Shown here one piece after another: positions 1-64,000 of a stretch of 64,000 bases of DNA (within the stretch, counting starts at the first letter, position 1; every line of letters begins with the position of its first letter). Under the pieces are notes generated by a model that saw nothing but the letters and a program-made list of their open reading frames with translations, was not told the DNA's origin and ran no database searches. The DNA is taken from assembly GCA_017979445.1 (NCBI GenBank), contig CM030715.1, positions 13,479,660-13,543,659 on the forward strand. Direction: 5' to 3'. Source of the DNA: Akebia trifoliata (lineage: Eukaryota > Streptophyta > Magnoliopsida > Ranunculales > Lardizabalaceae). The translations under genes and the position numbers were made by a program.

Positions 1-527
1 TTTCCAAAAAAAGTATTATTCTCTAAAAAAAAAAATGTTTTCTAAGAAAAAACGTTTCCAAAAATATTTTCCAAATTAAAAAACTATTTTCCAGAGAAAA
101 AATATTTTCCAGAAGAAAATGTTTTCCAAAAGAAAAGAAAAAGAAGGAAAAATAATTTGCAAAAGACTATTTTTGCATGAAAAGTTTTTATGGACCTTGG
201 AAAACTACCAAAAAATGTTGCAAAAAAATAATCAGATTTGTGAAATAAAAACTTATTTTCCAATATTTTTCAAGAGTGCAACATAATTATTTTTCTTCTG
301 AATAATCATTGAATGGATGATTTTTTAATGGATTGGTGCACAAAATTCAATAAAATCTCAGGGTTCATTTAAAATGTTATCAAGGGGGTGACACTGAAAT
401 TGGTTAAATTCACCTTCAAGAGGTTTAAGGGTTATCATTGTATCTAAGCTCAATCGTCTATCGTCTAGCTAGGGCTTTAAATCCGGTCAGTTAGAGTAAA
501 CGTCAATATCAAGTCAAACAGTCAGAA
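1..527 (+). other. Leader tail of element copy A, A-rich TTTTCCAGAAAA-type tract
   Basis: An irregular low-complexity tract built of short motifs such as TTTTCCAAAA and CCAGAAAA fills about 1-260. Unique leader sequence follows. The full tract in copy B begins near 42110. A similar tract in opposite orientation precedes ORF1 of element D (about 50545-50700), so it looks like a regular leader component of these elements. No coding signal is seen. Confidence 0.6.
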
Positions 528-713
528 ATGACCTCAAAATTTCTCAACATCGTCCAGTTGTTCTTTAAAGATCATAGTGCTTCAATCCTACCGGTTATAA
601 GCAATATCTCAGTCCTCAGTCCTAATCAAACTCGTATGAGTACTTATCTTGAGTTTTCAAGAGTCATTTGGGTTAGCTCGAGTCCCTTACCAGCAAGGTC
701 ATGTCTTCCTTAG
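528..713 (+). CDS. Unrecognised 61-residue ORF in element copy A
   Basis: A short ORF sits just upstream of the pol remnant. It is identical in copy B (42915-43100), but that follows from the duplication and is not independent evidence of selection. It shows no recognisable domain and no zinc knuckle. In a complete relative this place would hold gag, so it may be a remnant of the deleted region or a chance ORF. Confidence 0.2.
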   Translation: MTSKFLNIVQLFFKDHSASILPVISNISVLSPNQTRMSTYLEFSRVIWVSSSPLPARSCLP

Positions 714-780
714 ATTGAGTCTACTCTTTCCTATTGAGTCAAGTTAGTTCATTGAGTCTATAGAGGTGTCTGTTGTCCCA

Positions 781-1875
781 TCTGAAATTGATCGGATAAA
801 GGAAATTTTTGAATACCTCGAGCGCATTAACGAGTTAACTAATAATTTGATAGATTTCGTTTCTGAACAAGAAGATAAGAGTCGGGCTCAACCTTTAATC
901 GAGAAAGGAAAGGTCTTTGACCTCGAAACAAAAAATAATTCCTAAAGAGATTCAAATAGAAACCATCTTATCCCTAAAGGAACACGAGGGGATAATGAAT
1001 TTACTCAGAAATTTCAAAAGACTTGTTCGTGTGATCATATGAGGGTATGCTAGGTACAAGCTTGGGTGTTGTTCAACACGAAATAGATACTCGTCTATAT
1101 CGATGGAATTAAAGAAGATGTTATAAAATGTATCAACACTATCCTTACTACATCTTCAGTTTCAAATCACATATTATCAGTCGATATGGGGGTACCTTTT
1201 GAACTGATCTCTGATAATGGGTCGTACTTCAAAGCATAAATCATTACTCTATGTTTAAAGTTGAAGATCCGGAAGCACAAATCATCCCCTACCGTCCTCA
1301 GATCAATGGAACGATTGAAGCAGTTAGTAAGAGTCTCAAGACTATCATCAGAAAATTGTGTCAATCACATCGAGATTGGTCAGAAAAATTATCATTCACG
1401 CTATGGACATATCGAGCTTCAATTCGATCCTCTATTGGAGCTACTCCCTACTCTTTAGTGAATGGCATGGAAGCAGTCTTGCCAGTTGAAATGGAAATTT
1501 CGTCTCTCAGGGTCTTGTTGGAAAATCATTTGTTAGAAACAGATTGGGTTTCTTCAGCAGCATGAAGAATTAAACTTGATCGAAGAAAACGAGTTAAAGC
1601 CCTGTACCATGTGCAAGCTTATCTAAGAAGAGTCACCCGTGCATTTGACAAAAAGATCAAAGCTCATCATTTATAAGTCAAGGATTTAACTATCAGACTT
1701 CAAAGAAAATTGAACACTCCTCCTCGACTATAAGAGAAAGTCTGAACCCAATTGGAGAAATTCATTCATTAAGGAAATACTGTCTGGAAAAGTCGTCAGA
1801 CTTCAAGATCATGATGGAAGTGAACTACCAGAACCAACCAACCTTGACCAGATCAAGCGGTGGTACTACATTTAA
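781..1875 (+). pseudogene. pol remnant (RT leader fused by deletion to integrase), copy A
   Basis: Around 960-1100 is the region that precedes reverse transcriptase, readable as a degraded match to the acidic EEHEG..LLRKFKD stretch seen in element O. It is followed almost directly by integrase core sequence near 1185-1330: a GVPFELISDNGSYF motif carrying a catalytic Asp, then the YRPQ.NG..E motif. The C-terminal NLDQIKR tail and stop lie near 1830-1875. Protease, RT catalytic core, both RNase H domains and the integrase N-terminal half are missing. Frameshifts and stops break the rest. It is not functional. Confidence 0.75.
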
Positions 1876-2023
1876 GGAGGCCATCTTTGGCCGAATCAAT
1901 TCTCCTATTACCTAGTTCAATATATCCTTTCTCAACCCTTTTGCAGTATTTTCAAAAAAAAAAAAAATTATGCCTTTTTCTTTCTCAGCCCGTTCACCTA
2001 TCCTAGGGAGGGAAAAATCTGAA

Positions 2024-2086
2024 CTACGTTTTGGTCTGATCCCAAAAATTTGGGGTACGTAGGCAACCTGAGAAGTTACTTCAGGC
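2024..2086 (+). promoter_or_regulatory. Conserved 3' UTR two-hairpin block (copy A)
   Basis: Lies just downstream of the pol stop. CTACGT and ACGTAG flank an inner CCCAAA/TTTGGG stem. A second imperfect palindrome with CCTGA and TCAGG follows. Nearly the same block occurs in every Ogre-like 3' end here (11334-11397, 16479-16550, 44416-44477, 55216-55286). Confidence 0.65.
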
Positions 2087-2393
2087 CCGACCACATCAAA
2101 ATAAAAAATAGATTCCTGATGAAGAAAAAATCTATAAAAAAAAAATGCAAAAAAATATCATCCAAAATGGGGAAGAAAATTCAAGAAAAAGTTTAAATGA
2201 AATGCCACACAAGGGGCATTTGGGTTTTTGAGCATCAAAATCCCTTTCATTTTATGCCTAGTCCAAGCCTACCTATAAAAATCCTCCTAAGTACCGTGTG
2301 AAAAAGTCAAGGAGGGTAGTAGAACATGATCAGACAGTGATTCTAGAAGGTCAGAGGAAAAGAAAAAAAAATAAAAAAAAATGATGAAGCCTG

Positions 2394-2593
2394 CTAAGTT
2401 GAAAACCCGAAAAGGGCGACTTAGGCAAAAATTAAGGCAAGCTCGCAAAGTTGAAAATCTTAAAGGACAACTTTGGCAACAATCAGAGCCAAGAAAAAAA
2501 AAGAAAAAGCTCGCTAGATTGAAAACCTGAAAAGGCGATCTAGGCAAAAGTTAGAGCAAGCTCGATAGATTGAAAATCTGGAAAGGCGATCTA
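2394..2593 (+). ncRNA. Series of four nested hairpins with GAAA-type loops (copy A)
   Basis: Units lie at 2394-2424, 2446-2475, 2514-2543 and 2566-2593. Each has an outer stem (CTAAGTTG/CGACTTAG, CAAAGTTG/CAACTTTG, CTAGATTG/CGATCTAG, TAGATTG/CGATCTA), an AAAA bulge, and a short inner stem such as CCT-GAAA-AGG. The stems differ between units but stay paired, with G.U as the only deviation in the outer stem. This is probably a structured part of the element's 3' UTR and not a separate RNA gene. Confidence 0.6.
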
Positions 2594-3333
2594 GGCAAAA
2601 ATTAGAGCAATAAAAAAAAAACAGAAGAAAATCCCAAGCTGAGAGCAGTTCGAGCCGAAACGTCAGAAATCCGAATAATCAAGTTCAATACTCAGCTTAA
2701 ACCAGGCATAGATTCAGAAGCCACAAGTATCTTGTCTACGATCGATCTGAAAATTCTTACTTCCCCAAGTAAACCAATGGAGAGAAAATGGTGAATTCTA
2801 TGATGAGTCTCAAAAGGAAATATTTTGTTCTCTTGAGCCTGACTCAAAATCTTTAATAAAATTAATCAAAATTAAAAGTTGAATCTTTATTGCGCTTGTG
2901 GTAATCAAATATTTCAAATCTTCATACCAGGGGCATTTTTCTTTTTCATCTAGATATGTAATTTCCTCCTATACCAGGGGCATCTTCTTTATGATGTGTT
3001 CAATTATTTTCAATGCCATGTTTATTGTCAAACTAAGGACATTTTGTTTTTGAGCAATGTTAATCCTAAAATGAGAATTCCAAACTTAAGGTTACTCTTG
3101 ATAGCAGTTTTTCAAAAAACTCTTGAGGTTCAAACTCAGATTTTAAATTTACAAAACTTTTTTAAAACCTTGAGGTTCAAACAAATGCATTCTGAATCTC
3201 ACATAGGAGATAGGACATCCATTCTGTCCCAAATTTATTCATTCCCAGATTCAACCACTCTTCTCCAGACTCATTTTCAATGTTTCTCTCCCAGATTTAT
3301 TTCTTTGTTCTCAGTTTTACTCAGTCAGTTTCC

Positions 3334-5316
3334 GCCAAGGGTTATCTTGGATTTTGCTCAGTTGCCGCCAAGGGTTATCTTGGATTTTGCTCAGATGCCG
3401 CCAAGGGTTATCTTGGATATTGCTCAGATGCCGCCAAGGGTTATCTTGGACTTTGCTCAGTTTCCGCCAAGGGTTATCTTGGATTTTGCTCAGTTGCCGC
3501 CAAGGGTTATCTTGGATTTTGCTCAGATGCCGCCAAGGGTTATCTTGGATTTTGCTCAGTTGCCGCCAAGGGTATCTTGAATTTTGCTCAGTTTCCGCCA
3601 AGTGTTATCTTGGATTTTGCGCAGATGCCGCCAAGGGTTATCTTGGATTTTGCTCAGTTGCCGCCAAGGTTATCTTGGATTTTGCTCAGCCAGATGCCAC
3701 CGAGGGTTTGCTCGGATTATGTTCCGCCAGTTGCCGCCGAGGGTATCTCGGATTTTGCTCAGTTGTCGCCAAGGGTTATCTTGGATTTTGCTCAGCCAGT
3801 TGCCGCCGAGGGTTTGCTCGGATTATGCTCAGCCAGTTGCCGCCGAGGATTTGCTCGGATTATGCTCAGCCAGTTGCCGCCGAGGGTTATCTCGGATTTT
3901 GCTCAGTTGCCGCCAAGGTTATCTTGGATTTTGCTCAGCCAGTTGCCGCCGAGGGTTTGCTCGGATTATGCTCAGCCAGTTACCGCCAAGCGTTATCTTG
4001 GATTTTGCTCAGCCAGTTGCCGCCGAGGGTTTGCTCGGATTATGCTCAGCCAGTTGCCGCCGAGGGTTATCTCGGATTTTGCTCAGTTGCCGCAAGGGTT
4101 ATCTTGGATTTTGCTCAGCCAGTTGCCGCCGAGGGTTTGCTCGGATTTTGCTCAGCCAGATGCCACCGAGGGTTTGCTCGGATTATGCTCCGCCAGTTGC
4201 CGCCGAGGGTTATCTCGGATTTTGCTCAGTTGCCGCCAAGGGTTATCTTGGATTTTGCTCAGCCAGTTGCCGCCGAGGGTTTGCTCGGATTATGCTCAGC
4301 CAGATGCCACCGAGGGTTTGCTCGGATTATGCTCAGCCAGTTGCCGCGAGGGTTATCTCGGATTTTGCTCAGCCAGATGCCACCGAGGGTTTGCTCGGAT
4401 TATGCTCCGCCAGGTTACCGCCGAGGTTATCTCGGATTTTGCTCAGTTGCCGCCAGGGTTATCTTGGATTTTGCTCAGCCAGTTGGCGCCGAGGGTTTGC
4501 TAGGATTATGCTCAGCCAGATGCCACCGAGGGTTTGCTCGGATTATGCTCAGCCAGATGCCACCGAGGTTTGCTCGGATTATGCTCCCAGTTGCCGCCGA
4601 GGGTTATCTCGGATTTTGCTCAGTTGCCGCCAAAGGTTATCTTGGATTTTGCTCAGCCAGTTGCCGCCGAGGGTTTGCTCGGATTATGCTCAGCTAGATG
4701 CCACCGAGGGTTTGCTCGGATTATGCTCAGCCAGTTGCCGCCGAGGGTTATCTCGGATTTTGCTCAGCCAGATGCCACCGAGGGTTTGCTCGGATTATGC
4801 TCCGCCAGTTGCCGCCGAGGGTTATCTCGGATTTTGCTCAGTTGCCGCCAAGGGTTATCTTTGATTTTGCTCAGCCAGTTACCGCCGAGGGTTTGCTCGG
4901 ATTATGCTCAGCCAGATGCCACCGAGGGTTTGCTCGGATTATGCTCAGCCAGTTGCCGCCGAGGATTTGCTCGGATTTTGCTCAGCCAGATGCCACCGAG
5001 GGTTTGCTCGGATTATGCTCCGCCAGTTGCCGCCAAGGGTTAACTTGGATTTTGCTCAGTTTCCGCCAAGGGTTATCTTGGATTTTGCTCAGTTACCGCC
5101 ATGGGTTATCTTGGATTTTGCTCAGTTGCCGCCAAGGGTTACCTTGGATTTTGCTCAGTTTCCGCCAAGGGTTATCTTGGATTTTGCTCAGTTGCTGCCA
5201 AGGGTTATCTTGGATTTTGTTCAGTTTCTGCCAAGGGTTATCTTGGATTTTGCTCAGTTGCCGCCAAAGGTTATCTTGGATTTTGCTCAGTTTTCGTCGA
5301 AAGTTTTCTCGGAATT
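3334..5316 (+). repeat. 33/37-bp tandem hairpin array (copy A)
   Basis: About 55 units alternate between a 33-bp form and a 37-bp form that carries an extra CCAG. Each unit holds a short hairpin, either CCAAG-GGTTAT-CTTGG or CCGAG-GGTTTG-CTCGG. Long ORFs run through it in several frames only because 33 is a multiple of three. The array lies between the pol remnant and the polypurine tract. Confidence 0.95.
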
Positions 5317-5641
5317 ATGCTCAGTTTATGCTCAGATTATGCTCAAATTATACTCATATTTTACTCAAATTTATCTCAGATTTTAAATCACACACTTGCA
5401 CAGTTGTTATATCAGTCAATGAGAATTTTTTAAATTCAAGGATTTGACACTGCCAGTGAGAGCTCGCGCTCAAGGACCTGACATTTTCTTTTAGTTCGGG
5501 GAGAGTTTACCCTCAAGGATCCGAACACCCCGACGAATTGCTAAATCAGGCTGCAAAATGAACTGTCACTAGCTTTGGCATTCAGATATCGCACTATCTA
5601 CCAAAATAGATTTGCTATCTAGTTTACTTCAACCCTCTGCC

Positions 5642-5654
5642 AAAGAGGGGCATC
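5642..5654 (+). promoter_or_regulatory. Polypurine tract of element copy A
   Basis: AAAGAGGGGCATC lies directly against the TGTAGACACC start of the LTR. This is the expected plus-strand primer position for a 3' LTR. The same tract is found at 48034-48046 and, reversed, at 13854-13866. Confidence 0.8.
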
Positions 5655-7396
5655 TGTAGACACCCCATTTTTGCATTCGCCTGATTAATCAACTCGTCGA
5701 CCCGATCGCAAAGGTTCCCAATGATGGATGTCTATTCCAATGCTTTATTTTGTTACCAGATATGTTTCAGAAATCCGGATGAGGTATCTCGAACTGAAAA
5801 AACTTAGAAACCACGCTACGCTAGGAAAATACGACCCCAGAAACATAGAAATCATCATCTTGCAAACCAAAAAGAAGCTTCACGATAAAAATCACTAAAA
5901 TTACCAAATTACCCCTAACATCAAAACAACCCTAGAGCCTGCATTATGCTTAGGAAAACCCACTCAAACACATTAAACAACAAATCGAAACCAAGTAAAC
6001 CACTTCGCCAATTTTCACAAAATTTGACAAAATTACGAAAATACCCCTCATAAAGTTCACAATCATTTCATACAAAAAACTTCATAAATGACAAAAACCA
6101 ACATTCCCATTAAATTCCTTACGAAAAACTGATTCCAAAACATCCTGAAACATTGAAAAATGACTTAAAACGTAAAAAATCCTCTCCGAGGGCAAAATGG
6201 TAATTTCACAATTTTCATAATTAAAAAATTCGAAATTAATAAATAAAACATTAAATAATTAAAGTAAAACATTAAATAATTAAAGTAAAACATTAATGAA
6301 ATTAATTTAAAATTTTGAACCTAAAAAATTGATCAATCGGACTTTCGGGTAAAATTGTTGAGGGTTCGTGGGATATTTCTTTAAGGACCCCTCCATTTGG
6401 GGGTCCAAATAATTAAAGATATAATAGAAGGGGGTTCTCCAAAAATTAAAAGTAAATCAAGCAAGACTGAAGTCAAGGTATTAAAGTCAATCAAGTGAAA
6501 CTGAAGTCAAAATTAAAGTCAATCAAGCAAGACTGAAGTCAAGGTACTAATCGAGTCAATCTCATAAGACTAAGGTCAAAACCCTAAATCAAAACCCTAA
6601 TCTAAATTAATCAAGTCAATCTCATAAGACTAAGGTCAAAACCCTAAATCCAAACCCTAATCTAAAACTAATCAAGTCAATCTCATAAGACTAAAGTCAA
6701 AACCCTAAAACCCTAAAGACTAAGTCAAAACCCTAATTGAAACCCTAAAAGAAACCCTAATCAAACCCTAAATGCTTCTAAAAACTTTATAAATAGGAGC
6801 CTCCACACCCTATTTTCGTATCAAAGAAAAAACCCTAGAAAAAGTAGGTGAAGAAGCCTCCACAACCCCTCCAAAACCCTAATTTTGGAGCCCCAACTCC
6901 TTCCCAAACACCCCAACTCCGATTTTAGCCTAAAAAACACCCAAAAACCTCCCAAAAACATCTCAAAAATCCACCACAAATTCAAAGCATCCAGATCCAA
7001 GAAGGAGACACCTTGCCTCGGAGATCAGAAATCAGATCTGGAGACAAAACGAAGCAAGGAGTACGGTACAAGGAACTGTTTTTCAGATCTGAGGGAATAG
7101 TACTTTTGCAGATCGAAGGTAAGTTTTTTTTTTATTATTTTTTTAATCTAGTTTTATCATTAGCGATGTAGTTATATTTGGGATAAGTAGAGACCGGCAT
7201 TGGCCGGGCGGGGTTGGTGCCTAACACCTTCCAACCCCGTAACATGATCCCCGGATTCAGATTTCTATAGTAGATTAGTTCTTTTTATCCATTGTAGGGT
7301 CAAATTGGTTCCTAGATCGTAATAACTAAGTGGCGACTCCCAAACCTCAAGGGTCAAAAACGGATCCGCGCACCCCGCGGATCGAGGGCGCTTTCA
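5655..7396 (+). mobile_element. 3' LTR of element copy A (1.74 kb)
   Basis: Starts TGTAGACACC and ends GGGCGCTTTCA. It holds a U3 hairpin (6385-6406), a run of ACCCTAA motifs (about 6586-6770), TATAAATAG (6788-6796), a splice-donor-like AAG/GTAAGT (GT at 7119), the U5 two-hairpin module ending at 7238, an internal tRNA-Arg PBS-like motif (7332-7341) and a terminal hairpin (7363-7383). The TATAC target site follows at 7397-7401. Confidence 0.92.
6788..6796 (+). promoter_or_regulatory. LTR TATA box
   Basis: TATAAATAG inside the LTR, downstream of the ACCCTAA-rich U3. Equivalent boxes occur in all other LTRs of this type in the window. Confidence 0.7.
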
Positions 7397-7445
7397 TATA
7401 CTCGAGGGTTGAAGGAATGTCCATAATTTTAAGACGATCGCAAAG

Positions 7446-8120
7446 TCACATATAAAGTAGATGAGGACATCCTTTAAAATCCCCTCCCTCACCATTTTTT
7501 ATGGCATCCAAACCTGAGAAGGTTTCAGCTAGAATGAGAGGTACGGGATTGACTTTTCTTGAGAACTGGGAAGCTATGTCTATGAAAGACTCAGGAACAG
7601 TTTGACCCTCACTTTTGGAAGTCAGCATGTATTGGGCTAAGATCCCTAAACACAATCGATAGTCTCTAGTGGATCTCCAAGCTTCTAGTTTTACATTGAT
7701 GGGATGACTGCGGGAGTGGTATGGACACAATAAGGGTACTAAATCTCCCATTACAGACTGAGGCCTTGGCTTCTTCCTTTGAAATTTTAGGCCTGTGGCG
7801 AGGTCACCAGAATATCCTGTCTTCAATGAAGGCCTGACTAGAGGACCTGAAGTAGATATTCCCATGATGCCACAATAGTCTTCATGAGTAGGATACAAGT
7901 GCATATGTCCAATGTGGAAGATGTGAAGATAAGGGTTCCAATGCTTAGCCATAGCGTGCAAAAGGTTCCAATCTATCTCAACCTCGTCGAAGTACAGGGC
8001 GCATCTCAACATGAATTTTGCAAAGTTGAATTTCTTTACGGTGTGCATCCCCGTGATGGTTGTTTTGATCAATTGGTCGATTGGGTTATTGCCTGTAGCC
8101 AGCATCCTGAGTTGACACAA
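7446..8120 (-). pseudogene. ORF1-like protein of element D, N-terminal part (copy A)
   Basis: A 224-residue ORF aligns with the ORF1 of element O (30575-31673): both share a LYPTHEDYC-IMG segment, a W.P..H.F..G....YPT stretch, and a PVP.ILAETF..L segment near the end. The reading stops where O has LLYLWLC, here as LLYM then TGA (Trp to stop). Extra ORF1 proteins upstream of gag are known in Ogre-type elements, and their function is not established. Similarity to the plant mobile domain/DUF7745 group is possible but unchecked. The LTR at 5655-7396 is inserted just downstream. Confidence 0.65.
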
Positions 8121-8244
8121 GAGAATAGTTCAGTACATTTCCAAGGTCTATGTAAAATTACTTTTCTTTTGAAAATTTTTGTTCTTATGGAAAACACTTT
8201 TCTATTTTGAAAATATTTTTCCTAGAGAACACTCCTTTTGGAAA

Positions 8245-8344
8245 NNNNNNNNNNNNNNNNNNNNNNNNNNNNNNNNNNNNNNNNNNNNNNNNNNNNNNNN
8301 NNNNNNNNNNNNNNNNNNNNNNNNNNNNNNNNNNNNNNNNNNNN
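8245..8344. other. Assembly gap of exactly 100 N
   Basis: A run of 100 N is a conventional placeholder of unknown true length. It separates copy A of the duplication from the gag fragment. ORFs spanning it are meaningless. Confidence 0.99.
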
Positions 8345-9426
8345 TGCCCAATGTTGGCCACCATTACTTTCTTCATGGTTTCAACCCCGGAGGTCGTGGT
8401 GATAGTTGTCTCGTAACTCCAAGGAACTGCCTGGATAGAGTTATAGGGGAATGGTTTGGGTGAGTGTATGGTCATGGGAGGCGGCTCGGGTTTTACATTG
8501 AGAATGAGGGGTGGTGGCGATGATTTTGATGGAGTGTACGGGATGATGAGCGATGGTTGTGAAGGTGCAGTGTATGATATATGAAGAGGGGGTCGGGTTG
8601 GTCCTTGAGTATTTGGCAGTGCGTAAGGGATAACAAAAGGAGGTCGGGTTGAATTTTGATGATTTGGTGATCTGTAAGGTGTAACTAGAGGTGGTCGGGT
8701 AGTAGCATTTTGATGGGTAGGATGGATAGTGAGGTCGGCCAATCTGAGAGGAGGCAATGAATTTTGGGATGAGTTTGTGGTGTAATGATTGACTGTATTA
8801 ACCGTAGATGCCTTTGATTCCTTTGTGAAGTGTACCCTGATTTTTGCCCCGATAAGCGTTATCAGATCTGATGGATTGTAGTCGAGTTTTCTGCCAATGG
8901 GATTTACCCTATGCCCACTTCCCTCCCCATTATGAGTCGGTAGGGGGTTTTGATTGATATTCTGTTGTTGGGCGGGTTGGTAGGTCCATCTAAAATAAGA
9001 GCCTTTTTGTCGATCAAGTTCTATACTTGATGTTTGAGTTGCCAGCATTGATCCATAGAGTGCCCTAGTACACCCATGTGGAATTCGCAGAATTGGTTGG
9101 GGTTGTATCTTGGCCCTTTGGCAGCCTCAGGGTTTAGTGGACGTTTTACCAGGTATTCACCTCTGAGTAAGAGTGGCAATAATTCTGATAGTGTCATGGG
9201 CAATCTGGTAAATACGCTGTTTACCCTGTTGGGCCGTGCTTGTTGATTTTGCCCATACTGTGGTACTGGTTGTGCTTGCGGAGGAACTGTCTGAAAAGGA
9301 TTCTGCGGTGCTGGCGCCCAAGGAGCTCGAGGTACTGGCACCCAAGGGACTTGTGGTGCCACGGACTCTGAGCTGGTGCCTGAATGAAAAGAGGTTGGCT
9401 GGGTTCTACATTGTTGACTTGAGTTT
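8345..9426 (-). pseudogene. gag C-terminal part of an Ogre/Tat-like element
   Basis: Read on the minus strand, a Pro/Gln-rich stretch (near 9362-9240) leads to a zinc-knuckle-like CEFHMGVLGHSMDQC (His at the second ligand place and one extra residue before the second His). A frame change near 9030 follows, then a long Pro-rich linker ending in an AVPW(S)YETT segment close to the gap. Gag here binds RNA and builds the particle. The N-terminal half is absent because the LTR fragment at 9427 abuts it, and the protease side is lost in the N gap. It cannot be assigned to a particular flanking element. Confidence 0.7.
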
Positions 9427-9789
9427 CCTCAAATCCGGAGACAGAACGAAGTAAGGGAGTACGGTACAAGGAGCTATTTTTGTCATATCTAAGGGAACAA
9501 AATCCTTGCTATCGGAAAGGTATAAAAAATTTTATTTCTATTTTTATCTAGGTTTCTAGCAATGTGATTTATTTGGGACGTTAGTAGAGACCGACTTTGG
9601 CCGGACGGGGTTGGTGCCTAACACCTTCCAACCCCGTAACGTGATCCCCGGACTCTTTTTCTCTTTCGTAGATTAGTTTGCCTTTTCTAGAGTTAGTTTG
9701 GTTCCTAGACCTTAACAACTAGGTGACGACTCCCAAACCTCAAGGGTCAAAAGCGGATCCGCGCACCCCCCGGATCGAGGGCGCTTTCA
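9427..9789 (+). mobile_element. Truncated LTR fragment (3' part, R/U5)
   Basis: The segment matches the last about 360 bp of the 1.74 kb LTRs: the GGAGACAGAACGAAG segment, the U5 hairpin (9607-9635), a PBS-like motif mutated to GTGACGACTCC, and the terminus GGCGCTTTCA. There is no TG start, no PBS and no internal region, so it is a broken remnant joined to gag on the left and a hairpin array on the right. Confidence 0.85.
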
Positions 9790-10245
9790 GCAGGTCTAAG
9801 CAAAATCTGAGTAAGTCTGAGTAAATTCCGAGATGACTCTCGGCGGCATCTGAGCAAATCTGAGACGAATCTCGGTGGGTCTGAGCAAAATTTGAGTAAG
9901 TCTGAGTAAATTCAGAGATGACCCTCGGCGGTATCTGAGCAAATCCGAGATGAATCTCGGCAGGTCTGAGCAAAATCTGAGTAGGTCTGAGTAAATTCCG
10001 AGATGACCCTCGGCGGTATCTGAGCAAATTCAAGATGAATCTCGGCGGGTCTGAGCAAAATCTGAGTAGGTCTGAGTAAAATCCGAGATGACCCTCGGCG
10101 GCATCTGAGCAAATCCGAGAAAACCCTCGGCGGTATCTGAGCAAAATCCAAGAAAACCCTCGGCGGTGTCTGAGCAAAATCCGAGAAAGAATCTCGGTAG
10201 GTCTGAGCAAAATGTAAGCAGGTCTGAGTAAAATACTGGAGTAAA
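9790..10245 (-). repeat. Hairpin tandem array in the 3' UTR of element O
   Basis: Degenerate repeats of GAGCAAAATCTGAGTA with embedded CCGAG-N6-CTCGG hairpins. The loop varies (ATGACC, ATGAAT, AAAACC) while the stem is kept. It is related in core sequence to the 33/37-bp array of element B and occupies the same place after pol. Confidence 0.85.
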
Positions 10246-10861
10246 AATCTAACTCCATAGGAATCATTTTTTTTTAGATGGTCAAGTCAACATTTGAACC
10301 TCAGGGGTTTTCAAAAAAATGCTATCGAAAGAGTAACCTTTAATTCCAGATTTTTCCTTATCCTTTGGGGCTGGAATTGATCAGGCTTAAGAACAACAAA
10401 AAAAATGCCCCTAGTTTGATAGGGCCTTATACTAGGGATAATTGAACATATTTTGAAATGACGTGCCTCTACTATAAGGGGAAAAATAAACACGCTTCCA
10501 AACAAAAGGAGAGGTGCCCCTAAAATATGAAAATTTGAAGTCTTAGATTACCACCAGTGCAATAAGGATTCACTTTTAATTTCGATTTTATTGAAGATTA
10601 TGAGTCAAGCTCATTTGTTGGGAACAAATATTCACTTTTGAGATTCATCTTGGAGATCACGTTCTTTCCCCTTTGGTTCACTTAGGAAAGTAAACTTTTC
10701 CAGATCAGTCGTAGACGAGATACATGTGTCTTCTAAGTCTTTGCCTGTCTTAAACTGGGTATTGAAGCTTGCTCATTTCAGATTTCTGACGCTCTGACTC
10801 GGCTTGTCTTTTCAGATTTTCGGCTTGACGGAGATTTTCTTTTTATTGCTCTATCTTTTGC

Positions 10862-11062
10862 CTAGATTGGCTATTCAGGTTTTCAATCTAGGGAGCATGC
10901 TCTAACTTTTGCCTAGACCGCCTTTTCAGGTTTTCGATCTAGCGAACTTACAATGTTCTTTTTCTTTGCTCTGATTGTTGCCAAGGCCGTCCTTCCATAT
11001 TTTCAACCTTGCGAGCTTGCCTTAATTTTTGCCTAAGCCTTCCTTTCGGGTTTTCAACCTAG
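10862..11062 (-). ncRNA. Series of four nested hairpins (element O)
   Basis: Units lie at 10862-10891, 10913-10942, 10982-11011 and 11033-11062. Sense (minus) outer stems are CTAGATTG/CAATCTAG, CTAGATCG/CGGTCTAG, CAAGGTTG/CGGCCTTG and CTAGGTT/GGCTTAG. Imperfect pairs are all G.U in the sense RNA. Inner CCT or CCC with a GAAA-like loop is kept in part. Confidence 0.6.
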
Positions 11063-11333
11063 CAGGCTAACTTTTTTTTTTTTAGTTTTTCTTTTTGAGT
11101 TCTGGAGTTGTTGTCTGATCACGCTTGCTATTTTCCTCGACCTTTTCGTGCGGTACTTAGGAGGACTTCCATAGGTGGGCTTAGGAATAGGCTAAGAAAG
11201 AAAGGAGATTTGAGGCTCGAGAACCCAAATACCCCTTATGTGGCATTCCTTTAAAATAGTTTTCTTTTCCTTCCCCATTTTGACAATTTTTTCTTTACGA
11301 GAGAACATATTTTTTTTATTTTTTGAACTGGTC

Positions 11334-11397
11334 TGGCTTGAAGTAACTTCTCAGGTTGCCAACATACCCCAAAATTTTGGGATCAGACCAAAACGTA
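11334..11397 (-). promoter_or_regulatory. Conserved 3' UTR two-hairpin block (element O)
   Basis: Reverse-strand version of the block after the integrase stop. CCCAAAATTTTGGG and the CTACGT-type outer arm are recognisable but partly decayed, with ACAT in place of ACGT. The CCTGAGAAGTTACTTCA palindrome is nearly intact. Confidence 0.6.
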
Positions 11398-11534
11398 GTT
11401 CGAACTTTTCCCTCCCCTAAGTTAGGTGAACGGGCTGAGAAAGAAGAAATTTTTTTTAAAATGGCTGCTAGGGGCTGAGAAAGGAGATATTTAATCGGGT
11501 GACAGGAAAATTTGTTCGACCGAAAATGGCCTCC

Positions 11535-12113
11535 TCAAATGTAATACCGCTTGATCTGGTCAAGGTTTGTTGGTTCTGGTAATTCGATGCCATCGTGATC
11601 TTGGAGTTTGACAGCTTTCCCAGGCAGTACCTCTTTGACAATGAAAGGACCTCCCCAATTGGGCTTGAATTTGCCTCTAGGATCGAAGATGGGTGCTCGA
11701 TTTTCTTTAAGTACAAGGTCTCCAGCATATAAGTCGCGAACTTTAACTCTTTTATCAAATGCCCGAGCGACTCTTCTCTGATAGGCTTGCACGTGGTACA
11801 ATGCGTTAAGCCGTTTTTCATCAATTAAGTTCAACTCTTCGTACCAGTGACGAACCCAGTCTGCTTCGGATAACTGACTTTCCATTAGAATTCTGAGGGA
11901 CGGGATTTCCATTTCAACTGGCAAAACAGCTTCCATTCCGTACACTAGTGAATAAGGGTGGCTCCGGTGGAAGATCGTATCGAGGTACGGTATGCCCAGA
12001 GCGCAAATGGTAATTTTTCAGACCAATCCCTATGAGATTGACACATCTTCCTGATGATTGTCTTGAGATTCTTATTGGCTACTTCAACTGCTCCGTTAGT
12101 CTGGGACGGTAGG
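11535..12113 (-). pseudogene. Integrase C-terminal part of element O (downstream half)
   Basis: Integrase inserts the cDNA into the host genome. This half carries YGMEAVLPVEMEIPS, the LYHVQAYQRRVARAFDKRVK helix region and the C-terminal fold ending PTNLDQIKRYYI at the stop (11535-11537). Upstream of 11945 the sequence continues into the NG.VE.. catalytic-Glu region up to 12113, where element C begins. The open 136-residue C-terminal frame shows this part is little decayed. Its N-terminal half lies at 24348-25062. Confidence 0.85.
12109..12113. repeat. Target-site duplication of element C (left)
   Basis: GTAGG, repeated at 24348-24352. A five-base duplication is usual for LTR-retrotransposon integrase. 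Confidence 0.9.
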
Positions 12114-13853
12114 TGAAAGCGCCCTCGATCCGCGGGGTGCGCGGATCCGCTTTTGACCCTTGAGGTTTGGGAGTCGCCACCTAGTTGTTAAGGTCTAGGA
12201 ACCAAACTGACTCTAAAGAAGGCAAACTAATCTACGAAAGAAAAAAAAAGGGTCCGGGGATCACGTTACGGGGTTGGAAGGTGCTAGGTACCAACCCCGC
12301 CCGGCCAAAGCCGGTCTCTACTAACTTTCAAAATAAATTACATTGCTAAAAACCTAGATAATAATAAAAATAAAAAAAGATTATACCTTTCCGATAGCAA
12401 AGACATTGTTCCCTCAGATCCGACAAAAGTTGCTCCTGTACCGTACTTCTTGCTTTGTTCTGTCTCCGGATTTGATTTTCGATCTCCGAGGTAAGGTATT
12501 TCTTTTTTCCTTGGATCTGAATTCTTCAAGTTTGTTGTGGATTTTGGGATGTTTTTGGAAGGTGTTTAGGTGTTTTTTTAGGCTAAAATCGAAGTATGGG
12601 TGTTAGGTAAGGAGTTAGGACTTCAAAACTAGGGTTTATGGGAGGCTAGAGGGACATTTTGACCTACTTCTTTTAGGGTTTAAGATTTGATACGAAAATA
12701 GGGTGTGAGCACCTCTATTTATAGATTTTTTTAGGGATTAATTTGGATAGAGTTAGTATTTAATTAGAGTTCTTTTAATTAGAGTTGTATTTTAGTTAGA
12801 CTTGTTTTAGGTATAATTGTGTTTTAATTAGAATTATATTAGGTAGAATTGTTTTTAAGTTAGAACTCTATTAGATTGAGTTATTATTTAATTAGAACTC
12901 TATTATGACTTTTGGTCTTATTTGATTGACTTTTAATGTTTTGACTTTAGTCTTAATTGATTGACATTTAATATCTTTACTTTAGTCTTGCTTAATTGAC
13001 TTTAATTTTGACTTCAGTTTCACTTGATTGACTTTGGTACTTTGAATTCAGTCTTGTTTGATTTACTTTTAATTTTTGGAGAACCCCCCTCTAAAATATC
13101 TTTAATTCTTTGGACCCCCAAATGGAGGGGTCCTTAAAGAAATATCTCACGAACCCTCAATAATTTTACTTGAATATCCGATTGATCGATTTCTTCGGTT
13201 AAAAATTTTAAATTAATTTCATTAATGTTTCACTTTAATTATTTAATGTTTTATTTATTAATTTTGAATTTTTTAATTATGAAAATTGTGAAATTATCGT
13301 TTTACCCCTTGAGAGGACTTTTCACGTTTTAAGTCGGTTTTTAATGTTCTCGGATGTTTTAGAATCGATTTTTCGTAAGGAATTCAATGGAAATATTAGT
13401 TTGTGTCATTTATGAAATTTTTTGTGTGAAATGATCATGAACTTTATGAGGGGCATTTTCGTAATTTTGTCAAATTCTTTTAAAATTGGTGAAATGATTT
13501 ATTTGGTTCCGATTTGTTATTTTATGTGTTCGAGAGAGTTTTTCTAAGCGTAACGTAGGCTCTAGGGTTGTTTTGAGATTAGGGGTATTTTGGTAATTTG
13601 GAGAATTTTTAGTGATTTTTATCGTGAAGCTTTTTTTTGGTCTGCAAGATGATGATTTCTATGTTTCTGGGGTCGTATTTTCCTAGCGTAGCGTGATTTC
13701 TACAGTTTTATCAGTTCAAGATACCTCATCCGGATTTTTGAAACATTTCTGGTAACAAAATAAAGCAATGGAAATAACATCCATCATTGGGAACCGTTGC
13801 AATCGGGTTGACGAGTTGATTAATCAGGCGAGTGCAAAAATGAGGTGTCTACA
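12114..13853 (-). mobile_element. 3' LTR of element C
   Basis: On the plus strand it runs TGAAAGCGCC to GTGTCTACA (reverse: TGTAGACA to GGCGCTTTCA). TATA box at 12715-12723, donor-like site at 12385-12386, U5 hairpin at 12270-12298, PBS-like motif near 12169-12180, U3 hairpin at 13112-13133. Same family as the LTRs of element B, but with a degenerate ACCCTAA region. Confidence 0.93.
12715..12723 (-). promoter_or_regulatory. LTR TATA box (element C, 3' LTR)
   Basis: TATAAATAG on the minus strand. The matching box in the 5' LTR is at 23225-23233. Confidence 0.65.
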
Positions 13854-13866
13854 GATGCCCCTCTTT
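13854..13866 (-). promoter_or_regulatory. Polypurine tract of element C
   Basis: AAAGAGGGGCATC on the minus strand abuts the LTR start, marking 12114-13853 as the 3' LTR. Confidence 0.8.
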
Positions 13867-14289
13867 GGCAGAGGGTTGAAACAAACTAGATAGCAAATCT
13901 ATTTTGGTAGATAGTGCGATATCCGAATGCCAAAGCTAGTGACGGTTCATTTTACAGCCTGATTTAGCAATTCATCGAGATGTTCGGATCCTTGAGCGTA
14001 AAACTCTCCCCAAACTAAAAAGTTGTCAGGTCCTCGAGCTTGAACTCTCACTAACGATGTCAGATCCTCGAATTTCAAAAAATTCTCCCTGACTAATGCA
14101 AAAGTGCACGTGTGTGAAAAGTGTGATGCTTACTGAGTAAAAATGTGTCAGGTCCTAGAGATCTTCTCTTACCGACAATAATAATTCAAAATTGAAATGT
14201 GTTTATGCAACGAAAGCAATCATGCCAAGGTTTAACAATGTGGTAATTGGAGTCATAACATTGTAGGAACTTCATTAAATCATATTTGA

Positions 14290-15330
14290 AATTCTTTTTT
14301 AGAGTTCGAAAAAGTTTGAGTCTCATTTATCGGACTCAAGCCTATTGTAGCCACGCTTCTCGGACTTAAGGAACTTGAACAAACCTGTTAATTCATTCTA
14401 TGATTCAAAAAAGTTGGAGTCTTGTTTCTCGGACTCTGACTAAGGTTTAGAGGAACTTAAACAATCCTATTAAACATGGAGTCTTTTTTTTCAGACTCGA
14501 GCTAAGGTTTGTAGGTACTTCAAAAAGCCTATGATTCAAAAAATTGAAGTCTCGTTTCTCGGGGTCGAACTTAGGTTTATAGGCACTTCAAAAAGCCTAT
14601 TCATTATATGATTCAAAAAGTTAGAATCTTGTTTCTCAGACTCGAACTTAACTTTGTAGGCACTTCAAAAAGCCTATTCATTCTATGATTCAAAAAGTTG
14701 GAGTCTCGTTTCTCGGGCTCGAACTTAAGTTTGTAGGCACTTCAAAAAGCCTACTCATTCTATGATTCAAAAAGTTGGAGTCTCGTTTCTTGGACTCGAA
14801 CTTAGGTTTATGGGCTCTTTAAAAAGCCTATTCATTATATGATTCAAAAAGTTGGAGTCTCGTTTCTCGAACTCGAACTTAAGTTTGTAGGCACTTCAAA
14901 AGCCTATTCATTCTATGATTCAAAAAGTTGGATTCTCGTTTCTCAGACTCGAACTTAGGTTTGTAGGCACTTCAAAAAATCTACTCATTCTATGATTCAA
15001 AAAGTTGGAGTCTCGTTTCTCGGACTTGAACTTAGGTTTATGGGCATTTCAAAAAGTCTATTCATTATATGATTCAAAAAGTTGGAGTTTCGTTTCTCGA
15101 ACTCAAACTTAAGTTTGTAGGCACTTCAAAAAGCCTATTCATTCTATGATTCAAAAAGTTGGAGTCTCGTTTCTCGAACTCGAACTTAGGTTTGTAGGCA
15201 CTTCGAAAAGCCTATTCATTCTATGATTCAAAAAGTTGGAGTCTCGTTTCTCAGACTCAAACTTACTAAGCCACGTTTCTCGGTCTTAGATTTAAAGGAA
15301 CTTAAACAATCCTATTAATTCATTCTATGA
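14290..15330 (-). repeat. 77-bp tandem hairpin array (element C)
   Basis: About 12 units with a 77-bp spacing in the regular part (for example 14609 to 14686). Each unit has GAGTC-N10-GACTC and TAGGC-N10-GCCTA inverted repeats. Edge units are irregular and carry variant stems. The related array in element R is at about 56510-57050. Confidence 0.92.
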
Positions 15331-15938
15331 TTCAAAATCGAGCTCAAAGTTTGAAAGATTAGGCCTTTATTGGCTTATCATGCATCTGGATTCGTAATTA
15401 TCGTTAGGCTTCGTCGAACTTTTAAGCTTTTGTATGATTTTCTTTTTATCATGTGATTAAGAACAAAAATTTTTGAATAAAAAATGCCCCTAGTTTCAAG
15501 GTTGGCTTTAACTGGGACTTGACTACGAGACTGATGGAATGGATTACGCTTGAAAAATATGGACTCTGATGTTTGATAGATAGAAGAACTGATATTCTCT
15601 TAAATTTAAGAGTCTTAAGATTATCATATGTGAAATAAAGAATTGATCATTATTTTTGAGAAATGCTTGAGCTGGACTTAAAAAATCTTGATAAATATTA
15701 GAATAGAAGATCTTTCTTTTCAAAGTAGTTGATGATTCTACATCTTCCATTAGCGAACACTTGAACAAGTAAACATACTTTTGAAGATCCTACAGTGTTC
15801 AAGATGATTTCTGATTTTTTTGACTTCAACATTGTGGCTTGAATGGTTCTGCATTTTCTAGTTTCTGTACTAGCTTCCTTTTGAATTTTTCTTCTTGATG
15901 GGACCTTTCCTCCCATTTGATGATGCCCTAATTTTTGC

Positions 15939-16107
15939 CTAGATTGTCTCTTCAGGTTTTCAATCTAGCGGACTTTATTTTTCTTTTTCTGATGATGCCT
16001 TGATTTTTGCCTAGGTCGCCTTTTCAGGTTTTCAACCTATCAGACTTTCTTTTTTATGGTTATGCCCTAAATTTTGCCTAAATCGCCTTTTCAGGTTTTC
16101 GACTTAG
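15939..16107 (-). ncRNA. Series of three nested hairpins (element C)
   Basis: Units at 15939-15968, 16012-16039 and 16078-16107. Sense stems are CTAGATTG/CAATCTAG, TAGGTTG/CGACCTA and CTAAGTCG/CGATTTAG. The single non-Watson-Crick pair in each of the last two is G.U on the sense strand. Inner CCT-GAAA-AGG is kept in two units. Confidence 0.6.
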
Positions 16108-16478
16108 CGGGCTTCTCTTTTTTTTTTCTTGATGATCTTGTATAACCAACTCGACAACTTCTTGGTTCCCTGCACCTTAACCGAATCAATTAGCATTCAG
16201 GAAGAGTTAATAGGTAGGCTTAGGATATGGTTCAGAAAGAAAAGATATAAGGCTCAACTTCCCAAAATACCCCTAGTTTGATATTCTCTCTTTTCTGTCA
16301 ATTATTTTGATTTTTTCTAAATGCCCCTAATTTGGCATTATTTTCTTTTATCAATTCTTTTGATTTTTTTTTCTAATGCCCCTAGTTTGGCATTCTTTTC
16401 TTTTGAACCTTTCAATAGGGGATTTTTTTTTGGATGACACTTTCCTTAAGAGAATACATTTTTCTTTTAATGATCGGG

Positions 16479-16550
16479 CCTGAAGTAACTTCTCAGGTTG
16501 CCTACGTACCCCAAATATTTTTTTGATTTTGGGATCAGGTCAAAACGTAG
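16479..16550 (-). promoter_or_regulatory. Conserved 3' UTR two-hairpin block (element C)
   Basis: Sense strand CTACGTTTTG...TACGTAGGCAACC, then the CCTGAGAAGTTACTTCAGG palindrome. The inner loop is expanded by A/T residues, but the CCCAAA and TTTGGGG arms remain. Confidence 0.65.
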
Positions 16551-17414
16551 TTCATACTAAGATTCCCTCCCAGGTTTAGTTGGTGTGGTTTAGAAAGAAA
16601 CAGGCTATTTGATTTTTTAGAGGCTGCAAGGGGCTAAATAAGGTTTTCTTTTTCTTAGTAAGACAGGACAATGGTTCGACCAAAAAAGGCCTCCTTTTGT
16701 GAAATACTACTCTATTTGGTCAAGGTTTTAGGAATTTGATATCTGGATTGCTCTGTCAAGTAAGGTTTTCTTTTGAGAATAAATACTCTTTAGTCTTCTT
16801 TTATGAAATTGAGTATGATCGAGTTTTTTGACTATTCAACTCTTCTAAAACTTTGAGAAAATCTTTTATTCTCTTATGAATGAAAACTCTCCTCTTTTGA
16901 GTGGAAAACATGGTAAATCTACTGTAGGTCTTAGCATCTTTGTCGATGTTTTCAGCTATATCATTTTTGACCGATAATCTTTGACTTTGAAATCACTCTT
17001 GACTTGATCTATATTTTTTGTGTAATTCATCCATATATCCTTATGAGATCATGCAAGAAATATTGTTGAATTTCTCAAGTAAGTGTACTATTCTTTCATG
17101 TTCTCTTGAGGATAATGTATCACCAATTTACACTCCTTGAGTGTACTCTTTAATTCCAATATTTATTAAGTTCAGTTAGTGAGCTTTAAGTCATTTCTCA
17201 TGTTAAATCTTATATTCAAATCATTATTGCACACATGATAATCAAAAGCTTCTTTATTTATTGGAATTGAAAAGAACATAGACTGACAAACATTACTAAA
17301 ACTCAAAAATAAAGATGACTAACTGAATTCAAAGACTGACGCAACTAAAGCTAAAAAAAAACTAAGACGACATCATTATGAATGGAAGGATACAATTCTA
17401 GAGTCTATGCCACT

Positions 17415-18790
17415 TCAGTTATCTTCGATGGATGACTTGAACTTGCCTGCTTTTACCATCTCTTCATATTCTGATTCAAGCCTGTCATATACGGGACAAC
17501 CCGTTGCTTCAATGATTTCTCTGTTCTTCAGTTCTGTCACTATCTTAGGGTAGTTGAGCTCATTCTGGCATGGAGTGAATGCACTGTTAAGACCAATTAG
17601 GTGAATGAAGGAAACTGGGTCAATTGTTTCGGGTTTGGATATGGATATTAGGTTCAAAGTAGGATGAGGTTGATTTTGAAAGGTAGGCAAAGGGTTAGTC
17701 TTCACATTGGGTGCGGTAGAAGTGGGTATGGTAACCTTTCCTTGTTCAATCAAGTCTTGGATAGCATGACGAAGAGTAATACACCTGTCAAGAACATGAC
17801 CAGGCATCTGATGGAATTCACAAAATTGTCCATTATCCATGTTTAGAGGAAGAGGATTAAGCAAATGTTTAGGTTGTAAAGGCGTCAGCAATCCCCTTTT
17901 CATCAATTTTTGATAAGTAACACTAAGGGATATTCCAAGATTGGCAAACTGTCTCCTAGGCTTAGTTTGTAAAGGCTGAGTAACCTGAGGAGATAGTGCG
18001 AATGAGGTGTTGGCCACTTGTAAGGAATTGACATTAGGTTTGAAATGTTTGGGTTTTGACTCAGACGAGTTACCAAAAAGTCCCGAAGAATATGCATCCT
18101 CAACTTGATTTCTAGCTTCAAGGAGGGATTGAAAAGTAGGAAGGTACTGAGGCATCAAGTACTTGGCATAATTTGGAGTGAGATTCCTGAGGATAATCTT
18201 GACTTACTCCTTCTCTTGAGGTCGATCCCACAATTGAGCTGCTTTAGTTCTCCATCTTGCAATGAACTCAATGAAAGTTTCCCCGGGTTTTTGTTTAGTA
18301 GTTTCTAGATCTCTTCTTGTGAGTTCAATATCCGTGTTGAATGAATATCGACCAATAAACTCTTTCATCAATTCATGCCATGTTCTTACCCGAGACGAGT
18401 CCAATGACATTAACCAGTGTAGGGCAGGACCTGTAAGGGTTCTTTGAAAAAGTTGAGCCATCTGTTCTTCACTCAGACCCTGAGATTGCATTATGCCGAC
18501 ATAGACTTTTAAGTGAGTCCTAGGGCATCCAATACCATCAAACTTCTCCATATCTGGCATTATGAACTTCTCTGGCAGACGGACCGTGGGAAACAAGGTC
18601 ATTGCCCCTAATCCAAGAGTAAGGTCATCGGGGTCTTTAATATTCTTCAAAGCAATTTCAACCTGAGTTATTCGATGAGCTAGGACAGGGTCAACGTGTA
18701 ACTGATCATCTTCTTGGTTTTCAACGAGGTCAAACACATCCTGAGGTTCTATAGCTTTATCTTTTCCCTTTTCAATTTTCAGAGATTCGA
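17415..18790 (-). pseudogene. gag of element C, one in-frame stop
   Basis: Gag forms the particle and binds genomic RNA. From about 18737 the minus strand encodes a retrotransposon-gag domain: RLPEKF.MP.M.KFDG.G.P..HL, then FQRTLTGPALHWLMSL, then RRDLE.TKQKPGE.F.EF..RWR.KA..LWDRP. A TAA at about 18206 follows ...RPQEKE, where element O has Gln (CAA to TAA). The same frame then continues to the CEFHQMPGHVLDRC zinc knuckle and ends at 17415. The N-terminal start is obscured by a frame change near 18850. Apart from these lesions it is well preserved. Confidence 0.85.
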
Positions 18791-20599
18791 TTTGTGTTTA
18801 GACAGAAGTAATAATCTAGGCTTGAAAAGATTCTAAAATCTGACGGAGTCAGCTTCATCCATGGTACTCGTTTCTTCTTGTGGCAAAGACTGACTACTTG
18901 GCAATGGTACTCTAGAAAGACGACTCTTTTCACGGACTCAAAGTGGTACAGATGGAGGTTTAGAACATTTGGGACCAATTATTACCTGATTGAAAGTAAA
19001 CCAAAGTTAACCATTGACTCTAAAAGTTTGACTCTTAACCATATGATTAAAATTTTGATATATAATAGCTCAAATTCGGTGGAAAATATCGAATCCAAAT
19101 GCACTATAAGTCTATGGTGACCAAGAAAGTGAGAAAGGTTAGACACGGGTCTACCCCTGATTGGGGTTGAACCTTTGATCAGACAAATTAATTTGATCCT
19201 AAGATTGAATCTTTCTATATAAAGTGGTTTGGATCTTTAAAAGTGAAACCAATTAGTCCAACTGATTTGGTATTGATCAGTTTGATCCATTTTTCAATTG
19301 GGCCAACTAGTTTAAGTGGTTCAAATTAATCGATACATTTCACCGATTGGGTCGGACTGATATTGCGGGTTTTGTTTATTATTCTGGATCGGTCCGCCCA
19401 CTTACTTGTTGGTTGGATTGAATAAAGTAACCCGGGAACACCCGTAGTCAGTTCGGGTCGTGACCTATAGGAAGGCCTCTAGACTCTAAGCTTACGACGT
19501 GCAATGCATTTTATCTGGCCACCCTTGCCCAAATACACTTATATACCTCTCGATACGTGGTGACTTGGTTTGATATACCGTATAGGTGATAATCTAAAAC
19601 CTCAATTCACTTCTCTGAAGCCAAAAACAACCAGTTTGATCTCCAGTTGAGAGGTGGCGCACAATGCTGAGCAAGGACCCACCTAAATACCTCTCGTCTA
19701 GAATAGACGTAGTCTATCCCCCTCGTACAGTAGGGTACAGCGAGGCAAAATCTTGCTTAGGCATCGGTTTTGACCAAGAAGTGCAATTGATATACTTAGA
19801 TTATCTTTTATACCTACGAGTATGAGTCAAGAGTTGTACCTTTCATAAATGGTTTGGCATCCCACGAGGGGACCGACCACGTACTAGTACTACGTTGGCA
19901 ATCGGGACATGTGACTGTGTGGCTTACAATAGGTCAAAGACTCAGGTTGCTCCAGCCTGGGTGCATCAATATATCCCTCAGAATCACCTGATCAGACGGT
20001 ATTGATGCCCCAGTTTGATATACCCTAAGGTATGTGACTGGAGTTGTGGTTTTCATGAATGACGTCGCATCTCCGAAGAGACCGGGCCACGCACTAGTGC
20101 CACGTTGGTTATTTTGGGACATGCAAGCGTGCAAAACAGTAAACATGCTCGTGGTGTGTGCAAAACAGGGTGGGGTGTGCCCAGAGCATTTTTCAAACCA
20201 ATGGGCCCATAGGCCTGATCATATCATTATAACATTAAACTATTAATCCCAATAATACCCAAACCAATCAGATCAATACTAGGATCAAGATAAGCACACA
20301 TATCTCAATTTATGGCATGTTAGATATGCAATCACAATAGGACTAATAATTAGAATCAATCATCGAAAGAAGAACATATGTTTTTTTTTAGTCCAAAATT
20401 TTTTTCTTTTATTAATTCAATCAAAAATCACTTTGATGACCCCAAACACATCGAGATCCTCAAAGAATATTGAGGAGATAATGGTAATTGTTGGGATGGA
20501 GATTTTTCTTTAAAATCAAATAACCCTTTTTTAAAAGAAAAAAAAACTAAAAAAAATAAATTAAAAAATTAAAATCCTAAAAAAAATAAGAAGTGAGTC

Positions 20600-22000
20600 A
20601 TTATTATCATACCAACTTGTACCAATGCCACCCTAATGTAAATCACGTAGTTACTATAATTAAGGTAACATTATAAAAATTGGTGTGCCAATAAAAAGAA
20701 ATTTCTTTGTCCATGGAGAGGGCAACCAATAATTCTCTCATTTTTTATTATCACGTGGTGAGTTCAATGACCATTAGTAAGAAAGAAACGTTACTAAGCT
20801 AGTGAGAAAAGCAAACCACCATTTTTTTTTATATCCAAATGCAACAATGAATCTGTCAAGTAAATTTCTTAAAAAAAATTTATAAAAAATATGTGTTGCT
20901 TCCACATGGGGGAAATCAAAGGCCTTTAGCTAGATCTGAAATCTTGCTAAAGTGGTGAGGATAGCCTCACTCCTTTTGCTTTTGTTCTTCGTTTTTTTTT
21001 TTTGTTGCCAGGCACACAACACACCACTCACATTTGTTTTAGTGTATAGCTGGTAGCACACACAAAACACTCAACTATTTTATCTTTTCTTTATGTTGCT
21101 GCCAGCAACTTCTTTCAAAGACATGTTCGCTTTAAAATCCAACGAATCCCTCAACCTTAACCTCCATACGGTATGTTCAATGGTGATGGAGGTGATTTGT
21201 TATTTTTTCATTATTGGAGTAGAAATCGAAGAGATATTAGCTTATTACAGAGTTTCATCCAACATCATAACGTTTCTCACATGTCCTGTCGGCCAATCCA
21301 CAGCCCTTGCTGCAAAGAATGTGAATGTGTGATTTGGCGCAACATCTATGCTCCCTCTACTCGATGCTTTTGCTGTCGATTCCTATGTGGTTAATATTGG
21401 ACTATCATCTTATCTTCTTTTTTTACTTGCTGGTTCGTCTCTCTCTCTCTCTCTCTCTGCTCATAACTTCAAAGCGCCAAAAAGGATTGAGATTTCGAAA
21501 TCTGTCGAGGCAGAGAATCGCTTCCTTTGGAAAAAGAGGATTGAGAAATCCAAGAGGCAAAACGATTCCTAAGTTATCAAACTTCCACTTCTAATGCAGT
21601 TTGAATCCATAATTCTTTTACTAGAGGCATCCAAAATTACTTTTTTTTCCTTAAAAGAACTGGTTGATTCATATGAATCGGAATCACTACTACTTAGATC
21701 AATTACAGAAATCGGTTTTACAATCTCCGATAGAAGATTGTTGCTAATGACAGGATTCATGGCGTTCAAGTTAGGAATAAGTTTAAGAGAAGATGAACCA
21801 AGAAGAACAAAGAGATAGAGAGAGAGAGCAGGTCCTCTATTGCTGCACTTTACTCACTTGAGAAGAAGATAAAATAAGAAAAAAAAGCAACTTGACTATT
21901 GGCACACCACGTTTTAAGTGCTGTTTTTCTTTGCGATTTTTAAAAGGTGTTGCCCTCTCTAACAGCAGGTTACTTTAAGAATTTTTTCTTTTTAAAAAAA
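20600..22000. other. Possible inserted segment in the leader of element C
   Basis: GGTGTGCCAATA near 20681 and its reverse complement TATTGGCACACC near 21897 lie about 1.2 kb apart. An AGAGGGCAAC motif is found next to each. The interior has a CT run (about 21438-21463) and A/T tracts. It could be a small inserted DNA transposon or a solo fragment, but no target-site duplication was fixed and the ORFs inside (for example 21093-21332 and 21325-21594) are not recognised. Confidence 0.3.
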
Positions 22001-22266
22001 GAAGAAAAAAAAAACACCACCCATTTTTTTTTTTTTTTTAAATTTCACTTCTTATTGCTAGAAGTGCGTCGCTCACACAAAATTAAAAAAAACAAACAGC
22101 ATACCATTCACCCTTTTAGTTAGCAATAGTATAGCACAGGTAATAATAGAAATAAAATAAAAATAATTTTTTTCAAAAAGAGAAAGAGGGTTTGAAAACA
22201 AGAAAGCAAGTCTTTATTTTTTTATATTCTTTTCTTTGATACGCAACATGCATAACAACGCCGATA

Positions 22267-22308
22267 AAATATATATATATATATATATATATTATTATTA
22301 TTATTATT
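22267..22308. repeat. TA/TTA microsatellite
   Basis: About 12 TA repeats followed by ATT repeats within the leader of element C. Confidence 0.9.
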
Positions 22309-22602
22309 TTTAAAAATTGGTCGCTTCCCATCCCAATCACCATCATTCTATCCTCAATTTATGTCAATTTGAATCTTTCATTATTTAGGGTCACCAAAAA
22401 GTGACCTTCAATTGGATTAAAATAAAAAATAAAAATATGATATCCAACATCCAAATGAATGATCCACAATCAAGCCAAAAGAATGATAAAAATCAAAATA
22501 AAGAAAATAAATAACTAAAAATAAAATAAAATAAAATAAAAAAACTAAGTCCTACTGGCAATGCTCCCATACTTGGTGCTTTTCAAGTCTGATCCTCAAT
22601 AG

Positions 22603-22620
22603 TCCCCAGCAGAGTCGCCA
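22603..22620 (-). promoter_or_regulatory. Primer-binding site of element C (tRNA-Arg type)
   Basis: Minus strand TGGCGACTCTGCTGGGGA, one base from the LTR end. It differs by two bases from the site in element O, which matches the 3' end of a plant tRNA-Arg as I recall it. Confidence 0.75.
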
Positions 22621-22621
22621 C

Positions 22622-24347
22622 TGAAAGCGCCCTCGATCCGCGGGGTGCGCGGATCCGCTTTTGACCCTTGAGGTTTGGGAGTCGCCACCTAGTTGTTAAG
22701 GTCTACGAACCAAACTGATTCTAAAGAAGGCAAACTAATCTACGAAAGAAAAAAAAAAAAGGGTCCGGGGATCACGTTACGGGGTTGGAAGGTGTTAGGC
22801 ACCAACCCCGCCTGGCCAAAGCCGGTCTCTACTAATTTCTCAAATAAATTACATTGCTAAAAACCTAGATAATAATAAAAATAAAAAAAGATTATACCTT
22901 TCCGATAGCAAAGACTTTGTTCCCTCAGATCCGACAAAAGTTGCTCCTGTACCGTACTTCTTGCTTCGTTCTGTCTTCGGATTTGATTTCCGATCTCCGA
23001 GGTAAGGTATTTCTTTTTTCCTTGGATCTGAATTCTTCAAGTTTGTTGTGGATTCTGTGATGCTTTTGGAAGGCTTTTAGGTGTTTTTTAGGCTAAAATC
23101 GAAGTATGGGTGTTAGATAAGGAGTTGGGGCTTCAAAACTAGGGTTTATGGGAGACTAGAGGGACTTTTTGACCTACTTCTCTTAGGATTTATGATTTGA
23201 TACGAAAATAGGGTGTGAGCACCTCTATTTATAAATTTTTTTAGGGGTTGATTTGGATAGAGTTAGTATTTAATTAGAGTTGTATTTTAGTTAGACTTGT
23301 TTTAAGTAGAATTGTGTTTTAATTAGAATTATTTTAGGTAGAATTGTTTTTAAGTTAGAACTCTATTAGATTGAATTATTATTTAATTAGAACTCTATTA
23401 TGACTTTTGGTCTTATTTGATTGACTTTTAATGTTTTGACTTTAGTTTTAATTGATTGACTTTTAATATCTTGACTTTAGTCTTGCTTAATTGACTTTAA
23501 TTTTGACTTCAGTTTCACTTGATTGACTTTAATACCTTGACTTCAGTCTTGCTTGATTTAATTTTAATTTTTGGAGAACCCCCCTCTAAAATATCTTTAA
23601 TTCTTTGGACCCCCAAATGGAGGGGTCCTTAAAGAAATATCTCACGAACCCTCAACAATTTTACTTGAAAACTCGATTGATCTATTTCTTCGGTTCAAAA
23701 TTTTAAATTAATTTCATTAATGTTTCACTTTAATTATTTAATATTTTATTTATTAATTTCGAATTTTTTAATTATGAAAATTGTGAAATTACCGTTTTGC
23801 CCCAGAGAGGACTTTTCACGTTTTAAGTCGGTTTTTAATGTTCTAGGATGTTTTAGAATCGATTTTTCATAAGGAATTCAATAGAAATATTAGTTTGTGT
23901 TATTTATGAAATTTTTTGTGTGAAATGATCATGAACTTTATGAGGGGCATTTTCGTAATTTTGTCAAATTCTATTAAAATTGGTGTAATGATTTATTTGG
24001 TTCCGATTTGTTATTTTATGTGTTCGAGAGAGTTTTTCTAAGCGTAACGTAGGCTCTAGGGTTGTTTTGAGGTTAGGGGTATTTTGGTAATTTGGTCAAT
24101 TTTTAGTGATTTTTATCGTGAAGCTTCTTTTTGGTCTGCAAGATGATGATTTCTATATTTCTGGGGTCGTATTTTCCCAGCGTAGCGTGATTTCTACAGT
24201 TTGGTCAGTTCAAGATACCTCATCCAGATTTCTGAAACATTTCTAGTAACAAAATAAAGCAATGGAAATAACATCCATCATTGGGAACCATTGTAATCGG
24301 GTTGACGAGTTGATTAATCAGGCGAGTGCAAAAATGAGGTGTCTACA
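22622..24347 (-). mobile_element. 5' LTR of element C
   Basis: Same ends as the 3' LTR, with the PBS directly inside. TATA box at 23225-23233, donor-like site at 22896-22897, U5 hairpin at 22781-22809. Differs from 12114-13853 by scattered substitutions and short indels. Confidence 0.93.
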
Positions 24348-24352
24348 GTAGG
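24348..24352. repeat. Target-site duplication of element C (right)
   Basis: GTAGG, matching 12109-12113. Removing element C and one copy makes the integrase of element O continuous in frame. Confidence 0.9.
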
Positions 24353-25062
24353 ATGATGATTTGTAGTGTCGGATTTTGAACTTTGAACACAAGGGAATAA
24401 ATTCAGCTTTGAAATGTGACCTGTTATCAGAGATCAGTTCAGAAGGTACCTCATATCGACTGATAATATGTGTTTGGACGAACTTGGCAACTTTGGATGC
24501 AGTGAGAACAGCATATGAAGTAGCTTCCACCCATTTTGTAAAATAATCTTTAGCCACGAGAATGTACTCATGTCCATTCGATGCTTTAGGTGTGATTTTG
24601 CCAATTATGTCGATACCCCAGACAGAAAATGGCCATGACGAAGTCAAACCAACTAACTGAGATGGAGGTACATGTATGAGGTTAGCATGTACTTGACATT
24701 TATGGCAGGTCTTGACCAGGTGATGACAATTTGTTTCCATTGTTGGCCAATAATACCCCTGTCTCATGATTCGTTTGGCTAACATTTTTCCACTCATATG
24801 CGATTCACAGTCTTCGAAATGCAACTCTTCTATTAACCGTTCAGCTTGATTTTCGTCAACACATGACAAATGAATTCCATCATAAGACCTCTTATATAAG
24901 TTTCCTGCGCACAGGATGAACTGGGATGCGAATTTCTGTAGGGTTTGTTGTTCTTTCCTTGATGCTTCAACTGGAAACTTTTGTCTTTCCAATATTTTCT
25001 GGATGTCAGTGAACCATGGCTTTCCGTCAGGGAGTCGAGCAGCGATGTCGACCTGATGGCAT
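24348..25062 (-). pseudogene. Integrase N-terminal half of element O
   Basis: Read from about 25062 down: a KPWF.DI.K...R.KFP start, then the zinc-binding region with His residues in HFEDCESH and CHHLVKTCHKCQ. The catalytic core has WGIDIIG (first Asp) and ELISDNRSHF (second Asp, with Arg where most integrases have Gly). Reading is open to the insertion point of C, just before the YRPQ.NG..E motif that continues at 12113. The frame downstream of 24348 is element C sequence. The gene is broken by insertion. Confidence 0.88.
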
Positions 25063-25510
25063 TATGCAGGTTTATCTTTGATTTCGACTGTGATAGGCCT
25101 TAGTTCCATGCCTGAAGGCAAATGGATCATTGAAGAAAGAGTAGCCAGAGCGTCAGCGAATCTGTTCTCTTCCCTTGAAAGATGTTGGAACAAGATGGCT
25201 TTGAACTTCCTTACTAAATTTAGCAGATACTCATGATAGGGCTTCAGTTTCACATCCTTAGTTTTCCATTCTTCCAACGACTAATGTACAACCAAGGCTG
25301 AATCTCCAAATACTTCAATTTCTGTGATACCCAGATTCAAAGCAGCCTCGAGCCCGGCAATGCATGCTTCGTATTCAGCTGTATTATTAGTATTGGAGAA
25401 AGCTAACTTAATAGCAATCGAAATGTAACATCCTTAGGAGAGAATAAGACTGCCCCTATTCCGTACCCGTTATGATTCGCCGCTCCATCAAAGTATAACC
25501 GCCATACTTT
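25063..25510 (-). pseudogene. Second RNase H (archaeal-type) domain of element O
   Basis: Near 25500-25440 the minus strand reads WRLYFDGAANHNGYGIGAV, an RNase H start with its Asp. It ends near 25130-25190 in HLSREENRFADALATLSSM, the C-terminal RNase H motif with Asp. A frame break and stops lie between. This domain comes after the usual RT-linked RNase H, and such a duplication is the mark of Ogre/Tat elements. Its role is RNA removal from RNA:DNA hybrids. Confidence 0.8.
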
Positions 25511-26110
25511 ATTTCACAATTCTTCATCAAGGTTTAGGATATTTTCATCTAGGAATTGATCAATAGGTCTTGTTCCTTCTGCCACTGGGTGATCCGCCAA
25601 GTATTCTGCTATTGCTCTTCCTTTAACAGACTTCTGCGTGACATACGTAATATCGAATTCTGATAACAACAAAAACCAACGTGCAGTTCTACCTGTCAAT
25701 GCCGATTTCTCGAAGAGATACTTTAGGGGGTCCATCCGAGATAACAGAATGACTGAATGAGAGAGCATGTAATGCCGAAGCCTTTGAGTAGCTCATACTA
25801 GTGCTAGGCAAGTCTTTTCGAGAGATGAATACTTTTGTTCATATTCTAACATCTTCTTGCTGATATAGTAGATGGCCCTCTCTTTGTAATTGTCTTTGTC
25901 GTACTGTGCCAGCATGCATCCCATAGCTTCTTCCGTGACTGACAAGTAAAGGAGGAGAGGTTCACCCGGGGTAGGTGAAAGCTTTTTGGCATTGCTCATT
26001 CCATATTGTCGGCTCGTTTTTCTTAAGAAGCTTGAATATAGGTTCGCACACATTGGTGAGTTGAGCGATAAATCTGCTGACATACTAAATTCTGCCTAAG
26101 AACCCCCGAA
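25511..26110 (-). pseudogene. RT-linked RNase H domain and connection of element O
   Basis: Contains P.EPLLLYLSVTEEAMGCMLAQ followed by A.YYISKKMLEYEQKYSSLEKTCLAL, the usual first RNase H of Ty3/gypsy pol. Then MDPLKYLFEKSALTGRTARW and the ITYVTQKSVKGRAIAEYLADHP connection follow. A stop or frame change falls near 25780. The order RT, RNase H, connection, second RNase H is intact. Confidence 0.82.
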
Positions 26111-27011
26111 TCTATTTTTTAGTCTTAGGAGGTGCCATTTCTTATATAGCTTTGATTTTTCCAGGGTCTACTTCGATCCCCCTTTGACTGACTGCGAATC
26201 CAAGTAATTTTCTAGAAGTCACTCCGAATACGCATTTTTGAGGATTAAGGCGTAACTGATATTTTTAGATCCTTGTAAGAAACTTCTCTAATGCAGCGAC
26301 GTGTCCCGATCGTTCTTTGGATTTCACTATCATGTCATCCACATAGACCTCGACCTCCTTGTGTATTATGTCGTGGAATAAGGTCGTAGCTGCTCTCTGA
26401 TAGGTAGCCCCAGCGTTCTTCAAACCGAAAGGCATGACTTTGTAGCAAAATGTTCCCTATTGCGTGATGAATGATGTCTTTTGCATGTCGCGAGGGTCCA
26501 TCTTTATCTGGTTGTACCCCGAAAACCCATCCATAAAAGAAAGCATGGCGTGCCCTGCTGTATTATCGACCAATACATCTATGTGAGGCAACAGAAAACT
26601 ATCTTTTGGACTGGCCTTATTTAAATCTCTAAAGTTCATGCACATTCTCACTTTCCCATCTTTTTTGGGAACGAGGACTACATTAACAATCCATTCTGGG
26701 TACTCCACTACTTCCAAGAATCCAGCATTGATCTGCTTAGTGACCTCTTCCTTAATCTTCAAAGTTCATTCTGGCTTCATACATCGAAGTTTCTACTTTA
26801 CTGGCCGAGCATCTGGATGCAATGAAATCCGATGTTGGACGATATCTATACTTACACCTGGCATGTCCTCATACGACCTCGCAAATACGTCCTTAAACTT
26901 TCTGAGCAAATCCACTATCCCTTCGTGTTCCTCGGGAGATAAGGTGACTCCAATTTGAATCTCTTGAGGAATATCTTTAGTCCCGAGATTGACTAATTCT
27001 GTTTCTTCCAT
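26111..27011 (-). pseudogene. Reverse transcriptase of element O, several stops
   Basis: The frame from 27011 carries EEHEGIVDLLRKFKDVFA, then the fingers motif VRMCMNFRDLNKASPKD (near 26640), then FMDGFSGYNQI. The catalytic YVDD is at 26334-26345. Stops interrupt it, including PVK-stop-KLRC (usually Gln) and ITQ-stop-GTFCY near 26458 (usually Trp). Both fit C-to-T or G-to-A change. The enzyme would copy element RNA to DNA in virus-like particles, but this copy is dead. Confidence 0.88.
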
Positions 27012-27780
27012 TACAGGTTGAGCTCGACGTTCATCTTCTTGTTCAAGTTGTTTAATTAATTCGATAGGAGTTTCTTCATCAGAAGATTCATCCTTCGAAG
27101 TCAGATTATCAGTTAAATCATTATTGCACTAGGGGTAATCAGAAACTTCTTTTATTTCATTAAAGATAGATGGGGTGACAGGACTTACTACATACGACCC
27201 GACAGACTTATCATGACCAGACTCGACATACAGCAAAGGACTCATTACAAGGTAATTGGAAAGAGACCCGACTGCGGGTTTGATTACAGATTGTGGGTTT
27301 TGAGACACCACTCTTGACTGACAAGATTGACACGTTTCCTTCTTCGAGAAACATCTGAGCAATATTGAGTGAATCCACAGTTATCTGCCAATCATCTGCT
27401 CCTTCGAATTCTTCAGATGCTCTATCTTTTTCTTTGTCAGGCCAACCCATCCCAAAGAAAATCTCAAATCCTGATTGGTGAGTACCTGTGACGTGGTCAA
27501 TAAAGGGTTCTAGAAAACCACAATAAGGGAAATCTTCCCCTACTTTCACAAAGCGCCCATTCAGGGTTTTGCGATAAGGCTTCATGTTGATTAGGTCGAT
27601 GACATGCCCTTGCCTCCTCACATTCGCCTTATCTTTCCTTATCTTCCAATATCGAGCCCAGTCTTCTTTAGTAGGTTCGTACCCCAATCCGAATGTCCCA
27701 ACTACATCTTGAATGGCTGGTGCAGTTTTGATCCCCTGTTGTCTACGACCCAAACTCATGCTTTTGAACATGCTGGCCAC
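27012..27780 (-). pseudogene. Protease-RT linker region of element O
   Basis: Contains a glycine-rich GTFGLGYEPTKEDW segment and a long spacer (GHVIDLINMKPYRKTLNGRFVK...). This is the interval between protease and RT where Ogre elements are known to carry an intron. I did not fix splice sites here. Frame shifts occur near 27300. Confidence 0.6.
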
Positions 27781-28623
27781 GCAACATTGATAGGTACCAA
27801 CTCTTTCGTAGAATCATCCCACTGAACAGCATGAATATTTTCAAATTCAAACCCGCTGAGTTGTATTTCTTTTTCTTTGGGTTGAATTTTAGGCAGTGAC
27901 TTATCCTTGGTTTCTATTTCATTCACAATCCCTATAATTTCGACATCCCCATGAAGTGTGATCACTAAACCGTCCTTGATGAATTTAATCTTCTGATGCA
28001 AAGTAGAAAGTACGGCCTTGATCTGATGCAGCCACGGTCTCCCTAGTAATAGGTTGAAGGATGATTGAATATCCAAGACTTGAAATTCCACAGGGAAGTT
28101 TGCTATACTTGTGGATATTAGTAGCTGCAAAGTCCCTAGTACATCCCTCTTCGTATTATCGTAAGCTCTGACGCCTTGGTTAGTTGGTTTGAAGTCGTCT
28201 GTCTTGAACCCGAGGCAAGTCTCGGGCTTCAGAGGACAGACATTTAATGCACTTCCATTATCTACCAAGTCTAGAGGGACTCTCATTCCATTGCAATCAA
28301 TTGTAATATGCAATGGCTTTGTGTGGCTCGGCCCTTCTTTTGGGAGATCTGAATCTGAGAAGGATATATATTTTATTTTCAGCATAAGTTACCCCTACTA
28401 TACTGGCTAGTTGATCCGGAGATGTGTCGAGGGAAACTTGGGCTACGCTTAATACTTTGAGAACAGCTTCCCTATGAGCTGTGGAGGCCATGAGCAAACC
28501 CCAAACTGAAATGTTGGCGCCTACCTTTTTTAACTGTTTGATCACGATATCATCCTCTTCAATAGTTTCCTGAATGGGGTCTACTTTTTTCCTTCCTTGC
28601 CAAGACCGCTGGATTGTCAACAC
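27756..28623 (-). pseudogene. Protease domain of element O
   Basis: The frame 27756-28385 includes PLDLVDNGSALNVCPL, an aspartic protease site in the DNGS form, then a flap-like segment and NLLLGRPWLHQIKAVLSTLHQKIKF. The preceding segment (28297-28623) has ISVWGLLMASTAHREAVLKVL. The two frames overlap by about 90 bases, which indicates a frameshift. It would cleave gag-pol. Confidence 0.82.
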
Positions 28624-30288
28624 TGAGTTCCGGTGGCTTAAAGACTCTCCCTCCCCGTGTCATGTGCTTGACTTCATCACAAGATAGTGGAAATGGCTCA
28701 TCTCCTTCGGCCAATAGGTAAGGATCTTCATCTGTTACAGAGAATGGGCTTTTCGAGATCATTTGTGCCAAGAGGTGGCTGGTATATGACGGGCTATCGT
28801 AGCGAGGTAGGGATAAACAGTATGATTCATCTTCAGTTAGATCAAATGGCTCATGGCTTGTGGCATAGACCTCATCATTGAAAGATATTTCAACAAGAGG
28901 ATAACTAGGTGGTTTGGCGTAGACTAGGTGGATGAGAGAGACTGGGTCGAATGGTAGTTGGGTGTTTGAAACCATATTTAATGTTGGCGGAGGTTGATAT
29001 GTAGGTAGTGGATTGGTATTGACATTTGATGGTGTTAGGGTAGGAATGATGACTTTTTTTATCATCAATGAGATTTTGGATGGCATGACGGAGAGATGCA
29101 ACGATCAGTATGATGACCAGGACTTTGATGGAATTCGCAAAAGACGTTAGGGTTATGTGAAGTTGGCAGGGGGTTTGGCAGAGGTCGAGGCTGGAGAGGG
29201 GTGAGGAGCCCTTTTTTTAATAGTTTCTGGAAGGCCGCAGTGAGGGTCATCCCTAGATTTGTGAACTGTCGAGGGGGGGCTCTACCCAATTTGCCTATTA
29301 TTGGTTCGAGCTGGAGGTTGAACTGGGGTAGTGGAAGTGTTGGCTATATAGGCATGATTGATGTTGGTTTGGAATTAGTGAAGGGTTTTTTGGCTTTGTT
29401 GTCAGAAGAGTTGGAAAGAATCCCAGAGGCAAAAGCATCCTCAAGTTGGCTTCCAGCTTGTAACAGGGATTCAAATGTAGGGAGATACTGGGCAACTAAA
29501 TGCTGGGCATACCCCTGCGAGAGGTTTTTCAAGATGATTGCCACTTGTTCCTTTTCTGATGGTCTATCCCACATCTGTACAGCCTTAGCCCTCCAGCGGC
29601 TAATAAAATCGGTAAATGTTTCCCCATTCTTCTGCTTAGTGGATTCCAAATCCCTTCGAGAAGTTTCGATTTCAATGCTGTACTTGTACTGGTACCAGAA
29701 CATCCTGGACATATTTTCCCATGTCCCAATTACGGTTGAATCTTGGGACATCAACCATCGCAACGCTGATCCTGATAGAGTACGCTGGAACAATAATGTC
29801 ATATGTTCGTCACTGAGGCCCATTGTGCGCATGTTGGTGACATATACCTTGAGATGCGTTTTTACACAGCCTACTCCATTGAATTTTTTCATTTCCGGCA
29901 TTACAAACTTTTCTGGTAAACGGATCTTAGGAATTTGATTCAAAGCCTCTATTCCTACTGCGATTTCGTCAATTCCTTTTATATTTTTCACGGCTGTTTC
30001 CAACTGAGTCATTCTGTTGACCAACATTGGATTCTCATTAAAATGCTCCTCATTTCCTTCAAGCTCATAAACCTCATCTAGATTCTTAGCTGTGCTACCT
30101 TCCGGTCCCTTGCCCCTTTGATCATCAGGCTGGTCTCTTGTTGACTCAGAGATCTGTTCTAGTACTTCTACCTTGTTTTTTATATTTTTCATATCCATTG
30201 CAAAGACTGCCAGGATCTTACGAATTTTCGCGAGTTCAGATTCAGAAGCCATTTTTGATGGTTCACTTGGCGCTGATGTTCTTTCCAA
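28559..30288 (-). pseudogene. gag of element O
   Basis: Start at 30288 (MERTSAPSEPSK) is followed by a coiled-coil-like N-terminal stretch. The gag domain follows: RLPEKFVMPEMKKFNGVGC, FQRTLSGSALRWLMSQ, RRDLESTKQKNGETF.DF..RWR.KA. An in-frame TAG at 29344-29346 interrupts it. The frame continues to CEFHQSPGHHTDRC (C-x2-H-x4-H-x4-C, His as second ligand). A frameshift near 29080 leads into the Pro-rich linker ending near 28559. Its relatives are 17415-18790 and 8345-9426. Confidence 0.85.
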
Positions 30289-30574
30289 ACGACCTGACTC
30301 TCGACTCCAACCAGGTGGCGGACGCTTAAGTTTGGGCGCAATAGTCTACTGAAACCCCATCAAAGGTGAATTAAGAATTGATCCCTTTTGATAGCATTTA
30401 CTTTTATTATTATAATTGATGAGTTGTGTTGGTCGAACTTATGTCTGATGAGGTGATTTATTGTTAATTAGGGCCTTATAAAAAAAAACTCTCATTAAAA
30501 ATCGTACCAATGAGACAAATGCGAACAACAAAAGAAATGAGGAGACTCTCCTCTTAAAGTAAAGATGACTCGAT

Positions 30575-31673
30575 CTAGGACCCTACATGCTCTTCTACTT
30601 CTCTCTTCTGCTTCTTGAATGCTTGTTGATCTTCTGATTCAATAAGTAACCGATTGTCCCAAGCGGTAGCTATGTGTTCTACCAAGTGCACAGTCAACTC
30701 CTTAATAGGATTTCGATTCCTAGGAGCATTGGGATCCATGAAGGGAATCCTATCTGTCTTGGTATCATCCTTGGGCAATAAAAAGATGTATTCAGTAGAC
30801 CAGTGAGCATTACATGATCAGACCCTTTTGAAGCAAGCACGGTGCTTTCATCCATTCTTGATCCCAATCTATCCCAATTTACATCTTGTGTATTCAAATT
30901 TGAGAGCCAGTCCTTCCAGTCTTCTATGGATGCAAAGTCCACCAATGTTTCCTTTCTTGTGAATTTTTCCCATTTACTTTCCTTGATTTGCGGGAACTCT
31001 GCAATGCGAAGTCGGATACATAACCACAGATAAAGCAAATGTGGACTTCCTCGAAATCCTGCCCCTCCTTGTGCATTCTCATTTGATAATCCCTCAAAAG
31101 TCTCGGCGAGTATGGTGGGGACTGGGTTAACCTTGTTTTTAAGTTGTCCAACAATATCTACAAAGAAGCTTGGTAACTGATGACCCATCCTAAATGAAAC
31201 CAGAAAATATGTTGACAATACCCCTAGACATAAAGTAAAATCCCTGGCCTTCCTATGAGGTTCTGGAGTGAAATCCCCAGGATTTTCATGTTCAGGAGTT
31301 TGGTGTACTTCTAGAAGTCTCCGCATGTTCAGTAAACTATGATCTGTGAATCTTCTTACTTTTTTTGGCTTAACTCCTAACCCTTTCGAGAGTTCTTTTG
31401 TGAATTTGGATTTCGATGGAAGACGAATCATCGGACCCCCATAATATTACAATAGTCTTCGTGAGTTGGATAAAGTGTGACTGAACCAAAACAGAATACG
31501 TGGTAATTCGGGTCCCAGAAATTGGCCGCAACACATAAAAGGTTCCCATTGACAGTTACTGACTTGAGAGAGAATACGCTTTGAAGTCCATATGCACCAA
31601 AATTGTACTTTTTGACGGTGGTGAGCGCATCTAAAGCTCTTTCCATCAACAATTGTACATCACCATGAGCCAT
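30575..31673 (-). pseudogene. ORF1 of element O, unknown function
   Basis: Starts at 31673 (MAHGDVQLLMERALDALTTV) and runs through NFWDPNYHVFCFGSVTLYPTHEDYC, a frame change near 31430, KARDFTLCLGVL..YFLVSF and NKVNPVPTILAETFEGLSNE, to a Lys/Glu-rich end at 30575 after a second frame change near 30780. The same protein family is at 7446-8120, 49793-50512 and 37731-38126. An extra ORF upstream of gag is typical of Ogre elements, and its role is not established. Confidence 0.7.
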
Positions 31674-32635
31674 CTAACTAAGAAACTAACTCTCATTACT
31701 AACATATTTAAAAACAAGTCACGTCTATTTTTTGGTACGATTTTTAATGTGATTCAACCATTTTAATTTAAAGAAAGGTCCGATCCATTGAATAGAATTA
31801 GTCAGAAAAAAAATTCAGTTATCACATTTGGACCGATTCTATCCAATGGAATAAAAAAACAACACATCACCTCATTGACATTTAATTGAACCAATTAACT
31901 CGATCGGCTCGTATATTGATCCAAAAGATCAACGTACCAATTGGGCTAATAGGTTAAAAAATGATGGGCCTAACACAACTTTCTCAATTACCATTTATTG
32001 GGTTGGACCGATATTGCGGGTTCCATTTGAGCGGTGTGGATCGGTCCACTCACTTACCTTTTGGTTAGTTTGGAGAAAAGCAACCCGGGAGCACTTATGG
32101 TCGATTCGAGTCGTGGCCTAGTAGGACCGCGCCTAAGTTCTAAGCTTTCTATATGATTGAGGCTAGGTTAGGACGAAGCTTAGGTCACTTCAGCCCGAAA
32201 CACCGATATACTAATCCAGTTTTACCTAGTCAAGCAGTACGTGGTTCCAGTTTGATATACCCGAAGGTATTGTACTGAAGTTGTAGCGTTCACGGGCGTC
32301 CCCCGTGTCCCGAAGGACCAGGTTAGCTTAGATCCGGCTACTGGGTTTATAAGAACATGTCATGATGCAAATATGCGTATGCATGCTCGTGAGTGTGGGC
32401 AAAGGGACAAAATGCGCCCGGGGTGTTTTTCGCAAATATCCAACCATTCAAATTAAATACATCCAATCATCAAATCAATCAACAGAGATAAATAATTGAA
32501 TATATCTAATCACATGCCAATGAAAAAAGGACAAAATCTAACCTAATCTAAGATTCTCATAGAATCATCTGGGTTGACTCGATGAAAAAGTCAACCTAAG
32601 GATAGTCTTGGATCGGGTCAAGTTTGACCCTAATA
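31674..32635 (-). other. 5' leader of element O
   Basis: Non-coding. 32080-32445 matches part of the leader block of elements B, C and D (CAACCCGGGA start, TTTGATATACC-type repeats), but the ACTAGT palindromes are absent here. Confidence 0.65.
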
Positions 32636-32653
32636 TCCCCAGTGGAGTCGCCA
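32636..32653 (-). promoter_or_regulatory. Primer-binding site of element O (tRNA-Arg type)
   Basis: Minus strand TGGCGACTCCACTGGGGA, one base from the LTR. From memory this is complementary to the 3' end of a plant tRNA-Arg (ACG type), including CCA. It is the best-preserved PBS in the window. Confidence 0.8.
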
Positions 32654-33159
32654 CTGAAATCGCCTCGACCCCCGTGGCCGTCCGCTGAATAGCGGATTAG
32701 GGGTCCAATCTACGTATCTCGGGAATTTTTAAAAGAATAGGGAGTCGCCACCTAGTTTAGGTCTAGGAACCAAAATTAACTCCAAATGGATATGGGTTGG
32801 TCCACGGATTAGAGAGATGGGTAAGAGGTCAGGTTACGGGTTTCGGAAAGTGTTAGGCACCGAACCCGCCTGATCAAGATGATCAGTCTCTACTGCGATC
32901 CAAAAATATCCTACGGTCAACATTCAAAGACTAAAAGTCAAACTAAGGTCCAATCATCATCAAATTGCATCGGATTTACTAAACAAATCCTACAGTTAAA
33001 ATAATTACATGATTTAATGAGGCATACATGACACCAAAAATTAATGGATCAATTTGATCATACTTTGAATAATAGAATATTGATTTTCAATGCCACGTAC
33101 ATGAAACTAATGAATTGGCTCATTGATGATATTTATCAAAGAAATTTGATTATGAGTCG

Positions 33160-33700
33160 TCACGTGCATTAAATTCAGTGGGTTAACTCGCAAATTTTGA
33201 GTTGCCACATGCATTAAATCGATGAGTTAACCACGTGCTTAATTTTAAAACAAAATTGATTCAAATTTTCAATGCCCCAAAAATCAGCGAGTCGACTCGC
33301 AATTTGTTAATCAAAAGAAACCTAATTTTTTGAAAAAAATTCGATTCACATTCTCAATGTCTCCAAAATCAGCGAGTCGACTCGTAATTTTTATATCATA
33401 ATAACTTTTGATTATTTTTTTTTAAATCGCTACATGTGTTAAATATGTGATTTAACCCACGTGCACAATTTCTAAAAAAAATCGAACCAAATTTCCAATG
33501 TACCAAAAATCAACGAGTCGACTCGCAATTTGTTAATCAAAATAATCTTTGATTATTTTTTACAATCACCACATGTATTAAATATGTTATTTAACCCACG
33601 TGCCTAATTTGAAAATAAAACCAATTCAAATTTTCGATGTCCACCAAAATCAGCGAGTTGGCTCGTAATTTTTATTGTGAAAATCGATTTTTTATTTTTA
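33160..33700. repeat. Diverged tandem repeats with GAGTCGACTC palindromes (LTR of O)
   Basis: About four to five diverged repeats of roughly 110-160 bp, each with AAAATCAGCGAGTCGACTCG followed by A/T-rich sequence. The related region of the other large LTR is 59640-60200. Confidence 0.75.
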
Positions 33701-34814
33701 TGTTTAGTGTACACCATTAATTTTTATTGAGTCGATTAAAATCAACATTAATGAGTTGACCCAACAACATCAAAAAATGACGAATCAACCCGATAAATAT
33801 TAACGTCCAATGAGCCGGTCCATCAACTTGGTATACGTGAATTGATTCAATCGATCTATTAATCAAAATATGGGTGAATTGATACACTAATATTTCGGAA
33901 ACTCGAACATTGTCATTAATGCCACATATACCCCAAAATTCAATGAATTATTTCAAATGCATACGACATCAAGAAACAATAAAAATAAACTAAAATAAAA
34001 AAAATAAAAAAAATAAAATTTACCTTCACCGAATAATTTTTGATGCGTGGACTCCTTCAAAAAGAATCGAAATGGCTTGTGAGCTATGCCGTGCTGAGTT
34101 ATTGTGGCTCCACGATAGAATGACAATCGAGTATTGTTCCTTCATATATGACTCGGTAGACTTGCGAGTACTTCGGTAGCCATGGATAGAATTGAGATTA
34201 CAGCTGTTCGATTGTTCCAAGGAAGCCAAAAAGTCGAGTTGACGCTATCGCTGTTTGGTTCTTAATAGAAGGGGACATCAAAGAAGACAACACTGATTGC
34301 TGTGTTCGAGAGAGACAGAACAAAACAGTGATGGCACCGTAGTTGTCGAATAGAGGAAGAACACAAGAGCGGAGTTGCTTCGATGCATAGGAGGCTAAGA
34401 AGTGAGAATGGTTGAGGAGAGCAAGCTGTACGTTGCTTGAGAAGGGACAAGTAAGTTGCTCCTCTTTCTTCTTCTCCCTTCTCTTTCTTTTTCTTTTTTT
34501 TTGGTTCTTTTTTTCTTGCTGTCCAGAATCGAGAGAGCGAGTTGAACGAGAAGAAAATTTGAGGAAGAGAGTCCGTTGGGGTATGAGAGAAGAGAGACGA
34601 TGCTAATCTTTCAAAACGTGGTGCCTGAGATGGAGAGGAAAAGCTTTCTTCTTTAAAAACGTGGTGAGAGGGAGAAAATCAGAGAGAGTTGGGGCGTTGG
34701 TGCAGCAGGGAGAGAGAGAGAGGAAGAAAGAGGAAGGTTGCAGCAATGAGAGGGATCACGTTCAGCCACCACCGTTGGAGAAGAGTGAGTATTTTGCTAA
34801 GTAGAGGACGTCAA

Positions 34815-34818
34815 AGAA

Positions 34819-34880
<62 letters not shown>
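34815..34880. repeat. GA microsatellite
   Basis: A nearly pure AG/GA run inside the large LTR. Reading frames through it are artefacts. Confidence 0.95.
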
Positions 34881-34883
<3 letters not shown>

Positions 34884-36779
34884 AGTTGCTATTGTGCTCA
34901 AGATAAGAAGAGCAGTCCAAAGGGAAGAAGAGGTTGTAAGAGAGAGGAGATATCATAGAAAGGGGGGAGCTGTGTGGCAGCAGGAGAGGGAGCTGGAGTT
35001 GAGCAGCTACAACAGATTTTTTTTTAAAAAAAATTGGAGAAGAAGAGTTGCAGGTTTTCTTTTTCTTCAATGGCAGCCAAGCTAAAAACGTCCCTCCCAA
35101 TTCGGTGCTTCCCGTCTCTTTTATAATAGTGTTCCTCATCAAAATGTGAGAGAGGGAGAGAGGGAGAGAGTGGGGAAGAAGTGGCTGCTGTGTGGGTGGT
35201 TATACAACAAAAAATGTGAGAAAATGTTGCTGGTTTTTGTTGTGAAGAAGAAGAAGGGTGGAGGACGTGGGTTGATGGGAGAGATCAAGGGAGAGAGTAA
35301 AGAGGAGGGGAAGAACGTGGTTGTTGTGTGGGTGGTCCAAAATGTGGGTTGTTAGAGAAGATAGAGAAGGAGGAGTTGGAGAAGAAAACCATGGGAGCAC
35401 GTGGGGAAGAAGAAGAAACGTGGTTTCTTCTTCTTTTTTACTTTTTGAAAATTTTTTTTCTTTTATTTTTTAAAAGAATGAGAAAGGGGGGTCCTACGCT
35501 ACTCGTACTACGGTAACTCTCCGCCAATGAGTCGTGATTGGTCGATTTAATTTTCCTTCCGATTGGTTGAATTTTTTTTTTTATTTTAGTCGATGTTTTG
35601 ATTTGAAATTTAATTTGATGTTTTAAATTACATTTGAATTTGTATTTGATTTTAAATTTTGAATTTCGATTAGAATTTAATTTGAATTTTGATATTAAAT
35701 TTGGTTGTTGGTGTGTTTTAATTTGAAATTAAAATTGATTTTAATTTTTAATTGGCCGGTTGACTGGATTTCGATTTAAATGTGATCGAATGGATTTTAA
35801 TTTGTTAATTACATTTTTAGTTGGTTGATTTGGTTGATTGATTTAAAATTTTAATTCAATTTTACATTTTAATTAGTTGAGTGATTTTTAACTTGATTTT
35901 CAATTTGATTTTGTATTTTAATCGGTTTCTTGAAAATGTAATTTTTATTTTGTATTGAAATTTAATTTGATTTTATGATTTTAAATTAATTTAAAATTTT
36001 GAATTTTAGTTTAATTTTCAATTTGAATTTAATTTGGTTTAATTTTTTTATTTGAATTTTATTTTCCTAGGGATCAAGGTCTCTATGTTAGAGTTAGATG
36101 TTAAGGGGCGTTTCGGTCATTTTTACGATTTTTGACTATTTTTCTTGAATTTCTCTGTTTTCATCGATTTGGATCCCGTTAGACTTGAAATCATGTTCTG
36201 AGTGCAATGGAGGTACTTTCGATACTTTTCAAACATCCAAAATTTATGAGGGGTATTTTCGTCATTTTGATAATTTTTTACAAATTTTTATCAATTTCTC
36301 TGTTTTCATCGATTCAGGTCCCATTAGACTCGAAATCACGTTCTGAGTGCAATGAGGGTACTTTTGAGACTTTTCGGACATCAAAAATTTATGAAGGGTA
36401 TTTTTGTCATTTTTGTGATTTTTACAGATTTTTAGGAATTTCAGCGTGAGATTTCTTTCAGTCCCTGTGTGTTTATTTCTAAATCTCAAATCCATATTTT
36501 CCTAGCGTAGCGAGGTCTCTAAATTATCGAACTGTGTAGCGAACCTATGCGTACGTGCATGCTAAGTCAGGTGTAAGATGTAGTGATCCTAAGCATGCGT
36601 AAATTTCTAGGTCAAGTCGTAACGAGTAGGGAGGATGAAAAGAAACTAGAAACAGAAGGAATCAAGTAGTACTCACAAGCCTTCGAGTTTTTTTATATTC
36701 ATCATTAGGAATCCACCAAAATCGGATGACGAATTGTCGAATTAGGCAGATGCAATAATGGGGTGTCTACAGTCGGGTA

Positions 36780-37595
36780 AAGTTATTTATTTTAAAGCAA
36801 CGAGTTTTAAAGAAAGAATTCTTTGGTTCGGAACCGACATTAACGCGAAGTTGGCATCAACACGGGATTGGCAAAATATTTTGAAAAAGAATTACATCAG
36901 CTGGAGCTGGCATCGACACGGAGCCGGTGAAAATTAAAAAGATTTCATCAGCACAGAGCTGGCATCGACACGGAGTCGGTAAAACATTTTGAAAAAGAAT
37001 TACATAGCCGGAGCTGGCATCGACACGGAGTCGGTAAAATTAAAAAGATTTCATCAGCACGGAGCTGGCATCGACATTGAGTCGGTAAAATTTAAAAACG
37101 ATTACATCAGTACGGAGCTGGCATCGACACGGAGCTGGTAAAATTAAAAGTGATTACATCAACACGAAGCTGGCATCGACACGGAGTCGGTAAAATTTAA
37201 AAAAACGATTTCATCAGCATGGAGTTGGCATCAACACGGAGTCGATAAAATTTAAAAAATGATTATATCGGCACGGAGCTGGCATCGACATAGAGTCGGT
37301 AAAATTAAAAAAGATTTCATCAACACGGAGCTGACATCGACACGGAACCGATAAAAAGGATTTTGAAAAAAGAATTACATCAGTCGGAGCTGGCATCGAC
37401 ATGGAGTCGGTAAACTTAAAAAGATTTCATCAGCACGGAGCTGGCATCGACACGGAGTTGGTAAAATTAAAAAGATTTCATCAGCACGGAGCTGGTATCG
37501 ACATTGAGTTGGTAAAACATTTTGAAAAAATTTCATCAGCACGGGGCTGGCATCGACATGGAGTCAGTAAGGCATTTTGAAAAAGAAGATTACAT
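36780..37595 (-). repeat. Tandem repeat with paired ACGGA-loop hairpins
   Basis: Roughly 14 units of about 50-65 bp. The core reads CAGC-ACGGA-GCTG then CGAC-ACGGA-GTCG: two hairpins with the same loop and different stems, spaced by A/T-rich sequence. It lies downstream of the ORF1 C-terminal remnant of element D and is cut by the LTR of O at 36771. Confidence 0.88.
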
Positions 37596-37730
37596 TTTGA
37601 ATTTTGTACACCAACCCATTAAACAATTCATTTATGCCATGATTATCCACTAAACGAAATTTTATTGAACACTTGAAAATTGCTTGCCAGATAAGATTTT
37701 CCTTGAATAACATTTTTCAATAATTCTGTC

Positions 37731-38196
37731 TTACATTCTTTTACATGGACGCTTAGATTTGTTTTGATCGTCATCAGGATTACTGAGACAATTAGGCTTG
37801 CTTCTCTTGGTTCTAACAACTAGCTCTTTGAACTCTGCTGGTCCCTCTGGATATCCTAAGATGCGCTTGTTCCAAGCCTTCTCAATGAGATGTACTAACT
37901 TTTCAGTCAATGGTTCGGGAGAAAAGAACTGTTTGTGTTGAGGTAGCGAAAACTCTATAGGTACTCCGTACTGTTCTGGGATCAAAGCAGGTTGGTAAAA
38001 AGATATCTCCTCCAGTCCAATCAAACGGACAATAATAAGATCCATAATAAGCTTTGTACCTAAAAAGGGTAGTCCGTCATCTACCAAAGGAATCCAAACC
38101 ATATGACGGGCAAGGCGAGAATCCAATCATTTGGCTCCAAGCCTTAACTGAGTTATGACGTACTAACATGGTTTCTCTTGGAAAAGTGTTCTGGCT
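37731..38196 (-). pseudogene. ORF1 C-terminal half of element D
   Basis: The 131-residue frame at 37731-38126 has IIVRLIGLEEISFYQPALIPEQYG and LVHLIEKAWNKRIL, the latter matching LVEHIATAWDNRLL in ORF1 of O. It ends in a basic tail and stop at 37731. Upstream to 38196 the match continues out of frame. The N-terminal half lies at 49793-50512, on the far side of element B. Confidence 0.7.
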
Positions 38197-38201
38197 TATA
38201 C
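38197..38201. repeat. Target-site duplication of element B (left)
   Basis: TATAC, repeated at 49788-49792 and, in copy A, at 7397-7401. Confidence 0.9.
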
Positions 38202-39945
38202 TGTAGACACCCCATTTTTGCATTCGCCTGATTAATCAACTCGTCGACCCGATCGCAAAGGTTCCCAATGATGGATGTCTATTCCAATACTTTATTTTGT
38301 TACCAGATATGTTTCAGAAATCCGGATGAGGTATCTCGAACTGACAAAACTTAGAAACCACGCTACGCTAGGAAAATACGACCCCAGAAACATAGAAATC
38401 ATCATCTTGCAAACAAAAAGAAGCTTCACGATAAAAATCACTAAAATTACCAAATTACCCCTAACATCAAAACAACCCTAGAGCCTGCATTATGCTTAGG
38501 AAAACCCACTCAAACACATTAAACAACAAATCGAAACCAAGTAAACCACTTCGCCAATTTTCACAAAATTTGACAAAATTACGAAAATACCCCTCATAAA
38601 GTTCACAATCATTTCATACAAAAAACTTCATAAATGACAAAAACCAACATTCCCATTAAATTCCTTACGAAAAACTGATTCCAAAACATCCTGAAACATT
38701 GAAAAACGACTTAAAACGTAAAAAATCCTCTCCGAGGGCAAAATGGTAATTTCACAATTTTCATAATTAAAAAATTCGAAATTAATAAATAAAACATTAA
38801 ATAATTATAGTAAAACATTAAATAATTAAAGTAAAACATTAATGAAATTAATTTAAAATTTTGAACCTAAAAAATTGATCAATCGGACTTTCGGGTAAAA
38901 TTGTTGAGGGTTCGTGGGATATTTCTTTAAGGACCCCTCCATTTGGGGGTCCAAAGAATTAAAGATATAATAGAAGGGGGGTCTCCAAAAATTAAAAGTA
39001 AATCAAGCAAGACTGAAGTCAAGGTATTAAAGTCAATCAAGTGAAACTGAAGTCAAAATTAAAGTCAATCAAGCAAGACTGAAGTCAAGGTACTAATCGA
39101 GTCAATCTCATAAGACTAAGGTCAAAACCCTAAATCAAAACCCTAATCTAAATTAATCAAGTCAATCTCATAAGACTAAGGTCAAAACCCTAAATCCAAA
39201 CCCTAATCTAAAACTAATCAAGTCAATCTCATAAGACTAAAGTCAAAACCCTAAAACCCTAAAGACTAAGTCAAAACCCTAATTGAAACCCTAAAAGAAA
39301 CCCTAATCAAACCCTAAATGCTTCTAAAAAACTTTATATAAATAGGAGCCTCCACACCCTATTTTCGTATCAAAGAAAAAACCTAGAAAAAGTAGGTGAA
39401 GAAGCCTCCACAACCCCTCCAAAACCCTAATTTTGGAGCCCCAACTCCTTCCCAACCCCCAACTCCGATTTTAGCCTAAAAAACACCCAAAAACCTCCTA
39501 AAAATATCTCAAAAATCCACCACAAATTCAAAGCATCCAGATCCAAGAAGGAGACACCTTGCCTCGGAGATCAGAAATCAGATCTGGAGACAAAACGAAG
39601 CAAAGAGTACGGTACAAGGAACTGTTTTTCAGATATGAGGGAATAGTACTTTTGCAGATCGAAGGTAAATTTTATTTTTTTATTTTTTTAATCTAGGTTT
39701 TATCATTAGCGACGTGTTATTTTGATAATAAGTAGAGACGAGACCGGCATGGCCGGGCGGGGTTGGTGCCTAACACCTTCCAACCCCGTAACATGATCCC
39801 CGGATTCAGATTTCTATAGTAGATTAGTTCTTTTTATCCATTGTAGGGTCAAATTGGTTCTTAGACCGTAATAACTAGGTGGCGACTCCCAAACCTCAAG
39901 GGTCAAAAGCGGATCCGCGTACCCCGCGGATCGAGGGCGCTTTCA
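38202..39945 (+). mobile_element. 5' LTR of element B
   Basis: TGTAGACACC to GGGCGCTTTCA. ACCCTAA-rich stretch at about 39125-39325, TATATAAATAG at 39335-39345, donor-like GT at 39665, U5 hairpin at 39759-39787. One small difference from the 3' LTR is an extra GAGAC before the first U5 hairpin. Confidence 0.94.
39335..39345 (+). promoter_or_regulatory. LTR TATA box (element B, 5' LTR)
   Basis: TATATAAATAG. The 3' LTR has TATAAATAG at 49179-49187. This would drive the element transcript. Confidence 0.7.
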
Positions 39946-39946
39946 G

Positions 39947-39964
39947 TGGCGACTCCATTGGGGA
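39947..39964 (+). promoter_or_regulatory. Primer-binding site of element B (tRNA-Arg type)
   Basis: TGGCGACTCCATTGGGGA, one base after the LTR. Differs from the site in O at a single base. Confidence 0.8.
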
Positions 39965-42914
39965 CTATTGAGGATCAAACTTGAAAAACCCCAAGTATGG
40001 GAGCATTGCCAAGATGACCTAGTTTTTTTTTTTTATTTAGTTGAATTTATTTTATTTATTTTTTCTATTTATTTATTTTTTGTCTTGATTGTAGATGATT
40101 TTGGGTATTGCATTTTTTTTCCAATTAAGGATCACTTTTTGATGACCCCTAAATAATGAAAGATTCAAATTGACCTATGAAAATGATGGAATGATGAAGG
40201 TTGGACAAAAATATTAAAAAAAATTTAGAAAATATTCTAGTGAGAATTAAGTCTAGGAGCCTCTTAATAAAACATAGATCTCGTCGAGTAGATTAATTTA
40301 GAATCTGAGTTCACTCAATTTCATTATCGGAAGCCTTAGATATCATCGATGCAAGTTCAATCTGTAAATCTGGAATTATTTCTGAATGAAAGTTGGGACA
40401 GCAACGTTAAAACTTTTTTACAGAATATTCTAGTGAGAATTAAGTCTGGGAACCTGTTAATAAAACGTAGATCTCATCGAGTAGATTAATTTAGAACTTG
40501 AGTTCACTCAATTTCGTTATCGGAAGCCTTAGATATCATCGATGCAAGTTCAATCTGTAAATCTGAAATTATTTGTGAATGAAAGTTGGGACAGCAACGT
40601 TAAAACGTTTTTACAGAACATTCTGATGAGAACTAAGTCTGGACACCTATTAATAAAATGTAGATCTCATCGAGTAGATTAATTTAGAACTTGAGTTCAC
40701 TCGATTTCGTTATCGGGAGCCTTAGATATCATCGATGTAAGTTCAGATTGTATTTTCCTAATTCACAGAAAATCTGAATTTATCTAATGTTGGCACAATT
40801 AATGTTCTTGAGAGTGAGCTCATCTCAACCATTGTCATTCTATCATCAATGTAACACCTATTGGAATCTCGATTTATTTTGGATCACCCAAAAGTGATCA
40901 TTGATTGGACCTTAAAAATTATAAAAATTATGCCTATTGCAATGTTTGTTTGATCAATTATTATATGCCATGCTCATTAATTGATTTGCCATGATTTTGA
41001 CAGATATATTTGTGATGTGTTTGATTTCATCTTAATTTCGATGTGATGGGTTTTGGATTATTTTCTTGATCAATATTCATTTGATATCCATATGTGATGA
41101 CATAATCTGGCCCATGGGCCCACGTGTTTGAAAAAGGCCCCGGGCACACCCCACCCTGTTTTGCACACACCACAAGCACGTTTACTGTTTTACCCACTTA
41201 CACGTCCCATATAGCCAACGTGGCACTAGTGCGTGGCCCGATCTCTTCGGAGATGCGACGTCATTCATGAAAACCCACAACTCCAGTCACGTACCTTAGG
41301 GTATATCAAACTGGGGGCATCAATACCATCTGATCAGGTGATTCTGAGAAGTATGTTGATGCACCCAGGCTGGAGCGACCTGAGCCTTTGACCTATTGTA
41401 AGCCACACAGTCACATGTCCCGATTGCCAACGTAGTACTAGTACGTGGTCGGTCCCCTCGTGGGATGTCAAACCATTTATGAAAGCTACAACTCTTGACT
41501 CGTACCCGTAGGTATAAAAGATAGTCTAAGTATATCAATTACACTTCTTGGTCAAAATCGGTGCCTAAACAAGATCTTGCCCCGCTGTGTACCTACTGTA
41601 CGAGGGGGATAGACTACGTCTATTCTAGACGAGAGGTATTTAAGTGGGCCCTTGCTCAGCATTGTGCGCCACCTCTCAACTGGAGATCAAACTGGCTATT
41701 TTTGACTTCAGAGAAGTGAATTGAAGTTTTAGATTATCACCTACACGGTATATCAAATCAAGTCACCACGTATCGAAAGGTATATAGGTGTGCTTAGACA
41801 AGGGTGGCCAGATAAAAATGCATTTCACGTAGTAAGCTTAGAGTCTAGAAACCTTCCCCATAGGTCACGACTCGAACTTATCGTAGGGTCGGGTTGGTTG
41901 TTTATCAAATGAATGCATGTGATTGATGAATGTATGTGAGTGATGTGAATGATGATTGTCCTCAAGGATCACATGTTGTTTTTGAAAATTAAAATGGGTG
42001 CACCGACCCCTAAATATATCCATTCTTTTACAATAATGACCCAGTCCATCCCGATCACAATCATGGTGGGCCGAGCCATTTAATTGAAGATGAAATCAAA
42101 TTCTCAAATAATTTACAGGAAGAAAATCTCTTCTAGAAAAGATGTTTTCCAAAAGAAGTGCTCTTTAGAAGAAATGTTTTCAAGAAAAAATATTTTCCAG
42201 AAAAGATTATTTTCCAAAAGAAGTGTTCTTTAGAAGAAATGTTTTCCACAAAAAAAAAAATATTTTCCAGAAATATTTTCAGAAAAATATTTTCCATAAA
42301 ATATTTTCATAAAAAAAAAAAGAAGAAGAAATATAATCTCCAAATAAAAACTATTTTTCAGAGAAAAAATATTTTCCAAAAGAAGTGTTTTCCAAAAAAA
42401 GTATTATTCTCTAAAAAAAAAAATGTTTTCTAAGAAAAAACGTTTCCAAAAATATTTTCCAAATTAAAAAACTATTTTCCAGAGAAAAAATATTTTCCAG
42501 AAGAAATGTTTTCCAAAAGAAAAGAAAAAGAAGGAAAAATAATTTGCAAAAGACTATTTTTGCATGAAAAGTTTTTATGGACCTTGGAAAACTACCAAAA
42601 AATGTTGCAAAAAAATAATCAGATTTGTGAAATAAAAACTTATTTTCCAATATTTTTCAAGAGTGCAACATAATTATTTTTCTTCTGAATAATCATTGAA
42701 TGGATGATTTTTTAATGGATTGGTGCACAAAATTCAATAAAATCTCAGGGTTCATTTAAAATGTTATCAAGGGGGTGACACTGAAATTGGTTAAATTCAC
42801 CTTCAAGAGGTTTAAGGGTTATCATTGTATCTAAGCTCAATCGTCTATCGTCTAGCTAGGGCTTTAAATCCGGTCAGTTAGAGTAAACGTCAATATCAAG
42901 TCAAACAGTCAGAA
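39965..42914 (+). other. 5' leader of element B
   Basis: No supported ORF. 40200-40740 holds three diverged copies of a roughly 180-bp repeat (GAATATTCTAGTGAGAATTAAG...). 41095-41885 is the leader block shared with C and D, with GCACTAGTGC at 41223-41232 and GTACTAGTAC at 41435-41444. 42110-42690 is the A-rich TTTTCCAGAAAA tract. Confidence 0.75.
40200..40760 (+). repeat. Three-copy repeat of about 180 bp in the leader of B
   Basis: Three successive blocks share ...AGATCTCRTCGAGTAGATTAATTTAG... and GCCTTAGATATCATCGATG. They are diverged by several percent by eye. Function unknown. Confidence 0.85.
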
Positions 42915-43100
42915 ATGACCTCAAAATTTCTCAACATCGTCCAGTTGTTCTTTAAAGATCATAGTGCTTCAATCCTACCGGTTATAAGCAATATCTCAGT
43001 CCTCAGTCCTAATCAAACTCGTATGAGTACTTATCTTGAGTTTTCAAGAGTCATTTGGGTTAGCTCGAGTCCCTTACCAGCAAGGTCATGTCTTCCTTAG
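42915..43100 (+). CDS. Unrecognised 61-residue ORF in element B
   Basis: Identical to 528-713 because of the duplication. No domain recognised. It sits where gag would be expected. A chance ORF is as likely as a real one. Confidence 0.2.
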   Translation: MTSKFLNIVQLFFKDHSASILPVISNISVLSPNQTRMSTYLEFSRVIWVSSSPLPARSCLP

Positions 43101-43139
43101 ATTGAGTCTACTCTTTCCTATTGAGTCAAGTTAGTTCAT

Positions 43140-44265
43140 TGAGTCTATAGAGGTGTCTGTTGTCCCATCTGAAATTGATCGGATAAAGGAAATTTTTGAA
43201 TACCTCGAGCGCATTAACGAGTTAACTAATAATTTGATAGATTTCGTTTCTGAACAAGAAGATAAGAGTCGGGCTCAACCTTTAATCGAGAAAGGAAAGG
43301 TCTTTGACCTCGAAACAAAAAATAATTCCTAAAGAGATTCAAATAGAAACCATCTTATCCCTAAAGGAACACGAGGGGATAATGAATTTACTCAGAAATT
43401 TCAAAAGACTTGTTCGTGTGATCATATGAGGGTATGCTAGGTACAAGCTTGGGTGTTGTTCAACACGAAATAGATACTCGTCTATATCGATGGAATTAAA
43501 GAAGATGTTATAAAATGTATCAACACTATCCTTACTACATCTTCAGTTTCAAATCACATATTATCAGTCGATATGGGGGTACCTTTTGAACTGATCTCTG
43601 ATAATGGGTCGTACTTCAAAGCATAAATCATTACTCTATGTTTAAAGTTGAAGATCCGGAAGCACAAATCATCCCCCTACCGTCCTCAGATCAATGGAAC
43701 GATTGAAGCAGTTAGTAAGAGTCTCAAGACTATCATCAGGAAAATTGTGTCAATCACATCGAGATTGGTCAGAAAAATTATCATTCACGCTATGGACATA
43801 TCGAGCTTCAATTCGATCCTCTACTGGAGCTACTCCCTACTCTTTAGTGTATGGCATGGAAGCAGTCTTGCCAGTTGAAATGGAAATTTCGTCTCTCAGG
43901 GTCTTGTTGGAAAATCATTTGTTAGAAACAGATTGGTTTCTTCAGCAGCATGAAGAATTAAACTTGATCGAAGAAGAAAACGAGTTAAAGCCCTGTACCA
44001 TGTGCAAGCTTATCTAAGAAGAGTCACCCGTGCATTTGACAAAAAGGTCAAAGCTCATCATTTATAAGTCAAGGATTTAACTATCAGACTTCAAAGAAAA
44101 TTGAACACTCCTCCTCGACTATAAGAGAAAGTCTGAACCCAATTGGAGAAATTCATTCATTAAGGAAATACTGTCTGGAAAAGTCGTCAGACTTCAAGAT
44201 CATGATGGAAGTGAACTACCAGAACCAACCAACCTTGACCAGATCAAGCGGTGGTACTACATTTA
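43140..44265 (+). pseudogene. pol remnant of element B (RT entry plus integrase C-terminal part)
   Basis: As in copy A: the pre-RT acidic segment near 43360-43400, then integrase GVPFELISDNGSYF near 43577-43620, HKSSPYRPQINGTIEAV near 43665-43710, the YGMEAVLPVEMEIS segment near 43850-43890 and the NLDQIKR end with stop at 44263-44265. The catalytic RT, RNase H domains and integrase zinc region are deleted. Indels relative to copy A shift frames around 43675 and 43740. Confidence 0.78.
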
Positions 44266-44415
44266 AGGAGGCCATCTTTGGCCGAATCAATTCTCCTATT
44301 ACCTAGTTCAATATATCCTTTCTCAACCCTTTTGCAGTATTTTCAAAAAAAAAAAAAATTATGCCTTTTTCTTTCTCAGCCCGTTCACCTATCCTAGGGG
44401 AGGGAAAAATCTGAA

Positions 44416-44477
44416 CTACGTTTTGGTCTGATCCCAAAAATTTGGGGTACGTAGGCAACCTGAGAAGTTACTTCAGG
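44416..44477 (+). promoter_or_regulatory. Conserved 3' UTR two-hairpin block (element B)
   Basis: CTACGT...CCCAAA/TTTGGG...ACGTAG, followed by CCTGAGAAGTTACTTCAGG. Same position relative to the pol stop as in O, C and R. Confidence 0.65.
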
Positions 44478-44786
44478 CCCGACCACATCAAAATAAAAAA
44501 TAGATTCCTTGATGAAGAAAAAATCTATAAAAAAAAATGCAAAAAAATATCATCCAAAATGGGGAAGAAAATTCAAGAAAAAGTTTAAATGAAATGCCAC
44601 ACAAGGGGCATTTGGGTTTTTGAGCATCAAAATCCCTTTCATTTTATGCCTAGTCCCAAGCCTACCTATAAAAATCCTCCTAAGTACCGTGTGAAAAAGT
44701 CAAGGAGGGTAGTAGAACATGATCAGACAGTGATTCTAGAAGGTCAGAGGAAAAGAAAAAAAAATAAAAAAAAATGATGAAGCCTG

Positions 44787-44986
44787 CTAAGTTGAAAACC
44801 CGAAAAGGGCGACTTAGGCAAAAATTAAGGCAAGCTCGCAAAGTTGAAAATCTTAAAGGACAACTTTGGCAACAATCAGAGCAAGAAAAAAAAAGAAAAA
44901 GCTCGCTAGATTGAAAACCTGAAAAGGCGATCTAGGCAAAAGTTAGAGCAAGCTCGATAGATTGAAAATCTGGAAAGGCGATCTAG
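44787..44986 (+). ncRNA. Series of four nested hairpins (element B)
   Basis: Same four units as at 2394-2593. Structure as described there. Counted once for covariation because the two segments are duplicates. Confidence 0.6.
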
Positions 44987-45714
44987 GCAAAAATTAGAGC
45001 AATAAAAAAAAAACAGAAGAAAATCCCAAGCTGAGAGCAGTTCGAGCCGAAACGTCAGAAATCCGAATAATCAAGTTCAATACTCAGCTTAAACCAGGCA
45101 TAGATTCAGAAGCCACAAGTATCTTGTCTACGATCGATCTGAAAATTCTTACTTCCCCAAGTAAACCAATGGAGAAAATGGTGAATTCTATGATGAGTCT
45201 CAAAAGGAAATATTTTGTTCTCTTAAGCCTGACTCAAAATCTTTAATAAAATTAATCAAAATTAAAAGTTGAATCTTTATTGCGCTTGTGGTAATCAAAT
45301 ATTTCAAATCTTCATACCAGGGGCATTTTTCTTTTTCATCTAGATATGTAATTTCCTCCTTATACCAGGGGCATCTTCTTTATGATGTGTTCAATTATTT
45401 TCAATGCCATGTTTATTGTCAAACTAAGGACATTTTGTTTTTGAGCAATGTTAATCCTAAAATGAGAATTCCAAACTTAAGGTTACACTCTTGATAGCAA
45501 TTTTCAAAAAACTCTTGAGGTTCAAACTCAGATTTTAAATTTACAAAACTTTTTAAAACCTTGAGGTTCAAACAAATGCATTCTGAATCTCACATAGGAG
45601 ATAGGACATCCATTCTGTCCCAAATTTATTCATTCCCATATTCAACCACTCTTCTCCAGACTCATTTTCAGTGTCTCTCCCAGATTTATTTCTTTGTTCT
45701 CAGTTTTACTCAGT

Positions 45715-47706
45715 CAGTTCCGCCAAGGGTTATCTTGGATTTTGCTCAGTTGCCGCCAAGGGTTATCTTGGATTTTGCTCAGATGCCGCCAAGGGTTATC
45801 TTGGATATTGCTCAGATGCCGCCAAGGGTTATCTTGGACTTTGCTCAGTTTCCGCCAAGGGTTATCTTGGATTTTGCTCAGTTGCCGCCAAGGGTTATCT
45901 TGGATTTTGCTCAGATGCCGCCAAGGGTTATCTTGGATTTTGCTCAGTTGCCGCCAAGGGTATCTTGAATTTTGCTCAGTTTCCGCCAAGTGTTATCTTG
46001 GATTTTGCGCAGATGCCGCCAAGGGTTATCTTGGATTTTGCTCAGTTGCCGCCAAGGGTTATCTTGGATTTTGCTCAGCCAGATGCCACCGAGGGTTTGC
46101 TCGGATTATGTTCCGCCAGTTGCCGCCGAGGGTTATCTCGGATTTTGCTCAGTTGTCGCCAAGGGTTATCTTGGATTTTGCTCAGCCAGTTGCCGCCGGG
46201 GTTTGCTCGGATTATGCTCAGCCAGTTGCCGCCGAGGATTTGCTCGGATTATGCTCAGCCAGTTGCCGCCGAGGGTTATCTCGGATTTTGCTCAGTTGCC
46301 GCCAAGGGTTATCTTGGATTTTGCTCAGCCAGTTGCCGCCGAGGGTTTGCTCGGATTATGCTCAGCCAGTTACCGCCAAGCGTTATCTTGGATTTTGCTC
46401 AGCCAGTTGCCGCCGAGGGTTGCTCTAGGATTATGCTCAGCCAGTTGCCGCCGAGGGTTATCTCGGATTTTGCTCAGTTGCCGCCAAGGGTTATCTTGGA
46501 TTTTGCTCAGCCAGTTGCCGCCGAGGGTTTGCTCGGATTTTGCTCAGCCAGATGCCACCGAGGGTTTGCTCGGATTATGCTCCGCCAGTTGCCGCCGAGG
46601 GTTATCTCGGATTTTGCTCAGTTGCCGCCAAGGGTTATCTTGGATTTTGCTCAGCCAGTTGCCGCCGAGGGTTTGCTCGGATTATGCTCAGCCAGATGCC
46701 ACCGAGGGTTTGCTCGGATTATGCTCAGCCAGTTGCCGCGAGGGTTATCTCGGATTTTGCTCAGCCAGATGCCACCGAGGGTTTGCTCGGATTATGCTCC
46801 GCCAGGTTACCGCCGAGGTTATCTCGGATTTTGCTCAGTTGCCGCCAGGGTTATCTTGGATTTTGCTCAGCCAGTTGGCGCCGAGGGTTTGCTAGGATTA
46901 TGCTCAGCCAGATGCCACCGAGGGTTTGCTCGGATTATGCTCAGCCAGATGCCACCGAGGTTTGCTCGGATTATGCTCCCAGTTGCCGCCGAGGGTTATC
47001 TCGGATTTTGCTCAGTTGCCGCCAAAGGTTATCTTGGATTTTGCTCAGCCAGTTGCCGCCGAGGGTTTGCTCGGATTATGCTCAGCTAGATGCCACCGAG
47101 GGTTTGCTCGGATTATGCTCAGCCAGTTGCCGCCGAGGGTTATCTAGGATTTTGCTCAGCCAGATGCCACCGAGGGTTTGCTCGGATTATGCTCCGCCAG
47201 TTGCCGCCGAGGGTTATCTCGGATTTTGCTCAGTTGCCGCCAAGGGTTATCTTTGATTTTGCTCAGCCAGTTACCGCCGAGGGTTTGCTCGGATTATGCT
47301 CAGCCAGATGCCACCGAGGGTTTGCTCGGATTATGCTCAGCCAGTTGCCGCCGAGGATTTGCTCGGATTTTGCTCAGCCAGATGCCACCGAGGGTTTGCT
47401 CGGATTATGCTCCGCCAGTTGCCGCCAAGGGTTAACTTGGATTTTGCTCAGTTTCCGCCAAGGGTTATCTTGGATTTTGCTCAGTTACCGCCATGGGTTA
47501 TCTTGGATTTTGCTCAGTTGCCGCCAAGGGTTACCTTGGATTTTGCTCAGTTTCCGCCAAGGGTTATCTTGGATTTTGCTCAGTTGCTGCCAAGGGTTAT
47601 CTTGGATTTTGTTCAGTTTCTGCCAAGGGTTATCTTGGATTTTGCTTAGATGCCGCCAAGGATTATCTTGGATTTTGCTCAGTTTTCGTCGAAAGTTTTC
47701 TCGGAA
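45715..47706 (+). repeat. 33/37-bp tandem hairpin array (element B)
   Basis: About 55 units in almost the same order of 33- and 37-bp variants as in copy A, with a few one-base changes. Such matching order in a fast-changing array argues for a very recent or artefactual duplication. Confidence 0.95.
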
Positions 47707-48033
47707 TTATGCTCAGTTTATGCTCAGATTATGCTCAAATTATACTCATATTTTACTCAAATTTATCTCAGATTTTAAATCACACACTTGCACAGTTGTT
47801 ATATCAGTCAATGAGAATTTTTTAAATTCAAGGATTTGACACTGCCAGTGAGAGCTCGCGCTCAAGGACCTGACATTTTCTTTTAGTTCGGGGAGAGTTT
47901 ACCCTCAAGGATCCGAACACCCCGACGAATTGCTAAATCAGGCTGCAAAATGAACTGTCACTAGCTTTGGCATTCAGATATCGCACTATCTACCAAAATA
48001 GATTTGCTATCTAGTTTACTTCAACCCTCTGCC

Positions 48034-48046
48034 AAAGAGGGGCATC
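48034..48046 (+). promoter_or_regulatory. Polypurine tract of element B
   Basis: AAAGAGGGGCATC directly before the 3' LTR. Confidence 0.8.
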
Positions 48047-49787
48047 TGTAGACACCCCATTTTTGCATTCGCCTGATTAATCAACTCGTCGACCCGATCG
48101 CAAAGGTTCCCAATGATGGATGTCTATTCCAATGCTTTATTTTGTTACCAGATATGTTTCAGAAATCCGGATGAGGTATCTCGAACTGAAAAAACTTAGA
48201 AACCACGCTACGCTAGGAAAATACGACCCCAGAAACATAGAAATCATCATCTTGCAAACCAAAAAGAAGCTTCACGATAAAAATCACTAAAATTACCAAA
48301 TTACCCCTAACATCAAAACAACCCTAGAGCCTGCATTATGCTTAGGAAAACCCACTCAAACACATTAAACAACAAATCGAAACCAAGTAAACCACTTCGC
48401 CAATTTTCACAAAATTTGACAAAATTACGAAAATACCCCTCATAAAGTTCACAATCATTTCATACAAAAAACTTCATAAATGACAAAAACCAACATTCCC
48501 ATTAAATTCCTTACGAAAAACTGATTCCAAAACATCCTGAAACATTGAAAAATGACTTAAAACGTAAAAAATCCTCTCCGAGGGCAAAATGGTAATTTCA
48601 CAATTTTCATAATTAAAAAATTCGAAATTAATAAATAAAACATTAAATAATTAAAGTAAAACATTAAATAATTAAAGTAAAACATTAATGAAATTAATTT
48701 AAAATTTTGAACCTAAAAAATTGATCAATCGGACTTTCGGGTAAAATTGTTGAGGGTTCGTGGGATATTTCTTTAAGGACCCCTCCATTTGGGGGTCCAA
48801 ATAATTAAAGATATAATAGAAGGGGGTTCTCCAAAAATTAAAAGTAAATCAAGCAAGACTGAAGTCAAGGTATTAAAGTCAATCAAGTGAAACTGAAGTC
48901 AAAATTAAAGTCAATCAAGCAAGACTGAAGTCAAGGTACTAATCGAGTCAATCTCATAAGACTAAGGTCAAAACCCTAAATCAAAACCCTAATCTAAATT
49001 AATCAAGTCAATCTCATAAGACTAAGGTCAAAACCCTAAATCCAAACCCTAATCTAAAACTAATCAAGTCAATCTCATAAGACTAAGTCAAAACCCTAAA
49101 ACCCTAAAGACTAAGTCAAAACCCTAATTGAAACCCTAAAAGAAACCCTAATCAAACCCTAAATGCTTCTAAAAACTTTATAAATAGGAGCCTCCACACC
49201 CTATTTTCGTATCAAAGAAAAAACCCTAGAAAAAGTAGGTGAAGAAGCCTCCACAACCCCTCCAAAACCCTAATTTTGGAGCCCCAACTCCTTCCCAAAC
49301 ACCCCAACTCCGATTTTAGCCTAAAAAACACCCAAAAACCTCCCAAAAACATCTCAAAAATCCACCACAAATTCAAAGCATCCAGATCCAAGAAGGAGAC
49401 ACCTTGCCTCGGAGATCAGAAATCAGATCTGGAGACAAAACGAAGCAAGGAGTACGGTACAAGGAACTGTTTTTCAGATCTGAGGGAATAGTACTTTTGC
49501 AGATCGAAGGTAAGTTTTTTTTTTATTATTTTTTTAATCTAGTTTTATCATTAGCGATGTAGTTATATTTGGGATAAGTAGAGACCGGCATTGGCCGGGC
49601 GGGGTTGGTGCCTAACACCTTCCAACCCCGTAACATGATCCCCGGATTCAGATTTCTATAGTAGATTAGTTCTTTTTATCCATTGTAGGGTCAAATTGGT
49701 TCCTAGATCGTAATAACTAAGTGGCGACTCCCAAACCTCAAGGGTCAAAAACGGATCCGCGCACCCCGCGGATCGAGGGCGCTTTCA
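48047..49787 (+). mobile_element. 3' LTR of element B
   Basis: Nearly the same as 5655-7396 (duplicate) and close to 38202-39945. ACCCTAA-rich region at about 48970-49165, TATAAATAG at 49179-49187, donor-like GT at 49510, U5 hairpin at 49601-49629. Confidence 0.94.
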
Positions 49788-49792
49788 TATAC
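49788..49792. repeat. Target-site duplication of element B (right)
   Basis: TATAC directly after the 3' LTR, matching 38197-38201. Confidence 0.9.
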
Positions 49793-50512
49793 TCGAGGGT
49801 TGAAGGAATGTCCATAATTTTAAGACGATCGCAAAGTCACATATAAAGTAGATGAGGACTTCCTTTAAAATCCCCTCCCTCACCATTTTTTATGGCATCC
49901 AAACCTGAGAAGGTTTCAGCTAGAATGAGAGGTACGGGATTGACTTTTCTTGAGAACTGGGAAGCTATGTCTATGAAAGACTCAGGAACAGTTTGACCCT
50001 CACTTTTGGAAGTCAGCATGTATTGGGCTAAGATCCCTAAACACAATCGATAGTCTCTAGTGGCTCTCCAAGCTTCTAGTTTTACATTGATGGGATGACT
50101 GCGGGAGTGGTATGGACTCAATAAGGGTACTAAATCTCCCATTACAGACTAAGGCCTTGGCTTCTTCCTTTGAAATGTTTAGGCCTGTGGTGAGGTCACC
50201 AGAATATCCTGTCTTCAATGAAAGCCTGACTAGAGGACCTGAAGTAGATATTCCCATGATGCCACAATAGTCTTCATGAGTAGGATACAAGTGCATATGT
50301 CTAATGTGGAAGATGTGAAGATAAGGGTTCCAATGCTTAGCCATAGCGTGCAAAAGGTTCCAATCTATCTCAACCTCGTCGAAGTACAGGGCGCATCTCA
50401 ACATGAATTTTGCAAAGTTGAATTTCTCTACGGTGTGCATCCCCGTGATGGTTGTTTTGATCAATTGGTAGATTGGGTTATTGCCTGCAGCCAGCATCCT
50501 GAGTTGACACAA
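49793..50512 (-). pseudogene. ORF1 N-terminal half of element D
   Basis: Starts at 50512 (MCQLRMLAAGNNPI) and follows the copy A protein to about 50160. An extra base in the stretch GAAATGTTTAGG then shifts the frame. The second frame runs 50142-49837 and ends at the same TGA as copy A. Inserted element B separates it from the C-terminal half at 37731-38196. Confidence 0.7.
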
Positions 50513-52751
50513 GAGAATAGTTCAGTACATTTCCAAGGTCTATGTAAAATTACTTTTCTTTTGAAAATTTTTGTTCTTATGGAAAACACTTTTCTATTTT
50601 GAAAATATTTTTCCTAGAGAACACTCCTTTTGGAAAACCTACTTTCTGGAAAATATTTTTCTTTTGTAAATCACTTTTCTTTTTTGAGAATTTGAATTTT
50701 TGCAAGAAATGGATTCTTTATTGGGTTGGTGCACCCATTTTAATTTCTGAAAACAAAATTTTGATCCTTGAGGACAATCATAAACTCTGATCTCATCATT
50801 CACATAATTCACATACATCAATCATCAGGTTCCATTCAACAACCCGGGAACACCCGCGATAAGTTCGAGTCGTGACTTACAGGGAAAGTTTCTAGACTCT
50901 AAGCTTACTATGTGCAATGCATTTTTATCTGGCCATCATTGCCCAAGCACACCTATATACCTTTCAAGCATACTCAATCAGACGGTACGTGGTGACTTGG
51001 TTTGATATACCGTATAGGTGATAATCTAAAACTTTAATTCACTTCTCTGAAGTCAAAAACAACCAGTTTGATCCCCATTTGAGAGGTGGCGCACGATGCT
51101 GAGCAAGGGCCCACTTAAGTACCTCTCGTCTAGAATAGACGTAGTCTATCCCCCTCGTACAGTAGGGTACAGCGGGGCAGGATCTATCTTAGTCACTGAT
51201 TTTGACCAAGAAGTGCAATTGATGTACTTGGATTATCTTTTATATACCTACGGGTACGAGACAAGAGTTGTAGCTTTCATAAATGATTTTCGCATCCCGC
51301 GAGGGGACCGACTACGTACTAGTACTACGTTGGCAATCGGGACATCTGACCGTGCGACTTACAGTAGGACAAAGGCTCAGGTTGCTCCAACATGGGTGTA
51401 TCAATATACCTTTCAAAATCACCCGATCAAACGATATTGATACCCCAGTTTTATATACCTTACGGTACGTGATTGGAATTGTGGTTTTTCATGAATGATG
51501 TCGCATCTCCGAGGAGACCGGGCCACGCACTAGTGCCACGTTGGCTATTAGGGACATGCAAACGTGCAATGCAGTAAAATAAATGTACTAGTGGTGTGTG
51601 CAAATAGGATAGGGTGTGCCCGGGGCATTTTCCAGATGAGTGGGCCCGTTGGCCAGATCAAATCATTTCTACATGGATACCACATAGCTCAAAGAGTACT
51701 AAATCTATTACATCCACATTACAATCATATAGGCACATTAAAATATACCTATAGAAACCATCAGTCTGCAAGGATAGCATATTCATGGTTACGCATCAAC
51801 CAATCGATTTTTTTTTTCTTTTTCAATTTTTTTTAAACGAATGAACTAATAACAAGAGGACTTCTCTTTTTATTTATATATTTTTTTATGGTCCAATCGA
51901 TGATCGCTTTGAATTTTCATTTTGATCAATCAAATAGTGGCGAGCGGTACGCCCTGAGTTTAAAAAAATGATCCGTTTAATCTTTTGAAGCTTTAAAACT
52001 TAAAACAAAAGTAAATTCCAAGAGGAAAGTTTCCAAGACTGAAGTAAGGAACAAGTTGAGCAAATTTTTTTTTTTTAATTAATTAATTTTTTTTTAATAA
52101 ATTTTTTTTAATTATTTTTTGTGTGTGCTCATTTTGAGGCAATTTCCTCTGGTTTTTGGCTTGGGCCAAATTTTTTTTTTTATTTTTTTATGTTATTTTT
52201 TCCTACTCATTTTGTATCGCTACGAGACGTCAAACAGAAATACTAGCGTAAGATAGTAAATGAGCTCAAAAATTGATTCTGACTTGTCAAAATGTTGCTG
52301 AATTTGTCACATTTGGTAGAAAATTTTGTTCTACCCCAAATCGATATGCACTAATAGCTAATCGGAGATCGGACGAGAAAGTTACGATCAGTTTAAGTTC
52401 AATTGTCCATTCGGCCAAAAAAGAAGAAAAATGACTTTTTTTTTTTTTTTTATTTTTTTATACCTATTTTGAGGCACATTGCTTCTGGTTTTTGGCTTGG
52501 GCCAAAAAAGAAAAAAAAAATTCATTTGTTTGATGATATGCATGCTTAAAAGGACATAATCGGATAAATAAAGTAAAAATTGGATTTTTATTTTGTTTTG
52601 TTTTCAAGTGGGTAAATAAATAAAAGAAACCTACCTAAAAAATAAATACAACAAATACAACAAGTATTGTTAGCTTGCAAATAAAAAAAATTTGAAACCT
52701 TTCTTTTTTTTTTCAAAATAACCGAGTTGACATGAGGGCAGAGCCTTTACT
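50513..52751 (-). other. 5' leader of element D
   Basis: Contains the A-rich TTTTCCAGAAAA-type tract (about 50545-50700, reversed) and the shared leader block (50835-51665) with GTACTAGTAC at 51316-51325 and GCACTAGTGC at 51527-51536. 51800-52740 is T- and A-rich low-complexity sequence with a repeated CTCTGGTTTTTGGCTTGGGC motif. No supported ORF. Confidence 0.72.
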
Positions 52752-52768
52752 CCCCAATAGAGTCGCCA
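52752..52768 (-). promoter_or_regulatory. Primer-binding site of element D (tRNA-Arg type)
   Basis: Minus strand TGGCGACTCTATTGGGG, three bases from the LTR end. It matches the tRNA-Arg-type site of O with two mismatches. Confidence 0.7.
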
Positions 52769-52771
52769 AGC

Positions 52772-54814
52772 TGTAGACACGGATTTCGTCATTACGATGA
52801 TCACATCTACGATGGTTTGGAGTCGCCACCATTCATTTTTGTAAGTGGGTGTGAATGGTCACCCGATGTACATTTTCTAGAAAATATGGTATTTTTGGCA
52901 TTTAGTGACTCTCGATGGATAGGAACTAATCGAATCTTGAGATTCGGGGTAAGCGGCTCGGTTGGAGAATAGGAAGGTGTTAGGCACCCTTTTCTCCCCA
53001 CTAAATAGTGGTAACCTCAACTCAACTCGATCATTTTAATCGAAAATATAAGAATAAAAATGAAAGTGCCACGTGTTGATAATGTGTACCCTAAGTAGGG
53101 ATTTATTTTTGGCTTGATCATAGGATCATCTCATTGAAAGAGATGATCCTAATGGATCATTTGCCTTGAGATCCACTCATCTTAATCCCTTTAAAATAAA
53201 TGAAGAGGAGGGGAGATAATAGAAGAGGGAGAGAGAGGGGGGAGGATTGCCTTGAACCCACCTTGAAGCTTCAAAATTTTCTTTTCTTTTCTTTCATTCT
53301 TTCTCCTTCTTTGAGTCTTCTTGAGTCCTTTGTAGAATATGAGAGTATGAGAATGGGAAGAGATGATTAGAGAGAGTAGGGATTTCTTTTGGTTTTTTTT
53401 TTTAGTGAGACCTGTGGAGGATTAGTGAGAGAGAGTTGGTAAACTTGGTGAGAATTGGTGATGGTTGTTAGTAGTGAGAGTTGGGGGGATAATTTTTGTA
53501 GTGAAAAGTTGGGAGAATTTTTAGGAAGAGGATGAGGGTATTTATAGATGTTGAGAAGTTATTTTAGGGATATAATGGGGTGAAGTGAAGAAAAATGATA
53601 AAATGATTATGAGTTTGAGAGAGAAGTGGGTGTAATTTAGAGGAGATTGGAGGGTATTTAGGGAATGGGAGTTAAATGGGTGAGTTTTGACCCAAATGAT
53701 TTGGATCCTACCCAACCCATTTGGGTGGAGTGTTTGGTGAGGTGAGTTTAAGATGGTGGTTGTGATTAAATGGTATTTGATTTAAGAGAATGGAGGATTT
53801 AAAGAGGTGGTTGATGATATTTTGAGAGGGTGAGGGAGATGATGTCATGTGTCAAAGTGGGTGGAAATGAAGGGTTGAGATAGGTTGATGGAAGAGATTG
53901 AGTGTTTGACTTGAGAGGATGGGTGTAGATTTAGGTTGTAGATGTGGGTTTTGTAGGGAATGATGAGGGTAGATTAGGGGAGGTATAGGTTAGGGGTGTG
54001 GGTAGATGTGTTTGATTTGAGAGAAAAGGTGATGGGTTGATGTGTGGGTAGATGAAGTTTAAATAAAATTAATGGGGTAGGTAGTTGGGTGAGGGAGGTG
54101 AGATGGGGTGATGACATGTGTTATCTTTTGATGATAAAAGAGTGATTGGTTGATGTGGGTTGTAGTTTATGGGTTAGGGTTGTGGGTTGGATAATGAATT
54201 GGATATGGTTAATGATTTGTGGGCTTTGTAGTGTTGGGCTTGGGTTTTAGAAATGGTTTTGGGTTTTAGGGATTGGTTGAGGGTTATTTTGGAATGGATT
54301 TTGAGGGTATAGGTTGGTTTTAGATTTTAGGTGATGTGGGATTGATTTTAGGTTAGTGGTAAGGTGAGAAATTGATTTAGGAAAGTGTTGAGGGCTTGTG
54401 GGCCTATGGTTTTTGCTGATTCGGAGGCGGAGCGGTGGTAGTAGAGAAGGGGTAGGCATCCCAAGTCTCACATTTTTTTAATTTATTAATTTTTTTGAGA
54501 TTTTTGAATTTGTTGAATTAATCAAAATGCCACGTATTGGCAAATCGGGCTTTTTAGGCCCGTTGGTGAACTTTTTCGAAAATTTGGCGTTTTTGATTTT
54601 GAAAGCCGAGCGGTGAATATTAGGAAAGCGTAAGGTAGGCCGAGTCCTTTTGGTAGACCCCTTAGACTCTTAGAGGGTCTTAAGGGCCTTGATTCGATCA
54701 AAATGCCATTTTTCAATTGATTTGGACTTTTGAGGCCCGTTGTCAAATTTTATTGAAAAAATCTATTTTTTGGGCCCTTTCGAGTATGGGCCCATTCAAA
54801 TTGGGGTGTCTACA
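52772..54814 (-). mobile_element. 5' LTR of element D (2.0 kb)
   Basis: Bounded by TGTAGACAC and GTGTCTACA, an eight-base terminal inverted repeat (TGTAGACA/TGTCTACA). TATAAATA at 53539-53546 on the minus strand, U5 hairpins at about 52964-53015, PBS-like GGAGTCGCCACC at 52819-52830. Sequence differs from the other LTR families, but layout is the same. The right flank begins AACAT inside the pol tail of element R. Confidence 0.85.
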
Positions 54815-55085
54815 AACATCAAAGCCAAAGATCATCAAGAATGATGTAATTGAAACCGTCGACAAAGATACCAAGATTTGCAAGAAGAAATCCCTTACAA
54901 AGGATAAATGATTTTCTCGGAGTTCTAGAAGAAGTTAACAGTCGAATGCGAAAAACTTAATCATATTTTACAAAAGAAGATTTAAAGCGGTTTATTCTCA
55001 AAAGAAGATCTTGCTCGACAAAGTAATCAAGACATTGAGTTCCCAGAACCTTGACCAGATCAAGTAACTTTCACTAAAGGAGGCC
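54815..55085 (+). pseudogene. pol tail of element R
   Basis: Heavily decayed end of an integrase region. The last part, with CCAGAACCTTGACCAGATCAAG then GGAGGCC, matches the NLDQIK end of the other elements. Upstream sequence is removed by the insertion of element D. Confidence 0.6.
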
Positions 55086-55215
55086 TTCTTTGGCCGAACC
55101 ATTCTCTTATCTTACCGAGAAAAATGTAATCTTCTTTAGTCCCTCGCAGTCTTAGAAAAAAAAATTTTAGTAGCCCCTTCTTTCTAAACCACACCAACTA
55201 ACCTTGGGAGGGAAA

Positions 55216-55286
55216 CTACGTTTTGACCTGATCCCAAAAAGAAAATGATTTGGGGTACGTAGGCAACCTGAGAAGTTACTTCAGGC
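55216..55286 (+). promoter_or_regulatory. Conserved 3' UTR two-hairpin block (element R)
   Basis: CTACGT...ACGTAG with an enlarged A-rich inner loop, then the intact CCTGAGAAGTTACTTCAGG palindrome. Confidence 0.65.
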
Positions 55287-55644
55287 CTAGTCACAACAAA
55301 AAAATAAAATATACGTTCTCTCAAAGAAAATATGAAAAAAAAAATTCCCTACTGAAAGATAAAATGGGGATAATGCCAACCTAGGGGCATTGGAAAAAAG
55401 AATAAAAGTTGACAAAAAATGCCTAACTAGGGGCATTAGAAAGAGAGATTCAAAAGAGTTGTCAAAAACGGATAATGTTATACTAGGGGCATTTTGGGAA
55501 GTTGAGCTTTATACCTTTTCTTTCTAAATCATGTCCTAAGCCCACCTATTAAGTCCTCCTGAATGTTAATTGATTTGGTTAAGGTCTAGAGAACCAAAGG
55601 TTGTCAGGTTGAGTATCCGAGATCAACAAAAAGAAAGAAGCCCG

Positions 55645-55815
55645 CTAAGTTGAAAACCCGAAAGGGCGACTTAGGCAAAAGTTAGGGTATAGTAAAAACA
55701 AAAAGCAAGCCTGCTAGGTTGAAAACCTGAAAAGGCGACCTAGGCAAAAATCAAGGCATCTTCAGAAAAGGTAAAACAAAGCCCGCTAGATTGAAAACCT
55801 AAAGAGGCGATCTAG
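55645..55815 (+). ncRNA. Series of three nested hairpins (element R)
   Basis: Units at 55645-55674, 55714-55743 and 55785-55815. Outer stems CTAAGTTG/CGACTTAG, CTAGGTTG/CGACCTAG and CTAGATTG/CGATCTAG. Inner stems CCC-GAAA-GGG, CCT-GAAA-AGG and CCT-AAAG-AGG. The first is an exact GNRA tetraloop hairpin. Confidence 0.65.
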
Positions 55816-56509
55816 GAAAAAATTAGGGCATCATCAAATGGAAGGAAAGATCCCACCAGGAAAGACAATTTAGAAGAAAAGCTTACACAGAAGTTGGAGA
55901 ATGTAGAAAATTGTTCAAGTCAGAACATTCATTTTTTAGTTGAGAGCTCACATTTGATAATAACCATGTTGAAGTCGAAGAAACTCAGGAGCCTTTCTTT
56001 TGGACATTGCAAGATCTTCAGTAGTGTCTGCTAATGGGAAGTGTAGAATCATTGACTACTTTGAAGAGGAAGATCTTATATTCCAATATTTATCAAAGCC
56101 CAGCTCAAACATTTTTCAAAAAAATATTCGAAAGAGAATGATTAATTCCTTATTGCACATATGATAATCTTAAGAGTCTTGAACATGTAGAGGAATGCTG
56201 GTCTTTCTGTCTATTAGAGTCCGTAGCTTCTCATCCACTTTTCAAGTGCAATCCATTCTATCAGTTTCACAGTCAAGTTTCAGAGATAAGCCAACCTTGA
56301 AACTAGGGGCATTTTTGAGAATAATTTTGATTCTGAAATTTGCATTCTTGATCCTCTAATCAAAAGGAAAAATCTTATTTAAAATCTTAAAAGTTCGGCG
56401 AAGCCCAATCATAATTATGAATCCAGATGCATGATAAGCCAATAAAGGCTCAATCTCTCAATCGTTGAGCTCGATAATACTGAGTCTTTAATTGATCCAA
56501 GCCTGTGAA

Positions 56510-57050
56510 GCGTGGCTCCAGCAAGTTTGAGTCCAAGAAACGAGACTCCAACCTTTTTTGAATCATAAAATGAATTAACAGGATTGTTTAAGTTTCTACA
56601 AACCTTAGCCCAAGAAACGTGGCTCCAGTAAGTTCGAGTCCGATAAGGGAGACTCCAACTGTGACAGGATTGTTTAAGTTCCTGTAAACCTTAGCCAGAG
56701 TCCGAGAAACGAGACTCCAACTTTGTTTGAATCATAGAATGAATTGACAGGATTGTTTAAGTTCTTATAAACCTTAATTCGAGTCCGAGAAACGAGACTC
56801 CAATTTTAAGAGGATTGTTTAACTTCCTATAAACCTTTGCTAGAGTCCGAGAAACAAGACTCCAGCTTTGTTTGAATTATAGAATGAATTAACGGGATTG
56901 TTTACGCTCCAGTAAACCTCAGTTCGAGTCCGAGAAACGAGACTCCAACCATTTGAAATAGGATTTTTTTAAGTTCCTACAAACCTTAACCTGAGAAACG
57001 TTGTTTCTATAAGCTCGAGTCCGATAAACGAGACTCAAACTTTTTCGAAC
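56510..57050 (+). repeat. 77-bp-type hairpin array (element R)
   Basis: About seven units of GAGTC-N10-GACTC alternating with YAGG-N12-CCTR. Homologous to 14290-15330 in element C. Variant units use AGCC-N10-GGCT. Confidence 0.88.
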
Positions 57051-58459
57051 TCTAAAAAAAAAAAATTGATAGGATTTAATGAAATTCCTAGATTACCCGA
57101 TTCTAATTTTAATTTTCTCGTTGTTCAGACTTGCCATAATTTAATATCATACGAGTGTTTCATTGCATATGTGCATTTCGATCTGAATCATTTTCATTGC
57201 ATATGTACATTTCGATCTGTAGACACCCCATTTTTGCATACGCCTGACTTGGCGATCCGTCACCCGGTTGTTGTGGATTCCTAATGATGAGCGCAAAAGA
57301 ACTCAAAAGCTTGTGAGAAGTATCCTTTCAATTTTCTCTGTCTTTTAATTTTATTCTACTCTTTCTCCTCGACACGCGACATAGAATTACCCACGCTTAG
57401 GATCGTTACCCCATATACTCAATTTAGCAAGTACGTACGCTTAGGCTCGCTACACATTTGGACAACTTAGAAATCTCGCTACGCTAGGAAAAGATAACCT
57501 TGAGACTTAGAAATAATCACGTTGTGATTAAAAAAAACTTCACGCCAAAATAGACAAAAATTGATAAAATGATGAAAATACCCCTCATGAATTTCGGACC
57601 TTCGAAAAATCTTGAAAGTACCTTCATTGCATTCAAAACATGATTTTGAGTCTAACGGGACCTAAATCGATGAAATCGGAGAAATTTATGAAAAATCATA
57701 AAATGACCGTAACGCCCCTCAATGTCCGACTCTTAGAAAAACACAATTAAAGAATTAAAAAGACTTCAATAAAAATCTCGAATAATCAAAATTAAATTAA
57801 AATTTAAAATTTAAATCAATTAAAATTTACAATCAAATAAAAAAAAAATTCAAATTGAAAATAACCATTAAACTAAAATTAGAATTTAATCGACAACTTA
57901 AAATTTAAGATCAATTTGAAATTCAAATTAAAATTAAAAGTAAATCAAAAATAAATTTTAAAATCAAATTAAAGATCAATTAACCAATCCGAATTAAAAT
58001 TCTATCAAAACCCAACTAAAACCAATAAAAAAATCAAAATTCAAGCTTAAATTAAACTCAATCGACCAATCAATATCCAAATCAAAACATAATTAACCAA
58101 TCGAATTAAAATCTTAATTTAATCAACCAATCAAGATCGAAAAGTAAAACACAATTAATCTATCAAATTAAAATCAAACCAAAATTAAAAATTGTAACCC
58201 AAACCATCAACCAAAATTAAAAATCGAAATTTAATCTACCAATGTGCCACGTGTTGTGAAGCGTGGGATCATGATCCCATTCTTTCTAAACTTTAAAAGA
58301 GAGATATTCCCTCTTTGGTTCGGTCAAAGAATAACCAAATAAAAGAAAGAATAAAAAAAAAAACAAATAAAGAAATAAATAAAGTAGAACAAACAAAAAA
58401 GGGAAAAGAAATAAATGAAAAAGAGAAAGAGATAAAATAAAAAAATAGCAAGAGAATGC

Positions 58460-58467
58460 TATAAATG
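58460..58467 (+). promoter_or_regulatory. LTR TATA box (large LTR)
   Basis: TATAAATG, about 1.0 kb upstream of the donor-like site at 59493. In the LTR of O the box is TATAAAAGAG at 35116-35125 (minus). Confidence 0.5.
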
Positions 58468-59639
58468 GGAAAGAGCTTTCTTTCTTGAAGGGGGAGACAA
58501 ACCAAGAGGAAAGGCTGACATTCTCTTAAAAGGGGAGAGGTCTGACATTTTGGACAAGAGGGGGCTGCTCTCTTTCAATTTTTTCTCCCACAACTCACAC
58601 ACGGCAGCAAAGACATAAAGAGAAAACTTTTGAAAAACAAAAGAAAAGAAAGAAGAAAGGAGATGAAGGAGTGCTACCTAGTTCGTCTTCTGTATCAGCC
58701 CCCTTCATCATCTCCATGCAACTAGCAGCCTCACACATCACAGCCACTATCATCGTCTTCATCACCTAACCAAACACAAACTTCTTCTTCTTCTTCCACC
58801 TCCTCCATTAACACTCAGTGGAGGTACAAACCATCTCCTTCCCCATTGACAGTAGCCCCAACTTTGGCCTCTAAAATAGTAGCCAATCACTTTCTTCCTC
58901 CTCTTCTTCGCAGTTGCATTCCTTCCTGTTCCATGCCCACATCAGCAATAGTTCTCCTCTTCAGCCATTAACGTGCCCAACCGTCCTCACCAACGCTTGA
59001 AAACTGATCCCTCCAAGCCCATTCGGTCTCACCTTCCCTCATCAACATCACCTTCTATCATCTTCTTCTTCTTCTTCTTAGACGTCCAGAACAACCCTTC
59101 TTCACCATTAACCACCCCAAACAGCACCCCCTTGCTGTCCCATTCACGTCCTCCCTTTCCTACAGCCATTATAGCAAACCACAACAGCCCCCAAACGCCC
59201 CATTCACTAGCCATCCTAATCTCTGATCAACAACCCTTATAATAGCCCGAAATGCCCCAACAAACAGCGATCTTAATCTTCGATTAGAAGCTCTTACAAC
59301 AGCCCCAATACTCCTTTTTACCTCATAAACAACAACCCAAAACGTTCCACCAGCATACCTGCTCTTTTCAGCTCCACCTTATCTCTTTGGCGTCACAAAC
59401 TTCTAGCTTTGTGTCTTCCTTACAAGTCTCTCAGGGCTTGGTGGGCGCTCGAGCACTCTGAAGGAATACCCACAACAACTATATTTTCAAGGTAAATTTC
59501 TTAGTCATTATTTTTAATGATTTGTTTCACGTGTAGATTACTTGGAATTTTTTCTGGTGCTGGAATTTTTGGAGACCTTGGTTGGATGCACATTTCACAT
59601 TCATGAAACCAAAGTTTAAAATCGATGTTCTAATAATAT

Positions 59640-60200
59640 GCGCGAGGGTTGACTTATTGATTTTATGTACATGAAAGTCCACAATCGTTTTTAATGAAAT
59701 TGACAAAAGTCGACTTGCTGTTTTTTTTTCATGTACATTAGAAGTTTCGAAATCGCTTTTTTAATTAAATTGACATGAGTTGACTCGATTTTTTTTGTTG
59801 TTGCATTAGAAGTTTCAAAAATCATTTTCTTAATTAAATTAACATGAGTCGACTCGCTATTTTTTTCATGTGCATTAGAAGTTTCAAAATTGTTTTCTTA
59901 ATTAAATTAACACGAGTCGACTCGCTATTTTTTTCATGTACATTGGAATTTCAAATTTTGATTTTTTTATAAAATTGCCACGTGAGTCAACCCACTGATT
60001 TGCATATGTATTGGAATTTCAAAATTAATTTTTAGTATAGTTGCCACGTGAGTTAACTCACTGATTTCTATGTACATTGGAATTTGAAAATCATTTTTTA
60101 ATAAAATTTTCCTGTGAGTCAACTCACTGATTTGTTTGTACATTGGGGGTTTATAGTCAAATTTTGTTTATGCAAAAGTATTTGAGTTGACTTATTGATT
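59640..60200. repeat. GAGTCGACTC tandem repeats (large LTR)
   Basis: About eight or nine diverged units of roughly 60-70 bp around a GAGTYRACTC core with TTTTTCATGTRCATTRGAA spacers. Homologous to 33160-33700. Confidence 0.75.
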
Positions 60201-61163
60201 TTGTGGACATAGGACTATGCGAAATTCGAAGAATTCACGTGGCAAATATGAGCTTTCTTGAAAAATCATAATTTGTTCATTTTGGGGATTTATGGACTTT
60301 TCATCGATTTAGTAATCTTCCTAAAATCATGATTTTCCATTTTTGGACAATTAATTTGTAAACTATTAATTTGGGAAAGCCAATGTTGATAATTTTTCTA
60401 TCTTGGAAAATTCTTTTTACAAATTTCTAAATTGGGACTTTCTTATTTGGAAATTTCTATTTCGGGAAGTTGTTTTTTCCAAATTTCCAATTTGGGAACT
60501 TCTCATATTTTTATAAACTTTCAATTTAGGAAATTTCAAATTTTCAATTTAGGAAATTTCAAATTTTCAATTTAGAAACTCCTTGAATTCCCAAATTAGG
60601 AATTTTATATTCTTAATTTTCCATTTTAGAAAACTTTTGCAAATTCCTCTTTTTGGTCTATTCAGAAAATCTTCACATATTACCATATGGATTTTGGAGT
60701 ATAGGTTAAAACTAAGGCTTTTTCAAATATTTCCATTTTTGTACGAAATTCAAGATATGGTGTAATATTTGGGAAATATTGGCCTTGATATTCGTTTAAC
60801 ATATTCGATATAATTTGATGATGATGGTGATGATGATTAGACCATAATCTTGACTTTAGTCTCTAACTGTTGACCGTAGAACAGCTTGGATTGTAGTAGA
60901 GACCGATCATCTCGATCGGGTGGATTCGGTGCTAACACTTTTCGAAATCCGTAATTTAACCCCTTACCCATTTCTCTGATCCGTGGACTGACCCGATCCA
61001 TTTCGGAGTCATTTATGGTTCCTAGACCTAAATTAGGTGGCGACTCCTTATTTCCTAAAAGTCCCCAATTTGCCAATTTGACCCTTATCCACAATTTGGT
61101 GGAAAGCGGGTCGAGGCGATTTCAGAATGTTGAGAGAATGGAAAAATGGATGAATCGATAAAA

Positions 61164-62687
61164 TGTCAGAGTCACACCCGAGGGATGATGTCTGCACTTT
61201 ACATTGTATGTTGTATGTAGGTTGGTAAAAGGATATCTAGGTTATTTATGAAAGGGTTGCATGTTTATTTATATTTATGTTGACGCAGAGGCTCCGAGTA
61301 CTGTTGTTTATTTTAGGCCGGGTGGCCACAATTGCATGGTAGGAACTGAATATCCATTTTCAACCCTGTTTTGTTAATTTCTCTTTTTTTTAAATAAAGA
61401 ATAATATATATATATATATATATATGTAGTTAATTTGTGAGCTGTTAAAGGATCTGTGAATGCCTGAAGGGATAGTGCATCCGGATGTATTATCCTGCGA
61501 TGTACGGTAGGGACCACCAAGCTCATACGTGGTATGGGACGCGTATGAGAGTGGAGTCACAATTGGAATTCGGGTCTATTCCTTTCTTATCTTTACTAGT
61601 GAATGTGTATTATAAAGGTGGTCGTATACGAGTGGAACTGTTATTTTGGGAATCACAAGCACGTCTGATAGGCATAGACGAAGATGATTAGTCAGTGATT
61701 ATTAACAATCTACTAGTAGTCCAACGTTCTGACACATCGAAAAGAGACCCATTGCTTACGGTCACATCAAACGACCAGCCTGAGCTGGATAAATGGTCCC
61801 GCAAGCATGGTAAACAGTGACCAGCCACAAAATCAGGAACTACGATGTTATTGAAGAATATCATGTTCCGACTAGGAACGATCCAGTCATGAATCCCAAC
61901 TCTTTAATTCCAATATGCCACCAATTGTACTATGTATTTGTTGTTATATTTCGAAGTATAAATTGAAAAACATGTCTACAATTTCAATGTTGTCAACTAT
62001 ATTTGTATAAGATGAAAAATGTATAATGAATACCGATAATTGATGATATGTGAACTTTTAAACTGTTTAACTGTTCATCCCTGGCTATATGTACCAGTTG
62101 ATCGTATTTTATTCTGTAAAATCTTACATGTATTAAAAGTTCATTATGTTTTACTCGATCATGTTTAGGGAGGGTTATTAGTAGGAATTGATTGTGGACT
62201 TACTAGATAACTCTTGTTACTCACCCTTTCCTTCCTATTTTTTTTAGTTTCAAAACTTGTAGTTATCGAGGTAGGCACAGAATCAACAAATGAAGAGTAC
62301 CTGGTCGGTCAGATCGACGATCAGAGTCTATTGTATGGTGAGTTTTAGGACTACACCCCTTAGTGATGTCAGTTTTGTCTAGGATGTATGTAGATTTTGG
62401 AGTGAGTGTTAGGTTTGTATTAGAGTAAGAGTACTTTGGAAATCTTGTATATTGTTAAAGTTTCACACTCTGATTTGTTTACGTATTAGATATACTTAGT
62501 CTTCCGCTGTTATCTCGTGTTTGCATTTTTCTGGTGTACAGGATTTGTTATATTTTGGATTATCAGGTTTTGGAGTTCTGTGGAACACTAACATAAACAG
62601 AGAGAGCCATGCCCAAATTTCGAGGTGCCACCTAGTATCTGGGGATTTCGCCTTGGGATTTGTGTTAGGGTTCGGCGGGACGTCACA
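61164..62687 (+). mobile_element. Probable 5' LTR of element E
   Basis: Starts TGTCAGAGTCACACCCGAG and ends GGGACGTCACA, three bases before a Met-tRNA-type PBS. The start is inferred from the TG and the CACACCC context, so the left edge is tentative. A TA microsatellite lies at about 61408-61425. Unlike the other LTRs it has no TGTAGACAC end, no U5 hairpin module and no tRNA-Arg motif. Confidence 0.6.
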
Positions 62688-62689
62688 TA

Positions 62690-62701
62690 TGGTATCAGAG
62701 C
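62690..62701 (+). promoter_or_regulatory. Primer-binding site of element E (tRNA-Met type)
   Basis: TGGTATCAGAGC, the standard plant initiator-Met tRNA PBS used by many Ty1/copia and Ty3/gypsy elements. Confidence 0.85.
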
Positions 62702-63076
62702 ATAGCATTAGATTCGTATGGGATACAGATCTGTTATGTTTTGAAGAATAGGCTGATACTACAAACATTAAAGACAATCATAGAGCGTCACTAGGAATCC
62801 AATATCCGAGCTAATCAGTAATTCTGTATTGGGATTGCAAACTCTTCTGTGTCTAGAGGTCTGTAAAGCCTAGTAAACCTAAGATAAGATTCTAGGTCCA
62901 TTCTATAGTAATGAAAATGGCTTTCATTACTAGATTCCTTATTATAATAGTAGTTAATGCGTTCATAAGAATGATGTTGGCGTAGTTTGGAGAAGTGTCT
63001 TGCTTTTGATAAATAAGAAATTTCTGAACTTGTTGGCTAGGAAAAGAGACAAGAAAACAGAGTTACAACTAGACCC
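62702..63076 (+). other. Leader of element E
   Basis: Non-coding stretch between the PBS and the first ATG of the decayed ORF. No further feature recognised. Confidence 0.5.
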
Positions 63077-63726
63077 ATGACAAGGAGTCAAACTGGTGGA
63101 GAAGGCCTACTTGGGTCGAGTCAACTTATCAAGATAGAACAGTTGATAGAAGTAGTCTCGGGGTTATGTTAGAGTCAGATACGCATGGAAAGGAGACAAG
63201 TGGAGATGTTTGAGGCTCAAATGATCATGGTGGGTCAATTAACAAAAAGACTAGAGAGGATAAAAGAAAAGTTCGACCACCATCTTAAGAATAAATTCCA
63301 AAAGGATCCAAGAGTAAATATCCTAACCTGGGGAGGATACGAGAAGAGAAAGGGATAATACAGTTGCCACCTCAAAACCTAGTAGAAGAAATGCAACTAC
63401 GACCCAATAAAAGGCAAAAAATTATGAAACTAGCAGAGTCATGGGAAAAACGACCATACATAAGAAGCGAAACTATAGAAATACCCATTCAAGAAATTAA
63501 GGAATTTTGTAAGAAACAACAGCGTGTAATATTTAATTAATCGAAGGAAAAAGTAGTGACATGTTACAAATGTGGTAAGTTGGGACACAAAGGGGTACAA
63601 TGTTCAGGTCGACATCAACCAATTAAAGATGCGTGGCTTAGAAAGATGTTAGGTGGACCAATTCAAGAAATCATAAGGTCATCGGATTTTAACATGGTTG
63701 ATGACATACTTATACCATCGTAAGTG
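63077..63726 (+). pseudogene. Decayed gag-like ORF of element E with zinc knuckle
   Basis: The ATG at 63077 opens a frame that ends after 31 codons at TAG (63170-63172). Further down, after other stops, CYKCGKLGHKGVQC (63562-63603) is a canonical C-x2-C-x4-H-x4-C knuckle, and its frame ends near 63723. An upstream stretch around 63370-63540 is Lys/Arg-rich and open in one frame. A zinc knuckle after an LTR with a Met PBS suggests gag. I do not recognise the family from the remaining residues. Confidence 0.55.
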
Positions 63727-64000
63727 GACCGAACTAGTAGTCGAAAACGAGAGGGGATGGAATTACAGATGTGCCAGAGACAGGCCAATCAACCCCTGAC
63801 CTCTCTTCCTTCCAAATCAGACCCAGCCAAGAGGCCGATGTATTTGAGGCCAATCGTCCTGGGATCAGTTTACCCACAGTATAGAGTTACTTCACCACCG
63901 AGTTGTGGGGTTCCTTCATCACTGAGTCATAGAGCGGTTTGAACTCCAGCGAGGCTAGCAGGGCCAAAAAAATCAACGAGGCATGTCTAGATGTCACAGG
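63727..64000 (+). other. Body of element E, nothing recognised
   Basis: A 72-residue ORF (63724-63942) has no recognisable motif. The sequence continues beyond the window. Confidence 0.4.

Follow-up and report, generated by a model that had tools for sequence, protein, structure and literature searches.

Our analysis confirms that the hairpins predicted in the 3′ untranslated regions of Ogre/Tat-type LTR retrotransposons of Akebia trifoliata are real, and the tandem array that they form is very probably an RNA structure shaped by selection. The arrays are located between pol and the 3′ LTR of these elements, as seen in the two complete copies (elements A and B) of the window, by which we mean the whole 64-kb stretch of DNA analysed here (13479660-13543659 of its contig, in an assembly of 652.5 Mb and 878 contigs). 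This reading draws on the shared fold and layout of the units, on their covariation, and on a bias towards G.U over A.C among the variants common within a unit class.

Hairpin arrays and the elements that carry them

All 14 distinct units claimed by the initial annotation are present, within array limits slightly wider than those it gave. Element A carries array E1 (44780..45001, plus strand, four units) downstream of its integrase remnant and before its 3′ LTR; the array recurs in a copy adjoining an assembly gap (2387..2609, plus strand), whose four units lie at 2387-2439, 2439-2490, 2507-2558 and 2558-2609. Array E2 (10847..11069, minus strand, four units) belongs to an outer element into whose integrase element B has inserted, E3 (15924..16114, minus strand, three units) to element B itself, and E4 (55638..55830, plus strand, three units) to an element of the same group as B. 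A position matrix built from the sequence of the 14 units alone recovers these and the four duplicated units, with a lowest score of 58.9, and nothing else at or above 12 in the 64 kb; three shuffled windows gave no score of at least 8.

The unit is about 50 nt long and consists of a basal stem of 4 bp, an internal loop with an A-rich 3′ strand, a stem of 8 bp, a near-invariant AAAA bulge, a stem of 3 bp and a loop that is mostly GAAA. The outer stem, AAAA bulge, inner stem and loop had been recognized from the start, and the five outer-stem variants then quoted are all found in the aligned units, but the basal stem had been overlooked; it is paired in 100% of the 14 units, for example as GCTC/GAGC, GCCT/AGGC or GCCC/GGGC. 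The aligned units share 15 base pairs in three stems, with standard pairs in 96.2% of cells as against 27-47% when the partner columns are slid by 1-3 positions, and RNAalifold, run on the 14 units without a given structure, returns the same 15 pairs, including the basal stem. Both arms had been said to change together, and two-sided changes indeed occur in 7 of the 15 pairs. Out of 500 shuffles of the 14 units, none reached the observed number of paired cells, the number of double-change cells or the covariation score, and 19 reached the number of pairs with double changes; 389 attained the observed count of further pair types, a measure showing no excess over chance.

Nested Ogre/Tat-type LTR retrotransposons crowd the window, and two complete ones could be bounded. 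Element A (38202-49787, plus strand) is flanked by the TSD TATAC; its 5′ LTR (38202..39945, plus strand) is followed by TGGCGACTC, which resembles a primer-binding site, and just before its 3′ LTR (48047..49787, plus strand) lies the polypurine tract AAAGAGGGGCAT. An RT remnant and, directly after it, the integrase remnant (together 43252..43680, plus strand) are found upstream of array E1. Element B (24347-12114, minus strand; TSD CCTAC) is bounded by a 5′ LTR at 22622..24347 and a 3′ LTR at 12114..13853, both on the minus strand, and carries gag and an RT scrap, an integrase match being absent. Its insertion site is the end of the integrase ORF of the outer element, which it splits and whose DUF7745, gag and integrase regions lie between 31443 and 24318 (minus strand). 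The DUF7745 match (30694-31443, minus strand; 31.5 bits for a cutoff of 26) stands upstream of gag (29344-30342, minus strand), and a second remnant at 7446-8126 (minus strand) matches DUF7745 with 29.9 bits and the plant mobile domain with 21.4 bits, below the cutoff of 34.9. An extra ORF with a plant mobile domain upstream of gag is reported for 57% of Ogre elements in an excerpt of PMC6317226. Both complete elements show features of the Ogre lineage, namely 5-bp TSDs (TATAC and CCTAC) with TG...CA LTRs, and tandem repeats between pol and the 3′ LTR, at 45704-47682 in A and 14529-15265 in B.

Several other features were observed along the way. The 33-37-nt repeats of element A (45690-47760, plus strand) also form hairpins; of 43 matched repeats, 20 have the stem CCGAG/CTCGG and 18 have CCAAG/CTTGG, which amounts to a G-C/A-T swap with both sides changed. 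Another tandem array at 36800-37620 (plus strand) often has CGAC/GTCG or CAGC/GCTG stems round a constant ACGGA-like loop (29 matches) and is less clean, with A.C in 12 of 116 cells. Motifs of the type AATGCC...GGGGCATT recur in the 3′ UTRs (2200-2221, 16298-16404 and 48035-48047); they resemble the polypurine tract of element A and might serve as additional sites of plus-strand priming. A DUF7745-type ORF remnant on the opposite strand (49792-50464, minus) immediately follows the 3′ LTR of element A, and this element may sit inside the first ORF of another one, as seen on one flank. Finally, positions 1-8244 and 42389-50636 form an 8.2-kb duplication, 99.3% identical, that ends exactly at a gap of 100 N (8245-8344). 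Because it stops at this gap, the array at 2394 is probably an assembly duplicate of the one at 44787, not a second element.

Conservation and covariation across the genome

The arrays are abundant in the genome. One unit pattern, allowing up to three mismatches, gave 13,219 matches in the 652.5-Mb assembly against 0 for the reversed pattern, and a second one, which leaves most stem letters free and favours the first unit of group A, gave 2,423 against 8. We sampled 118 loci, these being the places listed first by the two pattern searches: 88 loci, covering 89 of 100 listed places on two contigs, come from the first pattern, which fixed one unit per array, the class of that unit being no free sample, and 30 loci on one of these contigs come from the second, whose constraints were the unpaired positions of the first unit together with a few of its stem letters. 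Together with the four arrays of the window and minus 12 repeats, they make a counted set of 110 arrays with 418 units, 276 of them distinct. The copy in 1-8244 was dropped from this set, as were the 12 repeats, arrays that matched one already in the set exactly over 300 nt; most of them represent a single place sampled twice.

Of the 110 arrays, 83 have four units, 23 have three, three have five and one has two. Of 81 four-unit arrays of group A, 75 have a first spacing of 52 and 80 have a third spacing of 51, the middle, A-rich linker being variable (60-72); of 19 three-unit arrays of group B, 15 show the spacing 67 and 13 the spacing 72. The middle spacings differ by non-multiples of three, which argues against coding. 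Each unit position has its own stem sequence, kept across arrays; of the 418 units, 411 have an intact AAAA bulge and 331 a GAAA loop.

Four comparisons of group A with group B, counted over aligned letters, give 68-75% identity for the array, as against 45-50% for the sequence downstream and 58-63% for that upstream and in between; a 66-nt block upstream reaches 91-97%. Within group A (30 loci), the mean deviation from the majority is 0.032-0.060 in the unit columns (the search query having partly determined units 3 and 4), 0.064-0.134 in the flanks and 0.032 in the block; unit 2 (class A2 up to 0.060), at 0.050-0.060, comes close to the quietest flank, at 0.064. The groups also differ in coding content: in a scan that covered a median of 1.3-1.4 kb upstream per locus, an integrase match is found in 26 of 31 group-A loci, at a median of 1.26 kb upstream of the array, and in 0 of 17 group-B loci, 11 of which have an RT scrap upstream. 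Group B looks like a deletion group without detectable integrase that has kept its arrays.

The upstream block is noncoding, near-invariant and more conserved than the hairpins themselves. It lies 297-408 nt upstream of the array in 51 of the 52 arrays with enough flank (at most 7 differences), and in the window it occupies 44413..44479 in element A (plus strand; also 2021-2087), 11335..11401 in the outer element with E2 (minus strand), 16477..16553 in element B with E3 (minus strand) and 55213..55287 with E4 (plus strand). In element A it can be drawn as two crossing helices, CTACGT/ACGTAG and UGGUC/GACCA, and two hairpins. RNAalifold, run on 51 block copies, shows the helix UGGUC/GACCA turning into UGACC/GGUCA in group B; of 47 distinct copies, 18 show a two-sided change at one pair and 16 at the pair next to it, and 96.7% of cells are paired, against 20-50% when slid. 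The nearly invariant CTACGT/ACGTAG pairing was added by eye and is absent from the RNAalifold prediction, one hairpin pair fails in 18 of the 47 copies, the two group-B copies of the window each break one pair of the covarying helix, and two of five measures of the shuffle control (pairs with double changes, and pair types) show no excess. The block may form a second folded module, which would be a pseudoknot if both crossing helices form. As its compensation follows the A/B split, it corresponds to one or two events and constitutes a lead, not a proof.

Covariation within the hairpins was evaluated with an R-scape-like test, in which the parsimony substitutions on a FastTree tree of the distinct units are replayed on random branches and an APC-corrected G statistic is computed. 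Summed over the 15 pairs, it amounts to 433.7 for 137 distinct units, against 5.7 in the null (sd 50.2, maximum 181.6; 0 of 300 replicates), and to 756.4 for 268 distinct units, against 10.1 (sd 79.3, maximum 352.8; 0 of 200), 8 of the 276 distinct units having been dropped for this test only. With the 268 units, predicted pairs rank 1, 2, 3 and 5 among all column pairs; standard pairs make up 93.8% of cells, against a null mean of 79.1% (maximum 88.5%, in 60 of the 200 null sets). Covariation, named in the initial annotation as the check on the fold, is accordingly present in the fold as a whole, its sum exceeding the tree-based null, but pair by pair it is mostly not significant. A single pair passes E<0.05 in the two smaller sets only (0.007 and 0.027), the best value in the largest set is 0.125, and several predicted pairs show no covariation at all in the set that gave 0.027. 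About seven unit lineages exist in two element groups, and six double changes are kept on the tree of 137 distinct units. The single-pair signals are weak because some seven lineages provide about one double change per covarying pair, and the independent compensations are few because all the material comes from one genome, with its seven or so lineages in two element groups.

Polarity of the variants and probable selection on the sense strand

A stem under selection as sense RNA should accept G.U but not A.C, whereas decay of the DNA after insertion should make both equally. The initial annotation had described the outer-stem mismatches as G.U only, never A.C. In the 14 units of the window A.C is indeed absent from this stem, but A.G or G.A occupies 3 of its 112 cells; the inner stem holds A.C in two cells at pair 25-35 and in one at pair 27-32, and in the larger sample A.C is present and, among rare variants, as frequent as G.U. 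For the polarity count alone, we dropped 40 of the 418 units that fall outside the four-unit or three-unit layouts, as well as pair 27-32, in which the partner is displaced by a 1-nt insertion in class A1. The variants common in their class (at least 10%) then comprise 17 G.U and 3 A.C, against 33 and 32 for the rare ones (at most 5%; Fisher p=0.0086). Other cut-offs give p=0.006 (rare at most 3%) and p=0.0056 (common at least 15%, 12:1), and the contrast weakens to p=0.044 with common at least 5% and rare at most 3% (35:17). A smaller, earlier sample had 17:3 among common and 27:27 among rare variants. The common variants are partly non-independent and, collapsed to distinct pairs, amount to 7 G.U versus 3 A.C. 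When the changes are placed on tree branches, the ratio is 17:8 on internal and 42:30 on terminal branches, in the same direction and not significant (p=0.48). One pair of class A2 illustrates the pattern, its 64 copies comprising 43 G.U, 17 A-U, 3 G-C, 1 U.U and 0 A.C.

A strand-biased mutation process behind the G.U excess was considered and rejected, as the flanks of the 30 group-A loci show no matching bias: their common variants include 168 of the GU type and 153 of the AC type, with rates per site of 0.128 for A>G versus 0.165 for T>C, and of 0.367 for C>T versus 0.347 for G>A.

The fold is also more stable on the sense strand, with an MFE of -10.78 kcal/mol against -8.49 kcal/mol for the antisense and a lower sense value in 185 of 217 units; after shuffling there is no difference (-7.19 and -7.11). 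Units folded singly adopt the drawn fold within 4 positions in only 60 of 177 cases. Seven class examples folded singly all form the hairpin, the base of the outer stem being paired one step shifted (G12-C45); this added pair is unsupported, with 19 A.C and 18 G.U among the 418 units. These strand differences bear on the idea that the arrays are palindromes acting at the DNA level, as sites for a DNA-binding protein or as cruciforms. The units are inverted repeats, and in Retand elements, which are Tat relatives, the region from pol to the 3′ LTR codes in antisense for a putative DNA-binding protein (excerpt of PMC11963269), but a DNA site is strand-symmetric, unlike the excess of G.U among common variants and the weaker antisense fold. 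Sense and antisense stability and G.U and A.C among common variants being both unequal, we rejected such a function, which is extremely improbable.

A further alternative dispenses with any RNA function: the arrays would be hypervariable palindromic tandem repeats of the 3′ UTR, alike by recent descent and by copy correction through palindrome-perfecting template switching. Tandem repeats are a known hypervariable feature of Tat/Ogre 3′ UTRs (excerpt of PMC7004042, citing Macas et al. 2009), those of Retand 3′ UTRs are family-specific (excerpt of PMC11963269), and our arrays share with them the compartment, the tandem organisation and the element clade. Moreover, other arrays of the window are hairpin-like too, the unit classes are few and shared descent explains much of their similarity, few single pairs exceed the null, and the polarity counted on tree branches is not significant. 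However, in contrast to hypervariable or family-specific repeats, the order, spacing and pairing of the units are maintained between two groups with diverged flanks, and the array is, together with the upstream block, the most conserved part of a diverged 3′ UTR. Copy correction would not favour G.U over A.C, as seen among common (17:3) but not rare (33:32) variants, and none of the 200 tree-based null sets reaches the summed covariation. We consider this explanation improbable. Selection on the element RNA, which the initial annotation had read from the polarity, draws support from the G.U excess among class-common variants, the stability of the sense fold and the covariation, but not from the tree-branch contrast. 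On balance, the sense RNA was under selection while the elements replicated, and the copies are now decaying neutrally.

A candidate transport or packaging element

The conservation of the unpaired letters while the stems drift, the repetition of the units and their retention without integrase suggest a multivalent protein-binding site acting in cis. In our tentative proposal, the array would act in cis as a structured part of the genomic transcript in Ogre-type LTR retrotransposons, its three or four units in fixed order would serve as a multivalent docking platform, and a protein would bind the conserved unpaired A-rich letters. Once bound, the full-length RNA would be exported unspliced from the nucleus, in the manner of the transport elements of animals, and by this analogy the array is a candidate export or trafficking element of genomic RNA, a role to which we give somewhat less than even chances. 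The transport elements of animals (IAP RTE, MusD MTE and M-PMV CTE) have a noncoding 3′ position and A-rich internal loops. They resemble the array as structured cis-acting RNAs, its export role being putative, and by their position between pol and the 3′ LTR, but Ogre differs in having three or four small tandem hairpins and a separate upstream block, with no Rfam match. In animal retroelements, RNA transport elements export unspliced RNA (excerpts of PMC12786077, PMC3856414 and PMC10746203), and the IAP RTE and MusD MTE export full-length RNA (excerpt of PMC12786077). In pea and Medicago, the intron of Ogre transcripts is spliced from only a subset of them, according to an excerpt of PMC6317226, and it follows that genomic RNA has to be exported unspliced. 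NXF1, the receptor of the animal elements, is not used by plants (excerpt of PMC12786077), so that an export role needs another adaptor.

Gag recruitment for packaging is nearly as likely as export. The array would then be a packaging or dimerisation signal, bound by Gag to select genomic RNA for virus-like particles, a possibility that we regard as real, if doubtful. Retroviral psi elements are found mostly near the 5′ leader, which counts against it. Like them, the array consists of cis-acting stem-loops kept by non-autonomous members; unlike them, it lies in the 3′ UTR. Group B keeps its arrays without detectable integrase, as expected for elements packaged in trans, but element B still has gag. 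A multivalent array would suit an oligomer such as Gag, and two precedents can be cited: BARE2 of barley cannot produce Gag itself but has retained packaging signals and is packaged (excerpt of PMC3735527), and a packaging defect caused by a point mutation in the 3′ UTR of an avian retrovirus appears in a title cited in PMC3856414.

The 3′-UTR position has also led us to consider 3′-end formation, translation control or small-RNA production, a set of roles that is very unlikely. The array of element A begins 1.1 kb past the integrase remnant, and the stems, of 3-8 bp, seem too short to be processed by Dicer-like enzymes. As for 3′-end formation, listed among the possible roles in the initial annotation, it is unlikely and was rejected, the arrays standing 2-3 kb before the 3′ LTR (2.1 kb in element B, 3.0 kb in element A).

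In agreement with the early statement that no named RNA family resembles these hairpins, Rfam 15 gave 0 matches at the gathering threshold in the window; a search with 44200-45200 returned one chance-level hit (14.5 bits for a gathering threshold of 41, E=4.8). The literature, as far as its excerpts and search results go, yielded no report of RNA hairpins in Ogre 3′ UTRs. The unit and block patterns had 0 matches each in microbial and viral contig collections, a weak test for a plant element; likewise, no integrase was confirmed in viral contigs and, for gag, 0 of 994 candidates in a protein collection reached E<=1e-10. Structured transport or packaging RNAs are known in retroelements, and hairpins arranged in tandem in the Ogre elements of plants would represent a new form of them.

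The pseudoknot-capable block and the three or four hairpins might even constitute a composite module of the Ogre 3′ UTR, a transport or packaging element that non-autonomous elements must keep, although this remains a doubtful extension of our data. Known here from one genome, such a module may be recurrent across plant Tat elements. The contrast between common and rare variants (17:3 versus 33:32) offers a simple separation of selection during the life of the element from decay after its insertion, and a fold with defined unpaired letters, present in thousands of copies and kept without detectable integrase, provides a concrete site for tests of export and packaging.
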